Source: Siphlonurus alternatus (lineage: Eukaryota > Arthropoda > Insecta > Ephemeroptera > Siphlonuridae). From it: DNA of 64,000 bases. Below, in pieces: positions 1 through 64,000 of this stretch. Under the pieces are notes generated by a model that saw nothing but the letters and a program-made list of their open reading frames with translations, was not told where the DNA came from and made no database searches. Within the stretch, counting starts at the first letter, position 1. The number at the start of each line of letters is the position of its first letter. Location: the NCBI GenBank assembly GCA_949825025.1, contig OX463782.1:3297501-3361500 (forward strand), given 5' to 3'. A program made the position numbers and the translations under genes.

Positions 1-385
1 TGAAATAAAAATAAAATGAAATTATTACATCATTGAAAAAATGTACACTAAAAAAGTATATAATAAAATTTACATCGACGGTGTATCACTTCATAATTAT
101 CAAATTAAAATAGGTTGGCAAGGTAATAAATACACACTCATCCTCGTGCTATTTTTTGCTGGTAAACAAAAGTATTTTCTCAGGCACGCAACTTTCAGGT
201 TCAAGGCTGTTTTTAAAAAAAAAAAAAAAAAACGCCGCACCGCAGAACGATCGCAAAATTACTCGCGGCTGTATAAAATATTCCTGATAAACTCTGCTAG
301 CATAGCTAATAGATCTGAACAGTGGGGGAATAACCATATAATTTACTTGTTTCTCGACTCACATAATTTTTATTTTAATTGCAAT

Positions 386-679
386 AGAGTACCGACCTCA
401 AAATTTTTATTTCCAAAACGGATAGAGGGTGAAAAGTTATATAAATGCCACTCTGATTTTTTTTTATGATTTTTTAGAGCCCGAAAAATATTGTTAAAAA
501 GTTTTGTCGAGGTCGGGTTTGAAACCACGCCCCTTTTAGGTCCAATTCTTTCATTAAGAAGCCGTCACTTTCTCTGTACTTTCAATATTTTTTTTAAAAA
601 TAGTTATCAGACTCTAACTTTTTGCACCCTCGATCTATCCATTTCTGCAATAAAAATTTGTGAGGTTGATACTCCATTA
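386..679. mobile_element. Hairpin MITE, GAGTATTGACCTC family
   Basis: Inverted termini read roughly gagtaccgacctcaaaatt on the left and the complement of a gaggttgatactc block on the right, with a shared inner block of the type 'gcagaaatggatagagggtg' mirrored at the other end. The same termini recur at 3311, 14248, 33283, 33591, 46172 and 59594. This copy is diverged. No ORF of a transposase is present, so it is non-autonomous. Confidence 0.7.
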
Positions 680-1834
680 AATTTGTTGTTAAAAAAACAA
701 GCAAAAACAATTTGTAGTATATAATATATATACTTGTATATATAAAAAATTATACGATTATACTGTATACATATATAATAATGCGCGCGCAGTATTGAAA
801 TTTGACATAATTATAGCGTGGAAAAAATAATAATTATCATTGTATGCTGCATCAAGCAAATTAATAAAGGAAATGGCGCATCAAAAAATAAATTATAGTC
901 TGAAAACTGCATGTGAAGACTGAAAATTTTAAAATTGTTAATTAAAGTACACTAAATACACTGTCGTCAATTTTAATAATATAATAGTATCATAAAACTT
1001 CAATTTTTAAAAATGCAAAATTTAAATTTCACATTTTTTGAAAACGAGTTATACTATTATAAAATTAAATAAAAGCTCTTTAAAATGCTTTTTTTTTTAA
1101 TTAATAAGTTCTGAAAATTTGCTCTATGCTTTCAAAAAAATCAAAATACAAAAAGCACTGCAATAGTTAATATTAAGATCATATTAATAATAGTTCTTTG
1201 AGTTACAATGACAATCGTCTTTTATTTACAAGGTAGTTCGCTATGTATATTTATGTTGTGGGAGGCGCGTGACTTCATATGTTATCTCTAGAGAAAGTAT
1301 TCGTGCATAACGAGTTTGTTTTGTTTAAAATTATATGACCTTGAGTTGAAATATAATTAAACTCGCAGTTGATATTTCAGAATCGTCATTACAATTATTT
1401 TAATTTATAGTATTTTTTGTCCCTTAATTTTTTTCCCCCAAAGTCTTATATATATTATATAATATCCATGGCAAATACGTCGAAATATTCATATTATATA
1501 AAATATTTTAGTGTGGAAGAAAATGTTGCACTGTCGATTCTTTATAATATACATACTTTTTATTATAAAATATTGAAATTATATTAATTTGCTGTTACCA
1601 TGGCATAATATGAGTTCATGTATAAAACATTTAATCAATATGTATAAATTACTGTATTTTATATTACGAATAATTATGACCATGTGTGTTTTGCATTTTT
1701 TTAAATATTATAAAATTACCTTCATATACCTTTGATTCTCCAAATTAATGTTCCTTGATTTTTGATAAATAATTTTCGACCCTTTTTGTTAAAGTTGTGT
1801 GTTTTTTTTTGGCAACACTTTTACGTTATACATC

Positions 1835-1960
1835 CTATGTGGTGTTCCACGTGTGAAAGTCAAGATCAGTTGTGGCCTTGACTCTTGAAGTTTCAACAAT
1901 ACGATCGGTTCCAGGAGGTCCAACATGATCAATGAACTCGCCAAACTTGCGGCCACCGCC
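1835..1960 (-). other. Candidate isolated coding exon (unidentified)
   Basis: The minus strand reads 41 codons and a TAG stop in a protein-like frame rich in Gly, Asp, Arg and Val (it contains GEFIDHVGPPGTDRIVE), directly after an AG that could be a splice acceptor. The composition is much less AT-biased than the flanks. The polypyrimidine tract is weak, no upstream exon was found, and no family was recognised. It may be a last exon, a gene fragment or chance. Confidence 0.25.
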
Positions 1961-2395
1961 CTCGGATATAGTAAAATTAGTTTAACATCCCCCACCGGAT
2001 GTATTTTTTCATTTATTTCATAACTGAGCCAGTCTAAGCCTTGTTAATTAATTGTTGGGTACTGCATGGATCTCAAAAGAACAAAATGAGAGCAAAACCT
2101 GAACTCCCTAGCTCTTCATGAAGTTAATTGATTTAGGATATAAATTATTATATATATTAATTGCTTAGATATTGTGCGACCCTCGTCCCTTAATTTCAAT
2201 TTGAATTAATCCATACATCATTTGGCATTCACTTGGATATGAATGAGGAAACCATGGAAACTTTGGTGAAGATTGTAATGTTGGCAATTTATGGAGAATG
2301 CAATCGATCATTTTCTATGAAATTGAACCTTTTAATGTGGATCATTTACTTTTTTTATTAATTTGGATAAAATGAGTTACGTATAATTGTCACTT

Positions 2396-2560
2396 TTTTT
2401 CAGATTTTTGGAACTTGGAACCCTCTAACAGTCTAACACCCTTAAAAGTCCCTGCGCTTCGTGTTAAATATTTGCATGACTGACGTCACAGCGTTTTGCA
2501 GCACAATGATGTTTTATATAGGGTTAAAATTTTGAAAAATATTGATAGTACATATAGCTC
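2396..2560. repeat. Dispersed repeat, 'TTTCAGATTTTTTGAACCCT' family
   Basis: This segment starts with a T-run and a cagatttttggaac block, then carries a tgcatgactgacgtcacagc block. Related copies lie near 7451-7600, 29587-29790 and 47330-47580. All contain two opposed copies of an ATTTGCATGACTATGAC-like block, so the family is a degenerate hairpin. No coding capacity is visible. Confidence 0.5.
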
Positions 2561-3310
2561 GAGGTAAAATCGAGTTTTTTTTTTATTTTAAGTGTACGAT
2601 AAAAATAAAATCATGCGAGTAAAATTGAAGAAATTTCAAAGTTTTTAAAATTATATGGAACCAATCAATCAATGGAACCTCAATTTTTTTTACTACACCA
2701 AAAATGGATAGCGGGCACTCTGATTTTTTTTTTTTTTTTTTTTCACATTTTTTTAGAGCCCGGGAACTATTTTTTTAAAAAATATTGAAAGTATATATTT
2801 TTAAAAATAGTTCCCGATTAGCTTTTCATTTTTGTATTAAAAAAAAAAAATCGAGGTCAGTTACCTCCGACGTTAAATTAAGTAAAGTGTATCCTATAGA
2901 TATATCGCCCCCAGCCAGCTAGCCTCTCAATTTGTTGGTGCCACGCCCGAGCAACGAGAGCAAAAAAAAAAAAAAAAAATGCTGAACACTCTAGATATAG
3001 CATCAGCAGCTCTTTTAAAAACGAGTCTCATTAACTCATCGTCTTCATGCTAAAAAAAATATTTAGAAGGATTATCTTCGTTTTATAACATCCAATAAAA
3101 AAGTTGACCGTTGAAAAATAAAAACTTGTATTTTATAATGGGAATAATCATTCTGCCCTTTGTAAGTGAACTTGCCGTATATTCATCTGAAAATTAACGA
3201 ACTTTGTTTCATATTATTTAATCAAAATTAAGGCATTTCTTACGTGTCAAGACTCAATTCAACAATTATTAATAAAAAATATTGAGATGAATTTCATTAT
3301 GTTCATTGAA

Positions 3311-3627
3311 TAGAGTATTGTCCTCAATTTTTTTTATTGTAGATATGGATAGAGGGTGAAAAGTTATGCCACCCTGATTTTTTTCAGATTTTTTAGAGCC
3401 CGGGAAGTATTTTTAAAAAATTATTGAAAGTCCTATTTGTGACGTCACGCGGCGTCAAGTCCTATCTTTTTCTTAAAGAGCGGCGTCTCGTGACGTCACA
3501 AAAATAACTTTCAATAATTTTTTAAAAATAGTTCCCGGGCTCTAAAAAATCTGAAAAAAATCAGGATAGCATAACTTTGCACCCTCTGTCCATTTCTGCA
3601 ATAAAAAAAATTGAGGTCAATACTCCA
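3311..3627. mobile_element. Hairpin MITE, GAGTATTGACCTC family
   Basis: A nearly complete palindrome. TAGAGTATTGTCCTCAATTT on the left is mirrored by a ttgaggtcaatactcca block on the right, and both arms carry a gtgacgtcac core plus a cccgggaactattttt-type block. The ends abut TA, consistent with a Tc1/mariner-type TA duplication. It is non-autonomous. Confidence 0.8.
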
Positions 3628-4026
3628 TTGTTTAAATTGCCATCATATTATAATTTATATAATTATTTTACATGCATAAATAATTATCGGTTGAAGAATG
3701 AAGGCATAATATTTTAAACCATTACCATTGCAATATTATAGTGACAATTGCACTGCATGCCTGCATGATGTATGTAAACCTCTGGACACCATGAACTTTA
3801 CTCCTGCTTTGTTTGTAGACGTTACCACGCAGTCTATGGAGGTGTGGTGAACAAAAACTCTTTTGATATGGATTATGGATATACTGAGTCCAAATCTGCA
3901 TCTCTCTCTGCAGCTCTAACAAGTGAGGCAGTAGCAAAGTTCATATATTATTATAATCCATGTCCAAAGGTGTACGTGCTGTATAATATAAAATTTGAAT
4001 GCGTTTATATGGAACAAAAAAAATAT

Positions 4027-4027
4027 T

Positions 4028-4094
<67 letters not shown>

Positions 4095-4098
4095 TTAT
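4027..4098. repeat. (TTTA)n microsatellite
   Basis: About 18 uninterrupted tetranucleotide repeats of TTTA. A second array of the same unit and orientation lies at 7379-7450. Open frames across it (alternating Ile-Tyr-Leu-Phe) are an artefact of the repeat. Confidence 0.95.
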
Positions 4099-4920
4099 TT
4101 GCCATATATGTGTGTATATGAAATTTATAAAGCATTAAATTTGTTAGATGATATAAAATAACAAAAAGTTTGGTTACCGTATAAAATTCCCCGTATAAAT
4201 TGTAAACTTGCCAATAATGATATAATCATGAGAAGAAATCTAATTTAAAATGACGTCATGATGACATTGGCAGTCACTTACATGCCTTTTAGTGACGATC
4301 GTCAGTAGCCACATCACATAGCCGGCAAGTACGCACACTTGTACTTTCGTATAACTTACTGGATATTTTCATTTTTCACGAACTACAACATAGGAAAATA
4401 TTCCTTGTGTATTTTCACGTTATGTTTTCGATCGTATATTATTATAAAGTTATAAACATTATAGAGAGAAAAGTCACAACAGTGGAACTGTGACTTGAAA
4501 TTTAATTAAATTATACGCATGATCAAATCACATTTACGCACTTAAAAATTAAAACATATTTTATACACGTGCATATATATTAAACATAAGGATTGGATTT
4601 CCCATGCACATTAATGTATAATAATGAATAACATATTTCATAACATTGTAATTTTGTATAATATAGCAAAATACAATTTTAGTTACAAAAATTATAAATT
4701 TGAATGCCTTTTATATTTTCCGCAGGGCAATACGTTAGCCCCTAGAATTTATGCAACTTTTTCTACACGAGACCTTAACGACTGCAAAATATTTACATAA
4801 TTTATGTATAAAAAAAATCCTAGTGATTTTTAATGATGTATTAGATTTTTTTTTTTTACCCTTTCAGTGATTTTACTTAACTCAAGAACTTTTTACAAAA
4901 TCGTTAAAAAAATAAATATA

Positions 4921-5277
4921 TTAAGGGTAAGGTAACGCCACACCAATGTTAAAAAAAATCCCTCTCACAAAAATTCTGAAAAAAATTTAAAATGTTCTCC
5001 TCTACACCCCCTATCAGTAGCTAAAATATCAGGTATACAAATACGATCTAGTTTTTGAGTTATGAATTTTTAAAGTTGACCAATTTAACATGGGAGTTTC
5101 ATTTCTCCATGTTAAAGTAGTCAACTTTAAAAATTTATAACTCAAAAACTAGATCGTATTTGTATACCTGATATTTTAGGTACTGATAGGGGGTATAGAG
5201 GAGAACATTTTAAATTTTTTTCAGAATTTTTGTGAGAGGGATTTTTTTTAACATTGGTGGCGTTACCTTACCCTTAA
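4921..5277. mobile_element. TTAA-flanked hairpin MITE, family A copy 1
   Basis: A 357-bp element bounded by TTAA on both sides. The left end TTAAGGGTAAGGTAACGCCA is mirrored by a right end reading tggcgttaccttacccttaa. The two ~170-bp arms are near-perfect inverted copies, so the whole unit folds into one hairpin. Copies sit at 10391, 38498 and 58095. A TTAA target duplication is typical of piggyBac and Kolobok elements; no transposase is present here. Confidence 0.85.
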
Positions 5278-6262
5278 AACAAAATAGAGAAATTTAGAAG
5301 AAGAAGGGGTGGGGGGGGGGGATGCAAAAATTTATGACAGGTGGTATATTTATAAATCAGCAGATTTCTGCTATAAAACTAAAGCATTTTGTTTTTATAA
5401 TATATTAAACAAACTCAAGCATTTTAAAACGCAAATGATTTATATATTATAGCTTTGAATTTTTGCGCATGAATATATATTATATATTACACACTTATTA
5501 ATTTCAATGAGCAAATGCTTTAGTTTAAAATTTTAAACTTAAATTTACAACCTTTTGTTTGTTATTCTCGTGTTATTAATTTGATGGATAGCATATTACA
5601 TTTTACGATAGGGACTAATGACGAGCGAATTAAAGGCAGATGATGATGTTTTTCAGGTAGTTATCCTTGAAAACTCCTCGGATCTCGCGGTTTCATGGTG
5701 GAAGTTCAAGGCTAGATAGAAAAAGATCCGGTAAGCCCGTGGGCTGTCTTGCATGATGGATCTCCAGAACCAAAAATAAATGTTATGTAAAAGGCAGCAG
5801 CAACCAGTTCAATCTTGCGTTCGGGTGTGGCTCTGTGCGATGACGAGATATCAAAACTCGTTTTTTTAAACCTGACAATATAATATGTACTTAGCTTTAT
5901 ATAGTATTGTGATACTGATATTTATATATAAATAAATTTTATAATATTCATTTATTTATATATTATTTACGCATTATGTTTTTTATAAATATAATACATA
6001 ATAAAAATAACAACAAAAAACAACATAGCATTTTATTAAAAAGATTTTTGTTTTCTCTGTTTTTTTGTTTTTTTAAAGAGATATTCTTTGTGTATATTAT
6101 ATTTATAGGGAGGAACTTTAAATTACAATAAATGTAAAAATAGAAATAAATTGCATATAGCGTAAGAATATTGATGACTTATTTATTATATAATGTTTAT
6201 AAATTAAAGATTTTTCAGTGTAGGCGATATATTATATACATAATACAGTATATTTATATATA

Positions 6263-7377
6263 CATATTATTAGTCTTTTATTAAACACAGAAAGTGTACA
6301 TATTAACAGCACTAGAAACATACATTATAGAAAAACATTACAATAGAACACATAAAACATACATACAAAACATATATAATAGTTACAGAATAATAGAACA
6401 ATAGAAAATGATAATAAAACAATATAAAATAAAATAACAGATGATACTAACAGCCTGTTACATCATAATAATAATATATCATATATATAATCACATATAT
6501 ATAAGACAAAATATGACATAGAAAATAGATAGAATAAAAAAACTTATTGCTTCATTGCTATTCAAAATCTATAGACTATATGAAATCTCCCCTGGCATAA
6601 TCGCTAATAGACTTAATTCTAGATTTACAAATATTTAAATGATATTGGCTACAATATTCATTACATAATTTACATACACAAGATTGTTCAGCTTTATGAT
6701 AACCAGAAGATTTACAAATTAGATGGTGGAAGCCGTGAACAGCCTGGCGAGTTAAAACATTTCTAACATTGGATCTATCCAATTGGGGCAGACACCAATA
6801 TTTACATGTCATAGCATCAGTGCTGTAAAACTCAGGATTAATATCCTGAGCTTTTTGATTCCTGACAGCTATAAAATTGGAATATTGATCTGTCGTTGGA
6901 AGTTTAAACATTTCTTTGATTTCTGTAATAAAATAATTGGAATCTATCAGTTTATAGGCCAGTCTAGTTTCGGTAAATTTTGACAGACACAGTAATCTTT
7001 TAACAAACATGGCTTTTACTGATTCTAATTTATCAAAATCGGATACAGATAAATGAGGCCATACAATTTCAATACCATAAGTAGCCACAGGGGCGACTTT
7101 TAAATTGAACAGTTTGAGCCCTGTTTTGACGGATAGACCAGACAGCCCTGAGATAGTGTACATAACAGTGATAGCGTTCTTACATCTTTCTGTTATATGT
7201 TTAGAAAAAGAAAGCCCTGTCATTTGAAGTATTATGCCAAGATATTTAAATGAATTTAGAAATTCAATCTTTTGACCGTCACAATAAATTTCATCGTTTT
7301 TGCATAAATACATATAATATACATACAATTTTGTTACTGCATAAAAGTTTGATATTGTCAATTTTTTCAGATGTTTT
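6263..7377 (-). mobile_element. 5'-truncated non-LTR retrotransposon, copy 1
   Basis: Read on the minus strand, this is the 3' end of a LINE-type element. An ORF of about 261 codons (stop at 6576) carries an FKYLGI motif typical of the end of the reverse transcriptase region, and near the C-terminus a zinc-knuckle-like Cys/His cluster of the form CX2CX7HX3C. It is followed by a ~310-bp 3' UTR ending in AATAAAAGACTAATAAT. The 5' side is cut off next to a (TTTA)n array. Two almost identical shorter copies share this 3' end (9604-10293 and 47965-48552). The exact clade (Jockey, R1 or CR1-like) is not decided. Confidence 0.85.
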
Positions 7378-7378
7378 T

Positions 7379-7446
<68 letters not shown>

Positions 7447-7450
7447 TTTT
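7379..7450. repeat. (TTTA)n microsatellite
   Basis: About 18 repeats of TTTA lie directly beside the truncated 5' side of the non-LTR copy and run into the dispersed repeat at 7451. Confidence 0.95.
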
Positions 7451-7600
7451 AACACCCTCAAAATCGAGGGGAAATGTACAGTGACGTCATAGTCATGCAA
7501 CATGTTTTCCAAAATGCTTGTGTGTTTTTATAAAACATTTCCATGACTATCACTTTCTCCTCGAATTTATGGTTATTAAATTAGAATATGTTTCAAAAAA
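7451..7600. repeat. Dispersed degenerate hairpin repeat
   Basis: Carries the acaccctcaaaatcgaggg start, then cagtgacgtcatagtcatgc, and an opposed ccatgactatcac block, as in the copies near 2396, 29587 and 47330. It is non-coding. Confidence 0.5.
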
Positions 7601-8500
7601 TCTGAAAAAAAAATTGACAATTAATACACACACAAGCCCCTTTATCCAAATTTGCATCCAATTTTTTCATGCACGTTGCTCATTATAATATAATTGTATA
7701 TTAATTATATAGCGTAAAGTAATATCAAATTAAATTTTAAATGTAATTGCGTATAACGTCTCGATTTGTAAAATACTTCGGCAATCGACTAACTAACACG
7801 TAACTTTCTCACAGTCACCTGAACAATTAATTAACGAACATTATATAATTAATTATAGTGATAAATCCGAGTTTTTCAAGAAACTAACAAAAATAAGAAT
7901 TTTTTTCAGTCAATTAACCACCAAAATAATTCTTTTCTCTGAGTCTTTTAATTTTTTATTATTATTATTTTTTTTTTTCAAATGAAAACGGTACGTGAGC
8001 ATTTAAATTGTTTATCGGATTATTTCTATAAATATTTTGATAAATGAAAATTAAATGCGATATATTCAAATGACATTATAAGATAAAAATAATATTAATT
8101 ATAAATAAAATATTCACTCTCTCGTAAATATTTTTAGAATCTATATATAAAAACACGTAAATAATTTTACTCCTACATTATAAAAATCGCATCAGCAGAA
8201 TCTCATGCATCCTCTATAAAGCTTCTTGTGATTACGGACATCCGCGATCACAGGTGCGGCTTGGTAACAAATCATGGGAATGCAGAGCATAATACAGACT
8301 GGACAGATCTCAAGTTGAAGGCCTTTATGGGGCGTGGTCCATCGCTAGCAGAAATTCTAGCGTGCTCTCTGCGGCCAGCACCAAGAGATGCGTGCGTCGC
8401 AGAAAAAAAGATCGCATCCCCGCACTCCTCCCAGAGGTATCATGCCCCTTCTCAAGGCCTCCTCGTGACGCCCACGTGGGGAGGGGTGGAGGATTCGCGG
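7601..8500. other. Upstream region of the Tyr-rich peptide gene
   Basis: AT-rich to about 8220, then a sharply GC-richer stretch (8225-8500) leading into the TATA box. This likely holds the proximal regulatory region. ORFs on both strands here overlap each other and look like composition effects. Confidence 0.5.
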
Positions 8501-8502
8501 AG

Positions 8503-8538
8503 TATATAAGACCGTGGAAGATCTGCAGAAGGTACAGT
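8503..8538 (+). promoter_or_regulatory. Core promoter: TATA box and initiator
   Basis: A tatataag TATA box begins at 8503. An initiator-like tacagttt with its A near 8535 lies about 30 bp downstream, the normal TATA-to-start spacing, followed by a short ~40-nt leader to the ATG at 8575. Confidence 0.75.
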
Positions 8539-8574
8539 TTGCATCTGCACAAGAACAAACCGCCTTCAATCATC

Positions 8575-9385
8575 ATGAAATTCCTTGTAAGTTTTTTGAT
8601 ATTTTTTTTTTTTTTTGGGGGGGACAATTTCATTTTGAAATAAGTTACTCTTCGTAGAACAAATTTTGTATATCATATTTTTTTTATGGATTAATATTGG
8701 ATCATTTTATTTTCTATCTATACTAGCTATGATTATACTGGTATATATATGATTTTCTGTAGAAAAAGATTTTTTTTTTTAAATATCTTTTGTTTTAATA
8801 GTTCATTATTTGATCGAACTTATAAATTCAATTTTATATTAAAATTAAAAGTAAAACAAAATTCTTCGTCTTAAAAAAAAAAAAAAAAAAAAAAAAGAAA
8901 TGAAATGAAATTACAAATTACTGCATGTAATTTATGTTTATTAGATATATTTCAATGGCTTAAATTTATAATAATATTTTATTTTACAACATACTGTATA
9001 ATTCTAAGATAAAAGCAAAAACTAAAAGTCTGATACGTACAGGATTGACTTTTGACATTACAGCTTTTTAAATTTTTTCTTGCGCAAAAAAAAAAAAAAA
9101 AAAAAAATGAAACAAAAAAATATAATTAATTTAAGCGACAAAATTTGAAAATTCATTTCGTGATTTCAGCTGCTCGTCCTGGCTTGCGCCATCTGCGCTG
9201 TGTTCGCCGCCCCTGTGGAGAAGGACCTTAAGGGATCCGAACAGGTCTACCTGGCTAGCCCTTATGCCTACAACGCTCTCCCCTATGCCGGATATGCTGG
9301 ATACGCCGCTGCCGTCCCTAGCTACTACCCTACTGCCTACGCATCTGCCTACAGTGCATACCCTTACTCCTACTACTACAGATAA
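8575..9385 (+). CDS. Secreted tyrosine/alanine-rich small peptide
   Basis: Two coding exons, 8575-8586 and 9170-9385 (GTAAGT donor, TTTCAG acceptor), encode 75 aa. The first exon holds only MKFL, a signature of many arthropod secreted-peptide and cuticle-type genes whose first intron splits the signal peptide. Residues 1-18 form a hydrophobic signal peptide ending ...AVFA, with likely cleavage before APVEK. The mature ~57-aa chain is dominated by Tyr, Ala, Pro and Ser (YAGYAGYAAAVPSYY, then SYYYR at the end). It has no cysteines and no obvious amidated or dibasic neuropeptide unit. Composition suggests a cuticular, chorion or glandular structural peptide; that role is inference. The exon is GC-rich compared with its flanks, and the gene has a clear TATA box and poly(A) signal. 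Confidence 0.85.
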
Positions 9386-9443
9386 ATATTTTATCTTGAT
9401 GTTATGATGTCAACTGGCTGTTCAAAATATCCCCGTATTATAT

Positions 9444-9449
9444 AATAAA
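9444..9449 (+). terminator. Poly(A) signal AATAAA
   Basis: AATAAA occurs 59 bp after the stop codon of the Tyr-rich peptide gene, a usual distance for a short 3' UTR. Confidence 0.7.
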
Positions 9450-9603
9450 CCAATCCCCTTATTAGCAAATTATATACCTCGTTTTATTTTTCAAATAAAT
9501 CTTACACTCTAGATTTTATAGACATATATAATAGTAAGTACTGTATAGGTAAAATATGATATAAAATAATATATAATTTAAAGTATTATTATAATATAGC
9601 ATT

Positions 9604-10293
9604 TATAAACTGATAGATTCCAATTATTTTATTACAGAAATCAAAGAAATGTTTAAACTTCCAACGACAGATCAATATTCCAATTTTATAGCTGTCAGGA
9701 ATCAAAAAGCTCAGGATATTAATCCTGAGTTTTACAGCACTGATGCTATGACATGTAAATATTGGTGTCTGCCCCAATTGGATAGATCCAATGTTAGAAA
9801 TGTTTTAACTCGCCAGGCTGTTCACGGCTTCCACTATCTAATTTGTAAATCTTCTGGTTATCATAAAGCTGAACAATCTTGTGTATGTAAATTATGTAAT
9901 GAATATTGTAGCCAATATCATTTAAATATCTGTAAATCTAGAATTAAGTCTATTAGCGATTATGCCAGGGGAGATTTCATATAGTCTATAGATTTTGAAT
10001 AGCAATGAAGCAATAAGTTTTTTTTATTCTATCTATTTTCTATGTCATATTTTGTCTTATATATATGTGATTATATATATGATATATTATTATTATGATG
10101 TAACAGGCTGTTAGTATCATCTGTTATTTTATTTTATATTGTTTTATTATCATTTTCTATTGTTCTATTATTCTGTAACTATTATATATGTTTTGTATGT
10201 ATGTTTTATGTGTTCTATTGTAATGTTTTTCTATAATGTATGTTTCTAGTGCTGTTAATATGTACACTTTCTGTGTTTAATAAAAGACTAATA
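9604..10293 (+). mobile_element. 5'-truncated non-LTR retrotransposon, copy 2, with target duplication
   Basis: A 690-bp plus-strand copy of the same element as 6263-7377. It contains the last ~127 codons of the ORF (stop at 9984) with the CX2CX7HX3C cluster, plus the same 3' UTR ending AATAAAAGACTAATA. It is bracketed by a 13-bp direct repeat, ataatatagcatt, at 9591-9603 and 10294-10306, the target-site duplication left by target-primed integration. It is near-identical to copy 1 over the shared length, so insertion was recent. Confidence 0.9.
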
Positions 10294-10390
10294 ATAATAT
10301 AGCATTAATATAAAATTGTTATGTAAAATACATTCAGTTTAAAATTAATAACAATCTAGTTCAGAAAATGATAATAGTATCAGTTCATGT

Positions 10391-10804
10391 TACAAGATAA
10401 CACGCCCAATGTTAAAAAAATAATCCCACACATGAAAAAAATTTAAAATGTTCTCCTCTACATCCCCTATCAGTAGCTAAAATATCAGATGTACAAATTC
10501 CAGCCAGTTTTTTAGTTCTAAATGAATTTTTAAAGTTGATTACATTAACATGGAGAAATGGAACTTCCATGTTAAATTCAGAGCGAACTTGAGTAGCCTA
10601 CTCAAGTTCGCTCTGTTAAATTAGTCAACTTTAAAAATTCATAACTCAAAAACTAGCTCGAATTTGTGTACCTGATATTTTAGCTACTGATAGGGGATGT
10701 AGAGGAGAATATTTTAAATTTTTTTTTTCATAATTTTCTTGTGTGCGATTTTTTTTTTTTTTTTATATATATAACATTGGGCGTGTTACCTTCGATACCC
10801 TTAA
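10391..10804. mobile_element. TTAA-type hairpin MITE, family A copy (diverged)
   Basis: The arms read gataacacgcccaatg on the left and cattgggcgtgttacctt on the right, ending ...acccttaa. The inner arms match family A (tcagtagctaaaatatcag and its mirror). The left terminal TTAAGGG is lost. A short extra palindrome, 'gagcgaacttgagtagcc' and its mirror, sits at the apex. Confidence 0.75.
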
Positions 10805-11825
10805 TATAAAATTTAGAATTTTTTTAACTATTAAGGTATTATTTTGAAAAATGCACTATTTATTTCAAATAAAATTTGATTACATATTAAATCATACATA
10901 TATAATCAAGAATACTAAAACTTTTTATAGTTTTAATTTATCTTTCTAAATATATGGCCAACCATAGTATGTTACTAAGATAATGAGTTCTTTGGTTTTT
11001 AACTGCATTATTTCAAAGTTTAAACTATATTTTAACGAACTTCAACTAAAAAAAGTAGGTATAAATTAAATCTCTTATTTAAATTAATTTATTTATATCA
11101 TGATACAAAATACAAGAAGAAAATATTATAAAAAAAACAAATAACAACAAATTAGTTTAATAAGGCACATACATTGTAAATAATGTTGGATCAGACAGTA
11201 TAAATTTATGAAATGTACAGGTTATTTTAAAAGACAGTGTCAAAATATAAATGTTGTCCCGTACTTGTCAAATCTAATCAGCCATAATTTGAGTTTTCAA
11301 TTAAAAATACACATGATTGTTTGGTCAATACAGGAACATTTTCCTAATTAAATACAACTAAATTATAGAGACTTAACTTAATACTTTGAAATTAAACAAA
11401 TATTGACAAAAAGGTAGCAGCATTTTTCTTAACTTCACGAGTATACAATACATTTATTTTCATTTTGTTTTACATGAATAATTTTTTATAAATAGGATAG
11501 ACACAGAAAATGGGCACATTAAGTATACAAATACATGTAGTAAATATGTTTATACAGTACCAGTGCAAAATTATCATGGAAGCCAAGATATGAAAACTGC
11601 TTAACGTTGTTTACAAAATTTATGATAAAAACTATATTAATTTTTTGTCTACATTGTATGCACAATGCATTGTATGCAATTCAAATGCACAATGCATTGT
11701 ATGCAATTCAAATGCACAAAATGCATGATTTTTAATATTGCACTACTGTAGTATATGTCTGAAGTGTTCTGTATGTCATGTTTTTTTTTTTTTTTTTTTA
11801 ATATTCTTTTTAGCTTCTAACACCC
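10805..11825. other. AT-rich intergenic stretch
   Basis: I see no gene or recognisable mobile element apart from a short tandem repeat at 11658-11727. Confidence 0.6.
11658..11727. repeat. 27-bp tandem repeat
   Basis: Two perfect and one partial copy of a unit beginning atgcacaatgcattgtatgc followed by aattcaa. The unit itself contains the palindrome acaatgcattgt. Confidence 0.85.
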
Positions 11826-12171
11826 TTAAAGGTATACAGGCCTCAAATTACAAATTAGACAGACATTAAGTGTTGCTCGAGTTTATAATCAACATTCGTA
11901 TTATTTTTACCTGCGCGCGGTGCGACCATCCGAAGTCGCGCTGTAAAGAAAGTCCTTGCTGACGTCACAACTCACAGCTAGCACCGATTAGCATTGAGTT
12001 GTGACGTCATCAAGGACTTCGTGACGTCATCAAGGACTAAATTTCTTACTTTGAACTGCGACTTCGCACAGATGCATCACGCGTGGAAAAAAATGATGCG
12101 AATGTTGATTATATACTCTAAACCCACTTGGAGACTGTCTAATTTGTATTTTGAGGCCTGTATGCCTTTAA
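11826..12171. mobile_element. TTAA-flanked hairpin MITE, family C copy 1
   Basis: Bounded by TTAA. The left terminus TTAAAGGTATACAGGCCTCA is mirrored on the right by tgaggcctgtatgcctttaa-type sequence. Inner arms carry gacagacattaagtg / cttggagactgtc and opposed gacgtcac blocks around the apex. A second copy is at 43193-43520. Confidence 0.8.
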
Positions 12172-12182
12172 ATGATTTTGTT

Positions 12183-12217
<35 letters not shown>

Positions 12218-12291
12218 AAATTTTCATACTTCACTATATTATGTATTTTTAATTTCTAAGTCCAATTTTCATCAGGATTAGAATGGGTTTT

Positions 12292-12472
12292 GTCAAAATA
12301 TTGTCCACAATAATGAGTTATCTGCTATTTCAGGTAGGCACAACAATGAGCTTTATTTTATACCTATTTACAACTCTTGATTGCACTCACCTGAAAGAGC
12401 AGATAGTTCATTATTATACACGAGATCGTGGTAGTAATTATTATTGCAGTCAAGGAATGATATTTTCTTTCT
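12292..12472. mobile_element. Hairpin MITE, 'AATAATGAGCTATCTGC' family, diverged copy
   Basis: Opposed blocks ataatgagttatctgctat and gagcagatagttcattatta mark it as a copy of the family at 19972, 35688 and 40215. It lies just past the GINS3 stop codon and contains a minus-strand AATAAA (at 12352-12357) that could serve GINS3. Confidence 0.65.
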
Positions 12473-12546
12473 TTATGAACTCATCAACACTTTATGTCAA
12501 AGAAGCTGACAATACTCCTAGGTACAAAAGTAATTAATATTCACCG

Positions 12547-15500
12547 TTAGTCGTTGTCTTTCCTCTTCCTCTTGCGGTAACTTGCCACGGAGGCTGCCGC
12601 GAGCTCTGATGAGCTCACCTTGCCGGCCAGCCAGTTCTCGAGCTCCGACCAGCGCTGCCGGCCGCCCGTCAGCAGCACCCTCTCTTCACGACTCAGCAGC
12701 CGCTCCCGAGTCTGCACGTCCACCGAGGGAGACGCCTGCGACAGACTGATGATCTCGCGACTGCGCAGCTGGAACGTCTGTCAACAAAACAAAAAACTAA
12801 ATAGATTAAAACATTCTGTTATGATTCTTGTCACACATTTAAAAAGTACAGAAAACAGAAACAAATTTAGGCAAAGCTTATACAATATTGCTTATTATTG
12901 ACCTCATGAACTCATGAAGCATCAAAAGATGGCATTGAAAACTTTCTTGATAGTATGACAACTACACTAAAGTAGTCAGTAGCAAAGCTCTGTTATCAAA
13001 ACAACACCACTTTTAGAATCACACAGGTAAAATAAAATCCACCAGTTGTCCATACCTGTCTTTATGAAGTGTTTTATTTGTTTAATGAAGTGTTAAAAGA
13101 CCCTATATTAGCCTACAGGTACAACTGTACATTAAAACATTAAGTATATTTTCAAACAGAGAATAACTACGATATTACAGTGAATGTTGTATACTATGGG
13201 GGCTAATGATGGAAGCTGAAGTGATCACACAAATTGTTAGAGGATTGTTTGTTGCTGTTATTCTTCTACGGTAACAATTAAATTTTTATGTGTAATTGTA
13301 AGCATCATCCATTTGTATGGCCTCTACAGTTTTCCAAACACCCTCACTACTCATTAATGAGTTAAGTTACTTAAGTACATACTACAGTATTGTCAGTTTT
13401 GAGAACACGTAAACATGTTCGCCAAGAAAACACATTTTTCACCGTTGAATCAAGCCTCAATGAGTTGCTACGATGTGGAAAGCTGACCATAAAGACTTCA
13501 AGTCAGCTGATTCTGTGGTGTTCCCTCCGTCCTATCCAAACCTATTTATTTAAAAAAAAAACAACTCAAAATTGCTTTTTTGGTATTGAAATATTTTATG
13601 GTAAAATATGTTCTTGATTCATTATCAGAAGATCCCTAAATGTCAGGGTAGGAGATGGTTCAAATTAATATCTTTAATATTTAGTGATTTTTTTTTTTTT
13701 TTAATTTTCTAACATGGTGGCTTATGGAGAAAATTTTCCTGCCAGGGAACACGTGAAACCTCTGCATATTGCAGGTCTGTATGACGTACCGATAGCAGGC
13801 AGGCTCGCAGTTCCTCCTCCTCTCCCCCAGTCACGACGGAGCACAGCAGGTGACCAAGCTCATAGAAGTACGCCTCTTGTTTAAGGAGATCAACCACCGC
13901 GGGTTCAGCTTTCAGGATCTCCCTGGGAGGCACAAAGAAATACACCTCAGTTATCAGGCATAATGGTGGAATTTGATGGATCTACAGTATTACAGATCTT
14001 AGTTTCGATTGCGTGTGGTGGCCATCTTGTACGTTATATAAACATTATATAAAAGCAGACATACGGCTAGACAGTCTGCTGGGAAAGGTACCAGTAATCT
14101 ATAAGATCTGTTATATTGTAAGAACTGCTTTACTTTACTGCTAAGTTCTTCTTGATTGTAGCATATTTAATTTATATAATGGAATACTTAAAATTATATT
14201 ACTGTACAGAAAAATTAGAAAACAAAAAATGAAATAGCAAATCAGAATAGAGTATTGACCTCAAAATTTTTTATTGCAGAAATGGATAGAGCGTGCAAAG
14301 TTATGCTACCCTGATTTTTTTCAGATTTTTTAGAACCCGGCAACTATTTTTAAAAATTTATTGAAATTTCTTTTTGTGACGTCACGCGGCGGCAAGTCCT
14401 ATCTTTTTCTTAAGGAGCGGCGTCTCGTGGTCACAAAAAGAACTTTCAATAAATTTTTAAAAATAGTTGCCGGGTTCTAAAAAATCTGAAAAAAATCAGG
14501 GTAGCATAACTTTGCACGCTCTATCCATTTCTGCAATAAAAAATTTTGAGGTCAATACTCTATTTGTTGCAGCAGATAATATATTGTGTATGTACATATA
14601 CATGATCAAAATATTGGTGCAATGGTATTTTTTCTTGGTGAAATTAGAGTCTATACAGGCAATATGCATGCAATCAATACTGGCATTGCTCAAGATTACT
14701 CTACATAAGGTTTGACGCTCCGCCATCTTGGCGCAGTTTTTGTTAGGGCCTGTGACGTCACGACCAATCACTGACTGCCACGAAATAGACTCGAGAGTGA
14801 CAGTTCTTTCTGATTGGTCCTGCGCGAACTGGACGAAAATGTGAACCTAAGAGTCCAACCTTATGTAGAGGGACTTTGGTTATCACTACCAAATATTTGG
14901 TGAAGTAGGCGACCAATAAAAATAATACAGCTCTCCATTGATGTTATTGTTATTGCTGCCATTGATTTATGAAACAACATATAGCAGCAGATCTGTTATT
15001 CTGATAACACAATATATCATACAGTTATATTATGAAGGTTACCTGGTACTCCTTGTGTAAGCTTTACAAAGCTCCGGAGTTATCAATTTCCGCTTTTTGA
15101 GTGTCATTGCCAGCCATGTCGGGAGCTCCAAACGTCGACCAGGTTCTAAATGAGGTGACTGGGTGCTTGGGTCAAGATCGCCTGTAATAAATAATACAAA
15201 AGTAAAGAACAAAAGTAATTAAGCAAATGATTGCTATCAATATTATGCATCATATCACAGCAGCCTCTTGCTCCATCAGCATACGGAGGTGGCTACAGTC
15301 CCTGTAACAGGGACTGCAATTCTAGAACATAGGCTCCCTGTATTGAAACTGCGCATGCGCGACTGAATGCATTTCCGGTACGTCATTTGTTGCATTGCAG
15401 GGACCGTAATTTTTGAAACTAGGATCCCTGTATTCAATTTTAATAATAGGCCAAGTATAATAAAAGTTACAGGGAGCCAAGTGTTCGATCAATGCGGTCC

Positions 15501-18500
15501 CTGTAGTGAACTTGTAAAACGTGTTGTCATGAAATAGATGCAGGGACTGTAATATCCCGAAGTTGCGGTCCCTGTAATCAAATTTTCTTAAAGAAACGCG
15601 GCAATACATACACACAGGGAGCGTAACATTCAAGTATTGCGGTCCCTGTAGTAAAAATTTCGTACTCTTATCTGGCCAAGTGTTATACAGGGACTCTAAC
15701 AACCAAAAGTTACGGTCCCTGCAGCAATTATTTCTTTATGGACGTAGCAATAGAAACTACAGGGAGCGTAAAATTCAATTAAGTATTGCGGTCCCTGCAG
15801 TGAAAATTTTGTACTTTTCTAGCAAAGTGTTATACAGGGACTCTAACAACCAAAAGTTGCGGTCCCTGCAGCAATTATTTCTTTATGGACGTGGCAATAG
15901 AAACTACAGGGAGCGCAACACTCAAGCATTGCGGTCCCTGTAGTAAAAATTTCGTACTCTTATCTGGCCAAGTGTTATACAGGGACTCTAACAACCAAAA
16001 GTTGCGGTCCCTGCAGCAATTATTTCTTTATGGACGCGGCAATAGAAACTACAGGGAGCGTAACACTCAAGTATTGCGGTCCCTGTAGTAAAAATTTCGT
16101 ACTCATCTTATCTGGCCAAGTGTTATACAGGGACTGTAACAACCAAAAGTTACGGTCCCTGCAGCAATTATTTCTTTATGGACGCGGCAATAGAAACTAC
16201 AGGGAGCGTAACATCTAAGTATTGCGGTCCCTGCAGTGAAAATTTCGTACTCTTATCTGGCCAAGTGTCATACAGGGACTCTAATAACCAAAAGTTACGG
16301 TCCCTGCAGCAATTATTTCTTTATGGACGTAGCAATAGAAACTACAGGGAGCGTAAAATTCAATTAAGTATTGCGGTCCCTGCAGTGAAAATTTTGTACT
16401 TTTCTAGCAAAGTGTTATACAGGGACTCTAACAACCAAAAGTTGCGGTCCCTGCAGCAATTATTTCTTTATGGACGTGGCAATAGAAACTACAGGGAGCG
16501 CAACACTCAAGTATTGCGGTCCCTGTAGTAAAAATTTCGTACTCTTATCTGGCCAAGTGTTATACAGGGACTCTAACAACCAAAAGTTGCGGTCCCTGCA
16601 GCAATTATTTCTTTATGGACGCGGCAATAGAAACTACAGGGAGCGTAACACTCAAGTATTGCGGTCCCTGTAGTAAAAATTTCGTACTCATCTTATCTGG
16701 CCAAGTGTTTATACAGGGACTGTAACAACCAAAAGTTACGGTCCCTGCAGCAATTATTTCTTTATGGACGCGGCAATAGAAACTACAGGGAGCGTAACAT
16801 CTAAGTATTGCGGTCCCTGCAGTGAAAATTTCGTACTCTTATCTGGCCAAGTGTCATACAGGGACTCTTACAACCAAAAGTTACGGTCTCTGCAGCAATT
16901 ATTTCTTTATGGACGCGGCAATAGAAACTACAGGGAGCGTAACATTCAAGTATTGCGGTCCCTGCAGTGAAAATTTAGTACTTTTCTAGCAAAGTAGTAT
17001 ACAGGGACTCTAACAACCAAAAGTTACGGTATAATAATGAAGGGTATAATTAGAGTCCCTGTATGGCACTTTGCTAGAAAAAGTATAAAATTTTCACTGC
17101 AGGAACCGCAATACTTGAATGTTACGCTCCCTGTAGTTTCTCTTGCCGCGTCCATAAAGAAATAATTGCTGCAGGGACCGTAACTTTTGGTTATTAGAGT
17201 CCCTGTATAACACTTGGCCAGATAAGAGTACGAAATTTTTACTACAGGGACCGCAATACTTGAGTGTTACGCTCCCTGTAGTTTCTCTTGCCGCGTTCAT
17301 AAAGAAATAATTGCTGCAGGGACCGTAACTTTTGGTTGTTAGAGTCCCTGTATAACACTTGGCCAGGGCCAGATAAGAGTACGAAATTTTCACTGCAGGG
17401 ACCGCAATACTTGAATGTTACGCTCCCTGTAGTTTCTATTGCCGCGTCATCCATAAAGAAATAATTGCTGCAGGGACCATAACTTTTGGTTGTTAGAGTC
17501 CCTGTATAACACTTGGCCAGATAAGAGTACGAAATTTTCACTGCAGGGACCGCAATACTTGAATGTTACGCTCCCTGTAGTTTCTATTGCCGCGTCCATA
17601 AAGAAATAATTATTGCTGCATGCAGGGACCGTAACTTTTGGTTGTTAGAGTCCCTGTATAACACTTGGCCAGATAAGAGTACGAAGTTTTCACTGCAGGG
17701 ACCGCAATACTTGAATGTTACGCTCCCTGTAGTTTCTATTGCCGCGTCCATAAAGAAATAATTGCTGCAGGGACCGTAACTTTTGGTTGTTAGAGTCCCT
17801 GTATAACACTTGGCCAGATAAGAGTACGAAATTTTCACTGCAGGGACCGCAATACTTGAATGTTACGCTCCCTGTAGTTTTTATTGCCGCGTCCATAAAG
17901 AAATAATTGCTGCAGGGACCGTAACTTTTGGTTGTTAGAGTCCCTGTATAACATGCACTTGGCCAGATAAGAGTACGAAATTTTTACTACAGGGACCGCA
18001 ATACTTGAATGTTACGCTCCCTGTGTGTATGTATTGCCGCGTTTCTTTAAGAAAATTTGATTACAGGGACCGCAACTTCGGGATATTACAGTCCCTGCAT
18101 CTATTTCATGACAACACGTTTTACAAGTTCACTACAGGGACCGCATTGATCGAACACTTGGCTCCCTGTAACTTTTATTATACTTGGCCTATTATTAAAA
18201 TTGACTACAGGGATCCTAGTTTCAAAAATTACGGTCCCTGCAATGCAACAAATGACGTACCGGAAATGCATTCAGTCGCGCATGCGCAGTTTCAATACAG
18301 GGAGCCTAAGTTCTAGAATTGCGGTCCCTGTTACAGGGACTGTAGCCACCTCCATCAGCATACGCCGGAAATAATTTTTTTCTATGTAGGATACGTATTT
18401 GATACACGTGCAAACATTATGCATATAAGGCTCATTTTATAGGTCTTGTATCTTTAAATTATTACAATAGTCTTAAATTAGGCTATGAAGTTGACCAAAA

Positions 18501-18674
18501 CTATCGTTATAAAGAGCTAAAATGTTAAAAAGAGACAGTAGGTGGGTGACTGATCTAGGAAAACTCACCGAGACGTGGTATTTTGATCTCAATTTTGCAT
18601 GGAATGGAGGGTTGCGTAGCTATAATATCTTCTATTGAAAAATAATTAGGTTGATAGCTAGTAGTAAGACGCAT
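12547..18674 (-). CDS. GINS3: DNA replication complex GINS protein Psf3
   Basis: Four coding exons on the minus strand: 18569-18674, 15043-15181, 13790-13922 and 12547-12777. Phases close exactly to give 202 aa (the human protein is about 216). GINS3 is one subunit of the Sld5-Psf1-Psf2-Psf3 tetramer that, with Cdc45 and MCM2-7, forms the CMG replicative helicase in the nucleus. Visible support: N-terminal YFSIEDII (the family's small beta-strand domain), then IPRLGDLD, the conserved LELPTWLA segment, REILKAEPAVVDL, and a C-terminal helical region ending in a basic YRKRKRK tail, as in the family. The start is the ATG at 18674, directly before the conserved domain. Intron 1 (15182-18568) is almost filled by a 3.07-kb foldback element, and intron 2 carries several hairpin MITEs. 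No clear poly(A) signal lies before the MITE at 12292-12472. Confidence 0.93.
13984..14119. mobile_element. Small hairpin repeat, 'ACAGATCTTAG' termini
   Basis: Inverted ends acagtattacagatcttag and the complement of ataagatctgttatattgt. The termini resemble those of the palindrome at 31236-31408, but the interior differs. It lies in GINS3 intron 2. Confidence 0.5.
14248..14562. mobile_element. Hairpin MITE, GAGTATTGACCTC family (best-preserved copy)
   Basis: A 315-bp near-perfect palindrome. TAGAGTATTGACCTCAAAAT on the left is mirrored by attttgaggtcaatactcta on the right. The arms share gcagaaatggatagagcgtg and a gacgtcacgcggcggcaag core. Flanking TA suggests a TA target duplication. It lies in GINS3 intron 2. 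Confidence 0.85.
14699..14870. mobile_element. Hairpin MITE, CTCTACATAAGGTT termini
   Basis: The ends ctctacataaggtt and aaccttatgtagag are exact inverted repeats. The interior has gtgacgtcacgaccaatca opposed to a tctgattggtcctgcgcg block. It lies in GINS3 intron 2. Confidence 0.7.
15285..18353. mobile_element. 3.07-kb foldback element of tandem repeats
   Basis: The element begins GGAGGTGGCTACAGTCCCTG and ends with its inverse, ...ctgtagccacctcc. Both arms (about 1.75 kb left, 1.3 kb right, apex near 17040) are tandem arrays of ~145-bp units. Each unit has two internal CAGGGA(C/G) ... GGTCCCTG pairs about 24 bp apart. A block of four units (585 bp) is duplicated in the left arm. A direct repeat, atcagcatac (15275-15284 and 18354-18363), flanks it; with bases shared by the termini the match extends to 15 bp. 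Long inverted arms made of tandem repeats plus a 9-12 bp duplication resemble Foldback (FB)/MULE-type elements. No transposase gene is present. The reading frames crossing the units are repeat artefacts. Confidence 0.9.
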
Positions 18675-18802
18675 TTTAGTGAATAAAACGAACAGAAAGA
18701 CAATGAAAATAGGCGAATATGGATCACAAAATTTTATAACATCACCACCATCTTTGTTGTTTACTACAGGCTACAGGTCGGGCAAATTAGTTTCTCCTGA
18801 CA

Positions 18803-18810
18803 CCGGAAGT
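18803..18810. promoter_or_regulatory. ETS-like motif upstream of GINS3
   Basis: CCGGAAGT lies about 130 bp upstream of the GINS3 start codon. ETS/GABP-type motifs are common in promoters of replication and housekeeping genes. This is motif-level support only. Confidence 0.3.
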
Positions 18811-19625
18811 CTAAATATTTTTTAATTAATATTTACCATGATACAACTATAATAGATAGGTCCATCAGCCCTACGAATTTGGACTGATCTGCGCATTTTG
18901 GCCAAAAACACCCAAGGTGACGTCACTTAGTGAGCTCAAAACAGCTGTTTTGCTGCACGAGGGGCCCCTACCGGAGCAGAGTTTTTGTTCAACATTAGCG
19001 AGAACGTTGCTTTTTATCTTATCTCAAATTTGATACTTATTTGCAATACTACAAAACAAACCGGTTGCAGTAATGTATTAAAAGAATTTTTAAACACAGC
19101 AATTCGCAAGCAATCTGGGGTAGAAGTTCGTATCTTTGTTCATAAAGCATACAAAGTTGCTATTGGCTGTGCGCAGATTAGTCACCTAGCGTTTGCGCAG
19201 CTTCATTTAGATTCATGCTTTTTTATCATGCACACCTTGCAGAGCCATGCGCAGTAGACTACTAACATTTAAAACTCGTTTCTGCGCAGCTTTTCTAAGC
19301 CATGGCTATTAATTTACGGAAAACTCTATAATAGAGCAGAAAAAATTAAACGTATGCACCGTGCGCATGGGACGGCCCTGAATATTTACCAATATTTATG
19401 TTCTAAAATGGAATAAAACATTTTAAAATGGAACAAATTACTGAATAAAATTAAATAGTTTAAAAATTTAGCAAAATTTATTATAGATTTCATAGAGAGG
19501 TAATATTCCTATTACTTCCGGTGAAGCTTGTAAATTAATTTGACTGTAAGCAAAATGATTGCAAAATGCGCACCGATGCGCACGCGAAAAAATGCGGGAA
19601 CATTATGGTCAGCTACAGCCGCCCC

Positions 19626-19662
19626 ATTGAGCTCTATACAAGGCCTTGGTATAGAGCTCAAT
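19626..19662. repeat. 37-bp near-perfect palindrome
   Basis: attgagctctata and its inverse tatagagctcaat flank an aaggcctt core, with a single offset base. It is a strong cruciform or hairpin candidate with no identified role. Confidence 0.8.
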
Positions 19663-19971
19663 GAGCCGCCCATGGTTATAGCCGCCAGTGACCGGCCAGT
19701 CTGCAGGTCAGGGTGTCAGGGTCGATCAAAGGGCCCGCGTTGTCTGACAAAACACAAAAATAGTGTATACGCACTCATCATGGTATATACACTCCTCGCC
19801 TCTGAAAAAGTTCTCTTCTGCAGCCTTGTAGGGAACTTTTCAGAGAGATGATATAATTATAATTAAAATATATAACTTTTTCACATAATTTATATATTGT
19901 ATTATTTTTTTTACAAAAAAAATATACATTAATTCTTTTTTTTATCATGCCTATAATTAATTATATAAATG

Positions 19972-20181
19972 ATATCGTCCCTCATCCGCAATAATGAGCT
20001 ATCTGCTCCACGATCTCGTTGCAATAATTGAGCTGTCTGCTATTTCAGATGAACGCAATATTGAGCTATAAATCGGTATAAAATAAGGCTCAAAATTGCG
20101 CTCATCTGAAAGAGCAGACAGCTCATTATTGCAATGAAATCTTGGAGCAGATAGCTGATTATTGCGGAAGAGGGACGATAT
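19972..20181. mobile_element. Hairpin MITE, GTCCCTC...AATAATGAGCTATC family
   Basis: Termini atatcgtccctc and gagggacgatat are inverted. The arms share gcaataatgagctatctgct and its mirror. Related copies are at 12292, 35688 and 40215. It is non-coding. Confidence 0.8.
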
Positions 20182-21089
20182 ATTTACGAGTTTAACTAAA
20201 CAAATAAATATCCAAACTTTTTTTTTTTTTTAATTACAGTCAGCTTACTTTAGAAATAAATTTAAAAATCAAACATAATAATTAAGTGATGCTGATGTTT
20301 GTTATTAAAAGAAGCTTCACATTTTTTGTAAATTAACAAGTAAAAAGAATTATTTTTTTTTTCTTAACAAAAAATCCCTAAACAAAGCTTTAATTATATT
20401 TAAAGTAGAAATATAATAAAGTTATATAGTAAATTAATAATTTAAATAATATATAATCAGGTCAATTTATTCTAAATGTAGCTAAAAAGAAATAAAATGC
20501 AGTGTTCAATTGTAGACATAATATGGAATATATTTCAAAAAAGGCAAGTTAATTATATATGCATCAACTTCACAAAAATAATGTAGAAAAATTGTATACA
20601 GTATCATTTAATAAATTCATTCACGAATTTATAACAATAAAAAATAAATTGAGATTATGATTCGATAATAAGGCACTTGTAAAAATTGGCACTTTCAAAA
20701 TTCAAAACAAGGAATGTAAACTTAAAATGAATGATATTGAGCAAATTATGCAGGACTGGCAGTATAGTATAGGAAAATTTCATAATGGCATCTGAATCTC
20801 TGAAATACAATCTTCTAAAATATTAAACAATGAAGCCATCAGGAGTTTTAATTTACACCATTATGTTTTACCTACATACATCACTATATTATATTCATGG
20901 CATTAATGCTAATATATGAAGAAATTTTCTTATAAACTGGCAGTAAATACCGAAATCAACTTGTTCAACTGTCGTTTTAGCATAAATTTGTAAGAATTAT
21001 TTCTTATAGTAGGATTGGTGTTCTGATGACTTCTAGGAAACATTTAAGGACGAAATGCATCTCTTGACTTTGCGGCGGTGGATTTGATT

Positions 21090-24000
21090 TCAGTGGTGGA
21101 AAAGACGGAGGTTTGTGTGGGCCATGGTGATTTCCAGAGCGTCGCAAGCAGAGACGACTTCAGCGTCATTGGTGGAGCCAGAGGGGCTAGCAATGTAGCT
21201 TGTACCACTCTGGGAACACAAGACGAGAATTTGACGTTATGATGTACAGTAATAAGACTAAATCTTGGCTTGCTGCTTTCAAAAGATTTTTTTTTTTTTT
21301 TAGGCTGTTTGTTTTCTCTATTTTGTGAGTTTATTTTTAAAATGATTTTTATTTAACTACAAGAAATTGCATCAAATGATCACAGTTATAATATACATAA
21401 ATATTTTACTACATGTAATTGTAAGTACTATTTAATGATTGATTAAGTACTGTACTTACAAATTAATGTTTATAATATGAATTGTATATGCATGGACTGA
21501 AAGGAGTTCTAAACCTGCCATTAATATCTGCCTAAAATATTATCAATATTTTAGATGAAAGTTCTAAAAATCGAGACAAAATTTATGAACAATTCAGCTT
21601 AAAATCCAATGTTTTATTAAAATTATACCAATAATTATCACAGTGATGCTTACAAATTGTCATCCTGTTACCCAAATTATCTAGGAGTGACTTATTCCTT
21701 TCATTAATACAGAAATACCCCTTCCCTTTCTTTGCTACTGCAATCAATAATTTTTCTTCTCGACTTACCAACTTGGCTCGGTGGATGTTATCTGAGAAGG
21801 GGAAGAAAGCATCCGAGCTGAGCGCAACTCCGGTGAGTTTTGCGGCCCACTGCTGGCGTTCCTCGAGACTTAGAGCAGCTGGTGCTGCCCCCTCTACGTT
21901 CTTCACCCACTCCTTGTCTGCAGTGTTGCCCACGAAGTTGTCAATGGCGTTGGCCACCTCTGCTCGCTTGGTGCCGGCCTTGAACTTCATGCCCTGGACC
22001 TTGGGGTGCAGACGGAGCCACCTTTGGAGTAGGAGGAGAATCATCAGTAAAACTTCAATCGTACATAGGTAAGTGTTTTTAGGTATTGTTCTCTATAATG
22101 ACTACTATGAACTATCTCGTGTGCAATAATGTGCTGCACGCCTGCTATATAGTATATAAGGTGAGTGCCACAATGCAAAATATTATTATTTTTGTGTTTA
22201 GGTTCAAGTTTTATTAAACTCATTCCACTAACTACTCTAACGGCTCTCACCAGTTGTCGGCCTTCTCTGCCGCCAGTCTGGTGCAGTGGATACGCGACTG
22301 TTGTCCCGCACCGACTCCAATCACCTGACCGTCCTTGGCGAAGCACACCGAGTTGGACTGCGTGTACTTGAGGGCCACCGTCGCCACAATCAGGTCACGA
22401 ATGGCACTCTCCGGCAACTGTCAGTAATGAAGAAGATTTGATGGAGAAAATTTTCTCAGAATATTAGAAAAATTATTACAATTTGACACCTCCTCACACA
22501 ACTGTTGTTAGAATTTAATTCATATACATTTTTATTATTTAAAAAAGAAATTAAATCTAATAAAACATAGAACTAAATGGAATCATATTTATTTTTAGCT
22601 ATGTAGTTTTGATAGTCAAAATAAGTAAAATAATAAGTGTAACTTTCTAATTGAAGTCTGTTTATGTGTGTAGGATCAATAGAAAACCTGATGAATTTAT
22701 TATTCACGTTATCTGCATCATTATTTTCTTCTTAATTTATTGCATAATGTATTTACAACAGATCAAGTAACATTGCTAAAAGGTAAAACTAAACATCTTT
22801 CTCTCACCTGCTTGTTCTTGCTGACGATGTTGGTGAAGAGATTCTTGTCGATGACGGCATTGTTGCGCTGCTGCTCCAACGTCAAACCAAACAAGACCTT
22901 GTGTTCCACTGGAGCAGGCTCATAGTTGGGGTCAATCTGAGCAGAAAGGAGGAACGTGAGGATTGTTGACAACGAACATCTCTGAGGGTCTCATACCTGC
23001 AGCACGCAGTAGTTCCCTCCCTTCTTCTTCTTGAGAACCTCAAGAGCCTCTGGCAAGTAGCCTGGAGCAATGATGCCGTCTGACACCTGCAAAAAAGGGG
23101 TTTTAAAATTAGGTGTAAAATGTTTTTTATAGAAAATTAATATTTTGTTGCTCTTGAAATCATCATAACAAAAACAAAATATAAAAGATTTTAAATTTTT
23201 AGGGAGGTAAAAAGACAAGCAATCTCAAACAAGTCCAGAGTTCATTTGACCTTCATAGAGTCCTAAGATTGTCATAAACAGAACAAAGAAAGCGTTAAAT
23301 CGATATAAATACAGAAAAACTATAATTCATATCCATTCTTTAGAAAAATAAGTTTATAGTTGATGAACTAACATAAAACTATGTTAATGCTATTAAAAAA
23401 AATCACTTGTGACCCCAACGAATTATTCTTTTTAATAACTTGTATCAACCAATAAGGTTATGTAAAATAACCTTGGTTGATCTAAAAAAAAAAAAAAAGT
23501 CCTCTCACCTCTCGAGAAATGATCTTGGCAGTGGGCAGGTCGCAGGGCCGAGACAAAGCCACGAAGTCTCCGAAAGAGGACATTCGGTCGGCACCGCGGG
23601 CGCGGGCGTAGGCAATGGCAAGAGGCGAGAGAGACTCCAGCATGTCATCTACCTGGCACAGCTTGGCCTGCAACAACGGGGAGAATGTTATGAGTTTTGT
23701 CACTAACTCTTGCTTTTAACTTAATACAACTTCTACCAAGCACAGTAGACATTGCTGCATTAAGTTTTAATGATATAGTTGACACAGTCTAACGATTGGT
23801 ATGTTGCAATTTGTTGTTTTATTTTCAATTTTAAAATGTTAACATTAGCCCTTCAAATCAAATGTAAAACTAAGCAAAGTGCATACTTGTAAATAAAATA
23901 ATAATGTTCATAACAAACAATGTTTAAATTTGAAAGGCAAAAGGAGGTACTCTCACCAAGTGCTTATTGCAAATTTAACCTAAAACATTTTAGTACCAAA

Positions 24001-27000
24001 GTATGATATCAAAATCAAGGAACTTTAAGTTTCCATCCTTGTTCTAATCAAGACTTTTACAAATACACACTTTGATAAAGAGCAAAATATTGTACCTGCT
24101 CGGGACTGAGTGGCACGGCAACGGCTGCTCCTGCCGGGCTGACGTGTTTGAAGGAAGTCGCTGCCGGTAAGGAGAGAGCCGTGTCGAGCTCTCGCACCAG
24201 TTGCCAGGCGTTGAGGGCATCACAAAGGTTGATGTAGCCAGGAGAGCCGTTCACCACTGTGACGAACAATTTGATATCAACCCATAATAGAATAAATTTA
24301 TGTTGATTATTTTATTACAGAGCAGTTTCATAGAAAAGGCAAAGCAATGTTGATTATTTCATTCTTGTATCAGTAGGCGAAGAGTTTAAAGATGTTCCCT
24401 CTTAATTTATTCCTAAGAAAAATGATTCATTGAGGAAATATCCACAACCAGTTATTGGAACCAGTGCGTCTACACGAGTCTATTGAATTAGCTATAGAAC
24501 CTTCTACGATCACTCTTTATATTATACTTATTATAGAATGTAGTAAAAGTGTGAAAATATTCAAAGTAAAACCATGCTACAGCCCATCAATGTATCAAGT
24601 AATACAAAAACCAGAATGCATGTTTCAGAAAACACAAAGATCATAATAAAATGACATTCAAGTCCCTGCATTTTTATACAGCACATATTTTGTGGATTAA
24701 AATTTTAAAACATAGAAAGTAACTACTTATTAATTTGAAAAATAATAAACCCCTCTTAAAAATGACACTCTTAGAATAAAATATTCAAATTAAGGAAAAT
24801 AAACCATTTAGGTTGTGATAATCTTATTAAAAGAAAAGGATAGGAATAACCAGCAAGGCCTTACCGATCGAAAGAGTCACAGCAGGTGGAAATTCTTGCG
24901 GTCACAGAGGTTCACTCGAAAGTTTTTACATTTTTGAAACGTTTCGCATCGTGGAGATGCTTCTTTAGTCACAAGAAGAAGTAGAATCTTAGAATAAAAT
25001 AAGATATAAACGCACCTGTAAGAGGAAGCTTGGGTCCTGTGGTGAAGAGCTGGGCTGGTTTCTGGTGGGGATTCATGCCATAACGCAGCGTGATCTGAGC
25101 CTTTCCCTCTGCTGAGAACTGCTGCTTTCGGAAGAAATCAGACACTGCTAAGTCGTACTCTGCAGTGTGGGTGAAGGCCTTCAATGCCAGAGAGCGCCTG
25201 TGGACAAAAAATATGTTATGAGGTTGCTAATAACATTGAAATGACGTGCTTATATTGTAATATACACTCAAAAATCAATAAATAAATATGAAATATGATG
25301 AGAGAATGATGAGAGAGAATAATTAGTGTTAACATTATTTTGAAACAAAGGAAATGAAATTTTGGAAATTTTAATTTTGATCAGTACTGTATAACAAAAA
25401 TATGCTCTAATCAAAAATTACAAAAACAGAACATTTTTTGGCATAAAATATGTTGTGATTATACCCCATCCCCTCAAGTGTAAGTGAATTCAGATGGAAT
25501 TAACTATCTATACACTACACTGATCCTAACTGTACAGGCAGCACAGCTGCCACAGCATACATCATTAAAGAACAGTCCTATATGTAAGAGTTTTGCATGA
25601 GAAGTTGACAACAAATCTTACTTAGTGGCTCACTAGAAACACAAGCAAGAGTATTGTTGGGAGCAAAGTTTCTTTTTACAGGCAATACTCAAACCAAGAA
25701 GTTTATGTGTAATTCATGGAATTTGGGAGGACTTATTAAATAGCAAAATTAAAATAAAAAATAGCATTGCAAAAGTGGGCGAATGAAATCTTGCAGTTTA
25801 ATTGACCTTTTTTTTTATTGATTTTTTTTAAAAGTAGATAGAAACACATATGATAGAAAAAGATTTGTTGGGATGAGAGATAGTTCCAGCTTTTAGCCGT
25901 CAGTGACCCAGCAAAAAGAGAAAAATTAATTAAAACAACGCTATGTGTGTATATTAGGTTTGACTCACCGCTCGTTTTAGAGAGAGAGAGGGATTTTTTT
26001 AGCTTGATCAGCTAGTTTTTGCTAGCAAAATCGTCACACAAATAATACATTTGGTGCGCCACTCTCTAGCCATGGACAGCTGTTTCGGCCTACTGGGCCT
26101 CATCAGCATGGCGAGGAGAGAGAGGCAGCAGCTCCCAGCCAGGTCTACATGAGAGCAAGACTATCGAGCTACTGCCAAAGTAGCAGAGTTCGTGCGGCCT
26201 TTTATACCGGCGATCCGAGTCTCGCAATTATAGCGCGACTCTTCATTGGCTGCTACTTTGTGGGCGCCAAAAGTTTAAATATGTAACGCTATCGCTGCAA
26301 AAACCATTGACAAGCCAGGGATTTGAAATAAAAGGTAGAGATAGTGGGATTTGATAGAGGGTAAAAGATGGACAACACAGGAGAAGGAAAAGGAAGAGAA
26401 AATCGAACTAGCGATATTAATTAATTATTTGAAAAAAATCGAACTAAGCGATATTTATTTTTTTTAAAAGTAGATAGAAACAAATAAAAAAAAATAAAAA
26501 AAAATAAATATCGCTTAGTTCGATTTTTTTCAAATAATTAATTAATATCGCTAATTCGATTTTCTCTTCCTTTTCCTTTTCCTTCTCCTGTGTTGTCCAT
26601 CTTTTACCCTCTATCAAATCCCACTATCTCTACCTTTTATTTCAAATCCCTGGCTTGTCAATGGTTTTTGCAGCGATAGCGTTACATATTTAAACTTTTG
26701 GCGCCCACAAAGTAGCAGCCAATGAAGAGTCGCGCCATAATTGCGAGACTCGGATCACCGGTATAAAAGGCCGCGCGAACTCTGCTACTTTGGCAGTAGC
26801 TCGATAGTCTTGCTCTCATGTAGACCTGGCTGGGAGCTGCTGCCTCTCTCTCCTCGCCATGCTGATGAGGCCCAGTAGGCCGAAACAGCTGTCCATGGCT
26901 AGAGAGTGGCGCACCAAATGTATTATTTGTGTGACGATTTTGCTAGCAAAAACTAGCTGATCAAGCCAAAAAAAACCCCTCTCTCTCTCTACTCTCTAAA

Positions 27001-30000
27001 ACGAGCGGCGAGTCAAACCTAATAGACACGCATAGCGTTGTTTTAATTAATTTTTCTCTTTTTGCTGGGTCACTGACGGCTAAAAGCTCGAACTATCTCC
27101 CTTCCCAAAAAATCTTTTTCTATCATATGCGTTTCTATCTACTTTTAAAAAAAATAAATATCGCTTAGTTCGATTTTTTTCAAATAATTAATTTTTTTTT
27201 TATTGATGGACTTTTTGTACCATGGTTAGTTACCAATGGCGGAACATGTTTTCAACATTGTTCACAGTGCTCTCTGGGGCTCCTAATACCCAGTCTGTAC
27301 CATGAAGTTAGTGAATTTGAAATCTTTGGATATGATTGGCTAGCTGTTTAACATTGGCAAGACATAACCTGCATGACCTTGGGGAGAAGACCTCACCTGG
27401 TCTCCAGGGAAGTGTCCTTGCTGGCCTGTTTGTCCATCTCATCTGCGATGGCCTCGTAGTCGCTGGAGTCACACACCACGGTGACGCGGTCGTGGTTCTT
27501 GGCGGCCGCTCGTAGCAGAGTCACTCCACCTGAATACAACAAGTTGGGTATCAAGTCGTAACAACAAGAATACAGTAGACATCCATATAGCCTGATATTA
27601 GAGGGGGGAAAAAATTATACATGTATAAAACTAGCTTATTTAACACAATGGTGTAATTTTATTACTTTAATATCTACTTTTGTAGTTAGCTTATATATTG
27701 ATATATTGTATACTTATGCAACTTTTGTTTAGTTGCCCTTACTTTATTTTGGGTGTAGAACTTAGTACGGGCCTTGCCTTTTTTTACATCCCCTTGGGCA
27801 GTTTTTCCTTTGTTGACTATGACATATTTGTAATTTGTCTGTTTTCTGCTCAATAAAACATTTATTATTATTATTTGAAATGGCTGTTTTAGCATTAATT
27901 TACAGCAAAGTATTAGAGAAAATAAGTTCTTTATTACCCTTAAGTAAAGGAACAGGTGATACTTTCAAAATTTATAACTTTTATACTTGAGGCCTTTTCA
28001 AAATTGTGTAAACATTTAATTTATTAAGGTATTATAAGATAACTAGACATTTCTTTAAAAAAATATTAAAAATCATACTCTTTCTGAATGGCAAACAACT
28101 CAATTATTGAGTAAATAAAAGAAAATATATCAAATTTGATGGCTTTTTTTAGACAGTATTTTCTCACCATGGAACACTGAAATCCTCTATTTTTGCAACA
28201 ACATCACACAATGCTGACCTATATCAATGTTCTCCACAGCATCTGCGATTGTGACTCCCTCCTTAGCCACCGTCTCTGCGAAGGGGTAGAGGTTGCACGC
28301 CACGAGGCGCACCATGTCGATCTTGTTACGGGCAAGATCCGCCAGATCAGCAGGGGTGTTGCGGCCAAGAATTCCTGCGAGAAGACGGAAAATATTATAA
28401 TATAGTCTTAAAATTATTGTTGAAAGGTGTATTGGTAAAAGGAAAGATATAGGAAAATACCAACAAGCTTTACCACATTGAAATGTCCATTGTGAAGAGA
28501 GATTACAGGTACAGTACACAAATATATTTCGAGAATGATCTCTTGTAATTGATAAAGACCACATCATTAAATGATGGTCGTCTCAATAATGTATTTGTAA
28601 ATGTAAATATATTTGTGTTATCTGTGCTACCAAGTTTCTCCTCACTACGGATGTTTCATCGTGGTATGAATTTTTGGTATTTACCTATCTCTTTCTTTTT
28701 ACCAGTCTTAAAAATTATTGAAGTTTTGTTTCACTATAGATTTTGCTTATTTTTATGCATTTGTATTATTTGTAAAAAATAGCACAGAAGAAACATTGCT
28801 AGTTTATATTTATTGAGTAATTTTTAAGATAATTAAAAGCACAGTATGATGAAATAAGGAAAATTCAAATAATGGTGTCTACAGTAATTACATAAAGTCA
28901 AGGGACCCAGAAAATTAGGTTTAACTTACATCACGTTTTTCCTATACCTGCAATGCTAATTATTTTCGACGACCACGATCTCCTTTACTCAAAATCGAGT
29001 TTTAACTAACTACAAGTTGTGTAGTAAAGAGTGTTTTCTGTTTAAAGGAAGTAAGAAAATAAAGTAAAAGTTTACATGTCATTTTCAAAATGAGCAAGAC
29101 ATTAGCAGTGTACTGAAGATTTTACTTAGGTTATCAATTATTGCCCCTCTTACCTCCATGAACGGCAGGGTGCAGAGTTTTCACACGCCCCCCTAACATC
29201 TCCGGAGCGCCTGTGATGGTCGCTACCTCCGTCACGGCAAGCCCGGCAGCCTGTAGTTCCTTGGCGGTGCCACCAGAGGCCACCAGTCTCAGACCCAGAG
29301 CCTGCAGACGAGTGGCGAATGCCACAAGCCCCTTCTTGTCTGAGACACTCAGAATAGCTATGGAGATATCACAATGTTAATTTACTACAAGGTCTGAAAA
29401 TGATCAACAAGAGTTTGAAATTAAGATTTTAGCTGAAAATTTTCAATGTGGAAGATGAAAGTATAGGTAACAAGAAGTCCAATATACAGTAGAACAGGAG
29501 AAATTATAATAGGCACGGCAAATTTAACATATAATGCTCAACAATGGACAACCTTTCTCAGTTATCTACTGTATTTATTATTATTATTATTATTTTTTTT
29601 TCAGATTTTTTGAACCCTCAAAATTGAGAGGAAAGACACTGCGACGTCATAGTCATGCAACATCTTTCCCTATGCTTGCAAGTTAAATATTTGCATGACT
29701 ATGACATCACAGCGTTTTGTAGCATGATTTTAAGGATGTTAGAAAGTTATATTGAAAAATATTGACAATACATACAGCAATCAACTCTTGGTCTTTTATC
29801 CAAACGTGCAGCAAAAAAATTTCATGAAGGTTGTACATAATTGAGCAAATTTTAGCCTTCATTGCTCCAATAAAATAATAATTTTACTATACAGTGTAAT
29901 TTTGGTTTGCTAGCAAATTTACATCATTTTGAGCCACTTTTAATATATTTTAGGGATATAATGCTCATTAATTTTAGAAAATTAAAATAATTTTCAGGAC

Positions 30001-30069
30001 ATTACAATTGAAAAAATTAATTATTACGTAATGATTTAAATCCTTACCTAACTGTCCTGTAGCAGCCAT
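21090..30069 (-). CDS. ATIC: Bifunctional purine biosynthesis protein ATIC (AICAR transformylase / IMP cyclohydrolase)
   Basis: Twelve coding exons: 30048-30069, 29154-29357, 28219-28374, 27397-27529, 25016-25197, 24096-24256, 23509-23667, 22997-23086, 22808-22936, 22251-22417, 21769-22021 and 21090-21209. They total 1776 nt, or 591 aa; human ATIC is 592. The cytosolic homodimer formylates AICAR using 10-formyl-THF and then cyclises FAICAR to IMP, the last two steps of purine synthesis. The N-terminal cyclohydrolase (MGS-like) domain shows [20 protein letters not shown] and [14 protein letters not shown]. The transformylase domain shows RYGMNPHQ (~210-217) and [11 protein letters not shown], with the catalytic Lys-His pair at ~269-270. 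[20 protein letters not shown] and the C-terminal [10 protein letters not shown] are intact, so the gene looks functional. The first coding exon is only 22 nt. Intron 4 (25198-27396) contains a ribozyme-bearing palindrome. It is divergent from the F-box gene. Confidence 0.98.
24787..24935. repeat. Dispersed repeat, partner of 62702-62875
   Basis: It begins caaattaaggaaaataaacc, then an atcttattaaaagaa block, then a ~95-bp segment containing accagcaaggccttaccg. The same outer sequence occurs at 62702, but there the ~95-bp segment is inverted. It lies in ATIC intron 5. Confidence 0.75.
26062..26124 (-). ncRNA. Hammerhead ribozyme, left arm (minus strand)
   Basis: Mirror copy of the ribozyme at 26843-26906, identical in core sequence: CTGATGA (minus strand of 26100-26106), 4-bp stem II, GAAA (minus strand of 26083-26086), and a GTC cleavage triplet (minus strand of 26075-26077) followed by stem I. 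Stem III is only the self-complementary ACAGCTGT. Confidence 0.85.
26762..26768 (+). promoter_or_regulatory. TATA box of the right palindrome arm
   Basis: tataaaagg preceded by a GC-rich tract and an upstream gcagccaatgaag CCAAT box (about 26715). It is mirrored in the left arm. It would start transcripts about 30 bp downstream, upstream of the ribozyme. Confidence 0.5.
26843..26906 (+). ncRNA. Hammerhead ribozyme, right arm (plus strand)
   Basis: All conserved hammerhead elements are present in order. Stem I 5' strand ends ...GCCATG (26856-26861). Core CTGATGA is at 26862-26868. Stem II is GGCC-CAGTA-GGCC (26869-26881). GAAA is at 26882-26885. Stem III is the 4-bp self-complementary ACAGCTGT. 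The cleavage triplet is GTC (26891-26893), and the stem I 3' strand is CATGGC (26894-26899), exactly complementary to GCCATG, with further GAGAG/CTCTC pairing beyond an internal loop. Predicted cleavage falls after 26893. The tiny, loopless stem III suggests activity mainly as a dimer, as known for minimal hammerheads of Penelope-like elements and retrozymes. Confidence 0.88.
27223..27303. repeat. Dispersed repeat shared with 63903-63985
   Basis: Both contain ggttagttaccaatggcgga and a ttcacagtgctctctggggc block, then ctcctaatacccagtctg. The two copies are nearly identical over about 80 bp, in the same orientation. The element type is unknown. Confidence 0.75.
28882..29035. mobile_element. 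Pogo/Tigger-like MITE, degraded copy
   Basis: Carries cagtaattacataaagtc at one end and shares a cctgcaatgctaattatttt interior with the better copy at 42755-42951. It lies in ATIC intron 2. Confidence 0.5.
29587..29790. repeat. Dispersed degenerate hairpin repeat (best copy)
   Basis: Starts with a T-run and cagattttttgaaccctc, then gcgacgtcatagtcatgc opposed by tgcatgactatgacatcac about 60 bp later. Related copies are at 2396, 7451 and 47330. It lies in ATIC intron 1. Confidence 0.6.
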
Positions 30070-30340
30070 TTCTAGATTTTCAGATCACTTCTACGAGAGA
30101 ATGCTGTAACAGAATTGTACATACTAATCAGTTCTAGTATGTTGTTGCTTCACTTATTAGTTTCTTAATTTGACCTTTTGACCTCTGTCAGTGATAACTT
30201 CATCTGTGATGCAACTAATAAATGTATCTAGTACGATAACCTGCTTATACAAGTCTTATTTATATTATGCAGCATCTGCTCTATTTAATATTTATTATAT
30301 GCATACTGTATAGCTTTTTATCCATTCATATTATTAAGTC

Positions 30341-30435
30341 ACAGGGGGGGGGGGGGTAATGGTATAAGGCTAAAAATTGGATCCAGTAATGGTTAACTGA
30401 GGTTTAAACTGCAGAGGTAGCAATTAAATTTTTAG

Positions 30436-30467
<32 letters not shown>

Positions 30468-30617
30468 CACCATTAGAATCGTGGACATGGATGTTTAGAA
30501 TGCTTTTGGCACATTTACTTGCATGGTGATAAACAAATAAATTAATTGTGAGCCAAAGAAAACTCAGTTTACCATTTCTCCAGCCCTTATCATTACCCCC
30601 CCCCCCCCCCCTGTGAC
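30341..30617. mobile_element. Hairpin element with poly-G/poly-C termini
   Basis: A cacagggggg...taatg block on the left is mirrored by cattaccccc...cctgtg on the right, with gtataagg/cccttat just inside. The interior has an (AT)n tract. The inverted ends support a small DNA element; no target duplication was resolved. Confidence 0.55.
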
Positions 30618-31235
30618 TGTATGTGTACTATAGTATGTATATGTAATATAGTATATGTAGGTATACAGTTTATTTAAATAAAAATATCTGATTTGGCTAC
30701 ATATATCATATAAAATATATGCTTAAAATTAGTTAAAATTATTTATGTGGCAAAAAAATAATATTCAAAAAGTGTGCATATTTTTTATTATACTGTACAG
30801 TATAATTATGTACACATTATACATTTATATTCATATTTACGTACGTATGTACAAAAATCAACAAAATGTCTTTCAAAAGTATTTTCCTAAGGTTTCTCAT
30901 CGTGCTAAAATATGCAGAAACGTGCAGGAAAAAAATAGAGGGAACATTGCAGTGGAGCACACATCACGTTTGAAAAAGTGACATAAACATGCATATATCA
31001 TGGCTATTATATATCATGCACGCAGCATGCACGTTGATGAAAAATGAGTTTCTTTGGCGATTTTATGCTATGCGTTAAATTATACTGTAGTTGCGTGGAA
31101 GTTGCGTGGCCGTGGCCACTATCCGTTCCCTACCTTATCCCTATATACCCCGCCGCGAGCTGTAAGCTCTTAGGGGTGTGTCCTTGTAAAAAAAAAAAAA
31201 AGTTTCGTTATGCATATATGCATACAGTATACATG

Positions 31236-31408
31236 CAGTATAACAGATCTTAGTTTACCTCTAGACAGTTCAGTAGACTAGACGGCGCCAGCTATATCAG
31301 CCAATGAAAAGGCGGCCAGCAGTCATTCTAGCCTTTTCATTGGCTTATATAGCTGGCGCCGTCTAGTCTACTGAACTGTCGAGAGGTAAACTAAGATCTG
31401 TTATACTG
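31236..31408. mobile_element. 173-bp near-perfect palindrome
   Basis: The arms run from CAGTATAACAGATCTTAG inward through gacggcgccagctatat to a CCAAT-containing agccaatgaaaagg, and the whole arm is mirrored on the right. The apex is only about 20 bp. The termini resemble the repeat at 13984-14119, so it is probably a MITE. It sits in the ATIC/F-box intergenic region. Confidence 0.75.
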
Positions 31409-31973
31409 GACGTTCCGTTTATCAAGAATATTAATGTATATAATTATGTATATAAATAATATAATATATACTGTATAGAATTTATTCCTTGTATGCGTTA
31501 CAAACCTTACTGAGAAGTTAATTCTTGGCAATCTTGGATCTTGGCTTGCCGGTACTGCCGGTAGACACTGGACACTGTAGACAGGGAGCGCAGGGAGGGG
31601 AAAAAGGAGGGGAAATAGGTCAATGAGTTCAATGACCATTAAATATCAAAACGGCAACACAACAAAGTTATTTACTCGATTATTAATTAATTTATTTTTC
31701 ATGAAAGCAAATATAAAAATTATCAACTGTTATAAAATAATTTTTTTGTTAAATTTTCAAGCACATAGTAATTTTTTTATCGTTAAAAATGTGATTATTT
31801 TTTTCACAATAAAGTTGGTATTACAAGGTTCTAAAATTTCAAGGTCATAGATCAGCTGATTTTTTAAATTCCAGACGTGATTGCCTCCCACTTGAAGTTT
31901 TTATTGATAAGACGTTGAAATGAATTATTAAAACTAAATTTTACTGTGTTTGTAGTAATTTAACTATTCAAGA

Positions 31974-34900
31974 ATGGACATGGAACCGGAGATGTCGTCT
32001 AATATGTGTAGCAACGATTTGCCAGTGGAGGTAAAAACTCGTCCTTCCTTTCTTGGCCTATTTTTTGTTTGGCAAATAGAGTTTTTATGTGTTTTATTGC
32101 TATTTTTTAATCTAAATTTTTGCTTTTCAGGTAATCAGTTACATAATGGAACACCTTTGTCTGGCTGATAGAATCAATGCATCACAAACGTGTCGATTAT
32201 GGTATGAAGCAAGCACCCATAATAAACTACACAAAAATGAAGTGGTTTTTATATATGATAATATTTCACGTGCATTGAAATATCTTTCACCTGAAGGACC
32301 AAATAAATCTACACTACTTGAACCACCATTTAGAAGTTTTGCTTTTAGAGATGTTGAAGTGAAATCAACAGGAGAAATGAGGCATTTCTGGCCAAGATAT
32401 GGACCAAAAATGAAAAGTCTTAGTTTTCAATGCTGTGAAATCAGTGAAAAAGCTTTAAGCGATATTTTACAACTTTGTCCCAAGCTTGAAATTCTTCATA
32501 TTAGTGGTTGTAGTGAACTATTTATGTCTGGAAAAGTACTTGAAAGTATTGTACAACATCATAGAATGTCTCATCTTGTAGAAATTGGTGTCATGCATAC
32601 TCGTTACATTTCTGATTCAATATTAAATAGATTTATAACCATTGCTCCAAATTTATCAAGAATTATTATAGATGGATGTTATATATCATGTAACGAAGCA
32701 GTTTATAATAGATTCTATCCTGAACAAAAAAGACAGAAAATTGACTCTGATGTTAGCTCAGGAATTATACCTTTAGATATTGCAAGTAATGTATTGACAT
32801 TACAAAATATTCTAAATATATTAGCTGTTAGATCAGAACAGATAACTGCTATTGGATTAGGTCATACATCATTAAATAGTAGTGGTCTTAGAGATTTGTG
32901 TAGAATTAGTAAAAAATCAAAACTAGCAAATCTCAGCTTATCAGCTTGTTTCCAACTTGTAAGTGGTTTAGATGACGTAGCAGAAACTTTCAACGGAAGT
33001 TTAGAGTATCTAGATTTATCTTCATGCTGTTTCGTATCATCAAATTCTCTACTCCACCTACCCAAAATCACTTCTCTGACCGTCATAAACTTATTTCACT
33101 GTCAAGAACTTACAGATGTCATTATTAAACAATTTGGAAGTTTTGTTAACTTGAAAAGTTTAAATATATCAAAAATCGAACAACTGACTGGACCAGCTAT
33201 TTTAGAGGTGAGATTTCTCGACATATTTTGTGGGGATTTCTAGCAAGCACTTTTCAAGCAGTAATTATTTTTCAAGAAAAGAATGGAGTACAGTATGATC
33301 CTCAAAAAAAAAATATATATAATATATATTGCAAATTTATTGCAGAAATAGATAGAGGATGCAAAGTTATGCTACATTCTCAGATTTTTTTAGAGTCCGG
33401 GAACCATTTTTAAAAAAATTATTGAAAGTTCAGAAATGCCTCTGGACAACACAGAGTCATGGGTTCAAATTTTTTTTAGCAATACTTCCCGGACACTTAA
33501 AAAATGTTAAAAAAAATCAGTGTCATAACTTTCCACCATCTATCCATTTTTGCAATAATTTTTTTGAGGTCGACACTTTATTGTCATACAATGGACAACA
33601 TACATGAAAAAATTTTATTGCAGAAATGAATAGAGGGTACCAAATTATGCTACTCTGAATTATTTCAGATTTTTTTTGAGACCCAGAACTATTTTTAAAT
33701 AATTATTAAAAGTGCGGCCACGCCCCCTGGAGGCGTCAATAGGCGTCCAGTCTCTATCCTTTTTATTAAGGCTGCAGGGGTGCCAACTGAAATCACAGGA
33801 CTTTCAATAATTATTTAAAAATAGTTCCGGGTTTCAAAAAAATCTGAAAAAATTCAGAGTATCATAATTTGGTACCATCTATTCATTTCTGCAATAAATT
33901 TTTTCATGTATGTTGTCCATTTAATGGTTCAGTAGCCAGTTAAATGGAACCAGTTTGTCACCAGGATTCTATTAAATTGGCTAAGCAACATTCTACAATG
34001 ACTCCTTTAATGCAAAATAATAAAGATTAATGTTCTTCAAACCACCCCACTGATAACAATTGTTTTTTTTATATTTACATGTGATATAGCACATTATAAC
34101 AATATTCTTTGCCAGGGTCTGAAAAGCTTGCGCAAGCTGGAACATCTGTATTTGAATCACCTGCCCAAGCTTGGCGGAGAGAGTTTGCTAGGCCTGGTGC
34201 GCACTCTACCTCCCTTGAGGACGCTCGAGCTCGAGTATTGTCTGGCACCGGTGATAGACGAGGCCCTTGCCGTGCTGTGTGAGCGACACACCTCCCTCAG
34301 AAGACTCAACCTCAACAGGTGCATGCTGGTACGTTGGTTGGTACTTCAGATAAGTAAAAAAATAATCAATTAACTCTTATTATTGATAGATGAGTGACAT
34401 TGGACTTACTGGAATGGGGAACTTGGTAGTCCCGATTCAGTTTGACATCAAGAATACCTCGTTGGAGCAAGGAATATCACTAGCGAGCAAAGAGGAACGG
34501 AAGATTGTGTTTGAAGCCAAGAGAAAGCAAGCCATCGAGGAGCACATAGCACCTTTCAAGGAACTCCTGCGAGAGGCAGGGACCGAGGAAAAGATGGGCA
34601 TCGCCAAGTTACAGAGTCAGTATTTTTGTCTTCATAAGTCACCTTGAGTGACAACAATAGGATCATTGTGATCAATGATTGTTCTATGTTTTTCATTTGA
34701 AGAGGGTAGGGGAGATAATAAAAAACTTTTCACAGCCACATTATATTTTCTGCTATGTCACAATTAATTTAGGAGATGGGGGGGGATTCCTCTGGCTACG
34801 TCACTTAAACTACAATTAAAACAATGGAATTATTCTCATTCAGACTGGGTTAATCTTGTTTTCTTGTCATTTGAGGGGTGAAGGCAGACTCACAGCCTAT

Positions 34901-37297
34901 ACTGTGTATAATTTCCATTATATAACAATTTACTTCAACAATTTCACTTCTCGCTCAGTAAAAGTTTACAGAAAAATTTAATTAACTACCGGTATAAATT
35001 TTTTATTATTAAAAATAATGTAAAAAGTCACAGATTATTTATGTTATAATAAAAAAACTAAAATTCTAATTAAATACGTGTAACAACAACTGACATAATA
35101 AAAAATAACTCTTTAATTAATATCATATAATTTTATTGCAGTATATACTTCATATTAAATTTGATAGATATCAGAATTCAATAAATGTTATAATATAATG
35201 CCCTCTTTTTTGGAATTATCTAGTTCTTACACTGTACTGTACTTTTATTTTATTTTCTTAACTATTATAAAATTATTCATAGATTGCATGCTAAAATTTT
35301 ATGCAGTTATTAATCTTATGTACTATATTAGTGTTGGTTATCAACACCCTGTGTCCAAGAAAGAGAGTGTGTTCATATATTGCTACTTTTAAGAAAATTA
35401 GCTGTAGTTTCTAGCTGGCTTAGATCAACAATTAAATTTTAATCAACACATTAATTTTGGGGGTGTTCAGTTTTGAATTAATTTTAATGAAATCAATTAA
35501 ATTTTAAATTGTTAATAAATACTCTGATTTATACTCCTGTTTTTATGTTTTCAGTGTTGGAGTCATTAGATGTATCAAATTGTCCAAGAGTCACTGATGT
35601 TAGCATTAGACATGCTTTCAAATTTAACCAGTTGAAGATTTTAAGTTTGGAGAAAAATACAGAGGTAAGTTGAGACCATGATAATTTTGTCCCTCGTCCG
35701 GAATAATGAGCTATCTGCCTACCACGATTTTGTGTGCAATAATGAACTGTCTGCTATTTCAACAATGAACTTTGTGCTTTAATTAATGATTTAAAGCTCA
35801 TTGTTGCACTCACCTAATACAACATGCAGTTCATTATTGAATACATGGTTGGTAGATAGCTTATTGTTCCAGACAAGAACGATTTAGTGTTAGTCGCTTG
35901 ATGGTTTAGATATTATTTACACATTTACTGGTAGGAATTGAGCAAGAGTTCTTGTTATGCTATTTGTGGATATTTTATAAACCTTTATCACTTAGTTATT
36001 TGAATGCCTAGATTTGAATTCGGACAGGAAACAAAAAAATGAGGAGCTGGACTCGTTACAACACCCCTCTTTCTGAATTCCTAGTCATTGGTACTGTTAA
36101 TAATTTAATGATGGAACTTGTATGATTCAGAATCAATCTAGTGCAATCACTGAAGTTGATTCAAAATCCTTGTTTATTATCTTGATATAATTTTAGTTTG
36201 GAGATTAATTTTAAGACGTACTTCTGCCATAATTTTATTTAATTTCAGTTGATCAAAAGTTGAAGTTTAATCTCTTTTAACTACACGTTTGTACATAAAA
36301 TTGTGTTTTCTAATAACTTATTGTGTCAGATCACGGACACCAGCCTGCAGTCCCTGGCCGTCTTCTGTCCGAGTCTGCAGGAGCTGAACCTCCACGAGTG
36401 CAGTCTGATCACTGACCAGGGCATCGTTTACCTGAGCCACCTGCGCAGGATCAAGAGACTCACCATCTCGGTGAGCTTGTGTCCCATCACAATTTTTTTT
36501 TGTCCCCTACAAATTTGTTTCATCAAATTTGCCCATTCATTTTAAAATGTATTTTAATGTTAAATGAAACTAATCAAACTAAAAAAATATTGTACTACGT
36601 AACTTACAAAGAAACAACTTGAAAAGATCAGGACTTAATTAAAGATAACGTTGTTCTTGGTTCTCCCATTATATTCATTATACTGTTCTAAAATTTCAAA
36701 AATAGCAAATAGTATGAGAGTGAATGCTGAAGAGAAAACGAGACTAAAAAGACAGTTATCAGATTTATGTTTTATAAAATGTAGGGTAGCAAAATTAAAG
36801 CAGCCTTTGTTTTACAACCAACGGTGTTACCATTTAAAATTTAAAGAAAATTGCTATATATTGGTATTATAGTTTAGATGCCTTTGACTTCAGGTTTAAG
36901 ATAAGTATTTTTTTTGCTATACATATTTAACACATCAACATATTTGTTTTAAAAAAGCTGCCTTCTTTAAATTTACACAATAAATTTCTTGTAATTGCAA
37001 TAATAAAGCAATAGTTTTACCTATTGATCTCCGACACCAGCCCCTCTGACGTGTTGCTATATCCAACAGGGTTGTGACAAGCTGACCAACGCCACTCTCG
37101 AAGCTCTGATGAAGACCAAGTCTCCGTTGAGAGACGTTGAGATGCGGCAGTGTCAGAAATTCTCTCGGGACGCAGTGAACATTTTCAGCAACTGGCTCAA
37201 CCATTCCATCACCTGGAGCGAGAGTATCAGAGACTACCCCACGTGGACTCCTCCCCCACCTCCTTCCTTCCCAGTCAACGGTTATGCAGACTGTTAG
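31974..37297 (+). CDS. F-box and leucine-rich-repeat protein
   Basis: Seven coding exons (31974-32030, 32131-33207, 34116-34328, 34390-34615, 35555-35664, 36330-36470, 37070-37297) close in phase to give 683 aa. An F-box lies at about residues 16-48 (LPVEVISYIMEHLCLADRIN, then a CRLWYEAS stretch). Many cysteine-type leucine-rich repeats follow, with patterns such as LEILHISGCSEL, LEYLDLSSC, LRRLNLNRC, LESLDVSNC and LQELNLHEC. The C-terminus is Pro-rich (TPPPPPS). By family this is a substrate receptor of an SCF (Skp1-Cullin1-F-box) ubiquitin ligase; its substrate and exact orthologue are not evident. Exon 4 contains a charged, helical insert between repeats (KEERKIVFEAKRKQ). Exon 2 is long and AT-rich in codon use, whereas exons 3, 6 and 7 are GC-rich. 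Two hairpin MITEs lie in intron 2 and one in intron 5. Confidence 0.93.
33283..33582. mobile_element. Hairpin MITE, GAGTATTGACCTC family, diverged copy
   Basis: Shares ttgcagaaatagatagagg and its mirror ctatccatttttgcaata, and ends tgaggtcgacactt. It lies in intron 2 of the F-box gene, directly before another copy. Confidence 0.65.
33591..33920. mobile_element. Hairpin MITE with related inner arms but different ends
   Basis: The ends atggacaacatacatg and catgtatgttgtccat are exact inverted repeats. The inner arms (attgcagaaatgaatagagg) match the GAGTATTGACCTC family. It is a variant with exchanged termini, lying in intron 2 of the F-box gene. Confidence 0.7.
35688..35880. mobile_element. Hairpin MITE, GTCCCTC...AATAATGAGCTATC family
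   Basis: tttgtccctcgtccggaata at the left is opposed by a tattgttccagacaagaac block at the right. Inner arms gagctatctgcctaccacg and their mirror are present. It lies in intron 5 of the F-box gene, starting about 24 bp after the exon 5 donor. Confidence 0.7.
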
Positions 37298-38497
37298 AAT
37301 TGTGTGTGTTGTTTAGTAAACTTAAATAATTCCTACCGGTTCAATGCCAGTCTGAACTTAGGGAGAGGGTATGTGTTCCACTTTTTAAAGGAGATTTTTA
37401 ACTACAATGACTAGTATAGAATTGTTTTCTAATCTCAATTAAAAACAAATTCATTTTTCTAAATCAGATTGAACAAAAAATTTCATGCAGTTGAGATAAT
37501 ACTGTAATGGAATGTATTTCTTTTGTGTGAACTTAAAAGATCAAATATACAGTGTGCTTCTCTGAAGCCTGCCCTAATACAGAATATGCAAGATAGAGGG
37601 TTCAATTGTTGATCGCCAATTTTTTCTATTTTTTTCCTCATAACCCACATTATTAGAAAATTTAATTTTTTTTTCTCACCATTTTAATTTGAAAATAATT
37701 CTTATTCCCTCATTTAAGGGTCTTCATCTTATTTTGAATCAAGAACTTGTTTTCTTCTAAAAAATTTGCTATAATTAATGCCAATAAGGGAAGTTTTAAG
37801 GAATGTTTTTACATTGATTTTGACAGGAACAGCATGAGCAACAGATGTGCAAATAACAAATATCTTGTCAGAGTTATGGTGTTTTGGGATCTGTTAACGA
37901 AATAACTTACGAAAGTATGATTTTATGTATTTAAAACAAAAAGCCTGCTTTTCATATTACAAGAATTTATTTATTTCATATTGTTTCATTTTTTTGTTGT
38001 TATTTTTATCTGATAAAATAAAGTTTAAACAATCTCAATATTTAATATCATGAACCAGGCAAATCATGTTGTTAAGTTTGTGTGTGCTATGATGAAAATT
38101 AAAACGCCTTGGATCAATATATTAGCCAGTTTGATTTTGATTGAATTTCCTTGTTTTTCTGAAACTATAGATGTAAATACTTGATTGTTTGGAGTTTAAT
38201 GTAAACTTAAATGACTACAAAAATTAAAAACATTGTATAAATATGTAATATATATTTTATTTGTTTGTAAATATAATAAAGATATACAATTACTCCTAAA
38301 AAATATCAGTGCATTTTATTATATACCGTAACATGGTTTATATCTCATCAGTAATCCTGCAAGTAAAAACAAATATTTGTAAAAATACCAGTGCAAATAG
38401 AAAGCTTTTTAAAAATGATTATAAATAAAATACATATTATTATAGATAACCTAGTGGTAAATAATATTTTAAACAAGAAATTGGTAATGACATTACC
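37298..38497. other. 3' UTR and flank of the F-box gene
   Basis: AT-rich, with no further ORF of note. AATAAA at 38017-38022 and at 38275-38280 are the two best poly(A) signals. Confidence 0.5.
38017..38022 (+). terminator. Candidate poly(A) signal of the F-box gene
   Basis: AATAAA about 720 bp after the stop codon. A second AATAAA at 38275 is an alternative. Confidence 0.4.
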
Positions 38498-38870
38498 TTA
38501 AGGGTAAGGTAACACGCCCAATGTTTAAAAAAAAAAAAAAAAAAAATCCCACACATAAAAATTATGAAAATTTTTTAAAATATTCTCCTCTGCAACCCCT
38601 ATCAGTGGCTAAAATATCAGGTATGCAAATACGATCTAGTTTTTAAGTTATGAATTTTTAAAGTTGACTAATTTAACATGGAGAAATCAAACTTCCATGT
38701 TAAATTAGTCAACTTTAAAAATTCATAACTTAAAAGCTAGATCGTATTTGTATACCTGATATTTTAGCCACTGATAGGGGTTGCAGAGGAGAATATTTCA
38801 AATTTTTTTCATAATTTTTATTTTTATTTATTTATTTTTTTTAACATTGGGCGTGTTACCTTCCCCTTAA
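38498..38870. mobile_element. TTAA-flanked hairpin MITE, family A copy
   Basis: TTAAGGGTAAGGTAACACGC on the left and a gcgtgttaccttccccttaa block on the right. The arms match family A (gatctagtttttaagttatg and its mirror). Its right TTAA is also the left TTAA of the next element. Confidence 0.85.
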
Positions 38871-39258
38871 GGGTAAGATAACACAAAACATTGATTGTTG
38901 TAGTCCCATTTGATTAACATGTAAACCTTAGCAACCTCACAATAATTCTGATTTTTTTTTGAGAGACAGTTCTTAACACCGAAAAAATGTAGAAAAAATT
39001 TCAAAACAATCAGACGATCCAATTTTTTTAAATTAATTGTTTAAATTTTCAGTATAAGGCTTTCCCATGGAGACCCAAACTAAGAAATTATTTTTAAAAA
39101 ATTGGATCGTCCGATTGTTTTGAAAATTTTTCCACATTTTTTTTGGTGCTAAGACCTGTCTCTCAAAAAAAGTTCAGAATTATTATGAGGTTGCTAAGGT
39201 TTACATGTTAATCAAATGGGACTACAACAATCAATGTTTCCTGTTATCTTACCCTTAA
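38867..39258. mobile_element. TTAA-flanked hairpin MITE, family B copy 1
   Basis: TTAAGGGTAAGATAACACAA on the left and a tgttatcttacccttaa block on the right. The inner arms (aacatgtaaaccttagcaac and its mirror) differ from family A. A second copy is at 54835-55227. It shares TTAA at 38867-38870 with the neighbouring family A element. Confidence 0.85.
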
Positions 39259-40214
39259 TAATAAAATAATATAAAAAAAAACAGCTAGGAATGTTAATAT
39301 TTATCCTGCTGAAAGAAATGAAAGAAAATAATTTTATTTTTAAAAAATGAATATCACAGTCTTATAACATTTGTTGTGATAACTATTCTAATCTTATTTA
39401 CTGTCCATATAATTAACAGACATTGAGACATTAATAAATATTTTAATAAAAATAATGAAAACTATATCACTAATTTTTAGGAAAATATTAATAATTTTTA
39501 CTTATAAAAAGTTAGTTAAAAGATATATTATACTTATTCCAATAAAAGTTCAACTATAAAATAAGTTGTCATTATATCTGCCACTTTTATTTTCTAAACA
39601 TGATAAAATGTTAATTTCTAAATTTTAATTATTTTACCACTAGTTATCTATCACAGAAAAAGCACATTTAGAGGGGTCAAAATAATACATACCAAGAAGG
39701 TATATTTAACCTCAAAAATGTTTTGTAGGATTTATGAATCCCCCTTAAAACCTGTTTTAGATCATACAGAAAGAAAGGAACAAAAGACACCAACCAAAGA
39801 TAAATGTAGATTTAAAGCTCGCTTGGCAATAAATAATGTTGCACCTTTAATTTAAAAAATTGGTCAACACGAGCTTTAAAACTTATTACTGCAGCTTAAG
39901 AAATGTAAGAGTTTAACAGTAGACAGTATTTCAAACAGTCTACAATAGGTAGGTGACGGTAAAATATACTAGTTTCAAATTTTCTGATGTTCAACATATA
40001 TTCGTTGGTGGCATTTTAAATATTAAACTTTGCAGCTATGTATCAGTCAAAGAAAATAAATAGAATTTAGAAGTGATGAGCCAGGTATGAAATGAGGTAT
40101 AAGAAATAAATTACCATTTTAAAACATGATGTTTGCATGGCTAGAAAAAATCACCAATATGGTGACATCCACCTATTGATCTAAACCTATCTGCTAACCT
40201 GAGCCAGGTATATC

Positions 40215-40371
40215 ATTCCTAATCCAGAATAATGAGCTGTTTGCCTACCATGATTGTAATAATGAGCTATCTGATATATCAGATGAGTGCAATAATAAGC
40301 TACTATACTATACAGCTCATTATTGCACATTATTGTGGTAGGCAGAAAACTCATTGTTCTAGACGAGGGAC
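40215..40371. mobile_element. Hairpin MITE, GTCCCTC...AATAATGAGCTATC family, short copy
   Basis: cctaatccagaataatgagc opposed by actcattgttctagacgagg. The inner arms share gagctatctgatatatcag-type sequence. Confidence 0.65.
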
Positions 40372-40529
40372 GCACAGTATGTAATATCCTTATATCATGT
40401 AGAACTCTGAGGTATAACATATTTCTATCAACAAAGTTTAAGATTTAACATACCTATGGGAAGAACAGAAAGCTTAAAATGTTAAGTTATTTTCATTATT
40501 GTTACATTAAATTATAAGAAAATCTTACA

Positions 40530-40535
40530 TTTATT
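40530..40535 (-). terminator. Poly(A) signal of TBK1
   Basis: TTTATT on the plus strand (AATAAA on the minus strand), 48 bp after the TBK1 stop codon. Confidence 0.55.
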
Positions 40536-40582
40536 ACGCTGATTTATGGGCTTGCTAGTAATTATGTATACAGACTTGAGCA

Positions 40583-43500
40583 TTACTTGTCAACACTTCC
40601 ATTAGCACTACTTCCCCCAGTTGCCAAGGCGTGTGTGAGTGTTTCAAACTGGCCAACAAGATCTGAATTTTCTCGTAGGATCTGTGCAATCTCTTCTTGG
40701 ATTGCTAGGACGTCTGCAAGGCTTCGTTGGTACGAGGGTAATTTGGGGGAAGGGGTGGGAGGTGGGGAGCACGGAGGGGGTGCGGGCTTGCCCTGACTCT
40801 CCACCCCTCCGAGGTAAGACATCTCGGCACACTCGTAACCCACACGGACCTTCTCCAGCTGTGCAGCAGCGTGGCTCACGTCTCGACGGAGGATTTCAGC
40901 CTGGAAGTGAAACATGGAATGAGATGTGATTTTTGTTAACGTTAATTTAAACAATAAGTGATGTCAGGAATGGAGTCCTAGAGAGAGACAATAGAGATAG
41001 TAAAAGAGTCCCAATCTATTTTCATATGACTAAAATAACTAAGCATAGTGTAAGTATATCGTAGTGTCTAGTTCGCCAATCTTAATTTGGTAGAATTTGC
41101 AAACATTGCTGATCTCAATACATTTTCCAGTAAAGTATAAAAATGATGTATGAAAATTCTACCATGTTGAGATCTACAAACTTGTCGCTACCACAACAAC
41201 AAGAATGTGCATTTTTTTTTAATATCTTTATTCATATAACAATAGCGTCCAGCTAGGATAATCCTATTGGCCGGTTAGCGTTACATTTCTTTTATAGTTG
41301 TAGCATACATAATTCATTATTATCTAAATATTAAATCAATTATTATTTTAAATTATGATAATGTATTATCTCCAATTATACAAAAAAGATTAACTTTAAA
41401 TGTCTTTAGCAGAAATTAAAATTTATTACAAGTACTTTATGTAAAGTGAATTACATACATGCAATTTTCATTTTCATTAGTTAATATTGTAGTTTTCTAA
41501 TATTGAGAGTATAATTCTTTACATGATAATAATTAATTATAAATGTTTCCCAGTATTTGAGTTGTCGCCGTGCTGAAAGAAACCTTTTACTAAAGGTCAT
41601 TTTAGTTTACTACACTATCTTTAATATAGAGACAATACTCTTATATTTGAATGGTCTTTGCAAATTTTTTAAAACTAAGGCTTCATTTTCTTTTACACTT
41701 TTTATCTTGCAAATTTTCCCTCACCATGCAATAGATGGCAATAGCATTTGATGTATTATTTAAACAATTCAGCAACACTATTGACGTCATAAAGACAGGT
41801 ATGGACATCTGGTGGATTTTACCTGAGTGATTCTAAAAGTGTCATTGTTTTGATATCAGCTTTGCTACTGACTAAAGTACACGTGTAGTTGAGTCATACT
41901 GATTCTATAGAGGCTGTTTTCAATGCCATCTCTTGGTGCTTTATGCGGGCAATTGCCATCTGAAGGAATTGTGCAAAAATTTGCAATCTTCAGTATGGAT
42001 TTCTCACCTTCTTCTTTATTCTTTAGCTCTCAAAAGATAAAAACTACAACGAAATACACAGTTAATATTTTTCATCCTATCTTATCTCTCCAAGATAATG
42101 CCTAATAATAACACATAAAACGGTAAAAATAATTAAGATAAAAAGTACAGTATAATTTCTATTAAACTTTATGAAATGTTGCAAAAAATGTGCAAAAAAT
42201 CATTGAAACTTGCTTGCCAATGGACATTTACAGTACAAAAGTAAAAATTGTATTTTTTTTTGTATTTTTACTACAAAAACACACAAAAACAACCTTTAAA
42301 AAAAGTAAAAAGCACCAAAATTTAATTGAAATTTACAAATTGACTTCCAGTATCAATCTATCAATACTGTACCTACTAAACTTACATGAGATACTGTGCT
42401 TCAGAACACAGATGATTTAAATACCTGTAAATACGAAGTTTGGGCGAGCTTGTACCAGTCTGCCAGAGAGTCTGCAAGCGCCGCAGCGAAGGGCAGGGTT
42501 TGGTTTGTGACGAGGGCAGCTATCTTCTTGCCAGTCTCTGTTGCCTTGATCCTCTCCAGCAGATGGAACTGCTCGTCGTTGTAGGAGGGCTCGCGGGTGG
42601 CGCGGTCACGTAGCAGGTGCTGCCAGCTGTCCTTGAGACGAGTTACGAGCGCAGAGACCCGGGATACGTCACCAGCAGCGCGGTCAGCTGTTGACGACAA
42701 TCAAGTTTTTAATAAATATGAAGCCCAACAATATTGGGTGTGATTCATGAATTACAGTAAAAACTTGTTATTACGTAAAGCCAATAGACCCAAGAAATTA
42801 GGTTTACCTTATTTCGAGTACATACAGTATTACCCTATATTGAGTTTTTCCTACACCTGCAATGCTAATTATTTTTTATGGGACCGCAATCTCCTTTACT
42901 CAAACTTAGAGGTTTACGTAACAACAAGTTGAGTAATAACGAGTTTCACTGTATCTTATTTCTCCAACTCAATGGTACCATTCATGGTTAGTGATAAACC
43001 TAGTTACCCACATTGTGAACAATACACAATACAGTATTTCTAATTAGACTACAATTAAAACAGTACAGTATCCCTGAAAATTGTCTTTAACTGAAAATTC
43101 TTCTATTTTACAAAGAAATTTACAATAACTAAAGGCAGTAAATTACTGCACTTGCCATCAATTCATTCATTGATTCATTCATTATTTTCCCATTAAAAAA
43201 TGGATACAGGCCTCAAATTACAAATAGACAGACATTAAGTGTTGCTCAAGTTTATAATCAACATTCGTATTATTTTTACCTGCGCGCGGTGCGTCTGTGC
43301 GAAGTCGCGCTGTAAAGAAAGTCCTTGCTGACATCACAACTCACAGCTAGCACCGATTAGCATTGAGTTGTGACGTCATCAAGGACTAAATTTCTTACTT
43401 TGAACTGCGACTTCGCACGGATGCATCACGCGTGGAAAAAAATTATGCGAATGTTGATTATATACTCTAAACCCACTTGGTGACTGTCTAATTTGTGATT

Positions 43501-46500
43501 TGAGGCCTGTATGCCTTTAAAGAAGGTGAGCCAAATGAAAGACTATTTTCTTTGTGTGCATAAGCAATATTAAAAATTCACATCAATAAATAAACAAAAA
43601 GATGAACAGTTAAGAAGAATCGATCAATCAAGAAACAACAGGGGTTGATAAATGTCAATTAAGGAAGAGTTAAACAGATAACAAATAGTGCGAGAGCCCA
43701 AACCAATTGATTTAAATTTCTTTGAGACTTACGGTCCAGCCCCTGAGCCAGGGTGAGCCACTCCCTGCCGAGGTCCCTGGTGCTCAGCTGTTTGGTAGCG
43801 GGGGCGAGCTCCACCAACAGACGTCTCAGACCGGCCAGCTCTCCCTGGCGAGCTCGCAGCTCCTCCCCAAGCTCAGACAGTTGAGAGTTGTACGAGGCAA
43901 GCACGTCGTGCACCCTGAAACATTTAATACAAAACATTTAGCAGGTGCTAGTGTAGTCTTACAGAAATAAATTTACTTTTTTCCATAAGATCTTTCCAGT
44001 GCTTCAAGTTAATACAGAAATTAATCTCATTTTAGTGTAGCAAATGGAAACAGTGAAAAAAATTCTCAAAACTCACAGTACAGTACAAAGGTTTTGGGAG
44101 AAATAGAAAAAAGAAAGCAGTCACTAAAAAAATAATGTAGATATTGAAAATTGAAGTAAACATGGGTTCTTCAGTGAACAAAATTTTTAGTGTTGTCTTT
44201 GACAAAATTTTTACCATAAATTTTTGGTTAGAATTGTTTTAACTTTTACTAAACATGCATTTACTGTGTTTTCTGTTTTTTTTTTTTTTTTTTTTTTTTT
44301 CTTTCTTATCTTCTTTCAGAAACTTTCTAATGTAATGTTGCCCTAAATGTCTTAACTTGTTGCTTAGCACAAAGGGAGGTATGTGTGGAGGAAATCTACA
44401 GTACTGACCAGGAGCAAGCAGCAAAATCAACCTACAATAATCACTTTTATGTCACAGGTAAATAAAAAGAGTTGCATGTGTCGATCATCATGCATTCATT
44501 TTTCTTTGCAATTCATCTTTGACATAAAGGCATGCATTTTGAGCTACTTTACAGAATGCTCCTAGTTGGGCTGAACTACGCAAACACTGAATAATGAAAA
44601 CTTTTTAATGAAAATTATTTTCTTATACTACTTAACATTTATTTTTGAAAAAAACAACACACTGGTAATTCAGGGATAACAAACATATAATTATTTTGAT
44701 ATCCTTACTTGAGGAGCGCCTGTGCTCTTCCCTCGAGGGCATGGGTGATTTGCAGACTCTGCTCCCTCAAAGCCTCAACCTCTGCCGCCTCTCTGCCCAG
44801 CAGTTGCGACAGTCCATGTGTCGCCCTGCCTGCCAGCCTAGCTGACGTGGACACCAGCTCCGCCTGTCGCTTGGCCCCGTATGCGACACTGCAGCAACTC
44901 TTGGACACTGTCGCATCCGTCTCAAGAGACACTGGCATCGGGAACGACGGGAACTTGGGAACCTGAGAGTCAGTGCGGTGATTTGTAGAGGTGGCTAATG
45001 TGAGTCAAGAAAATCCCATGTCTTTTGAAATAGGATGTTTTTTTTTTTTAATTAGCACAAATAAAAACTTATTGGAAATTGAAGGAACAAAATATCTACG
45101 TACTTTATTATTCAGTCTGATGGAATTATTTAAGTATTGTAAGAAATATTATATAAAGTGAAATACTGTAGAAAATTGTAAAACCGGAGACTAGTTCCCA
45201 AGACTTTTTTCCTGCAAAATCTTGAAAATCTTGAAATGTAAATTAATGGCAAGTACTGTAATATGAAGCAATGTTTTGGCTTTGTTTTCTCATCAGACGA
45301 AGAGAAATAGAAACAGAACGGAGAATAACTTAATACAATATTTAAAATTTCTTTTAGTTTCAAAGGAAATTGTAAGCAAAATTATATTATACAATTCCAG
45401 CATTAAGCCTATATTACACGATACAATTTTTCTGATTATTGTATACAATTTTTTCTTGCAAGAAAATTTTCTCTCAATACAAACAAATGGAGATTAAATT
45501 TTCTTGTAAGGAAAAATTGTATACAATAATCAGAAAAATTGTATCGTGTAATATAGGCTTTAGATAAAATTGTCATCTAATAAAGAGTGCTCCACAACAA
45601 CATTTTCAGAAAATTTTACTGCTACTTTTGACGATTGTAAAGCCGGTATTACACGATACAATTTTTCTAACTATTGAATACATTTTTTCCTTACAAGAAA
45701 ACTTGAACTCCATTTGTTTGTATGGAGATGAAATTTTCTTGTAAGGAAAAATTGTATGCAATAATCAGAAAAATTGCATGGTGTAATATCGGCTTTAGAC
45801 TCAATGTCAGTCTTAACCCACCTCCCCTGTGTTGAGCAAGGTGACATTGTTGTTCTCTCTGTGGAAGAGGACAAGGGGCTGCAGCTGAGAGGTCTTGGGC
45901 AGCTCAGACACGAGCTGGTCCTCCATCATCAGGATTTGGTGCTTGGCGGCCACCCCGGTCTGCTCTGCAATGTCTGCACACACATCCTCCAGGCTCGATT
46001 CCTGCAAACAATAGCGTGACATAAGAGCAGAATTTGATACTCTTTGAGAACAAATCAAGCTTTGTTACCGACGGTAAGTTATAAAGCAGCATCATTTTTT
46101 GAAACCGAAGTTTCTATTTAGTTTGAGATATGAGATATGTTAATTTAAGTCAAAGCAAAATTGATATTTCAGAATGAAGTATCAATTTTTATTGGAAAAA
46201 TGGTTAAAGTTAAGCTACTCTGAATTCTTTTTCCAGCTTTTTTAGAGCTCAAGAACTATTTTTAAAAATATTGAAAGTAAAGATAGAGGTATCAATAGAA
46301 GTCACTTCTTAATAAAAAGGATAAGACTTAAAGGAGCCCGGTGAATTCAAACCTGAACTTTGAATAACATTTCAGCAATTCTTCCTGGTCTCTAAAAAAT
46401 TTGAAAAATCAGAATGGCATAACTTTGAAACCTTTATTCATTTCTGCAATAACAAATTTTGAGGTCAATGTTCTATTTAATACTCCTATCAAAGATCAAC

Positions 46501-48550
46501 GAACCTTTGATGGAGGGTAGATTCTGAGCAGCTGGCAAGTATGAGCGTGCCACACCCACACGAGGGCCTGCTTGGCCTTACTGACTCCCGTGACGGCAGA
46601 GAAGAACTGCTCGAAGCTCCAGATGCGAGCGGGCTCCGTCTCAAGCAGTCCGGCCAGCAGTGGCGTGACCAGAGAGCGTAGGCCGCGACTCAGCTGACAC
46701 GAGGCGGGCAGCTCTCGCGACCAAGTGATGGGGGCATCCTCAGCACTCTGGCAACACAATAGGAACAGAGGCATGTAGGTTCATCTGAATGGAAAACCTG
46801 CATGGAATTTTTTCATTGCATTTTTGGATAGAGGACTTTAAAGGTGAACTGAAGGGATTGCTTTTTTTTCCCATTAGGAAACCTTATATTACCTATCCCA
46901 TCCATCTGCACTAATTTTTTCATGGCAGATACTTATTGTGCTGTTGTAGGACAATTAGTGAAAAAGTGAAGTTGTGACGTATTAGCGACGGTTGGTTGAC
47001 TTAAAACTCGCCGCCGTGAAAAAACACACGAGCGACCGCGGAAACTGCCGAGAGAGTGGTGATCGCGAGCCGATCGCCGCTCCCTCGGCAGTTTCCGCGG
47101 TCGCTCGCGGTCGCTCGTGTGTTTTTTCACGGCGGCGAGTTTTAAGTCAACCAACCGTCGCTAATACGTCACAACTTCACTTTTTCACTAATTGTCCTAC
47201 AGCAGCACAATAAGTATCTGCCATGAAAAAATTAGTGCAGATGGATGGGATAGGTAATATAAGGAAAAAAAAGCAATCCCTTCAGTTCACCTTTAAGTTA
47301 GGTACATACCAGTATTATTATTATTATTTGTCAGATGTTTTTGAACTTTCTTACACAATTTAAATCTTGCTGCAAAGTGCCATGATGTCATAACCATACA
47401 AATACCTCTAACATGCAAGCAAAGGAAAAGTCTTAACGTGACAGCATTTTATAGCACAATTTTGAATGTGTTAAAGGTTTAAAATAATTAATAACATAAT
47501 GTATACATAACTTAATATCCTCTATCCAAAATATGTAATAAAAATGTTGCACAGGTTGCCCATTGAATTTAGTACTGTATAGGGCAAAATTCAATGATAA
47601 TGGATTTTGTTAATCTCATTCCATTTCATATTTCATACCTTCTAAAATACATAAAAAAAAAACTACATTTCTCCTCATTATATGCCACTTTAGAGAAGAT
47701 ACTCAATTTTTGTTTTACTAAGAAATGATTCTATCACACTGATAACTAATGGTGTAGGTTTGATTCATATGCTGCAGTACAGAAAAAAGGGTGGGGAAAA
47801 GTTTTATTTTGGAAGGTACAATACAGTGTAAAAATAAAAAATAATTCTAAATTCACAAAAGATGAGTTTTCAAATATTACCTAGCTCATCTATGAAATAC
47901 ATATTTCAATGAAGAAACAGCTAGTACAGCTACTGACAGCTACTGTGGTGTGTATATTTATTATTAGTCTTTTATTAAACACAGAAAGTGTACATATTAA
48001 CAGCACTAGAAACATACATTATAGAAAAACATTACAATAGAACACATAAAACATACATACAAAACATATATAATAGTTACAGAATAATAGAACAATAGAA
48101 AATGATAATAAAACAATATAAAATAAAATAACAGATGATACTAACAGCCTGTTACATCATAATAATAATATATCATATATATAATCACATATATAAGACA
48201 AAATATGACATAGAAAATAGATAGAATAAAAAAAACTTATTGCTTCATTGCTATTCAAAATCTATAGACTATATGAAATCTCCCCTGGCATAATCGCTAA
48301 TAGACTTAATTCTAGATTTACAGATATTTAAATGATATTGGCTACAATATTCATTACATAATTTACATACACAAGATTGTTCAGCTTTATGATAACCAGA
48401 AGATTTACAAATTAGATAGTGGAAGCCGTGAACAGCCTGGCGAGTTAAAACATTTCTAACATTGGATCTATCCAATTGGGGCAGACACCAATATTTACAT
48501 GTCATAGCATCAGTGCTGTAAAACTCAGGATTAATATCCTGAGCTTTTTG

Positions 48551-48616
<66 letters not shown>

Positions 48617-49957
48617 CACAGAGTTACAAGTTAAGAAAAATGTCTTTTGATCCTCAAACGTGAAACCTGCAAAATATCATAAGAGTACATATAGTGTAAA
48701 AATTGCACAAATTCATAGCCATATTATATCAGCATATCCTTTTAGGTTCATTTGTAGACTAACGGTAATATTGTAGAGTATGTAAGCGTACCTGTGATCC
48801 TGCAATAACTCCTGAAGCTTTCTTCGTTGTAATGTAAAACATTGTTTCTTTATTTCTCCTTCCCCCAAAAGGTCGGAATGGTAAAGAGCCAGTCGCTACA
48901 TGAAACAAAGTAACTCCGATGGACCAGAGATCAACGGTTGCAGAGAAAGGTCTCCCAGCAGGTTTGCGAAGAACGGCTCTCTCGTACATGTCAGGGTGCA
49001 AATATTCTTCAGTGCCATACAGAGAAACAAATTGTTGTCCCTCCTAAAAACAAAATACAAGACATTTATTAGCACTTCATATTCTGTAATATGTGTATCA
49101 TCAGAGACCATCAGTGGCATTTGTGACCCAAACGTTGACAAAAATTGCAGTGATTCACTGTTTAGCCGTGTTCAGATATATCATACTCAAAAATTGCTAC
49201 CACATTCTTGCCTCAAGAAGCTATAAAGTTAGCACTTGTAACTTCGTAACATCAAGGCGAACTTGTTTTTGCTACGGCACTCTGTGTAGTAGTTTTTGAG
49301 TATGTGAACACGTTTTTTCTTGTGGGATGGCATATATGCCCTATCATTTGGAGCCCCACTGTCGCGAATATGGTAAATGCTCTGCCCATAATAAAACATG
49401 GATGCCTCTAATGATAATCTCTGGAATATGACGGATATTAAATTAATACAAACCTCTAGCTCTCTTGCAGCACCAAAGTCAGTCAATTTGTAAATAGTAC
49501 TTCCATCATCTGCTACAAATTTCATAATATTTCCAGGTTTTAAATCTCGATGAACTAAATTATTATCTCGAAGATGTTTCATACCAGCAGTAAGATGTTC
49601 CAATACTAAAATAAATTCATCTTCTTGAAGACCGTAAGTATTCTCTGGATCATCAAGAATATTAAATAAGCTTCCTCCAGTACAAAGTTCCATTACAATG
49701 ACCTTGCCTCGACCACCTTGTTCTTCTTCGATAGCTAACAATTTTACAATATTCTCATGTTTCACTTTCTTCAAGACCTCAAACTCTCGCATCTGAACAT
49801 CAGGAGGTCTCATATGGCTCAACTGATTGAATGTTTTAACAGCTACGGGTTCTCCATTATTCTTATTTACTCCCTGAAATACAGCTCCAGTAGCACCTTT
49901 ACCGAGTACACTTGTGGTGCACCAAACATAGTTGGCTGATCCTCGTAAAAACGACAT
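40583..49957 (-). CDS. TBK1: Serine/threonine kinase TBK1 / IKK-epsilon
   Basis: Eight coding exons: 49454-49957, 48792-49043, 46505-46747, 45822-46001, 44709-44962, 43733-43914, 42425-42687 and 40583-40900. They total 2196 nt, or 731 aa; human TBK1 is 729. The kinase domain has a glycine-rich loop [11 protein letters not shown] (~19-29), VAVK Lys41, HRDLKPGN (136-143) and DFG (160-162). The activation-loop Ser175 in [13 protein letters not shown] corresponds to human Ser172. A ubiquitin-like domain follows (~residues 300-385, exons 3-4), then a helical scaffold/dimerisation region (exons 5-7) and a C-terminal adaptor-binding segment (exon 8, with a Pro-rich stretch). By family it phosphorylates targets downstream of STING-type innate sensing and in autophagy; the insect orthologue (IK2) also acts on the cytoskeleton. 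All catalytic residues are present. Exons 1-2 are AT-rich in codon use, while exons 3-8 are GC-rich. The introns carry many hairpin MITEs. Confidence 0.97.
42755..42951. mobile_element. Pogo/Tigger-like MITE with TA duplication
   Basis: A 197-bp element. The left end CAGTAAAAACTTGTTATTAC is opposed by gtaataacgagtttcactg on the right, flanked by TA at 42753-42754 and 42952-42953. CAGT...ACTG ends with a TA duplication are typical of pogo/Tigger elements. It lies in TBK1 intron 6. Confidence 0.75.
43193..43520. mobile_element. TTAA-flanked hairpin MITE, family C copy 2
   Basis: Very similar to 11826-12171 over gatacaggcctcaaattac, the gacatcacaactcacagc core and the mirrored atttgaggcctgtatgcc end. 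The left terminus is degraded. It lies in TBK1 intron 6. Confidence 0.8.
45415..45562. mobile_element. Hairpin MITE, TAAGCCTATATTACACG family copy 1
   Basis: A 148-bp near-perfect palindrome with arms attacacgatacaatttttc and the mirror, and a short apex containing acaaacaaatggag. Flanking TA fits a TA duplication. It lies in TBK1 intron 4. Confidence 0.85.
45638..45797. mobile_element. Hairpin MITE, TAAGCC(T/G) family copy 2
   Basis: Same arms as 45415-45562, with taaagccggtattacacg at the left end and its mirror at the right. It ends 24 bp from the splice donor of TBK1 exon 4. A third copy is at 55514-55651. Confidence 0.85.
46172..46478. mobile_element. Hairpin MITE, GAGTATTGACCTC family, diverged copy
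   Basis: The right end reads ttgaggtcaatgttctat. Inner arms gagctcaagaactattttta and the weak mirror are present. It lies in TBK1 intron 3 and ends about 27 bp from exon 3. Confidence 0.6.
46838..47296. mobile_element. TTAA-flanked hairpin MITE, family D, with GC-rich core
   Basis: TTAAAGGTGAACTGAAGGGA on the left is mirrored by tcccttcagttcacctttaa on the right. The ~200-bp arms are near-perfect, and the inner part (about 46980-47165) is GC- and CpG-rich (aaactcgccgccgtg, gcgaccgcggaaactgcc). The two overlapping ORFs read from it are the palindrome read on each strand, not genes. It lies in TBK1 intron 2. Confidence 0.85.
47330..47580. repeat. Dispersed degenerate hairpin repeat
   Basis: Diverged copy of the 2396/7451/29587 family with tgatgtcataaccatac and ttaacgtgacagcatttta. 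It lies in TBK1 intron 2. Confidence 0.45.
47965..48552 (-). mobile_element. 5'-truncated non-LTR retrotransposon, copy 3
   Basis: Minus-strand copy of the 6263/9604 element. It has the last ~95 codons of the ORF (stop near 48269) with the CX2CX7HX3C cluster and the shared 3' UTR ending in AATAAAAGACTAATAATA. The 5' truncation point joins directly to a ~63-bp (AT)n tract. It lies in TBK1 intron 2. Confidence 0.88.
48553..48615. repeat. (AT)n microsatellite
   Basis: About 31 AT dinucleotides at the truncated 5' end of the non-LTR copy. Confidence 0.95.
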
Positions 49958-50499
49958 GTTTACAATAAAATTATAACAATATCACCAACAAATATTAATG
50001 TAGCATATTAAAAAGTTGATAAATTCTTTATAGATTAACTATATATTCTATTATCTCATCTTATCAAAGTCTTCCAACGAGCTTTCACTTCGAGAGAACG
50101 AACGTAACGTCAAAAACTCAGCTGTCAGCTGGCTGATTTGGTCCAATACCAAGCGTATTTACTAATGTGATCGAGTGGCAGATAGGATTTGATTACACTA
50201 AAAATGCCATCCTTCTTGAGTGGCAAAATGAAAACGTTGATTCGCATGTGCTGCCATCTTTTAAATTTTGTTTAAAAATACCGCGGATTGTTTGAACTAG
50301 CTGGTTATCATTTACCAAAAATTGCAATATATAGTTCCATATATGTTTGTTTCCAGGGAATGTAGGTTAACAATAATGAGTTTTAAAAAATATAATTTTT
50401 ATTGGTAAAAGTAATTTAATTAATTGATCAATATATAATCATATAATATATTATAATCAATATATATAAACAGTACACAAAAAATTTACATATTTATAG
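49958..50499. other. 5' flank of TBK1
   Basis: About 540 bp between the TBK1 start and a hAT-like element. It contains acgtaacgtcaaaaactcag and an agctgtcagctggctg stretch. The promoter is expected here, but no TATA box is obvious. Confidence 0.4.
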
Positions 50500-52206
50500 T
50501 AGGGTGACCAGACGTACCGTTTTGACCGGTACAGTACCGTTTTAGAGTACCATGTCCCGGTGTCCCCAAAGAGGCTCTCGGGACGCCTAAATGTACCGCT
50601 TTCGGACAAAATTTAAAAAGGGGACATTTTTTAAAAATTTTATCATTATAAAAATAAAAAATTCATAGGAATGTGGTTGTGAATATTTACGAAAATGTAC
50701 GGACGCAAATGATTTTGCAACTCCATGCCCCTTTTTCTCGATCGCATTCGCAAAACAGCATATTTCTTCCAAAATCCAAAATTGCGCAATAGATATATTT
50801 TGTATATACGCGCAAGTATGCATATACTACGTGAAATGAAGTCACTACTTTTTGATTAAATTTGGAATAAAAAATAAGTAAAAAACACAAAAATATCATC
50901 TCTTGATATTAATGATATTCACTTGATGGAAATTTCCAATAATATATAAAATTGAAAAATCATTCTTATGCATTATGTCGATCGAGGCTTATGAAAAATT
51001 TCTGTCTTTTTTTTTTTTTTTTTCACAATAATCGTGCATGGATATTACGTAAATAAATGGAAAATAATATGAGGGAAAAACGCCACAAATATATTCATAT
51101 ACAATCAAGTAATTTTAGATGTCATTAATTTTAAGTCCAATTTGATGAATGCTATAAACTATAAATTAATTCAATTTAACTTCTTCAGCTATTTCACTCT
51201 AACAAGAGTTCACACTATTTGCAAAATGAACAGTTTGATTAAAAGTAATTCAAATTAATTTCTTGCTTTGAATTCCATTTTTTTTTTTGTATAATTTATC
51301 TCGTGACATTATATTAAGTTTTATTTTTTATTTATAAACAAATATATAATGCATTATTTAAGTAACACGTACATTTAGAAATATTGTGAATGAATGAATG
51401 AAAACGGAAAATTTGATAACGAAATTTAAAAAAAAAAAAAAAAAAGCAATTTAAAATATTTAAATCTATTTTTTTTTTTTTTTTTTGAAAAAGTTAGTAT
51501 CCTTCGAAGTTCTGCTTTTAGGGTATAAATTTCTTTTATTGCTTTTGTTTCTTTTCATTTTACATGCAACTTTACAACATAATAGGATCGTGGCCAGGCC
51601 AAGAAAAAAGGTTAATTTTAGGAAATCAACTCATCACTCATGGCACAGTTTTCTTACATGGTGACTATATATATGATCTCTTTTTTTTCTAATTCAATGA
51701 AAAATGTATATATATAAAAAAATGTAATTATTTATATTATTTAAAGTAGAGTGAGCGATTATTGCTTAATTTATTCTTTTATTTCCTTAAAATATTTTAA
51801 CCTCTGCCCTGCTTTATTGAGAAATGAAAACCAAAAAATTTCATCTCAAATAGCTTCATCGCAAAAAAAATCCCGAAGTTCGTTTTCCTGAGCCCTTAAA
51901 CATGCAGCCTTATGGAACAGAAAACAGCGTTTTACTCAAACTTCGTCTAAACTATGGTACCAATTAAAAAATACGTATAATCTATGACAAAAATTCTTTA
52001 ATGGATTTTCAAATAAAATAATTTTTTTCGGAAAAAAACTGCTTCATAAAAAAAAACAATTCATTTGAAAATCTATGAAGAAAAAAAAAGTAAAAAAGGG
52101 GGCGTGGCACCCAAAAAAATCTTGCCTCCAGCGGGGGTGTTGGCCCTTCAGTCCTCTATCTTGGGGGCATGTACCGTTTTGGACATCGAGATATCTGGTC
52201 ACCCTA
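50500..52206. mobile_element. hAT-like non-autonomous DNA transposon, 1.7 kb
   Basis: Terminal inverted repeats TAGGGTGACCAGA (50500-) and TCTGGTCACCCTA (-52206) are flanked by an exact 8-bp direct repeat, atttatag (50492-50499 and 52207-52214). The subterminal region has repeated taccgtttt motifs on opposite strands. An 8-bp duplication with TAGGGTG-type ends fits the hAT superfamily. The interior is AT-rich with no transposase ORF, so it is an internally decayed or non-autonomous copy. Confidence 0.85.
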
Positions 52207-53277
52207 ATTTATAGTACACTGCAATATGCTTACACAATTTAACATAATTTTTTTACTATATAATATATATTTCTTATAATAAATAAATATAAATAATAAA
52301 CCAAAATTATGCACATTATAATATAATTATAATATATATATATACCAATAAGTCTGGGGTGTAAACAAAGAGGGGAGTTGGGTGCATGCATGCATGGACA
52401 AGCTAGGATGAGGGGTTGGAATGTTACTCCCCTCCCCCCGCCCCCTTGAGAGCTGAACTTTTACAGTTATACAGTAAATTGTAAGGGAAAAAAATAACAA
52501 AATGATACTTCGGATACAATTTAGATAAAATTTCGTCATATATAGATTTTCTTAAAGAATTATTAAAACTTTATCCCCAAATAAATGCAGGATATATGTT
52601 TATAAAAAATGGCACGATTTATTGATGTGCAAATTGAAGTATGATATTTGGTGGGGATTGAAATATAGAATTTTAGGTCTGTTCATAAACCCTGCTCGAT
52701 GTAGACTTTCTGCACCCAATCGACCTTATGTCCTAACGAAATAAAAGGTTGATTGGGTGTAGAAATTAAGTGTACATCGAGCAGGGTTTTTGAACAGACC
52801 TATTATTACATCAAATTAAAGCTCAAAATTGTACATTTTTAAAATTTAAAATTATAAAGCATTAATTGTCACCCCTTGGAGCACCCCATAGATTTTTGAA
52901 ACCACCCCCTTGATGAAATCCTGCCTACGAGCCTACGCCAAAGCAATAAATTAATGTCATATGTAATATGGATTAATTGTGCAGGTGCGGCCGGATAATA
53001 AATAAGATTGATTAAGGGAATGCATGCATATTGCCAAAGTTAAATAAAATTTGAGGGGAAAAGGGATCTTTAATTTTTAGTTTTAATGTTTTTAACACTA
53101 AAATTAATTTTCAGTATGCAGAAATATCATCTAATTTATAAATTATTTTATTAATTTAGAAATTTATTGCAGTACGTACAGAGTAATCATTAAATAAATA
53201 TGTATGTCAATTATAAAATTAAATTGTCACTAAGGCAAAAGGAAATAAATTTATGATTAACAACAAAATCAATTTGT
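52207..53277. other. AT-rich intergenic stretch before CIB
   Basis: Contains one palindrome (52674-52802) and no gene. A TTTATT near 53147-53152 is a candidate minus-strand poly(A) signal for the CIB gene. Confidence 0.45.
52674..52802. mobile_element. 129-bp hairpin MITE, TAGGTCTGTTC termini
   Basis: taggtctgttcataaaccct on the left is opposed by agggtttttgaacagaccta on the right. The arms continue through gctcgatgtagactttctgc and its mirror. TA lies at both ends. Confidence 0.8.
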
Positions 53278-56200
53278 TTACAATTTGAGGGTAAAGCTTG
53301 AATAGAAATCTGGAATCTTGGAGACTGCGTGGACGAACTCCATTGTTACGATTGATCCAGTATGGTCCAGGTCAATCTCGGTTAGGATCTGAGTAAACAG
53401 GATGACATTAGAACTGTTTGTAAAATACACAGCTGATTCATATATTTATTTTACTACTGACAGTAATACATTAATGACAATAATTTGTCACAATACAGCA
53501 TCAGTCATGAATCAAATGAACTATCTCTAAAGGAAATTTTTATTCTCATTTGATTGTGTATTTATGAACAGAGCTATTAATTGTTTTTTTTGGTACCAGC
53601 AGCATATGGTGAAGTAGGAGCTTGCAATGATTAACTGTGTGATAAAGGCAAACCTTGTGTGTGGTCTCTCCTTCATGGCTTGTTATATACTGAGATAATT
53701 GGTATACCTTAATTACCACTATTTTTGTTACATAAAATTCACTATACTTACATAAACCTACACTAATATAATTTAAAGATTTACTTAAAACTGCAATAAT
53801 TAATTAAAATTAGTAGTAAAAAAATATTGGTACAATGGAAATTTATAAAATTGTTTCACTCAGTTCCATGGGCTATGTATATGTTTAGTATGAATAAACT
53901 GCAAAGTGATTAAAAAAAAAAGGTTTAAAGAGGATAACTTATTTTTGTGAACAATGTATTAAATTTAAAACTTTATAGATAAAACTTTTTATTATTCTGG
54001 TTTATAGTGAATAGAACATATCATTTGTTGAGCTAGCTAGCTGCCATACATTATTTTTATGATGCAATCGAACAAGTATTTTTTAACACATCGAATCTAC
54101 ACCTAAAGTACCTCTTTTTATACAATGTATTTAAAACATGTTACACCCTAGCATACTCACGACTGGCGATAATTGAACAAAAACATACTGATCTTATAAT
54201 GATAAAAATACATATAAAAAATCTTGCACACTTACAATTTTAGCGATCCTTTCTTTCTGTTCTGTCGTCAAACATTTTGTCTCGTCCAACAAACACCCAC
54301 TTGTGAGACGATCAATTATGTTTGATATGTCATGAATTTCCAGAGAATTAGAATCATTGAAATCTGGAAGAACACGAATTTATTCAAATGTTAGGAATCA
54401 TTTTTAATTTTTCCCTATAATATATGTAAACATTTAAAATAAAAAGAGAATGCTATTGATTTATTGTACTGCTAATTGAATCTACAGAATCAACATACTG
54501 TAAAAAGATAAATATGCTGTATGTAAAAAATGGGTAAAATTGAAGAGAAATGAGAAATAAATATTACTCTTTTTATAGTTCAAATTAACTTGAATTAGAG
54601 TTATTTTAATTTTAATAAGTACGACATATGAGAAAGCAATCATATAAATCCATAGAAAGTCAACGCTCAAAAAGTTATCCACATTCAAAATAATACACTA
54701 AAGCTACATCAATATTGTCAGGTAAAAGTGAACTTTTTCACGGCTACAACTGTACGAGTATTTTCTTCTTTTTCACACCATTAATCTGAACAAACTTCCA
54801 TATGAAGCTCTGGATGTCATCAATGTCGCATGATTTAAGGTAGAGATAACGCCGAACAGCTGATCGACGTAATGCCCTTTGATTAACATGTAAACCTTAG
54901 CAAATTGACAAAAATTCTGAAATTTTTTTGAGAGGCAGATATTAGTGCCCAAAAACCATAGAAAAAATTTCAAAATGATTTAACGAGCCGGTTTTTTTTA
55001 ATTAATTTTTTTAATTTTCAGCATAGGGCTTTCCCATGGAGAGCCAAACTAAAAAATTAATTTAAAAAAATCGGCTCGTTAAATGTTTTTGAAACTTTTG
55101 CTATGGCTTTTAGGCACTAATATCTGCCTCTCAAAAAAATTTCAGAATTTTTGTCAATTTGCTAAGGTTTGCATGTTAATCAAAGGGGATTACGTCGAAC
55201 AGCTGTTCGACGTTATCTCTACCTTAAGTATTACATACTCTACCGACTCGTTTGAACAGCGTTGAACATGTGATGCAACATTTTTGATTACGACAACACT
55301 AACTGGACTTTAAAGCGGCTTAGACGCTTAGACTTTTTACATGTTATGTGTTTTTGTCATGTTTGAAATATCTTCAGTCAAAGCATGGTTAACAGTTTGT
55401 AATTTTACGCTTCTCACTTGCAAAACAAATGCAAAGGACTCTCGAACATACACAATGAAAAATATGCACCATTCAATTTTAAACTCATTTTAATTTAGCA
55501 GCTTTCATCATCTTAAGCCTGTATTACCCCATACAATTTTTCCTTGCAAGAAAATGTCATCTCTATACAAACAAATGGAGTTCAAGTTTTCTTGAAAGGA
55601 AAAATTGTATGCAATAGTTAAAAAAAAATTATCGTGTAATACCGGCTTTTAAGAAGGTGTACAAAAAAATTTGATACAACTCTAAACCTTATCTCAATAG
55701 AGCTCAAAGGTCAAATTTGTATTTCTTTTAATGATTTACATTATTATACAGCAACGATTTATCAATACTGATTATGTGCTTAAAGTAAATATTAAAAGAC
55801 CAATATCTGGAATATTTTGCCACAATGTTCAGTCAACAGAACTTTTAACATGACAAAAAATACATCTGAAAGATTGTAACTCACCGAAAAGCTTGAAGGC
55901 CCACTTGGCCTTGCATTCGGATGGACATTCGGGGGAAAGGGCGGAACAAAGGTCCAGCATGTCTTCAAACGACAGTCGGTCATCCATTTGGGAGGAGAAC
56001 ACCAATCCGAGACGGTCCTTGAAAGGGTTCACCTATCACAAAGCTAAAATTTAGTGAAGCTTTCGACACTCCGATCAAAAGTTTTTCACTTGTCTAATTT
56101 CAAGAACGAGTTTAAAGGACATATCCTCGGGCTTAATAATGTATTTTCTATTTAAACTACATACTGAAATCGTAAAACTGAATAGCTATAGGGGAATTAA

Positions 56201-57735
56201 AATATTGATAAGTTTTTCGTAGCCCAGGAAAAAAAAAAAGATTATTTGTTAACAAATAACTACATATCTGAATAGTTACCAAACAAATGTGGCAACTGTG
56301 CATTGAAGTGGACGAGTATAGCATATATTTGTGCGCGCACTCTGTTAATTACTACATACAACAAGGTTGCCACATAATACTAGTTAGCATGCTAACTATG
56401 TATTTTTTTTTCTAGACTACGAAAAACTTATCAATATTTCAATTCCCCTATAATTGTTCAGTTTTATGATTAATTTAAATAGAAAATACATTGTTAAACC
56501 CGAGGATACGTCCTTTAAGTTTAAAAATTGATTAATTATTAAGTAACAATTAAAATACAGACTTAATAGTTTATTTTAAAAAAATCAAATTAATATATAA
56601 TATCGCCATTATCCTTTATAATATGCATTTTATATTTTTTAAATTTTGCTTCAAAACAAATTATTGCAAGTTGTTTGAACTTTGCATGACTTCGCAATTT
56701 CATTATCAAGGGTGAATCACCACCATTACAATTTAAGTAGAGGCTAGGTATTTATTTACACTCTAGATTATTCAATCTTCTTTTAATCCAAATAATTAAA
56801 AAAAAAAATTGTGGAAAATTAATCTAAACAAGATAAGAAAATATCCTTACTGCATATGCAACCTATGATGAGGTAGAGTTGAAAAAGGACCTTATTTGAT
56901 TATATAGCAATGTAATTATGGTTCCTTATGTTGTTATTATTATCAGTACAGTACTTATTTAACTGAGGTTATCAATTAAAATTAAAGGAGCATAATAGTT
57001 TGGACAAAATACATGTATATAATTATTTTGTATAATTATTTTGTATCTTTTACCAGATACTGTACTATTTTGTTTTCAATTTTGACAAGTATTTTTATGG
57101 ATATTAAGAATGGAATTTGCCTCTTTGACGTTATAATGACGTCACTAATTTGTATTTTTTTCAGTTGGCTGATAATGTCAAAATGACGCCAAAGAGCCTA
57201 ACCTTTTTATATCATTAAAAACAGGGGTTATCACTTATCACACATGAAAATTAATTAAATATATAGTGTCAGATGGGAGAAAAGCAATTATAGAATCTAA
57301 ATCTTCATCAAAACTTGTATGCTCTTTAAGTCTTTTTATAAAACTGGAACCTTAAATTTTACATATTAAATTTTGTATAAATGTCTTAATAGGGATTATA
57401 CAGTAAATAGCATAAACGACAGTTCAGCTTCATACACAATTAATAATATAAATTGCAATTTATAATGAAATCAACTTACTTTCAATTCCGGAAAGGCAGT
57501 CAGAATATCCTCCCATGGGTAACGATATTTTATATTTTTAGTAATATCAGAGCTTAATGACGCCATTCTTTTGTAGATCCTAAATTAACAAAAATAATAT
57601 AGTTAATCATCTCATTATACACAAAGAAAGACATTAAAATTACCTTAATATTTCATTGCGAGTCAAGAACGTTAAGTGAAAATAATCTTCCATTAATTCC
57701 TCTGAAATATTTGGCCCAGAACTATTATTCCCCAT
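53278..57735 (-). CDS. Calcium- and integrin-binding (CIB) family EF-hand protein
   Basis: Five coding exons (57644-57735, 57480-57579, 55885-56032, 54236-54363, 53278-53388) close in phase to 192 aa, the usual CIB length (about 187-191). The N-terminus MGNNSS offers Gly2 for N-myristoylation, as in the family. FLTRNEIL, FPELKVNPFKDR, the LSFEDMLDLCSALS helix and the C-terminal SKIPDFYSSFTLKL are CIB hallmarks. The third EF loop reads DFNDSNSLEIHD and lacks the usual central Gly. The fourth, DLDHTGSIVTME, is canonical. CIB proteins are small Ca2+/Mg2+ sensors binding integrin alpha tails, kinases, or (CIB2) mechanotransduction channels. Sequence features look closer to CIB1 than CIB2 at the N-terminus, but the subtype is not settled. 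Confidence 0.92.
54835..55227. mobile_element. TTAA-flanked hairpin MITE, family B copy 2
   Basis: TTAAGGTAGAGATAACG on the left and cgttatctctaccttaa on the right. The inner arms match 38867-39258 (acatgtaaaccttagcaaat and its mirror). It lies in CIB intron 3. Confidence 0.85.
55514..55651. mobile_element. Hairpin MITE, TAAGCCTGTATTAC family copy 3
   Basis: Same family as the two copies in TBK1 intron 4. This copy has one shortened arm. It lies in CIB intron 3. Confidence 0.75.
56112..56518. mobile_element. TTAA-flanked inverted-repeat element, family E
   Basis: TTAAAGGACATATCCTCGGG on the left and cccgaggatacgtcctttaa on the right. The arms are ~120 bp, with an unrelated ~170-bp middle containing ttgtgcgcgcactctg. 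It lies in CIB intron 2. Confidence 0.8.
57117..57205. repeat. Small hairpin repeat
   Basis: tttgcctctttgacgttata opposed by tgtcaaaatgacgccaaaga, with an internal atgacgtcac. It lies in CIB intron 2. Confidence 0.5.
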
Positions 57736-58094
57736 ATTGCTTTTATAAAGAGAAAAATCATACACTAAATGATAGAAAATTTGTTGATAAAACTATGAGC
57801 TAAATGACAGCTGTCTCATATTTTTTTATGACGTATATAATTTTAATCTACCTGATAAGAAAAAGAAAAAAAAAAGCTAGTACAGCTATAAGCTTGCAGC
57901 CAAGCAAGTTCTAATCTACTGATAAGACTCTCTACTTCCTGCATATGATCCTTTTTGGTATAAGAGAAAAAAAAATACTATCAACGTTTTGGTATTACGG
58001 ACTGTATTTTTTTCAAAGTGTAAAAATATATTTACAAATATTCCCAAATAAAAACTTGTTTGTTTGTTTATTTTAAATAAAACTTGAGCACAGT

Positions 58095-58449
58095 TTAAGG
58101 GTAAGGTAACGCCACCAATGTTAAAAAAAATCCCTCTCACAAAAATTCTGAAAAAAATTTAAAATGTTCTCCTCTATACCCCCTATCAGTACCTAAAATA
58201 TCAGGTATACAAATACGATCTAGTTTTTGAGTTATAAATTTTTAAAGTTGACTACTTTAACATGGAGAAATGAAACTCCCATGTTAAATTGGTCAACTTT
58301 AAAAATTCATAACTCAAAAACTAGATCGTATTTGTATACCTGATATTTTAGCTACTGATAGGGGGTGTAGAGGAGAACATTTTAAATTTTTTTCAGAATT
58401 TTTGTGAGAGGGATTTTTTTTAACATTGGTGGCGTTACCTTACCCTTAA
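58095..58449. mobile_element. TTAA-flanked hairpin MITE, family A copy 2
   Basis: A 355-bp near-identical counterpart of 4921-5277. The termini TTAAGGGTAAGGTAACGCCA and tggcgttaccttacccttaa and both arms are intact. It lies upstream of CIB. Confidence 0.88.
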
Positions 58450-60665
58450 AAAAAAAAAGAATTAAAAATTGTTTGTGTTAATATACATAATATAACAGTA
58501 CAGATATAATATATGACTAATATCACACAATGCACTGAGTCTGAAAATAATAATAAAAAAATCTAATGGTTGGAAAAATGACGGCAAATATGGATTAAAC
58601 AAAATAATAATAATAACAATAAAAAATAGTGCTCAATTTAATTTTTGCTTATTATTTTTAACAAGAAAACACATTAAAAATTTAACTTCATAGCATTATA
58701 ACTTGCTAGGGCATTATCTAATGGGAAGTACAAGCTAAGAAAAATAGTGAAATATGATTAAAAATGTGATAAATAACAATTTCTTTCTGGTATTAACAAA
58801 ACAAAATAATAATCTCAGTATTGAAAGTTGCTTCTGGTTTTTACATCACACATCAGTTTTTTTAATGAAAATTTTGGAACTTTTATGCTGTAAAATGGAA
58901 CTTCTTGTTGATATATACAGTTGTTATTATTATGTGGCATTTTTCATTTTGACAGGATAAAAAAAAAAAAAAAAAAGAAGAAGAAGAAGAAATGTACAGC
59001 TGAAAAGTTTCCAAGTCTTTTTAACAAAACTGAAAGTGCAACATTTATTTTCTTTAAGATTATAATAGAATTTATAGAAAGTACTGAATCTTATTGCTAA
59101 GTTTCCTTACATTTGAAAGTAATATTTATAATATTTACAGCAAAATAAAAAAAAAAAAAAAAAAAACCCTCTAAACTTGCCAAGTTTTTCTTGCGAGGAT
59201 GTTTTGTTTGTGGCAATGAGCGGGATTTATCAGGTACACACTGTAACTTTGGATAAAAAGGTTGTTAACTTATATTTATCTAAGCATTACTAAAATGGCT
59301 GTAAATTGAAATTTGTAACTACTTTAACCTGAGTATTTTCATTGATTGTAGTATTAAAAGATGATAAACTGGATAAAAGTTTTGTTGAGTTAGAACTATG
59401 CATCAGTAGCTGTAAGTTGCAATTAACAATCACTTATAGTCTGGATTAACTCAAGGATAATTCAAGTATTTTTGTTGATTTTAATGTTAAAGGATGAATA
59501 TTTCTTAGTGATTTTCCAGAATAAGTGCTTTTAAATTGAACTGTATTTGACTGACTGTATTTAAAAACGGACTGTATTTAAAAATATTTTAAATGGAGTG
59601 TCGACCTTAAAAATTTTTGTTGCAGAAATGGATAGAAGGTGTAAAGTTTTGCTACTCTGATTTTTTATTTTCAATTTTTTAGAGTCCGGGAACAATTTTT
59701 AAAAAATGATTGAAAATACAGAGTGATGCTTCTTGACGCCTCTCTTAATAAAAAGGATAGAAACAAAAAGGAGTGTGGGTTCAAACCCGACCTCGTCAAA
59801 ACGTTTTAGCAATACTTGCCCGCTTCTACAAAATCTGAAAAATCAGAGTGGCATAACTTTGCACCTTCTATTCATTTTTGCAATAAAAAATTTTGTGGTC
59901 CATTATTATTAAAATTATAGCTGGGATATTTATTTTAAACTAAAAGTTATTCTATCACAAATATGCCAACAAAACTATAAAAACAAATATATACAAGGAT
60001 ACAATATATCCCAAGTTAAGTAATCAAAAAAGTATTGTAACAACAGATGGCTATAGTGTAGCTGTAAAGAAATAAATGTATGGTCATCAAGGGACGATAT
60101 TCACTTAAAGAAAAACGGAATTTGAGTTCAGAGAAAGACATCTTCTCACCATTGAGTGTTGTACAGACGAGAGACTCGGGTTCTCACGGTATTTACTATT
60201 TACATTGGGCTTTAGACTTTGTTTTACATTATTCTTACTCAGGACAGCCAAATTTTATTCCTGCCTGCTGTCACTGCAGTTCCAAGACATAAAGAGATGC
60301 AGATTTGCAATTTTGGAAGAGGTAGATGTGTATAGCTAACCCTAAAATAATTCAAGTTCACTTCACCTCCATAGGTTGTGAAGATCATAAAGTTTGTGCT
60401 GTCCCGAGATATATTATGTAGTCAAACAAATCTTAAAGATTGAGTCTGTATTGTTATTTACATTTTAGCTTATGACAAAATTAAACAGCTGATTTAAAAA
60501 CAAATGAACACTTTTCGAAATCTAAAATTTTCAAGAAATATCTTTCAATTATTGATTCACATTTTTAATACTTTCACTATTTTTCTATTATTAATTTTTT
60601 TTAATAAAATTATCACAATTTTATCCATTATTGCCATCCGAGTTAACAATTAATTTTGCTACAAT
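58450..60665. other. Intergenic region between CIB and the terminal gene
   Basis: AT-rich with homopolymer runs. One MITE lies at 59594-59902. I see no gene. 60110-60340 is somewhat less AT-rich, but I find no supported exon. Confidence 0.5.
59594..59902. mobile_element. Hairpin MITE, GAGTATTGACCTC family
   Basis: tggagtgtcgaccttaaaaa on the left. The inner arm gttgcagaaatggatagaag is mirrored by cttctattcatttttgcaat. The interior includes gggttcaaacccgacctcg, also found in the copy at 386-679. Confidence 0.7.
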
Positions 60666-63467
60666 TCACAGGTTTAGTGTCCCCATGACTTGAGGAGCGA
60701 GTCTCGTGGCAAGCTCAAGCATCCTCTGGCTCGTGCCCTCGACCGGTCTAGGCTCGTCTGCGGGGGCATCTCTGCGTTGGACCAACCACTGCGTCTGACA
60801 CAGTCGGAACAGAGCAGCCCTGTGACGTTTCAGGCTTGACGAATCACTGCTTAGTGCAGGGTACGATGTCTTGAATGCCTGATTCGTTGCCCATAGAAGT
60901 TTCTGTGTGCAAACAATTTTAAGTTTTTATAAATTCATAAAATGCTCTGTGCAAAATTTTGAAGCAAATTAAAGACTAATGTATATCATATACAATGAGG
61001 GGGATTCAAAAAGACTTATCCGCGAGACTTGGCCGGCGGATAACTTGTCCACGTTCTAGTCTGGATAGCCTAAATACTTAGCCGCACGGACAAGTATAAG
61101 GCTGGACAAGGGTTTGGATATGTCGGTCTGGACAAAAGTCATTTGGCCAAGCCTGTTGGCTGAAGTCCCGCGGACAACTAACCGCGCGGCTAAGTCTCGT
61201 GGACAAATCTCCCACCTGGATAAGGTTTTTAATTACGCCGCCATCTTGGATTACGTGTTAAATACGGTGATAATTAGACCGCCATATATCGTGATTTTAT
61301 ATTATATTACGTAAACATTGTGTTTAAATATAATGTCATTTCAATCTTATTATTATTGGGGTGACATGGTTTAAAATTTTTGGCGCTTTTAACATTTTTT
61401 GTTATATTTCTCTAATTTTCCGTTCTGTGCGAGGCGCTGGTGGCATAATAATAAATTCATCGAGCCTCGCTGAATAACCCACGTTTTTTTTTCAATAAAT
61501 TTATACCTTATACCCAATATTTGGATTAAATAATGGGTTTTTATTATCATATGATAATGACGGTACGTGAAATATCCATTAGAAAATTGCTTATTTTGAC
61601 GACATTTGAGGGCTTGATTTCAACCTCCTTGATTTTAGTTCATTTTCTGTTTGCCTCATTTACTTATTTTTAACATACAGGAGTTCATACTCCTTAATTA
61701 AATGCTTCCAGACTAATTATTAACTTAAAAAGAGCTTTATTTTTAATAACTGTTCGTGTTTAAATATGTAATAAAAGTATCAAAAATTCGCAGATGAAGT
61801 ATCAGAAAATTACAGATGAATGGTATCATATCATAGAGCTATCATAACTCGTCAAATTAAGCAATTTAACGTTAGATATTTCACTTACCTTTATGAAATG
61901 TCATAGAGTAGTGTATTCTTGGGCTGGCCTTGAGCAATTATAGACAAAAATATCAGGTATTAATCGTCTAATTATTGAAAAATGAGCATAACAAAATGTG
62001 TGCCAACAAAGAGGGCGAGGCTTGCTGATGATCATGATGATGTAGAAAAGGGGGAGCGGGGGGAGGTAAACATTGAATATAAGCGCTAAATGTTTAAAAC
62101 TAATTTTCCTATGTCTTATGCAAACAACACAAATTGATATTTAATCAAATTTGAACACAGTTGTTTAATAAATTAGCAATGAATTATCATATATGTAGAT
62201 CCAATTACCTCCATATTTAACACGTAATCCAAGATGGCGGCGTAATTAAAAACCTTATCCAGGTGGGAGATTTGTCCACGAGACATAGCCGCGCGGTTAG
62301 TTGTCCGCGGGACTTTAGCCAACAGGCTTGGCCAAATGACTTTTGTCCAGACCGACGTATCCAAACCCTTGTCCAGCCTTATACTTGTCCGCGCGGCCAA
62401 GTATTTAGGTTATCCAGACTAGAATGTGGACAAGTTATCCGCCGGCCAAGTCTCGCGGATAAGTCTTTTTGAATCCCCCTCAATATATCTAGGTCTTATA
62501 GTAATTTTCTTGTATAAAAAAGTAATACAGTAATAGTGAAGTTTCTTCATCCGTCTATCGTATGATGGTAAGATGTCTTTTTAAAAGAAACCTACTTTAA
62601 GACCTAGACATCTTATTAACAAATTAAAAAAAAAACACACACAGCCATAAAATGACAGTAAGAAATAAATAATAATAATTGAATTAAGAATCTAAATATT
62701 AATACTCAAATTAAGGAAAATAAACCATTTAGGTTGTGATAATCTTATTAAAAGAATAAAAACTTTCGAGTGAACCTCTGTGACCGCAAGAATTTCCTCC
62801 TGCTGTGACTCTTTCGATCGGTAAGGCCTTGCTGGTTATTCCTATCCTTTTCTTTTAATAAGATAAATATTAATACTGTGCACCTTTGAACAGCATAAAC
62901 TTTACTCATGCCAAACTTGCCATGAAATAGAGATGAGAATTTGTAATTTTGAGCGTAAGAAAAGCACCCAGTTAATCCAATACTAAAGGAATTTAGCTTC
63001 ACAATGGCTCCGTAGACTGCATGGTATCACTCACAAATAATAGAGTAGGAGTAAAGTTTGTAGTGTCTCAAAGTGTACATGAAAGAATCATTAATCTCAT
63101 GGGTCAAAAATGCAAGAAAACTTTTCAAATCGATAAACTTATATTTTCTAGCCAGTATGTCTATAAATTTTATACAGAGTACACTGATTGTGCTAGAATA
63201 ATAGCATACTAGTTGTGCTTATCACCAAGACAGCTTACCTTCCTATGCGTCATGCTGAGTTCCTCTGGTTTGATCTCCCTCTCCACGACGGGAGGTTCCA
63301 TTACTCTTGACGACGACTGTACCGGGGTCTTCTTCTTGGGGACGGTGATGAACCTCCGGTCAATCTTCGACATTTGGATTGACTGCGCAGTCGTGAGGGC
63401 TTTGTGACTCGTCGCGGCCGGAAACTCTCTCTCGGCCAACATTCCAGCCAGGCACAAGTTAGGGTTT
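60666..63467 (-). CDS. Unidentified protein, last two exons (5' part beyond window)
   Basis: Two coding exons, 63239-63467 (phase entering with 2 nt from an upstream exon) and 60666-60902 (stop TGA), encode the final ~155 residues. Splice signals are good (GTAAGC donor, CACAG acceptor), and both exons are GC-richer than their surroundings. The sequence has a basic KIDRRFITVPKKKTP segment, an acidic/Pro stretch VMEPPVVEREIKPEELS, and then a helical, Arg-rich end (SLKRHRAALFRLCQTQWL, SQRMLELATRLAP). I do not recognise the family. There is no membrane segment or signal peptide in this part. The 2.3-kb intron contains a ~1.5-kb inverted-repeat element and a second small repeat. Confidence 0.7.
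60997..62481. mobile_element. 1.49-kb element with ~265-bp terminal inverted repeats
   Basis: GAGGGGGATTCAAAAAGACT starts the left arm and its exact inverse ends the right arm. The arms (60997-61262 and about 62216-62481) are highly similar and unusually GC-rich, with many (t)tgtccgcg / cgcggacaa motifs, and end inward in atccaagatggcggcgtaat. A 3-bp AAT flanks both ends (60994-60996 and 62482-62484), possibly the target duplication. The ~950-bp interior is AT-rich and lacks a transposase. The superfamily is uncertain. Confidence 0.8.
62702..62875. repeat. Dispersed repeat with inverted interior (partner of 24787-24935)
   Basis: Same outer block (caaattaaggaaaataaacc ... atcttattaaaaga) as 24787, but the following ~95-bp segment is reverse-complemented and ends in tcttttaataagat, the inverse of the entry block. 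Confidence 0.75.
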
Positions 63468-64000
63468 CTGCAAATAACAAGTTTGTTTGTTGTATTATAT
63501 GGGAATTGATATACTGTACTGTATATATATCTACACTTTAGCATATCAGGTTGGTTTGTTGTGTTAGTTTTAGCTTACAGAAATTTTAGATGTTTAGTCT
63601 GACTAATTTACATTTTAATTGCTGGTAATAAAGTTCTAATGGGCAATAAGATACTGTATAGATTTTTATGTACTGTGAACTGCAACTAATAGTTATGAGT
63701 GACATTACTATCGTTTTTTATCTTATATCATCAATGCTGTCAGGTAATATACTGATGATATAGTAATTTGTTTGTATGAACTATTGTATTCTTTATAATC
63801 GGATTACCTAACCTGTAGTCTGCTTTTGAATAAAATAAATAAATAAATAATAGTTACACTACTTATACTAAGGTACCAAGGGACGGTACATAAGGAAATG
63901 GTTGGTTAGTTACCAATGGCGGAACTTGTTTTTCAACATTGTTCACAGTGCTCTCTGGGGCTCCTAATACCCAGTCTGCATGCCAGACAGTTAAGTACCG
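63468..64000. other. Intron of the terminal gene
   Basis: AT-rich intron sequence upstream of the 63239-63467 exon. It carries an (AAAT)n tract near 63830 and a copy of the 27223 repeat at 63903-63985. No further exon was found before the edge. Confidence 0.5.
63903..63985. repeat. Dispersed repeat shared with 27223-27303
   Basis: Contains ggttagttaccaatggcgga and a ttcacagtgctctctggggc block, in the same orientation as the ATIC intron copy. Both copies end within or shortly after acccagtctg. Confidence 0.75.

Follow-up and report, generated by a model that had tools for sequence, protein, structure and literature searches.

The 64-kb window analysed here contains a 1.37-kb palindrome (25823-27192) that holds two identical type I hammerhead ribozymes, one in each of its opposed arms, and this raises the question of how such an arrangement came to lie within an intron of ATIC. 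It is suggested from sequence comparison, with a probability of about 0.7, that the palindrome is a single insertion of a non-autonomous, promoter-bearing hammerhead 'retrozyme' of large size, mobilised by machinery of the Penelope-like element (PLE) type.

The entire insert consists of two ribozyme units placed head-to-head and is flanked by a 15-bp target site duplication (TSD), TTTTTTTTTATTGAT, at 25808-25822 and 27193-27207, the ends of which are ambiguous by a few nucleotides because of a T run. As controls for this flanking repeat, a match of at least 13 bp at the same spacing occurs in none of 2843 other pairs of sites in the window, whereas among 1374 pairings of T-run sites 76 reach 14 bp or more. 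The left-arm unit (25830-26465, minus strand) terminates outwardly at the unit end, without a tail, and at the inner end of the arm it meets the final 16 nt of a preceding unit (26466-26481, minus strand) in a head-to-tail junction. An A-rich joint (26482-26496; TRF period 10 over 26474-26508) links both arms, and the right-arm unit (26497-27146, plus strand, GC 42%) is 650 bp long, as defined by the spacing of its 47-nt start block, which recurs at 27147-27193, as the earlier note had recognised. The opening ~46 nt of this next unit (27147-27192, plus strand) form a 'tail' on the right end only. The arms are complementary over three stretches: 25990-26401 with 26567-26978 (98%), 25816-25984 with 26992-27160 (95%) and an inner pair of 87 nt. 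The earlier note had drawn the palindrome from 25816 to 27192; the palindrome itself stands, but the flanking repeat moves the left boundary of the insert to 25823.

Both hammerheads lie opposed within the palindrome as previously described, at 26856-26899 (plus strand, predicted cut 26893|26894) and 26069-26112 (minus strand, predicted cut 26075|26074), and each contains the catalytic core CUGANGA...GAAA...UH with three helices. In the Rfam check proposed in the earlier note, each arm scores 32.1 bits against Hammerhead_1 (RF00163; E 1.1e-5 in a 1.6-kb search with lax filters), 1.9 bits short of the gathering score of 34. The two whole-window Rfam scans, at the gathering threshold and at E up to 0.5, list neither motif. 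A strict pattern scan (core plus stems I and II) recovers just these two hammerheads in 64 kb and yields any match in 1 of 100 first-order Markov shuffles, and the related sequences L062-L064 score 34.0-39.3 bits on RF00163. Among five sequences the helices show three pairs changed on both sides, all of which set this family apart from the other four sequences, themselves one related family, and 86.3% of cells are paired; 3 of 500 shuffles reach an equally high value and slid controls give 0-1. Stem III is composed of A-U pairs plus a single C-G pair and is capped by a palindromic AGCU tetraloop. Its probability is 0.0 in the predicted fold of the 65-nt monomer, and for two copies the RNAcofold minimum is a double hammerhead (-52.7 versus 2 x -24.4 kcal/mol) but with a stem III probability of only 0.23-0.27. 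Under the preferred reading, ribozymes working in pairs would free RNA of unit length. At least two same-sense exact hammerheads are present at 9 of 40 loci.

The 44-nt ribozyme is identical in 60 of 70 units, and its difference rate is 0.36% versus 3.8% for the unit. A constraint acting on the ribozyme only is not supported by this, as 12% of 44-nt windows are equally low.

Each arm also carries a TATA box, TATAAAAG, 94 bp ahead of the ribozyme (26762-26769 on the plus strand; 26199-26206 on the minus strand), consistent with the ~95 bp given earlier, and this box reads GGTATAAAAGGC in 62 of the 65 family units covering the site. The promoter-like block continues with GCAGT (26793-26797, plus strand, predicted start A 26795; 66 of 66 units covering the site) and with AGACC at +28 (26822-26826, plus strand; 68 of 69), which are taken here to be initiator-like and DPE-like respectively. 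An open frame of 33 codons (26859-26960, plus strand), found in the left arm too, overlaps the hammerhead, with its first ATG codons within stem I and the core; the frame enclosing it has no Pfam match. The earlier statement that no reverse transcriptase (RT) is present holds, there being no Pfam match in any of five long frames of the element. The insert lacks the ORF of an autonomous PLE, which encodes a telomerase-like RT and a GIY-YIG endonuclease, and it is therefore classed as a PLE-type insertion rather than as a PLE.

Searching the 456-Mb genome gave 223 matches to the repeat family (40 of 581 candidates scored), a count in which the palindromic query makes each unit score about twice. 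The copies compared number 40, this locus and the 39 other places listed, with units of about 640 bp in the other copies. A head-to-head arrangement is seen in 29 of them, two of which have common flanks, leaving 28 independent events, and in 29 of 29 a ~45-bp tail is present on exactly one outer end (left in 12, right in 17). The other 11 copies are of single orientation, eight of them tail-less, although arms below 28 nt are missed by the arm comparison. At least 690 nt is reached by 25 of 58 arms, the longest being 2217 nt, and these span head-to-tail junctions and uncut ribozyme sites. A TSD of at least 12 bp flanks 30 of 40 copies, compared with 78 of 1560 when ends are swapped between copies; lengths range from 12 to 17 bp with a mode of 14. 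In 24 copies, with the tail arm set right, the base following the TSD is G in 17 (P 1e-8) and the base preceding it is C in 11 (P 0.002), both values allowing for maximal-match bias, and the target edges look as if one activity had cut before G on each strand. The family thus combines inverted and direct units, a one-sided tail and TSDs at AT-rich sites, and the PLE-type reading is preferred since the head-to-head arrangement, the tail on a single arm and the TSDs have all been published as marks of PLEs, as the Penelope-like flavour of inverted plus tandem units had already hinted. The non-coding tandem units, type I hammerhead and TSD are also those of a retrozyme, with the exception that the 650-bp unit exceeds the usual 150-450 bp.

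PLEs carry an inverted unit, a 'tail' on one inverted pLTR, TATA and Inr elements and an 8-10-bp TSD (PMC3846280). A PLE protein acts on both strands, cleaving and extending them with a preference for AT-rich ATT, and its RT starts at two adjacent internal sites, the interval between which constitutes the tail; in vitro, RT start sites showed no difference between strands and ribozyme mutants had no effect on insertion (PMC11167929). By analogy, a PLE RT/endonuclease would bind a circular RNA or a multimer that includes the unit, and would nick the target strands at points ~14 bp from each other. Synthesis on that one RNA would then begin at RT start site A (unit ~46) for one of the 3' ends and at site B (unit ~650) for the other. 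Each cDNA would end at a variable position, and joining of the cDNA 3' ends would produce the head-to-head arms together with the target duplication. Linear multimers fit as template equally as well as circles. Several observations weigh against the PLE reading: the TSDs, with a mode of 14, exceed the 8-10 bp of rotifers, they are hardly richer in AT than their flanks (82% versus 79% in 24 copies), the in vitro study gave neither a strand difference in start site nor a ribozyme effect, and the element has no RT. Against two start sites, the tail-less end is internal rather than at unit 650 in 7 of 29 head-to-head copies. That Penelope-type enzymes in general insert by coordinated priming on two strands, each using one of two adjacent start sites on one circular or multimeric ribozyme RNA, is put forward tentatively, at somewhat under even odds; if true, it would account for the inverted pLTRs and one-sided tail throughout the PLEs, and animal retrozymes would then be their non-autonomous partners.

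A different origin for the second arm is self-priming, in which the 3' end of the cDNA folds back and copies itself, as has been proposed on an antisense template for head-to-head Penelope palindromes of rotifers (PMC3846280). It would explain why the arms within an insertion are mostly near-identical, and could also produce the near coincidence of inner ends, which lie at most 56 nt apart in 13 of 29 head-to-head copies (P 5.5e-4 versus uniform) and show by eye no excess either at unit 397, where the cut is predicted, or at unit 299, the predicted start. Nevertheless, this is unlikely for two reasons: first, a faithful copy repeats the outer end and would leave zero or two tails, whereas one is found in every case. 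Second, arm lengths are often very unequal, and the tail arm is the longer in 15 of 29, so that neither class is always longer.

Divergence between arms bears on the number of templates. Divergence is 0.74% between opposite arms of a copy (pooled over 40 pairs from 20 copies), 0.49% between tandem units within one arm (31 pairs) and 1.21% between units of different copies (3531 pairs). At this locus there are 14 substitutions outside the microsatellite, which prompted the idea of two different RNAs as templates; this is weakened by the closer similarity of arms within a copy than between copies. Most of the 14 look like later mutations, because one allele is missing from the other copies compared at eight sites and occurs in 1-3 units at five, the last site being gap-prone. 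An identical run of 191 nt between the arms is not significant with 14 substitutions (P 0.09), and does not indicate special sparing of the ribozyme. In five of 20 copies (this one, L015, L031, L038 and L049) the arms are more than 2% apart, and for those a single template is unsupported and two RNAs are possible.

The TSDs of LINEs are comparable in length to those of this family, which raises the possibility of a SINE-like element, its ribozyme RNA inserted by an APE-type LINE and inverted by L1-style twin priming. RT candidates for such a route are plentiful (4483 at first look, 150 scored by the RVT_1 profile, PLEs not being separable among them), and LINE-like RT frames were seen by eye in some of the 3-kb flanks of L009-L028, for instance L021 and L028, where no PLE-type frame of at least 110 aa was seen. 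This route is considered improbable: the APE endonuclease prefers TTTT|A, unlike the symmetrical edges cut before G found here, and the tail signature is reported to be unique to PLEs.

The genome search envisaged in the earlier note thus revealed a multi-copy family with Penelope insertion marks but no Penelope RT beside the unit. A first PLE motif pattern gave no match in the genome, and a second gave 42, versus 4 when reversed. One PLE, L066, has an 852-aa open frame with RVT_1, and relatives of this frame match GIY-YIG (PF01541) in 6 of the 120 rows listed; neither L066 nor a second PLE, L067, shows an Rfam hammerhead or similarity to the ribozyme unit. A genome search with PF01541 found two matches, the first on a contig of 17 kb whose frames look bacterial, the second interrupted by a stop and lacking any obvious PLE frame nearby, and is uninformative because the L066 frame itself has no PF01541 match. 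Penelope-type RT frames, as judged by their motifs, exist in the genome, none found carrying the ribozyme unit.

ATIC does lie on the minus strand as the earlier note had stated, with exons upstream (27399-27533) and downstream (25014-25202) of the insert that match residues 126-170 and 170-231 of an ATIC of known structure. The left-arm ribozyme reads in the ATIC sense, as was also noted, and could in principle cut the pre-mRNA and regulate the gene. The proposed cutting finds no such agreement: in the predicted fold of the sense transcript the opposite arm takes up every one of the 44 ribozyme bases in pairs, the folded monomer does not form stem III, and the folded stretch has a single sense ribozyme and hence no cis partner. 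Self-cleavage within ATIC RNA is unlikely on these models, and a regulatory role is very improbable, the insert being one among many dispersed copies.

The window contains a further 12 palindromic repeats, 173-459 bp long, which would suit a foldback or MITE-type DNA transposon, but such elements end in identical inverted sequences next to a short TSD, and the unequal outer ends in all 29 head-to-head copies, together with variable arm lengths, tandem units and a TSD mode of 14, render this origin highly implausible. MicroRNA matches to the palindromes in Rfam are below gathering and reflect hairpins. Palindromes are a recognised class of assembly artefact, yet a fold-back read is extremely unlikely here, given the 14 arm substitutions, eight with an allele absent elsewhere, the TSD and 28 more head-to-head copies with varied breakpoints.

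Under the preferred reading of a PLE-mobilised retrozyme, the insert shares with pLTR PLEs (Penelope/Poseidon, Adineta vaga Pen2a, Anolis PAc) the inverted and tandem unit, one-sided tail, TSD, TATA and Inr, AT-rich target and a hammerhead overlapping ATG, as the PLE hammerhead overlaps the start codon (PMC3846280, PMC11167929). It differs in lacking an RT/endonuclease ORF, in its unit of ~640 bp (193-218 bp for rotifer pLTRs) and in retaining the helix III bases, in contrast to the minimal PLE hammerhead (PMC7761336). With metazoan non-LTR retrozymes (coral, mussel, axolotl) it has in common the non-coding sequence, GC below 50%, type I hammerhead, head-to-tail units and TSD, and, with the axolotl type, a weak helix III and palindromic tetraloop (PMC7229834); its unit is larger than the reported 170-400 nt, and its promoter-like block is conserved whereas retrozymes 'seem' promoter-less (PMC7761336). 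PLEs have been called a strong candidate for the autonomous mover of animal retrozymes (PMC7229834), of which no motif reveals the partner (PMC7761336). A small element with a promoter-like block, a predicted self-cutting RNA and Penelope insertion marks points to a possible route of movement. The low divergence, clean TSDs and one-tail rule make this multi-copy family a natural record of insertion events, with the promoter-bearing ribozyme unit as template, and two questions can now be put to the test: the identity of the autonomous element behind the movement of animal retrozymes, and the way in which PLEs form head-to-head copies.

Head-to-head insertions with a single tail are not described for retrozymes in the portions of the literature available, nor, within the same bounds, for the schistosome Sm-alpha and W-elements (PMC8490949) or newt satellite 2 (PMC7229834), whose repeats, dispersed or satellite, share the type I hammerhead. 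Terminons, the giant rotifer PLEs, likewise have hammerheads in a PLE context (PMC6431247), but they are telomeric and coding, whereas the element described here is intronic and non-coding.

Both arms of the palindromic insert in the ATIC intron hold an identical 44-nt type I hammerhead, at 26856-26899 on the plus strand (right arm) and at 26069-26112 on the minus strand (left arm), so that the opposed pair described in the earlier note is borne out. A pattern scan of the 64 kb that required the core and stems I-II returned two matches only, both in the palindrome, and any match occurred in 1 of 100 Markov shuffles. In Rfam, Hammerhead_1 matches both copies at 32.1 bits (E = 1.1e-5, search space 1.6 kb), which lies 1.9 below the gathering score, and neither of two whole-window Rfam scans lists them. 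A diverged second ribozyme family on contig C11 (L062-L065, 33.3-39.3 bits) exceeds that score at three of its four loci, and its compensatory changes relative to the window hammerhead, at three pairs in helices I and II, support these helices; the core and stem III are kept in L062-L064, not in L065, and some pairs are broken, with 86.3% of cells pairing. L063 contains, ~2.9 kb away, a further copy of the unit seen in the window. GAAA and UC are separated by six bases, CAGCUG, in which a single C-G pair closes a palindromic AGCU tetraloop; this form of stem III is known from an axolotl motif whose monomer cleaves 6% in an hour and whose dimer cleaves much better (PMC7229834). The predicted minimum-energy fold of the window monomer is a different one, with a stem III probability of 0.0, and that of two co-folded copies, a double hammerhead, has ACAGCUGU as an 8-bp stem III (-52.7 kcal/mol against 2 x -24.4), the ensemble probability of this stem being only 0.23-0.27.

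Upstream of the ribozyme, GCCAATGA is kept in all 60 family units covering it, and the TATA box previously proposed reads TATAAAAG at 26762, the surrounding 12-mer being kept in 62 of 65 covering units. GCAGT, with the predicted start A at 26795, is kept in 66/66 and AGACC at +28 in 68/69; both were assessed against the arthropod consensuses. Transcription would begin ~99 nt before the predicted plus-strand cut site of the right arm, 26893|26894. A 33-codon frame has its ATG codons inside the ribozyme; likewise, the hammerhead of an Anolis PLE (Penelope-like element) overlaps its start codon (PMC11167929). A Pfam search of the window frame gave no match. The exons flanking the insert match residues 126-170 and 170-231 of solved ATIC. 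In the modelled fold of the insert's sense transcript (1400 nt), the antisense copy pairs with every base of the sense ribozyme (44/44), which speaks against the suggestion that the left-arm ribozyme cuts the intron; no cut of ATIC RNA is expected, and dsRNA might affect the intron. Each arm's predicted transcript carries a single ribozyme with none further downstream, so that this copy is apparently a dead end; at least two same-sense exact ribozymes occur in 9/40 loci.

The palindrome stands at 25816-27192 as first reported, with arm complementarity of 98% across 412 nt and 95% across another 169 nt, but the insert is 25823-27192, as bounded by a 15-bp flanking direct repeat (25808-25822 and 27193-27207). 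Read outward, the right arm comprises one 650-bp unit followed by ~46 nt from the start of the next, so the second, head-to-tail start block was correctly recognized; 16 nt of a preceding unit stand at the inner end of the left arm. At equal spacing 0 of 2843 other window pairs reach 13 bp. Given that T-run pairs often reach at least 14 bp (76/1374), the repeat at this copy is only good evidence taken alone, and it is the family comparison that settles the target duplication. An own-genome search places the palindrome in a repeat family with at least 223 matches (best 40 of 581 candidates scored), and the palindromic query matches each unit about twice. The compared set, this copy and 39 other listed places, is the best-scoring and hence carries selection bias. 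A target-site duplication (TSD) of at least 12 bp (mode 14) flanks 30/40 copies, against 78/1560 with ends swapped between copies. Units stand head-to-head in 29/40, each outer end being the 3' side of a unit, and in a single orientation in 11 (three with a tail, eight without), segments <28 nt going undetected. Exactly one outer end is tailed in 29/29 head-to-head copies, for which independent coin-flip tails would have a probability of 2e-9; since L047 and L048 share flanks, these are 28 independent events. The tail ends at unit 34-61 (45-51 in 22/29), and the tail-less end at about unit 650 in 22/29 and internally in seven. Among 24 head-to-head copies whose TSD is clear, oriented with the tail on the right, G follows the TSD in 17 (P about 1e-8) and C precedes it in 11 (P about 0.002), maximal-match bias allowed for, as one nicking activity, before G on each strand and ~14 bp apart, would leave. 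AT content is 82% in these TSDs and 79% in their flanks, and 21/24 TSDs contain ATT or AAT.

On the whole, the arms of one insertion share one source. Opposite arms differ by 0.74% pooled and 0.43% in the median (40 pairs from 20 copies, not independent); the difference is 0.49% for tandem units within one arm and 1.21% between copies. Arms are >2% apart in five copies, L015, L031, L038, L049 and the one in the window. In the last, 11 of 528 compared sites differ, and of its 14 arm differences eight involve an allele found in none of the other copies compared and five a rare one, making later mutation the likely cause. These differences are denser in the outer third (26967-27130; 10/170 sites against 4/464, P 5e-4). 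Arms reach 2217 nt, 25/58 being at least 690 nt, and the tail arm is the longer in 15/29; many arms read through the ribozyme site, so the template was at least uncut, if not circular or multimeric.

With a probability of about 0.7, the palindrome is a non-autonomous, promoter-bearing hammerhead retroelement moved by PLE-type machinery. PLE inserts often have TATA+Inr, TSDs and head-to-head inverted terminal units (pLTRs), one of which has a tail of ~30-40 bp (PMC3846280); the PLE protein, when purified, cuts both target strands and extends them, its reverse transcriptase (RT) starting at two adjacent internal sites, the interval between them being the tail (PMC11167929). We infer that two-nick, two-site priming on one RNA unites these facts here: each of two target nicks would prime one cDNA, and the two would begin at different start sites, one each, of the same RNA. 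Against so tidy a two-site story, the same study reports no strand difference in start site in vitro and no need for ribozyme activity (PMC11167929). Confidence is slightly reduced by the five copies with divergent arms and by LINE-like RT frames seen by eye near some copies (L021, L028). With lower probability, a LINE partner moves the unit.

The proposed search for the unit beside a Penelope RT succeeded in part: PLE frames exist, but none, by eye, among frames of at least 110 aa in the 3-kb flanks of L009-L028 adjoins the unit. A PLE RT motif pattern occurs at 42 genome places against four for the reversed control. Head-to-tail PLE arrays of period ~2910 bp lie at C1:419624-434191 (six) and C9:2382973-2406277 (nine), with inverted neighbours too. 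In L066, one period of such an array, an open frame of 852 aa matches RVT_1 (E 2.3e-15), and its C-terminus resembles GIY-YIG by eye; among the listed relatives, most have RVT_1, PF26215 and PF28514, with PF01541 in 6/120 listed rows. Neither L066 nor L067, a second, diverged PLE, gave a hammerhead in an Rfam search or similarity to the unit. Judged from these frames, PLE machinery is present in the genome, its role as the unit's partner being putative. L029 (contig C85, 17 kb) has a GIY-YIG match; its frames appear bacterial when inspected by eye, and it may stem from contamination or a symbiont.

Snap-back self-priming may, in a minority, underlie inner ends that nearly coincide; these are seen in 13/29 head-to-head copies and fit either a shared RNA 5' end or self-priming. 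Plain snap-back synthesis predicts zero or two tails, not the one observed. A literature search of titles and abstract openings, several PLE/Terminon hammerhead papers being beyond its reach, found neither head-to-head retrozymes nor a one-tail rule, which does not show that neither has been published.

Within the insert, a predicted 8-bp stem (27088-27095/27169-27176) pairs the tail with a stretch upstream of the unit end and encloses the proposed RT start site B at unit ~650. Elsewhere in the window, a 3.07-kb inverted repeat (15285-18353), with arrays of a 145-bp tandem repeat in its arms and ~10-11 bp common to both flanks, is reminiscent of Foldback-type DNA elements. One repeat has three copies, one inverted (6249-6956, 9604-10312, 47953-48553), with a LINE-like C-terminal frame by eye and no match in a Pfam search. 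Hairpin-forming repeats are abundant, and some draw sub-threshold Rfam microRNA matches: palindromic repeats lie at 3309-3629, 14246-14564, 45405-45795, 19966-20186, 31236-31408 and 10435-10725, and MITE-like ones with TTAA- or TTA-type ends at 38493-39258, 46838-47296, 54835-55227, 4921-5277 and 58094-58450, the last two 99% alike.
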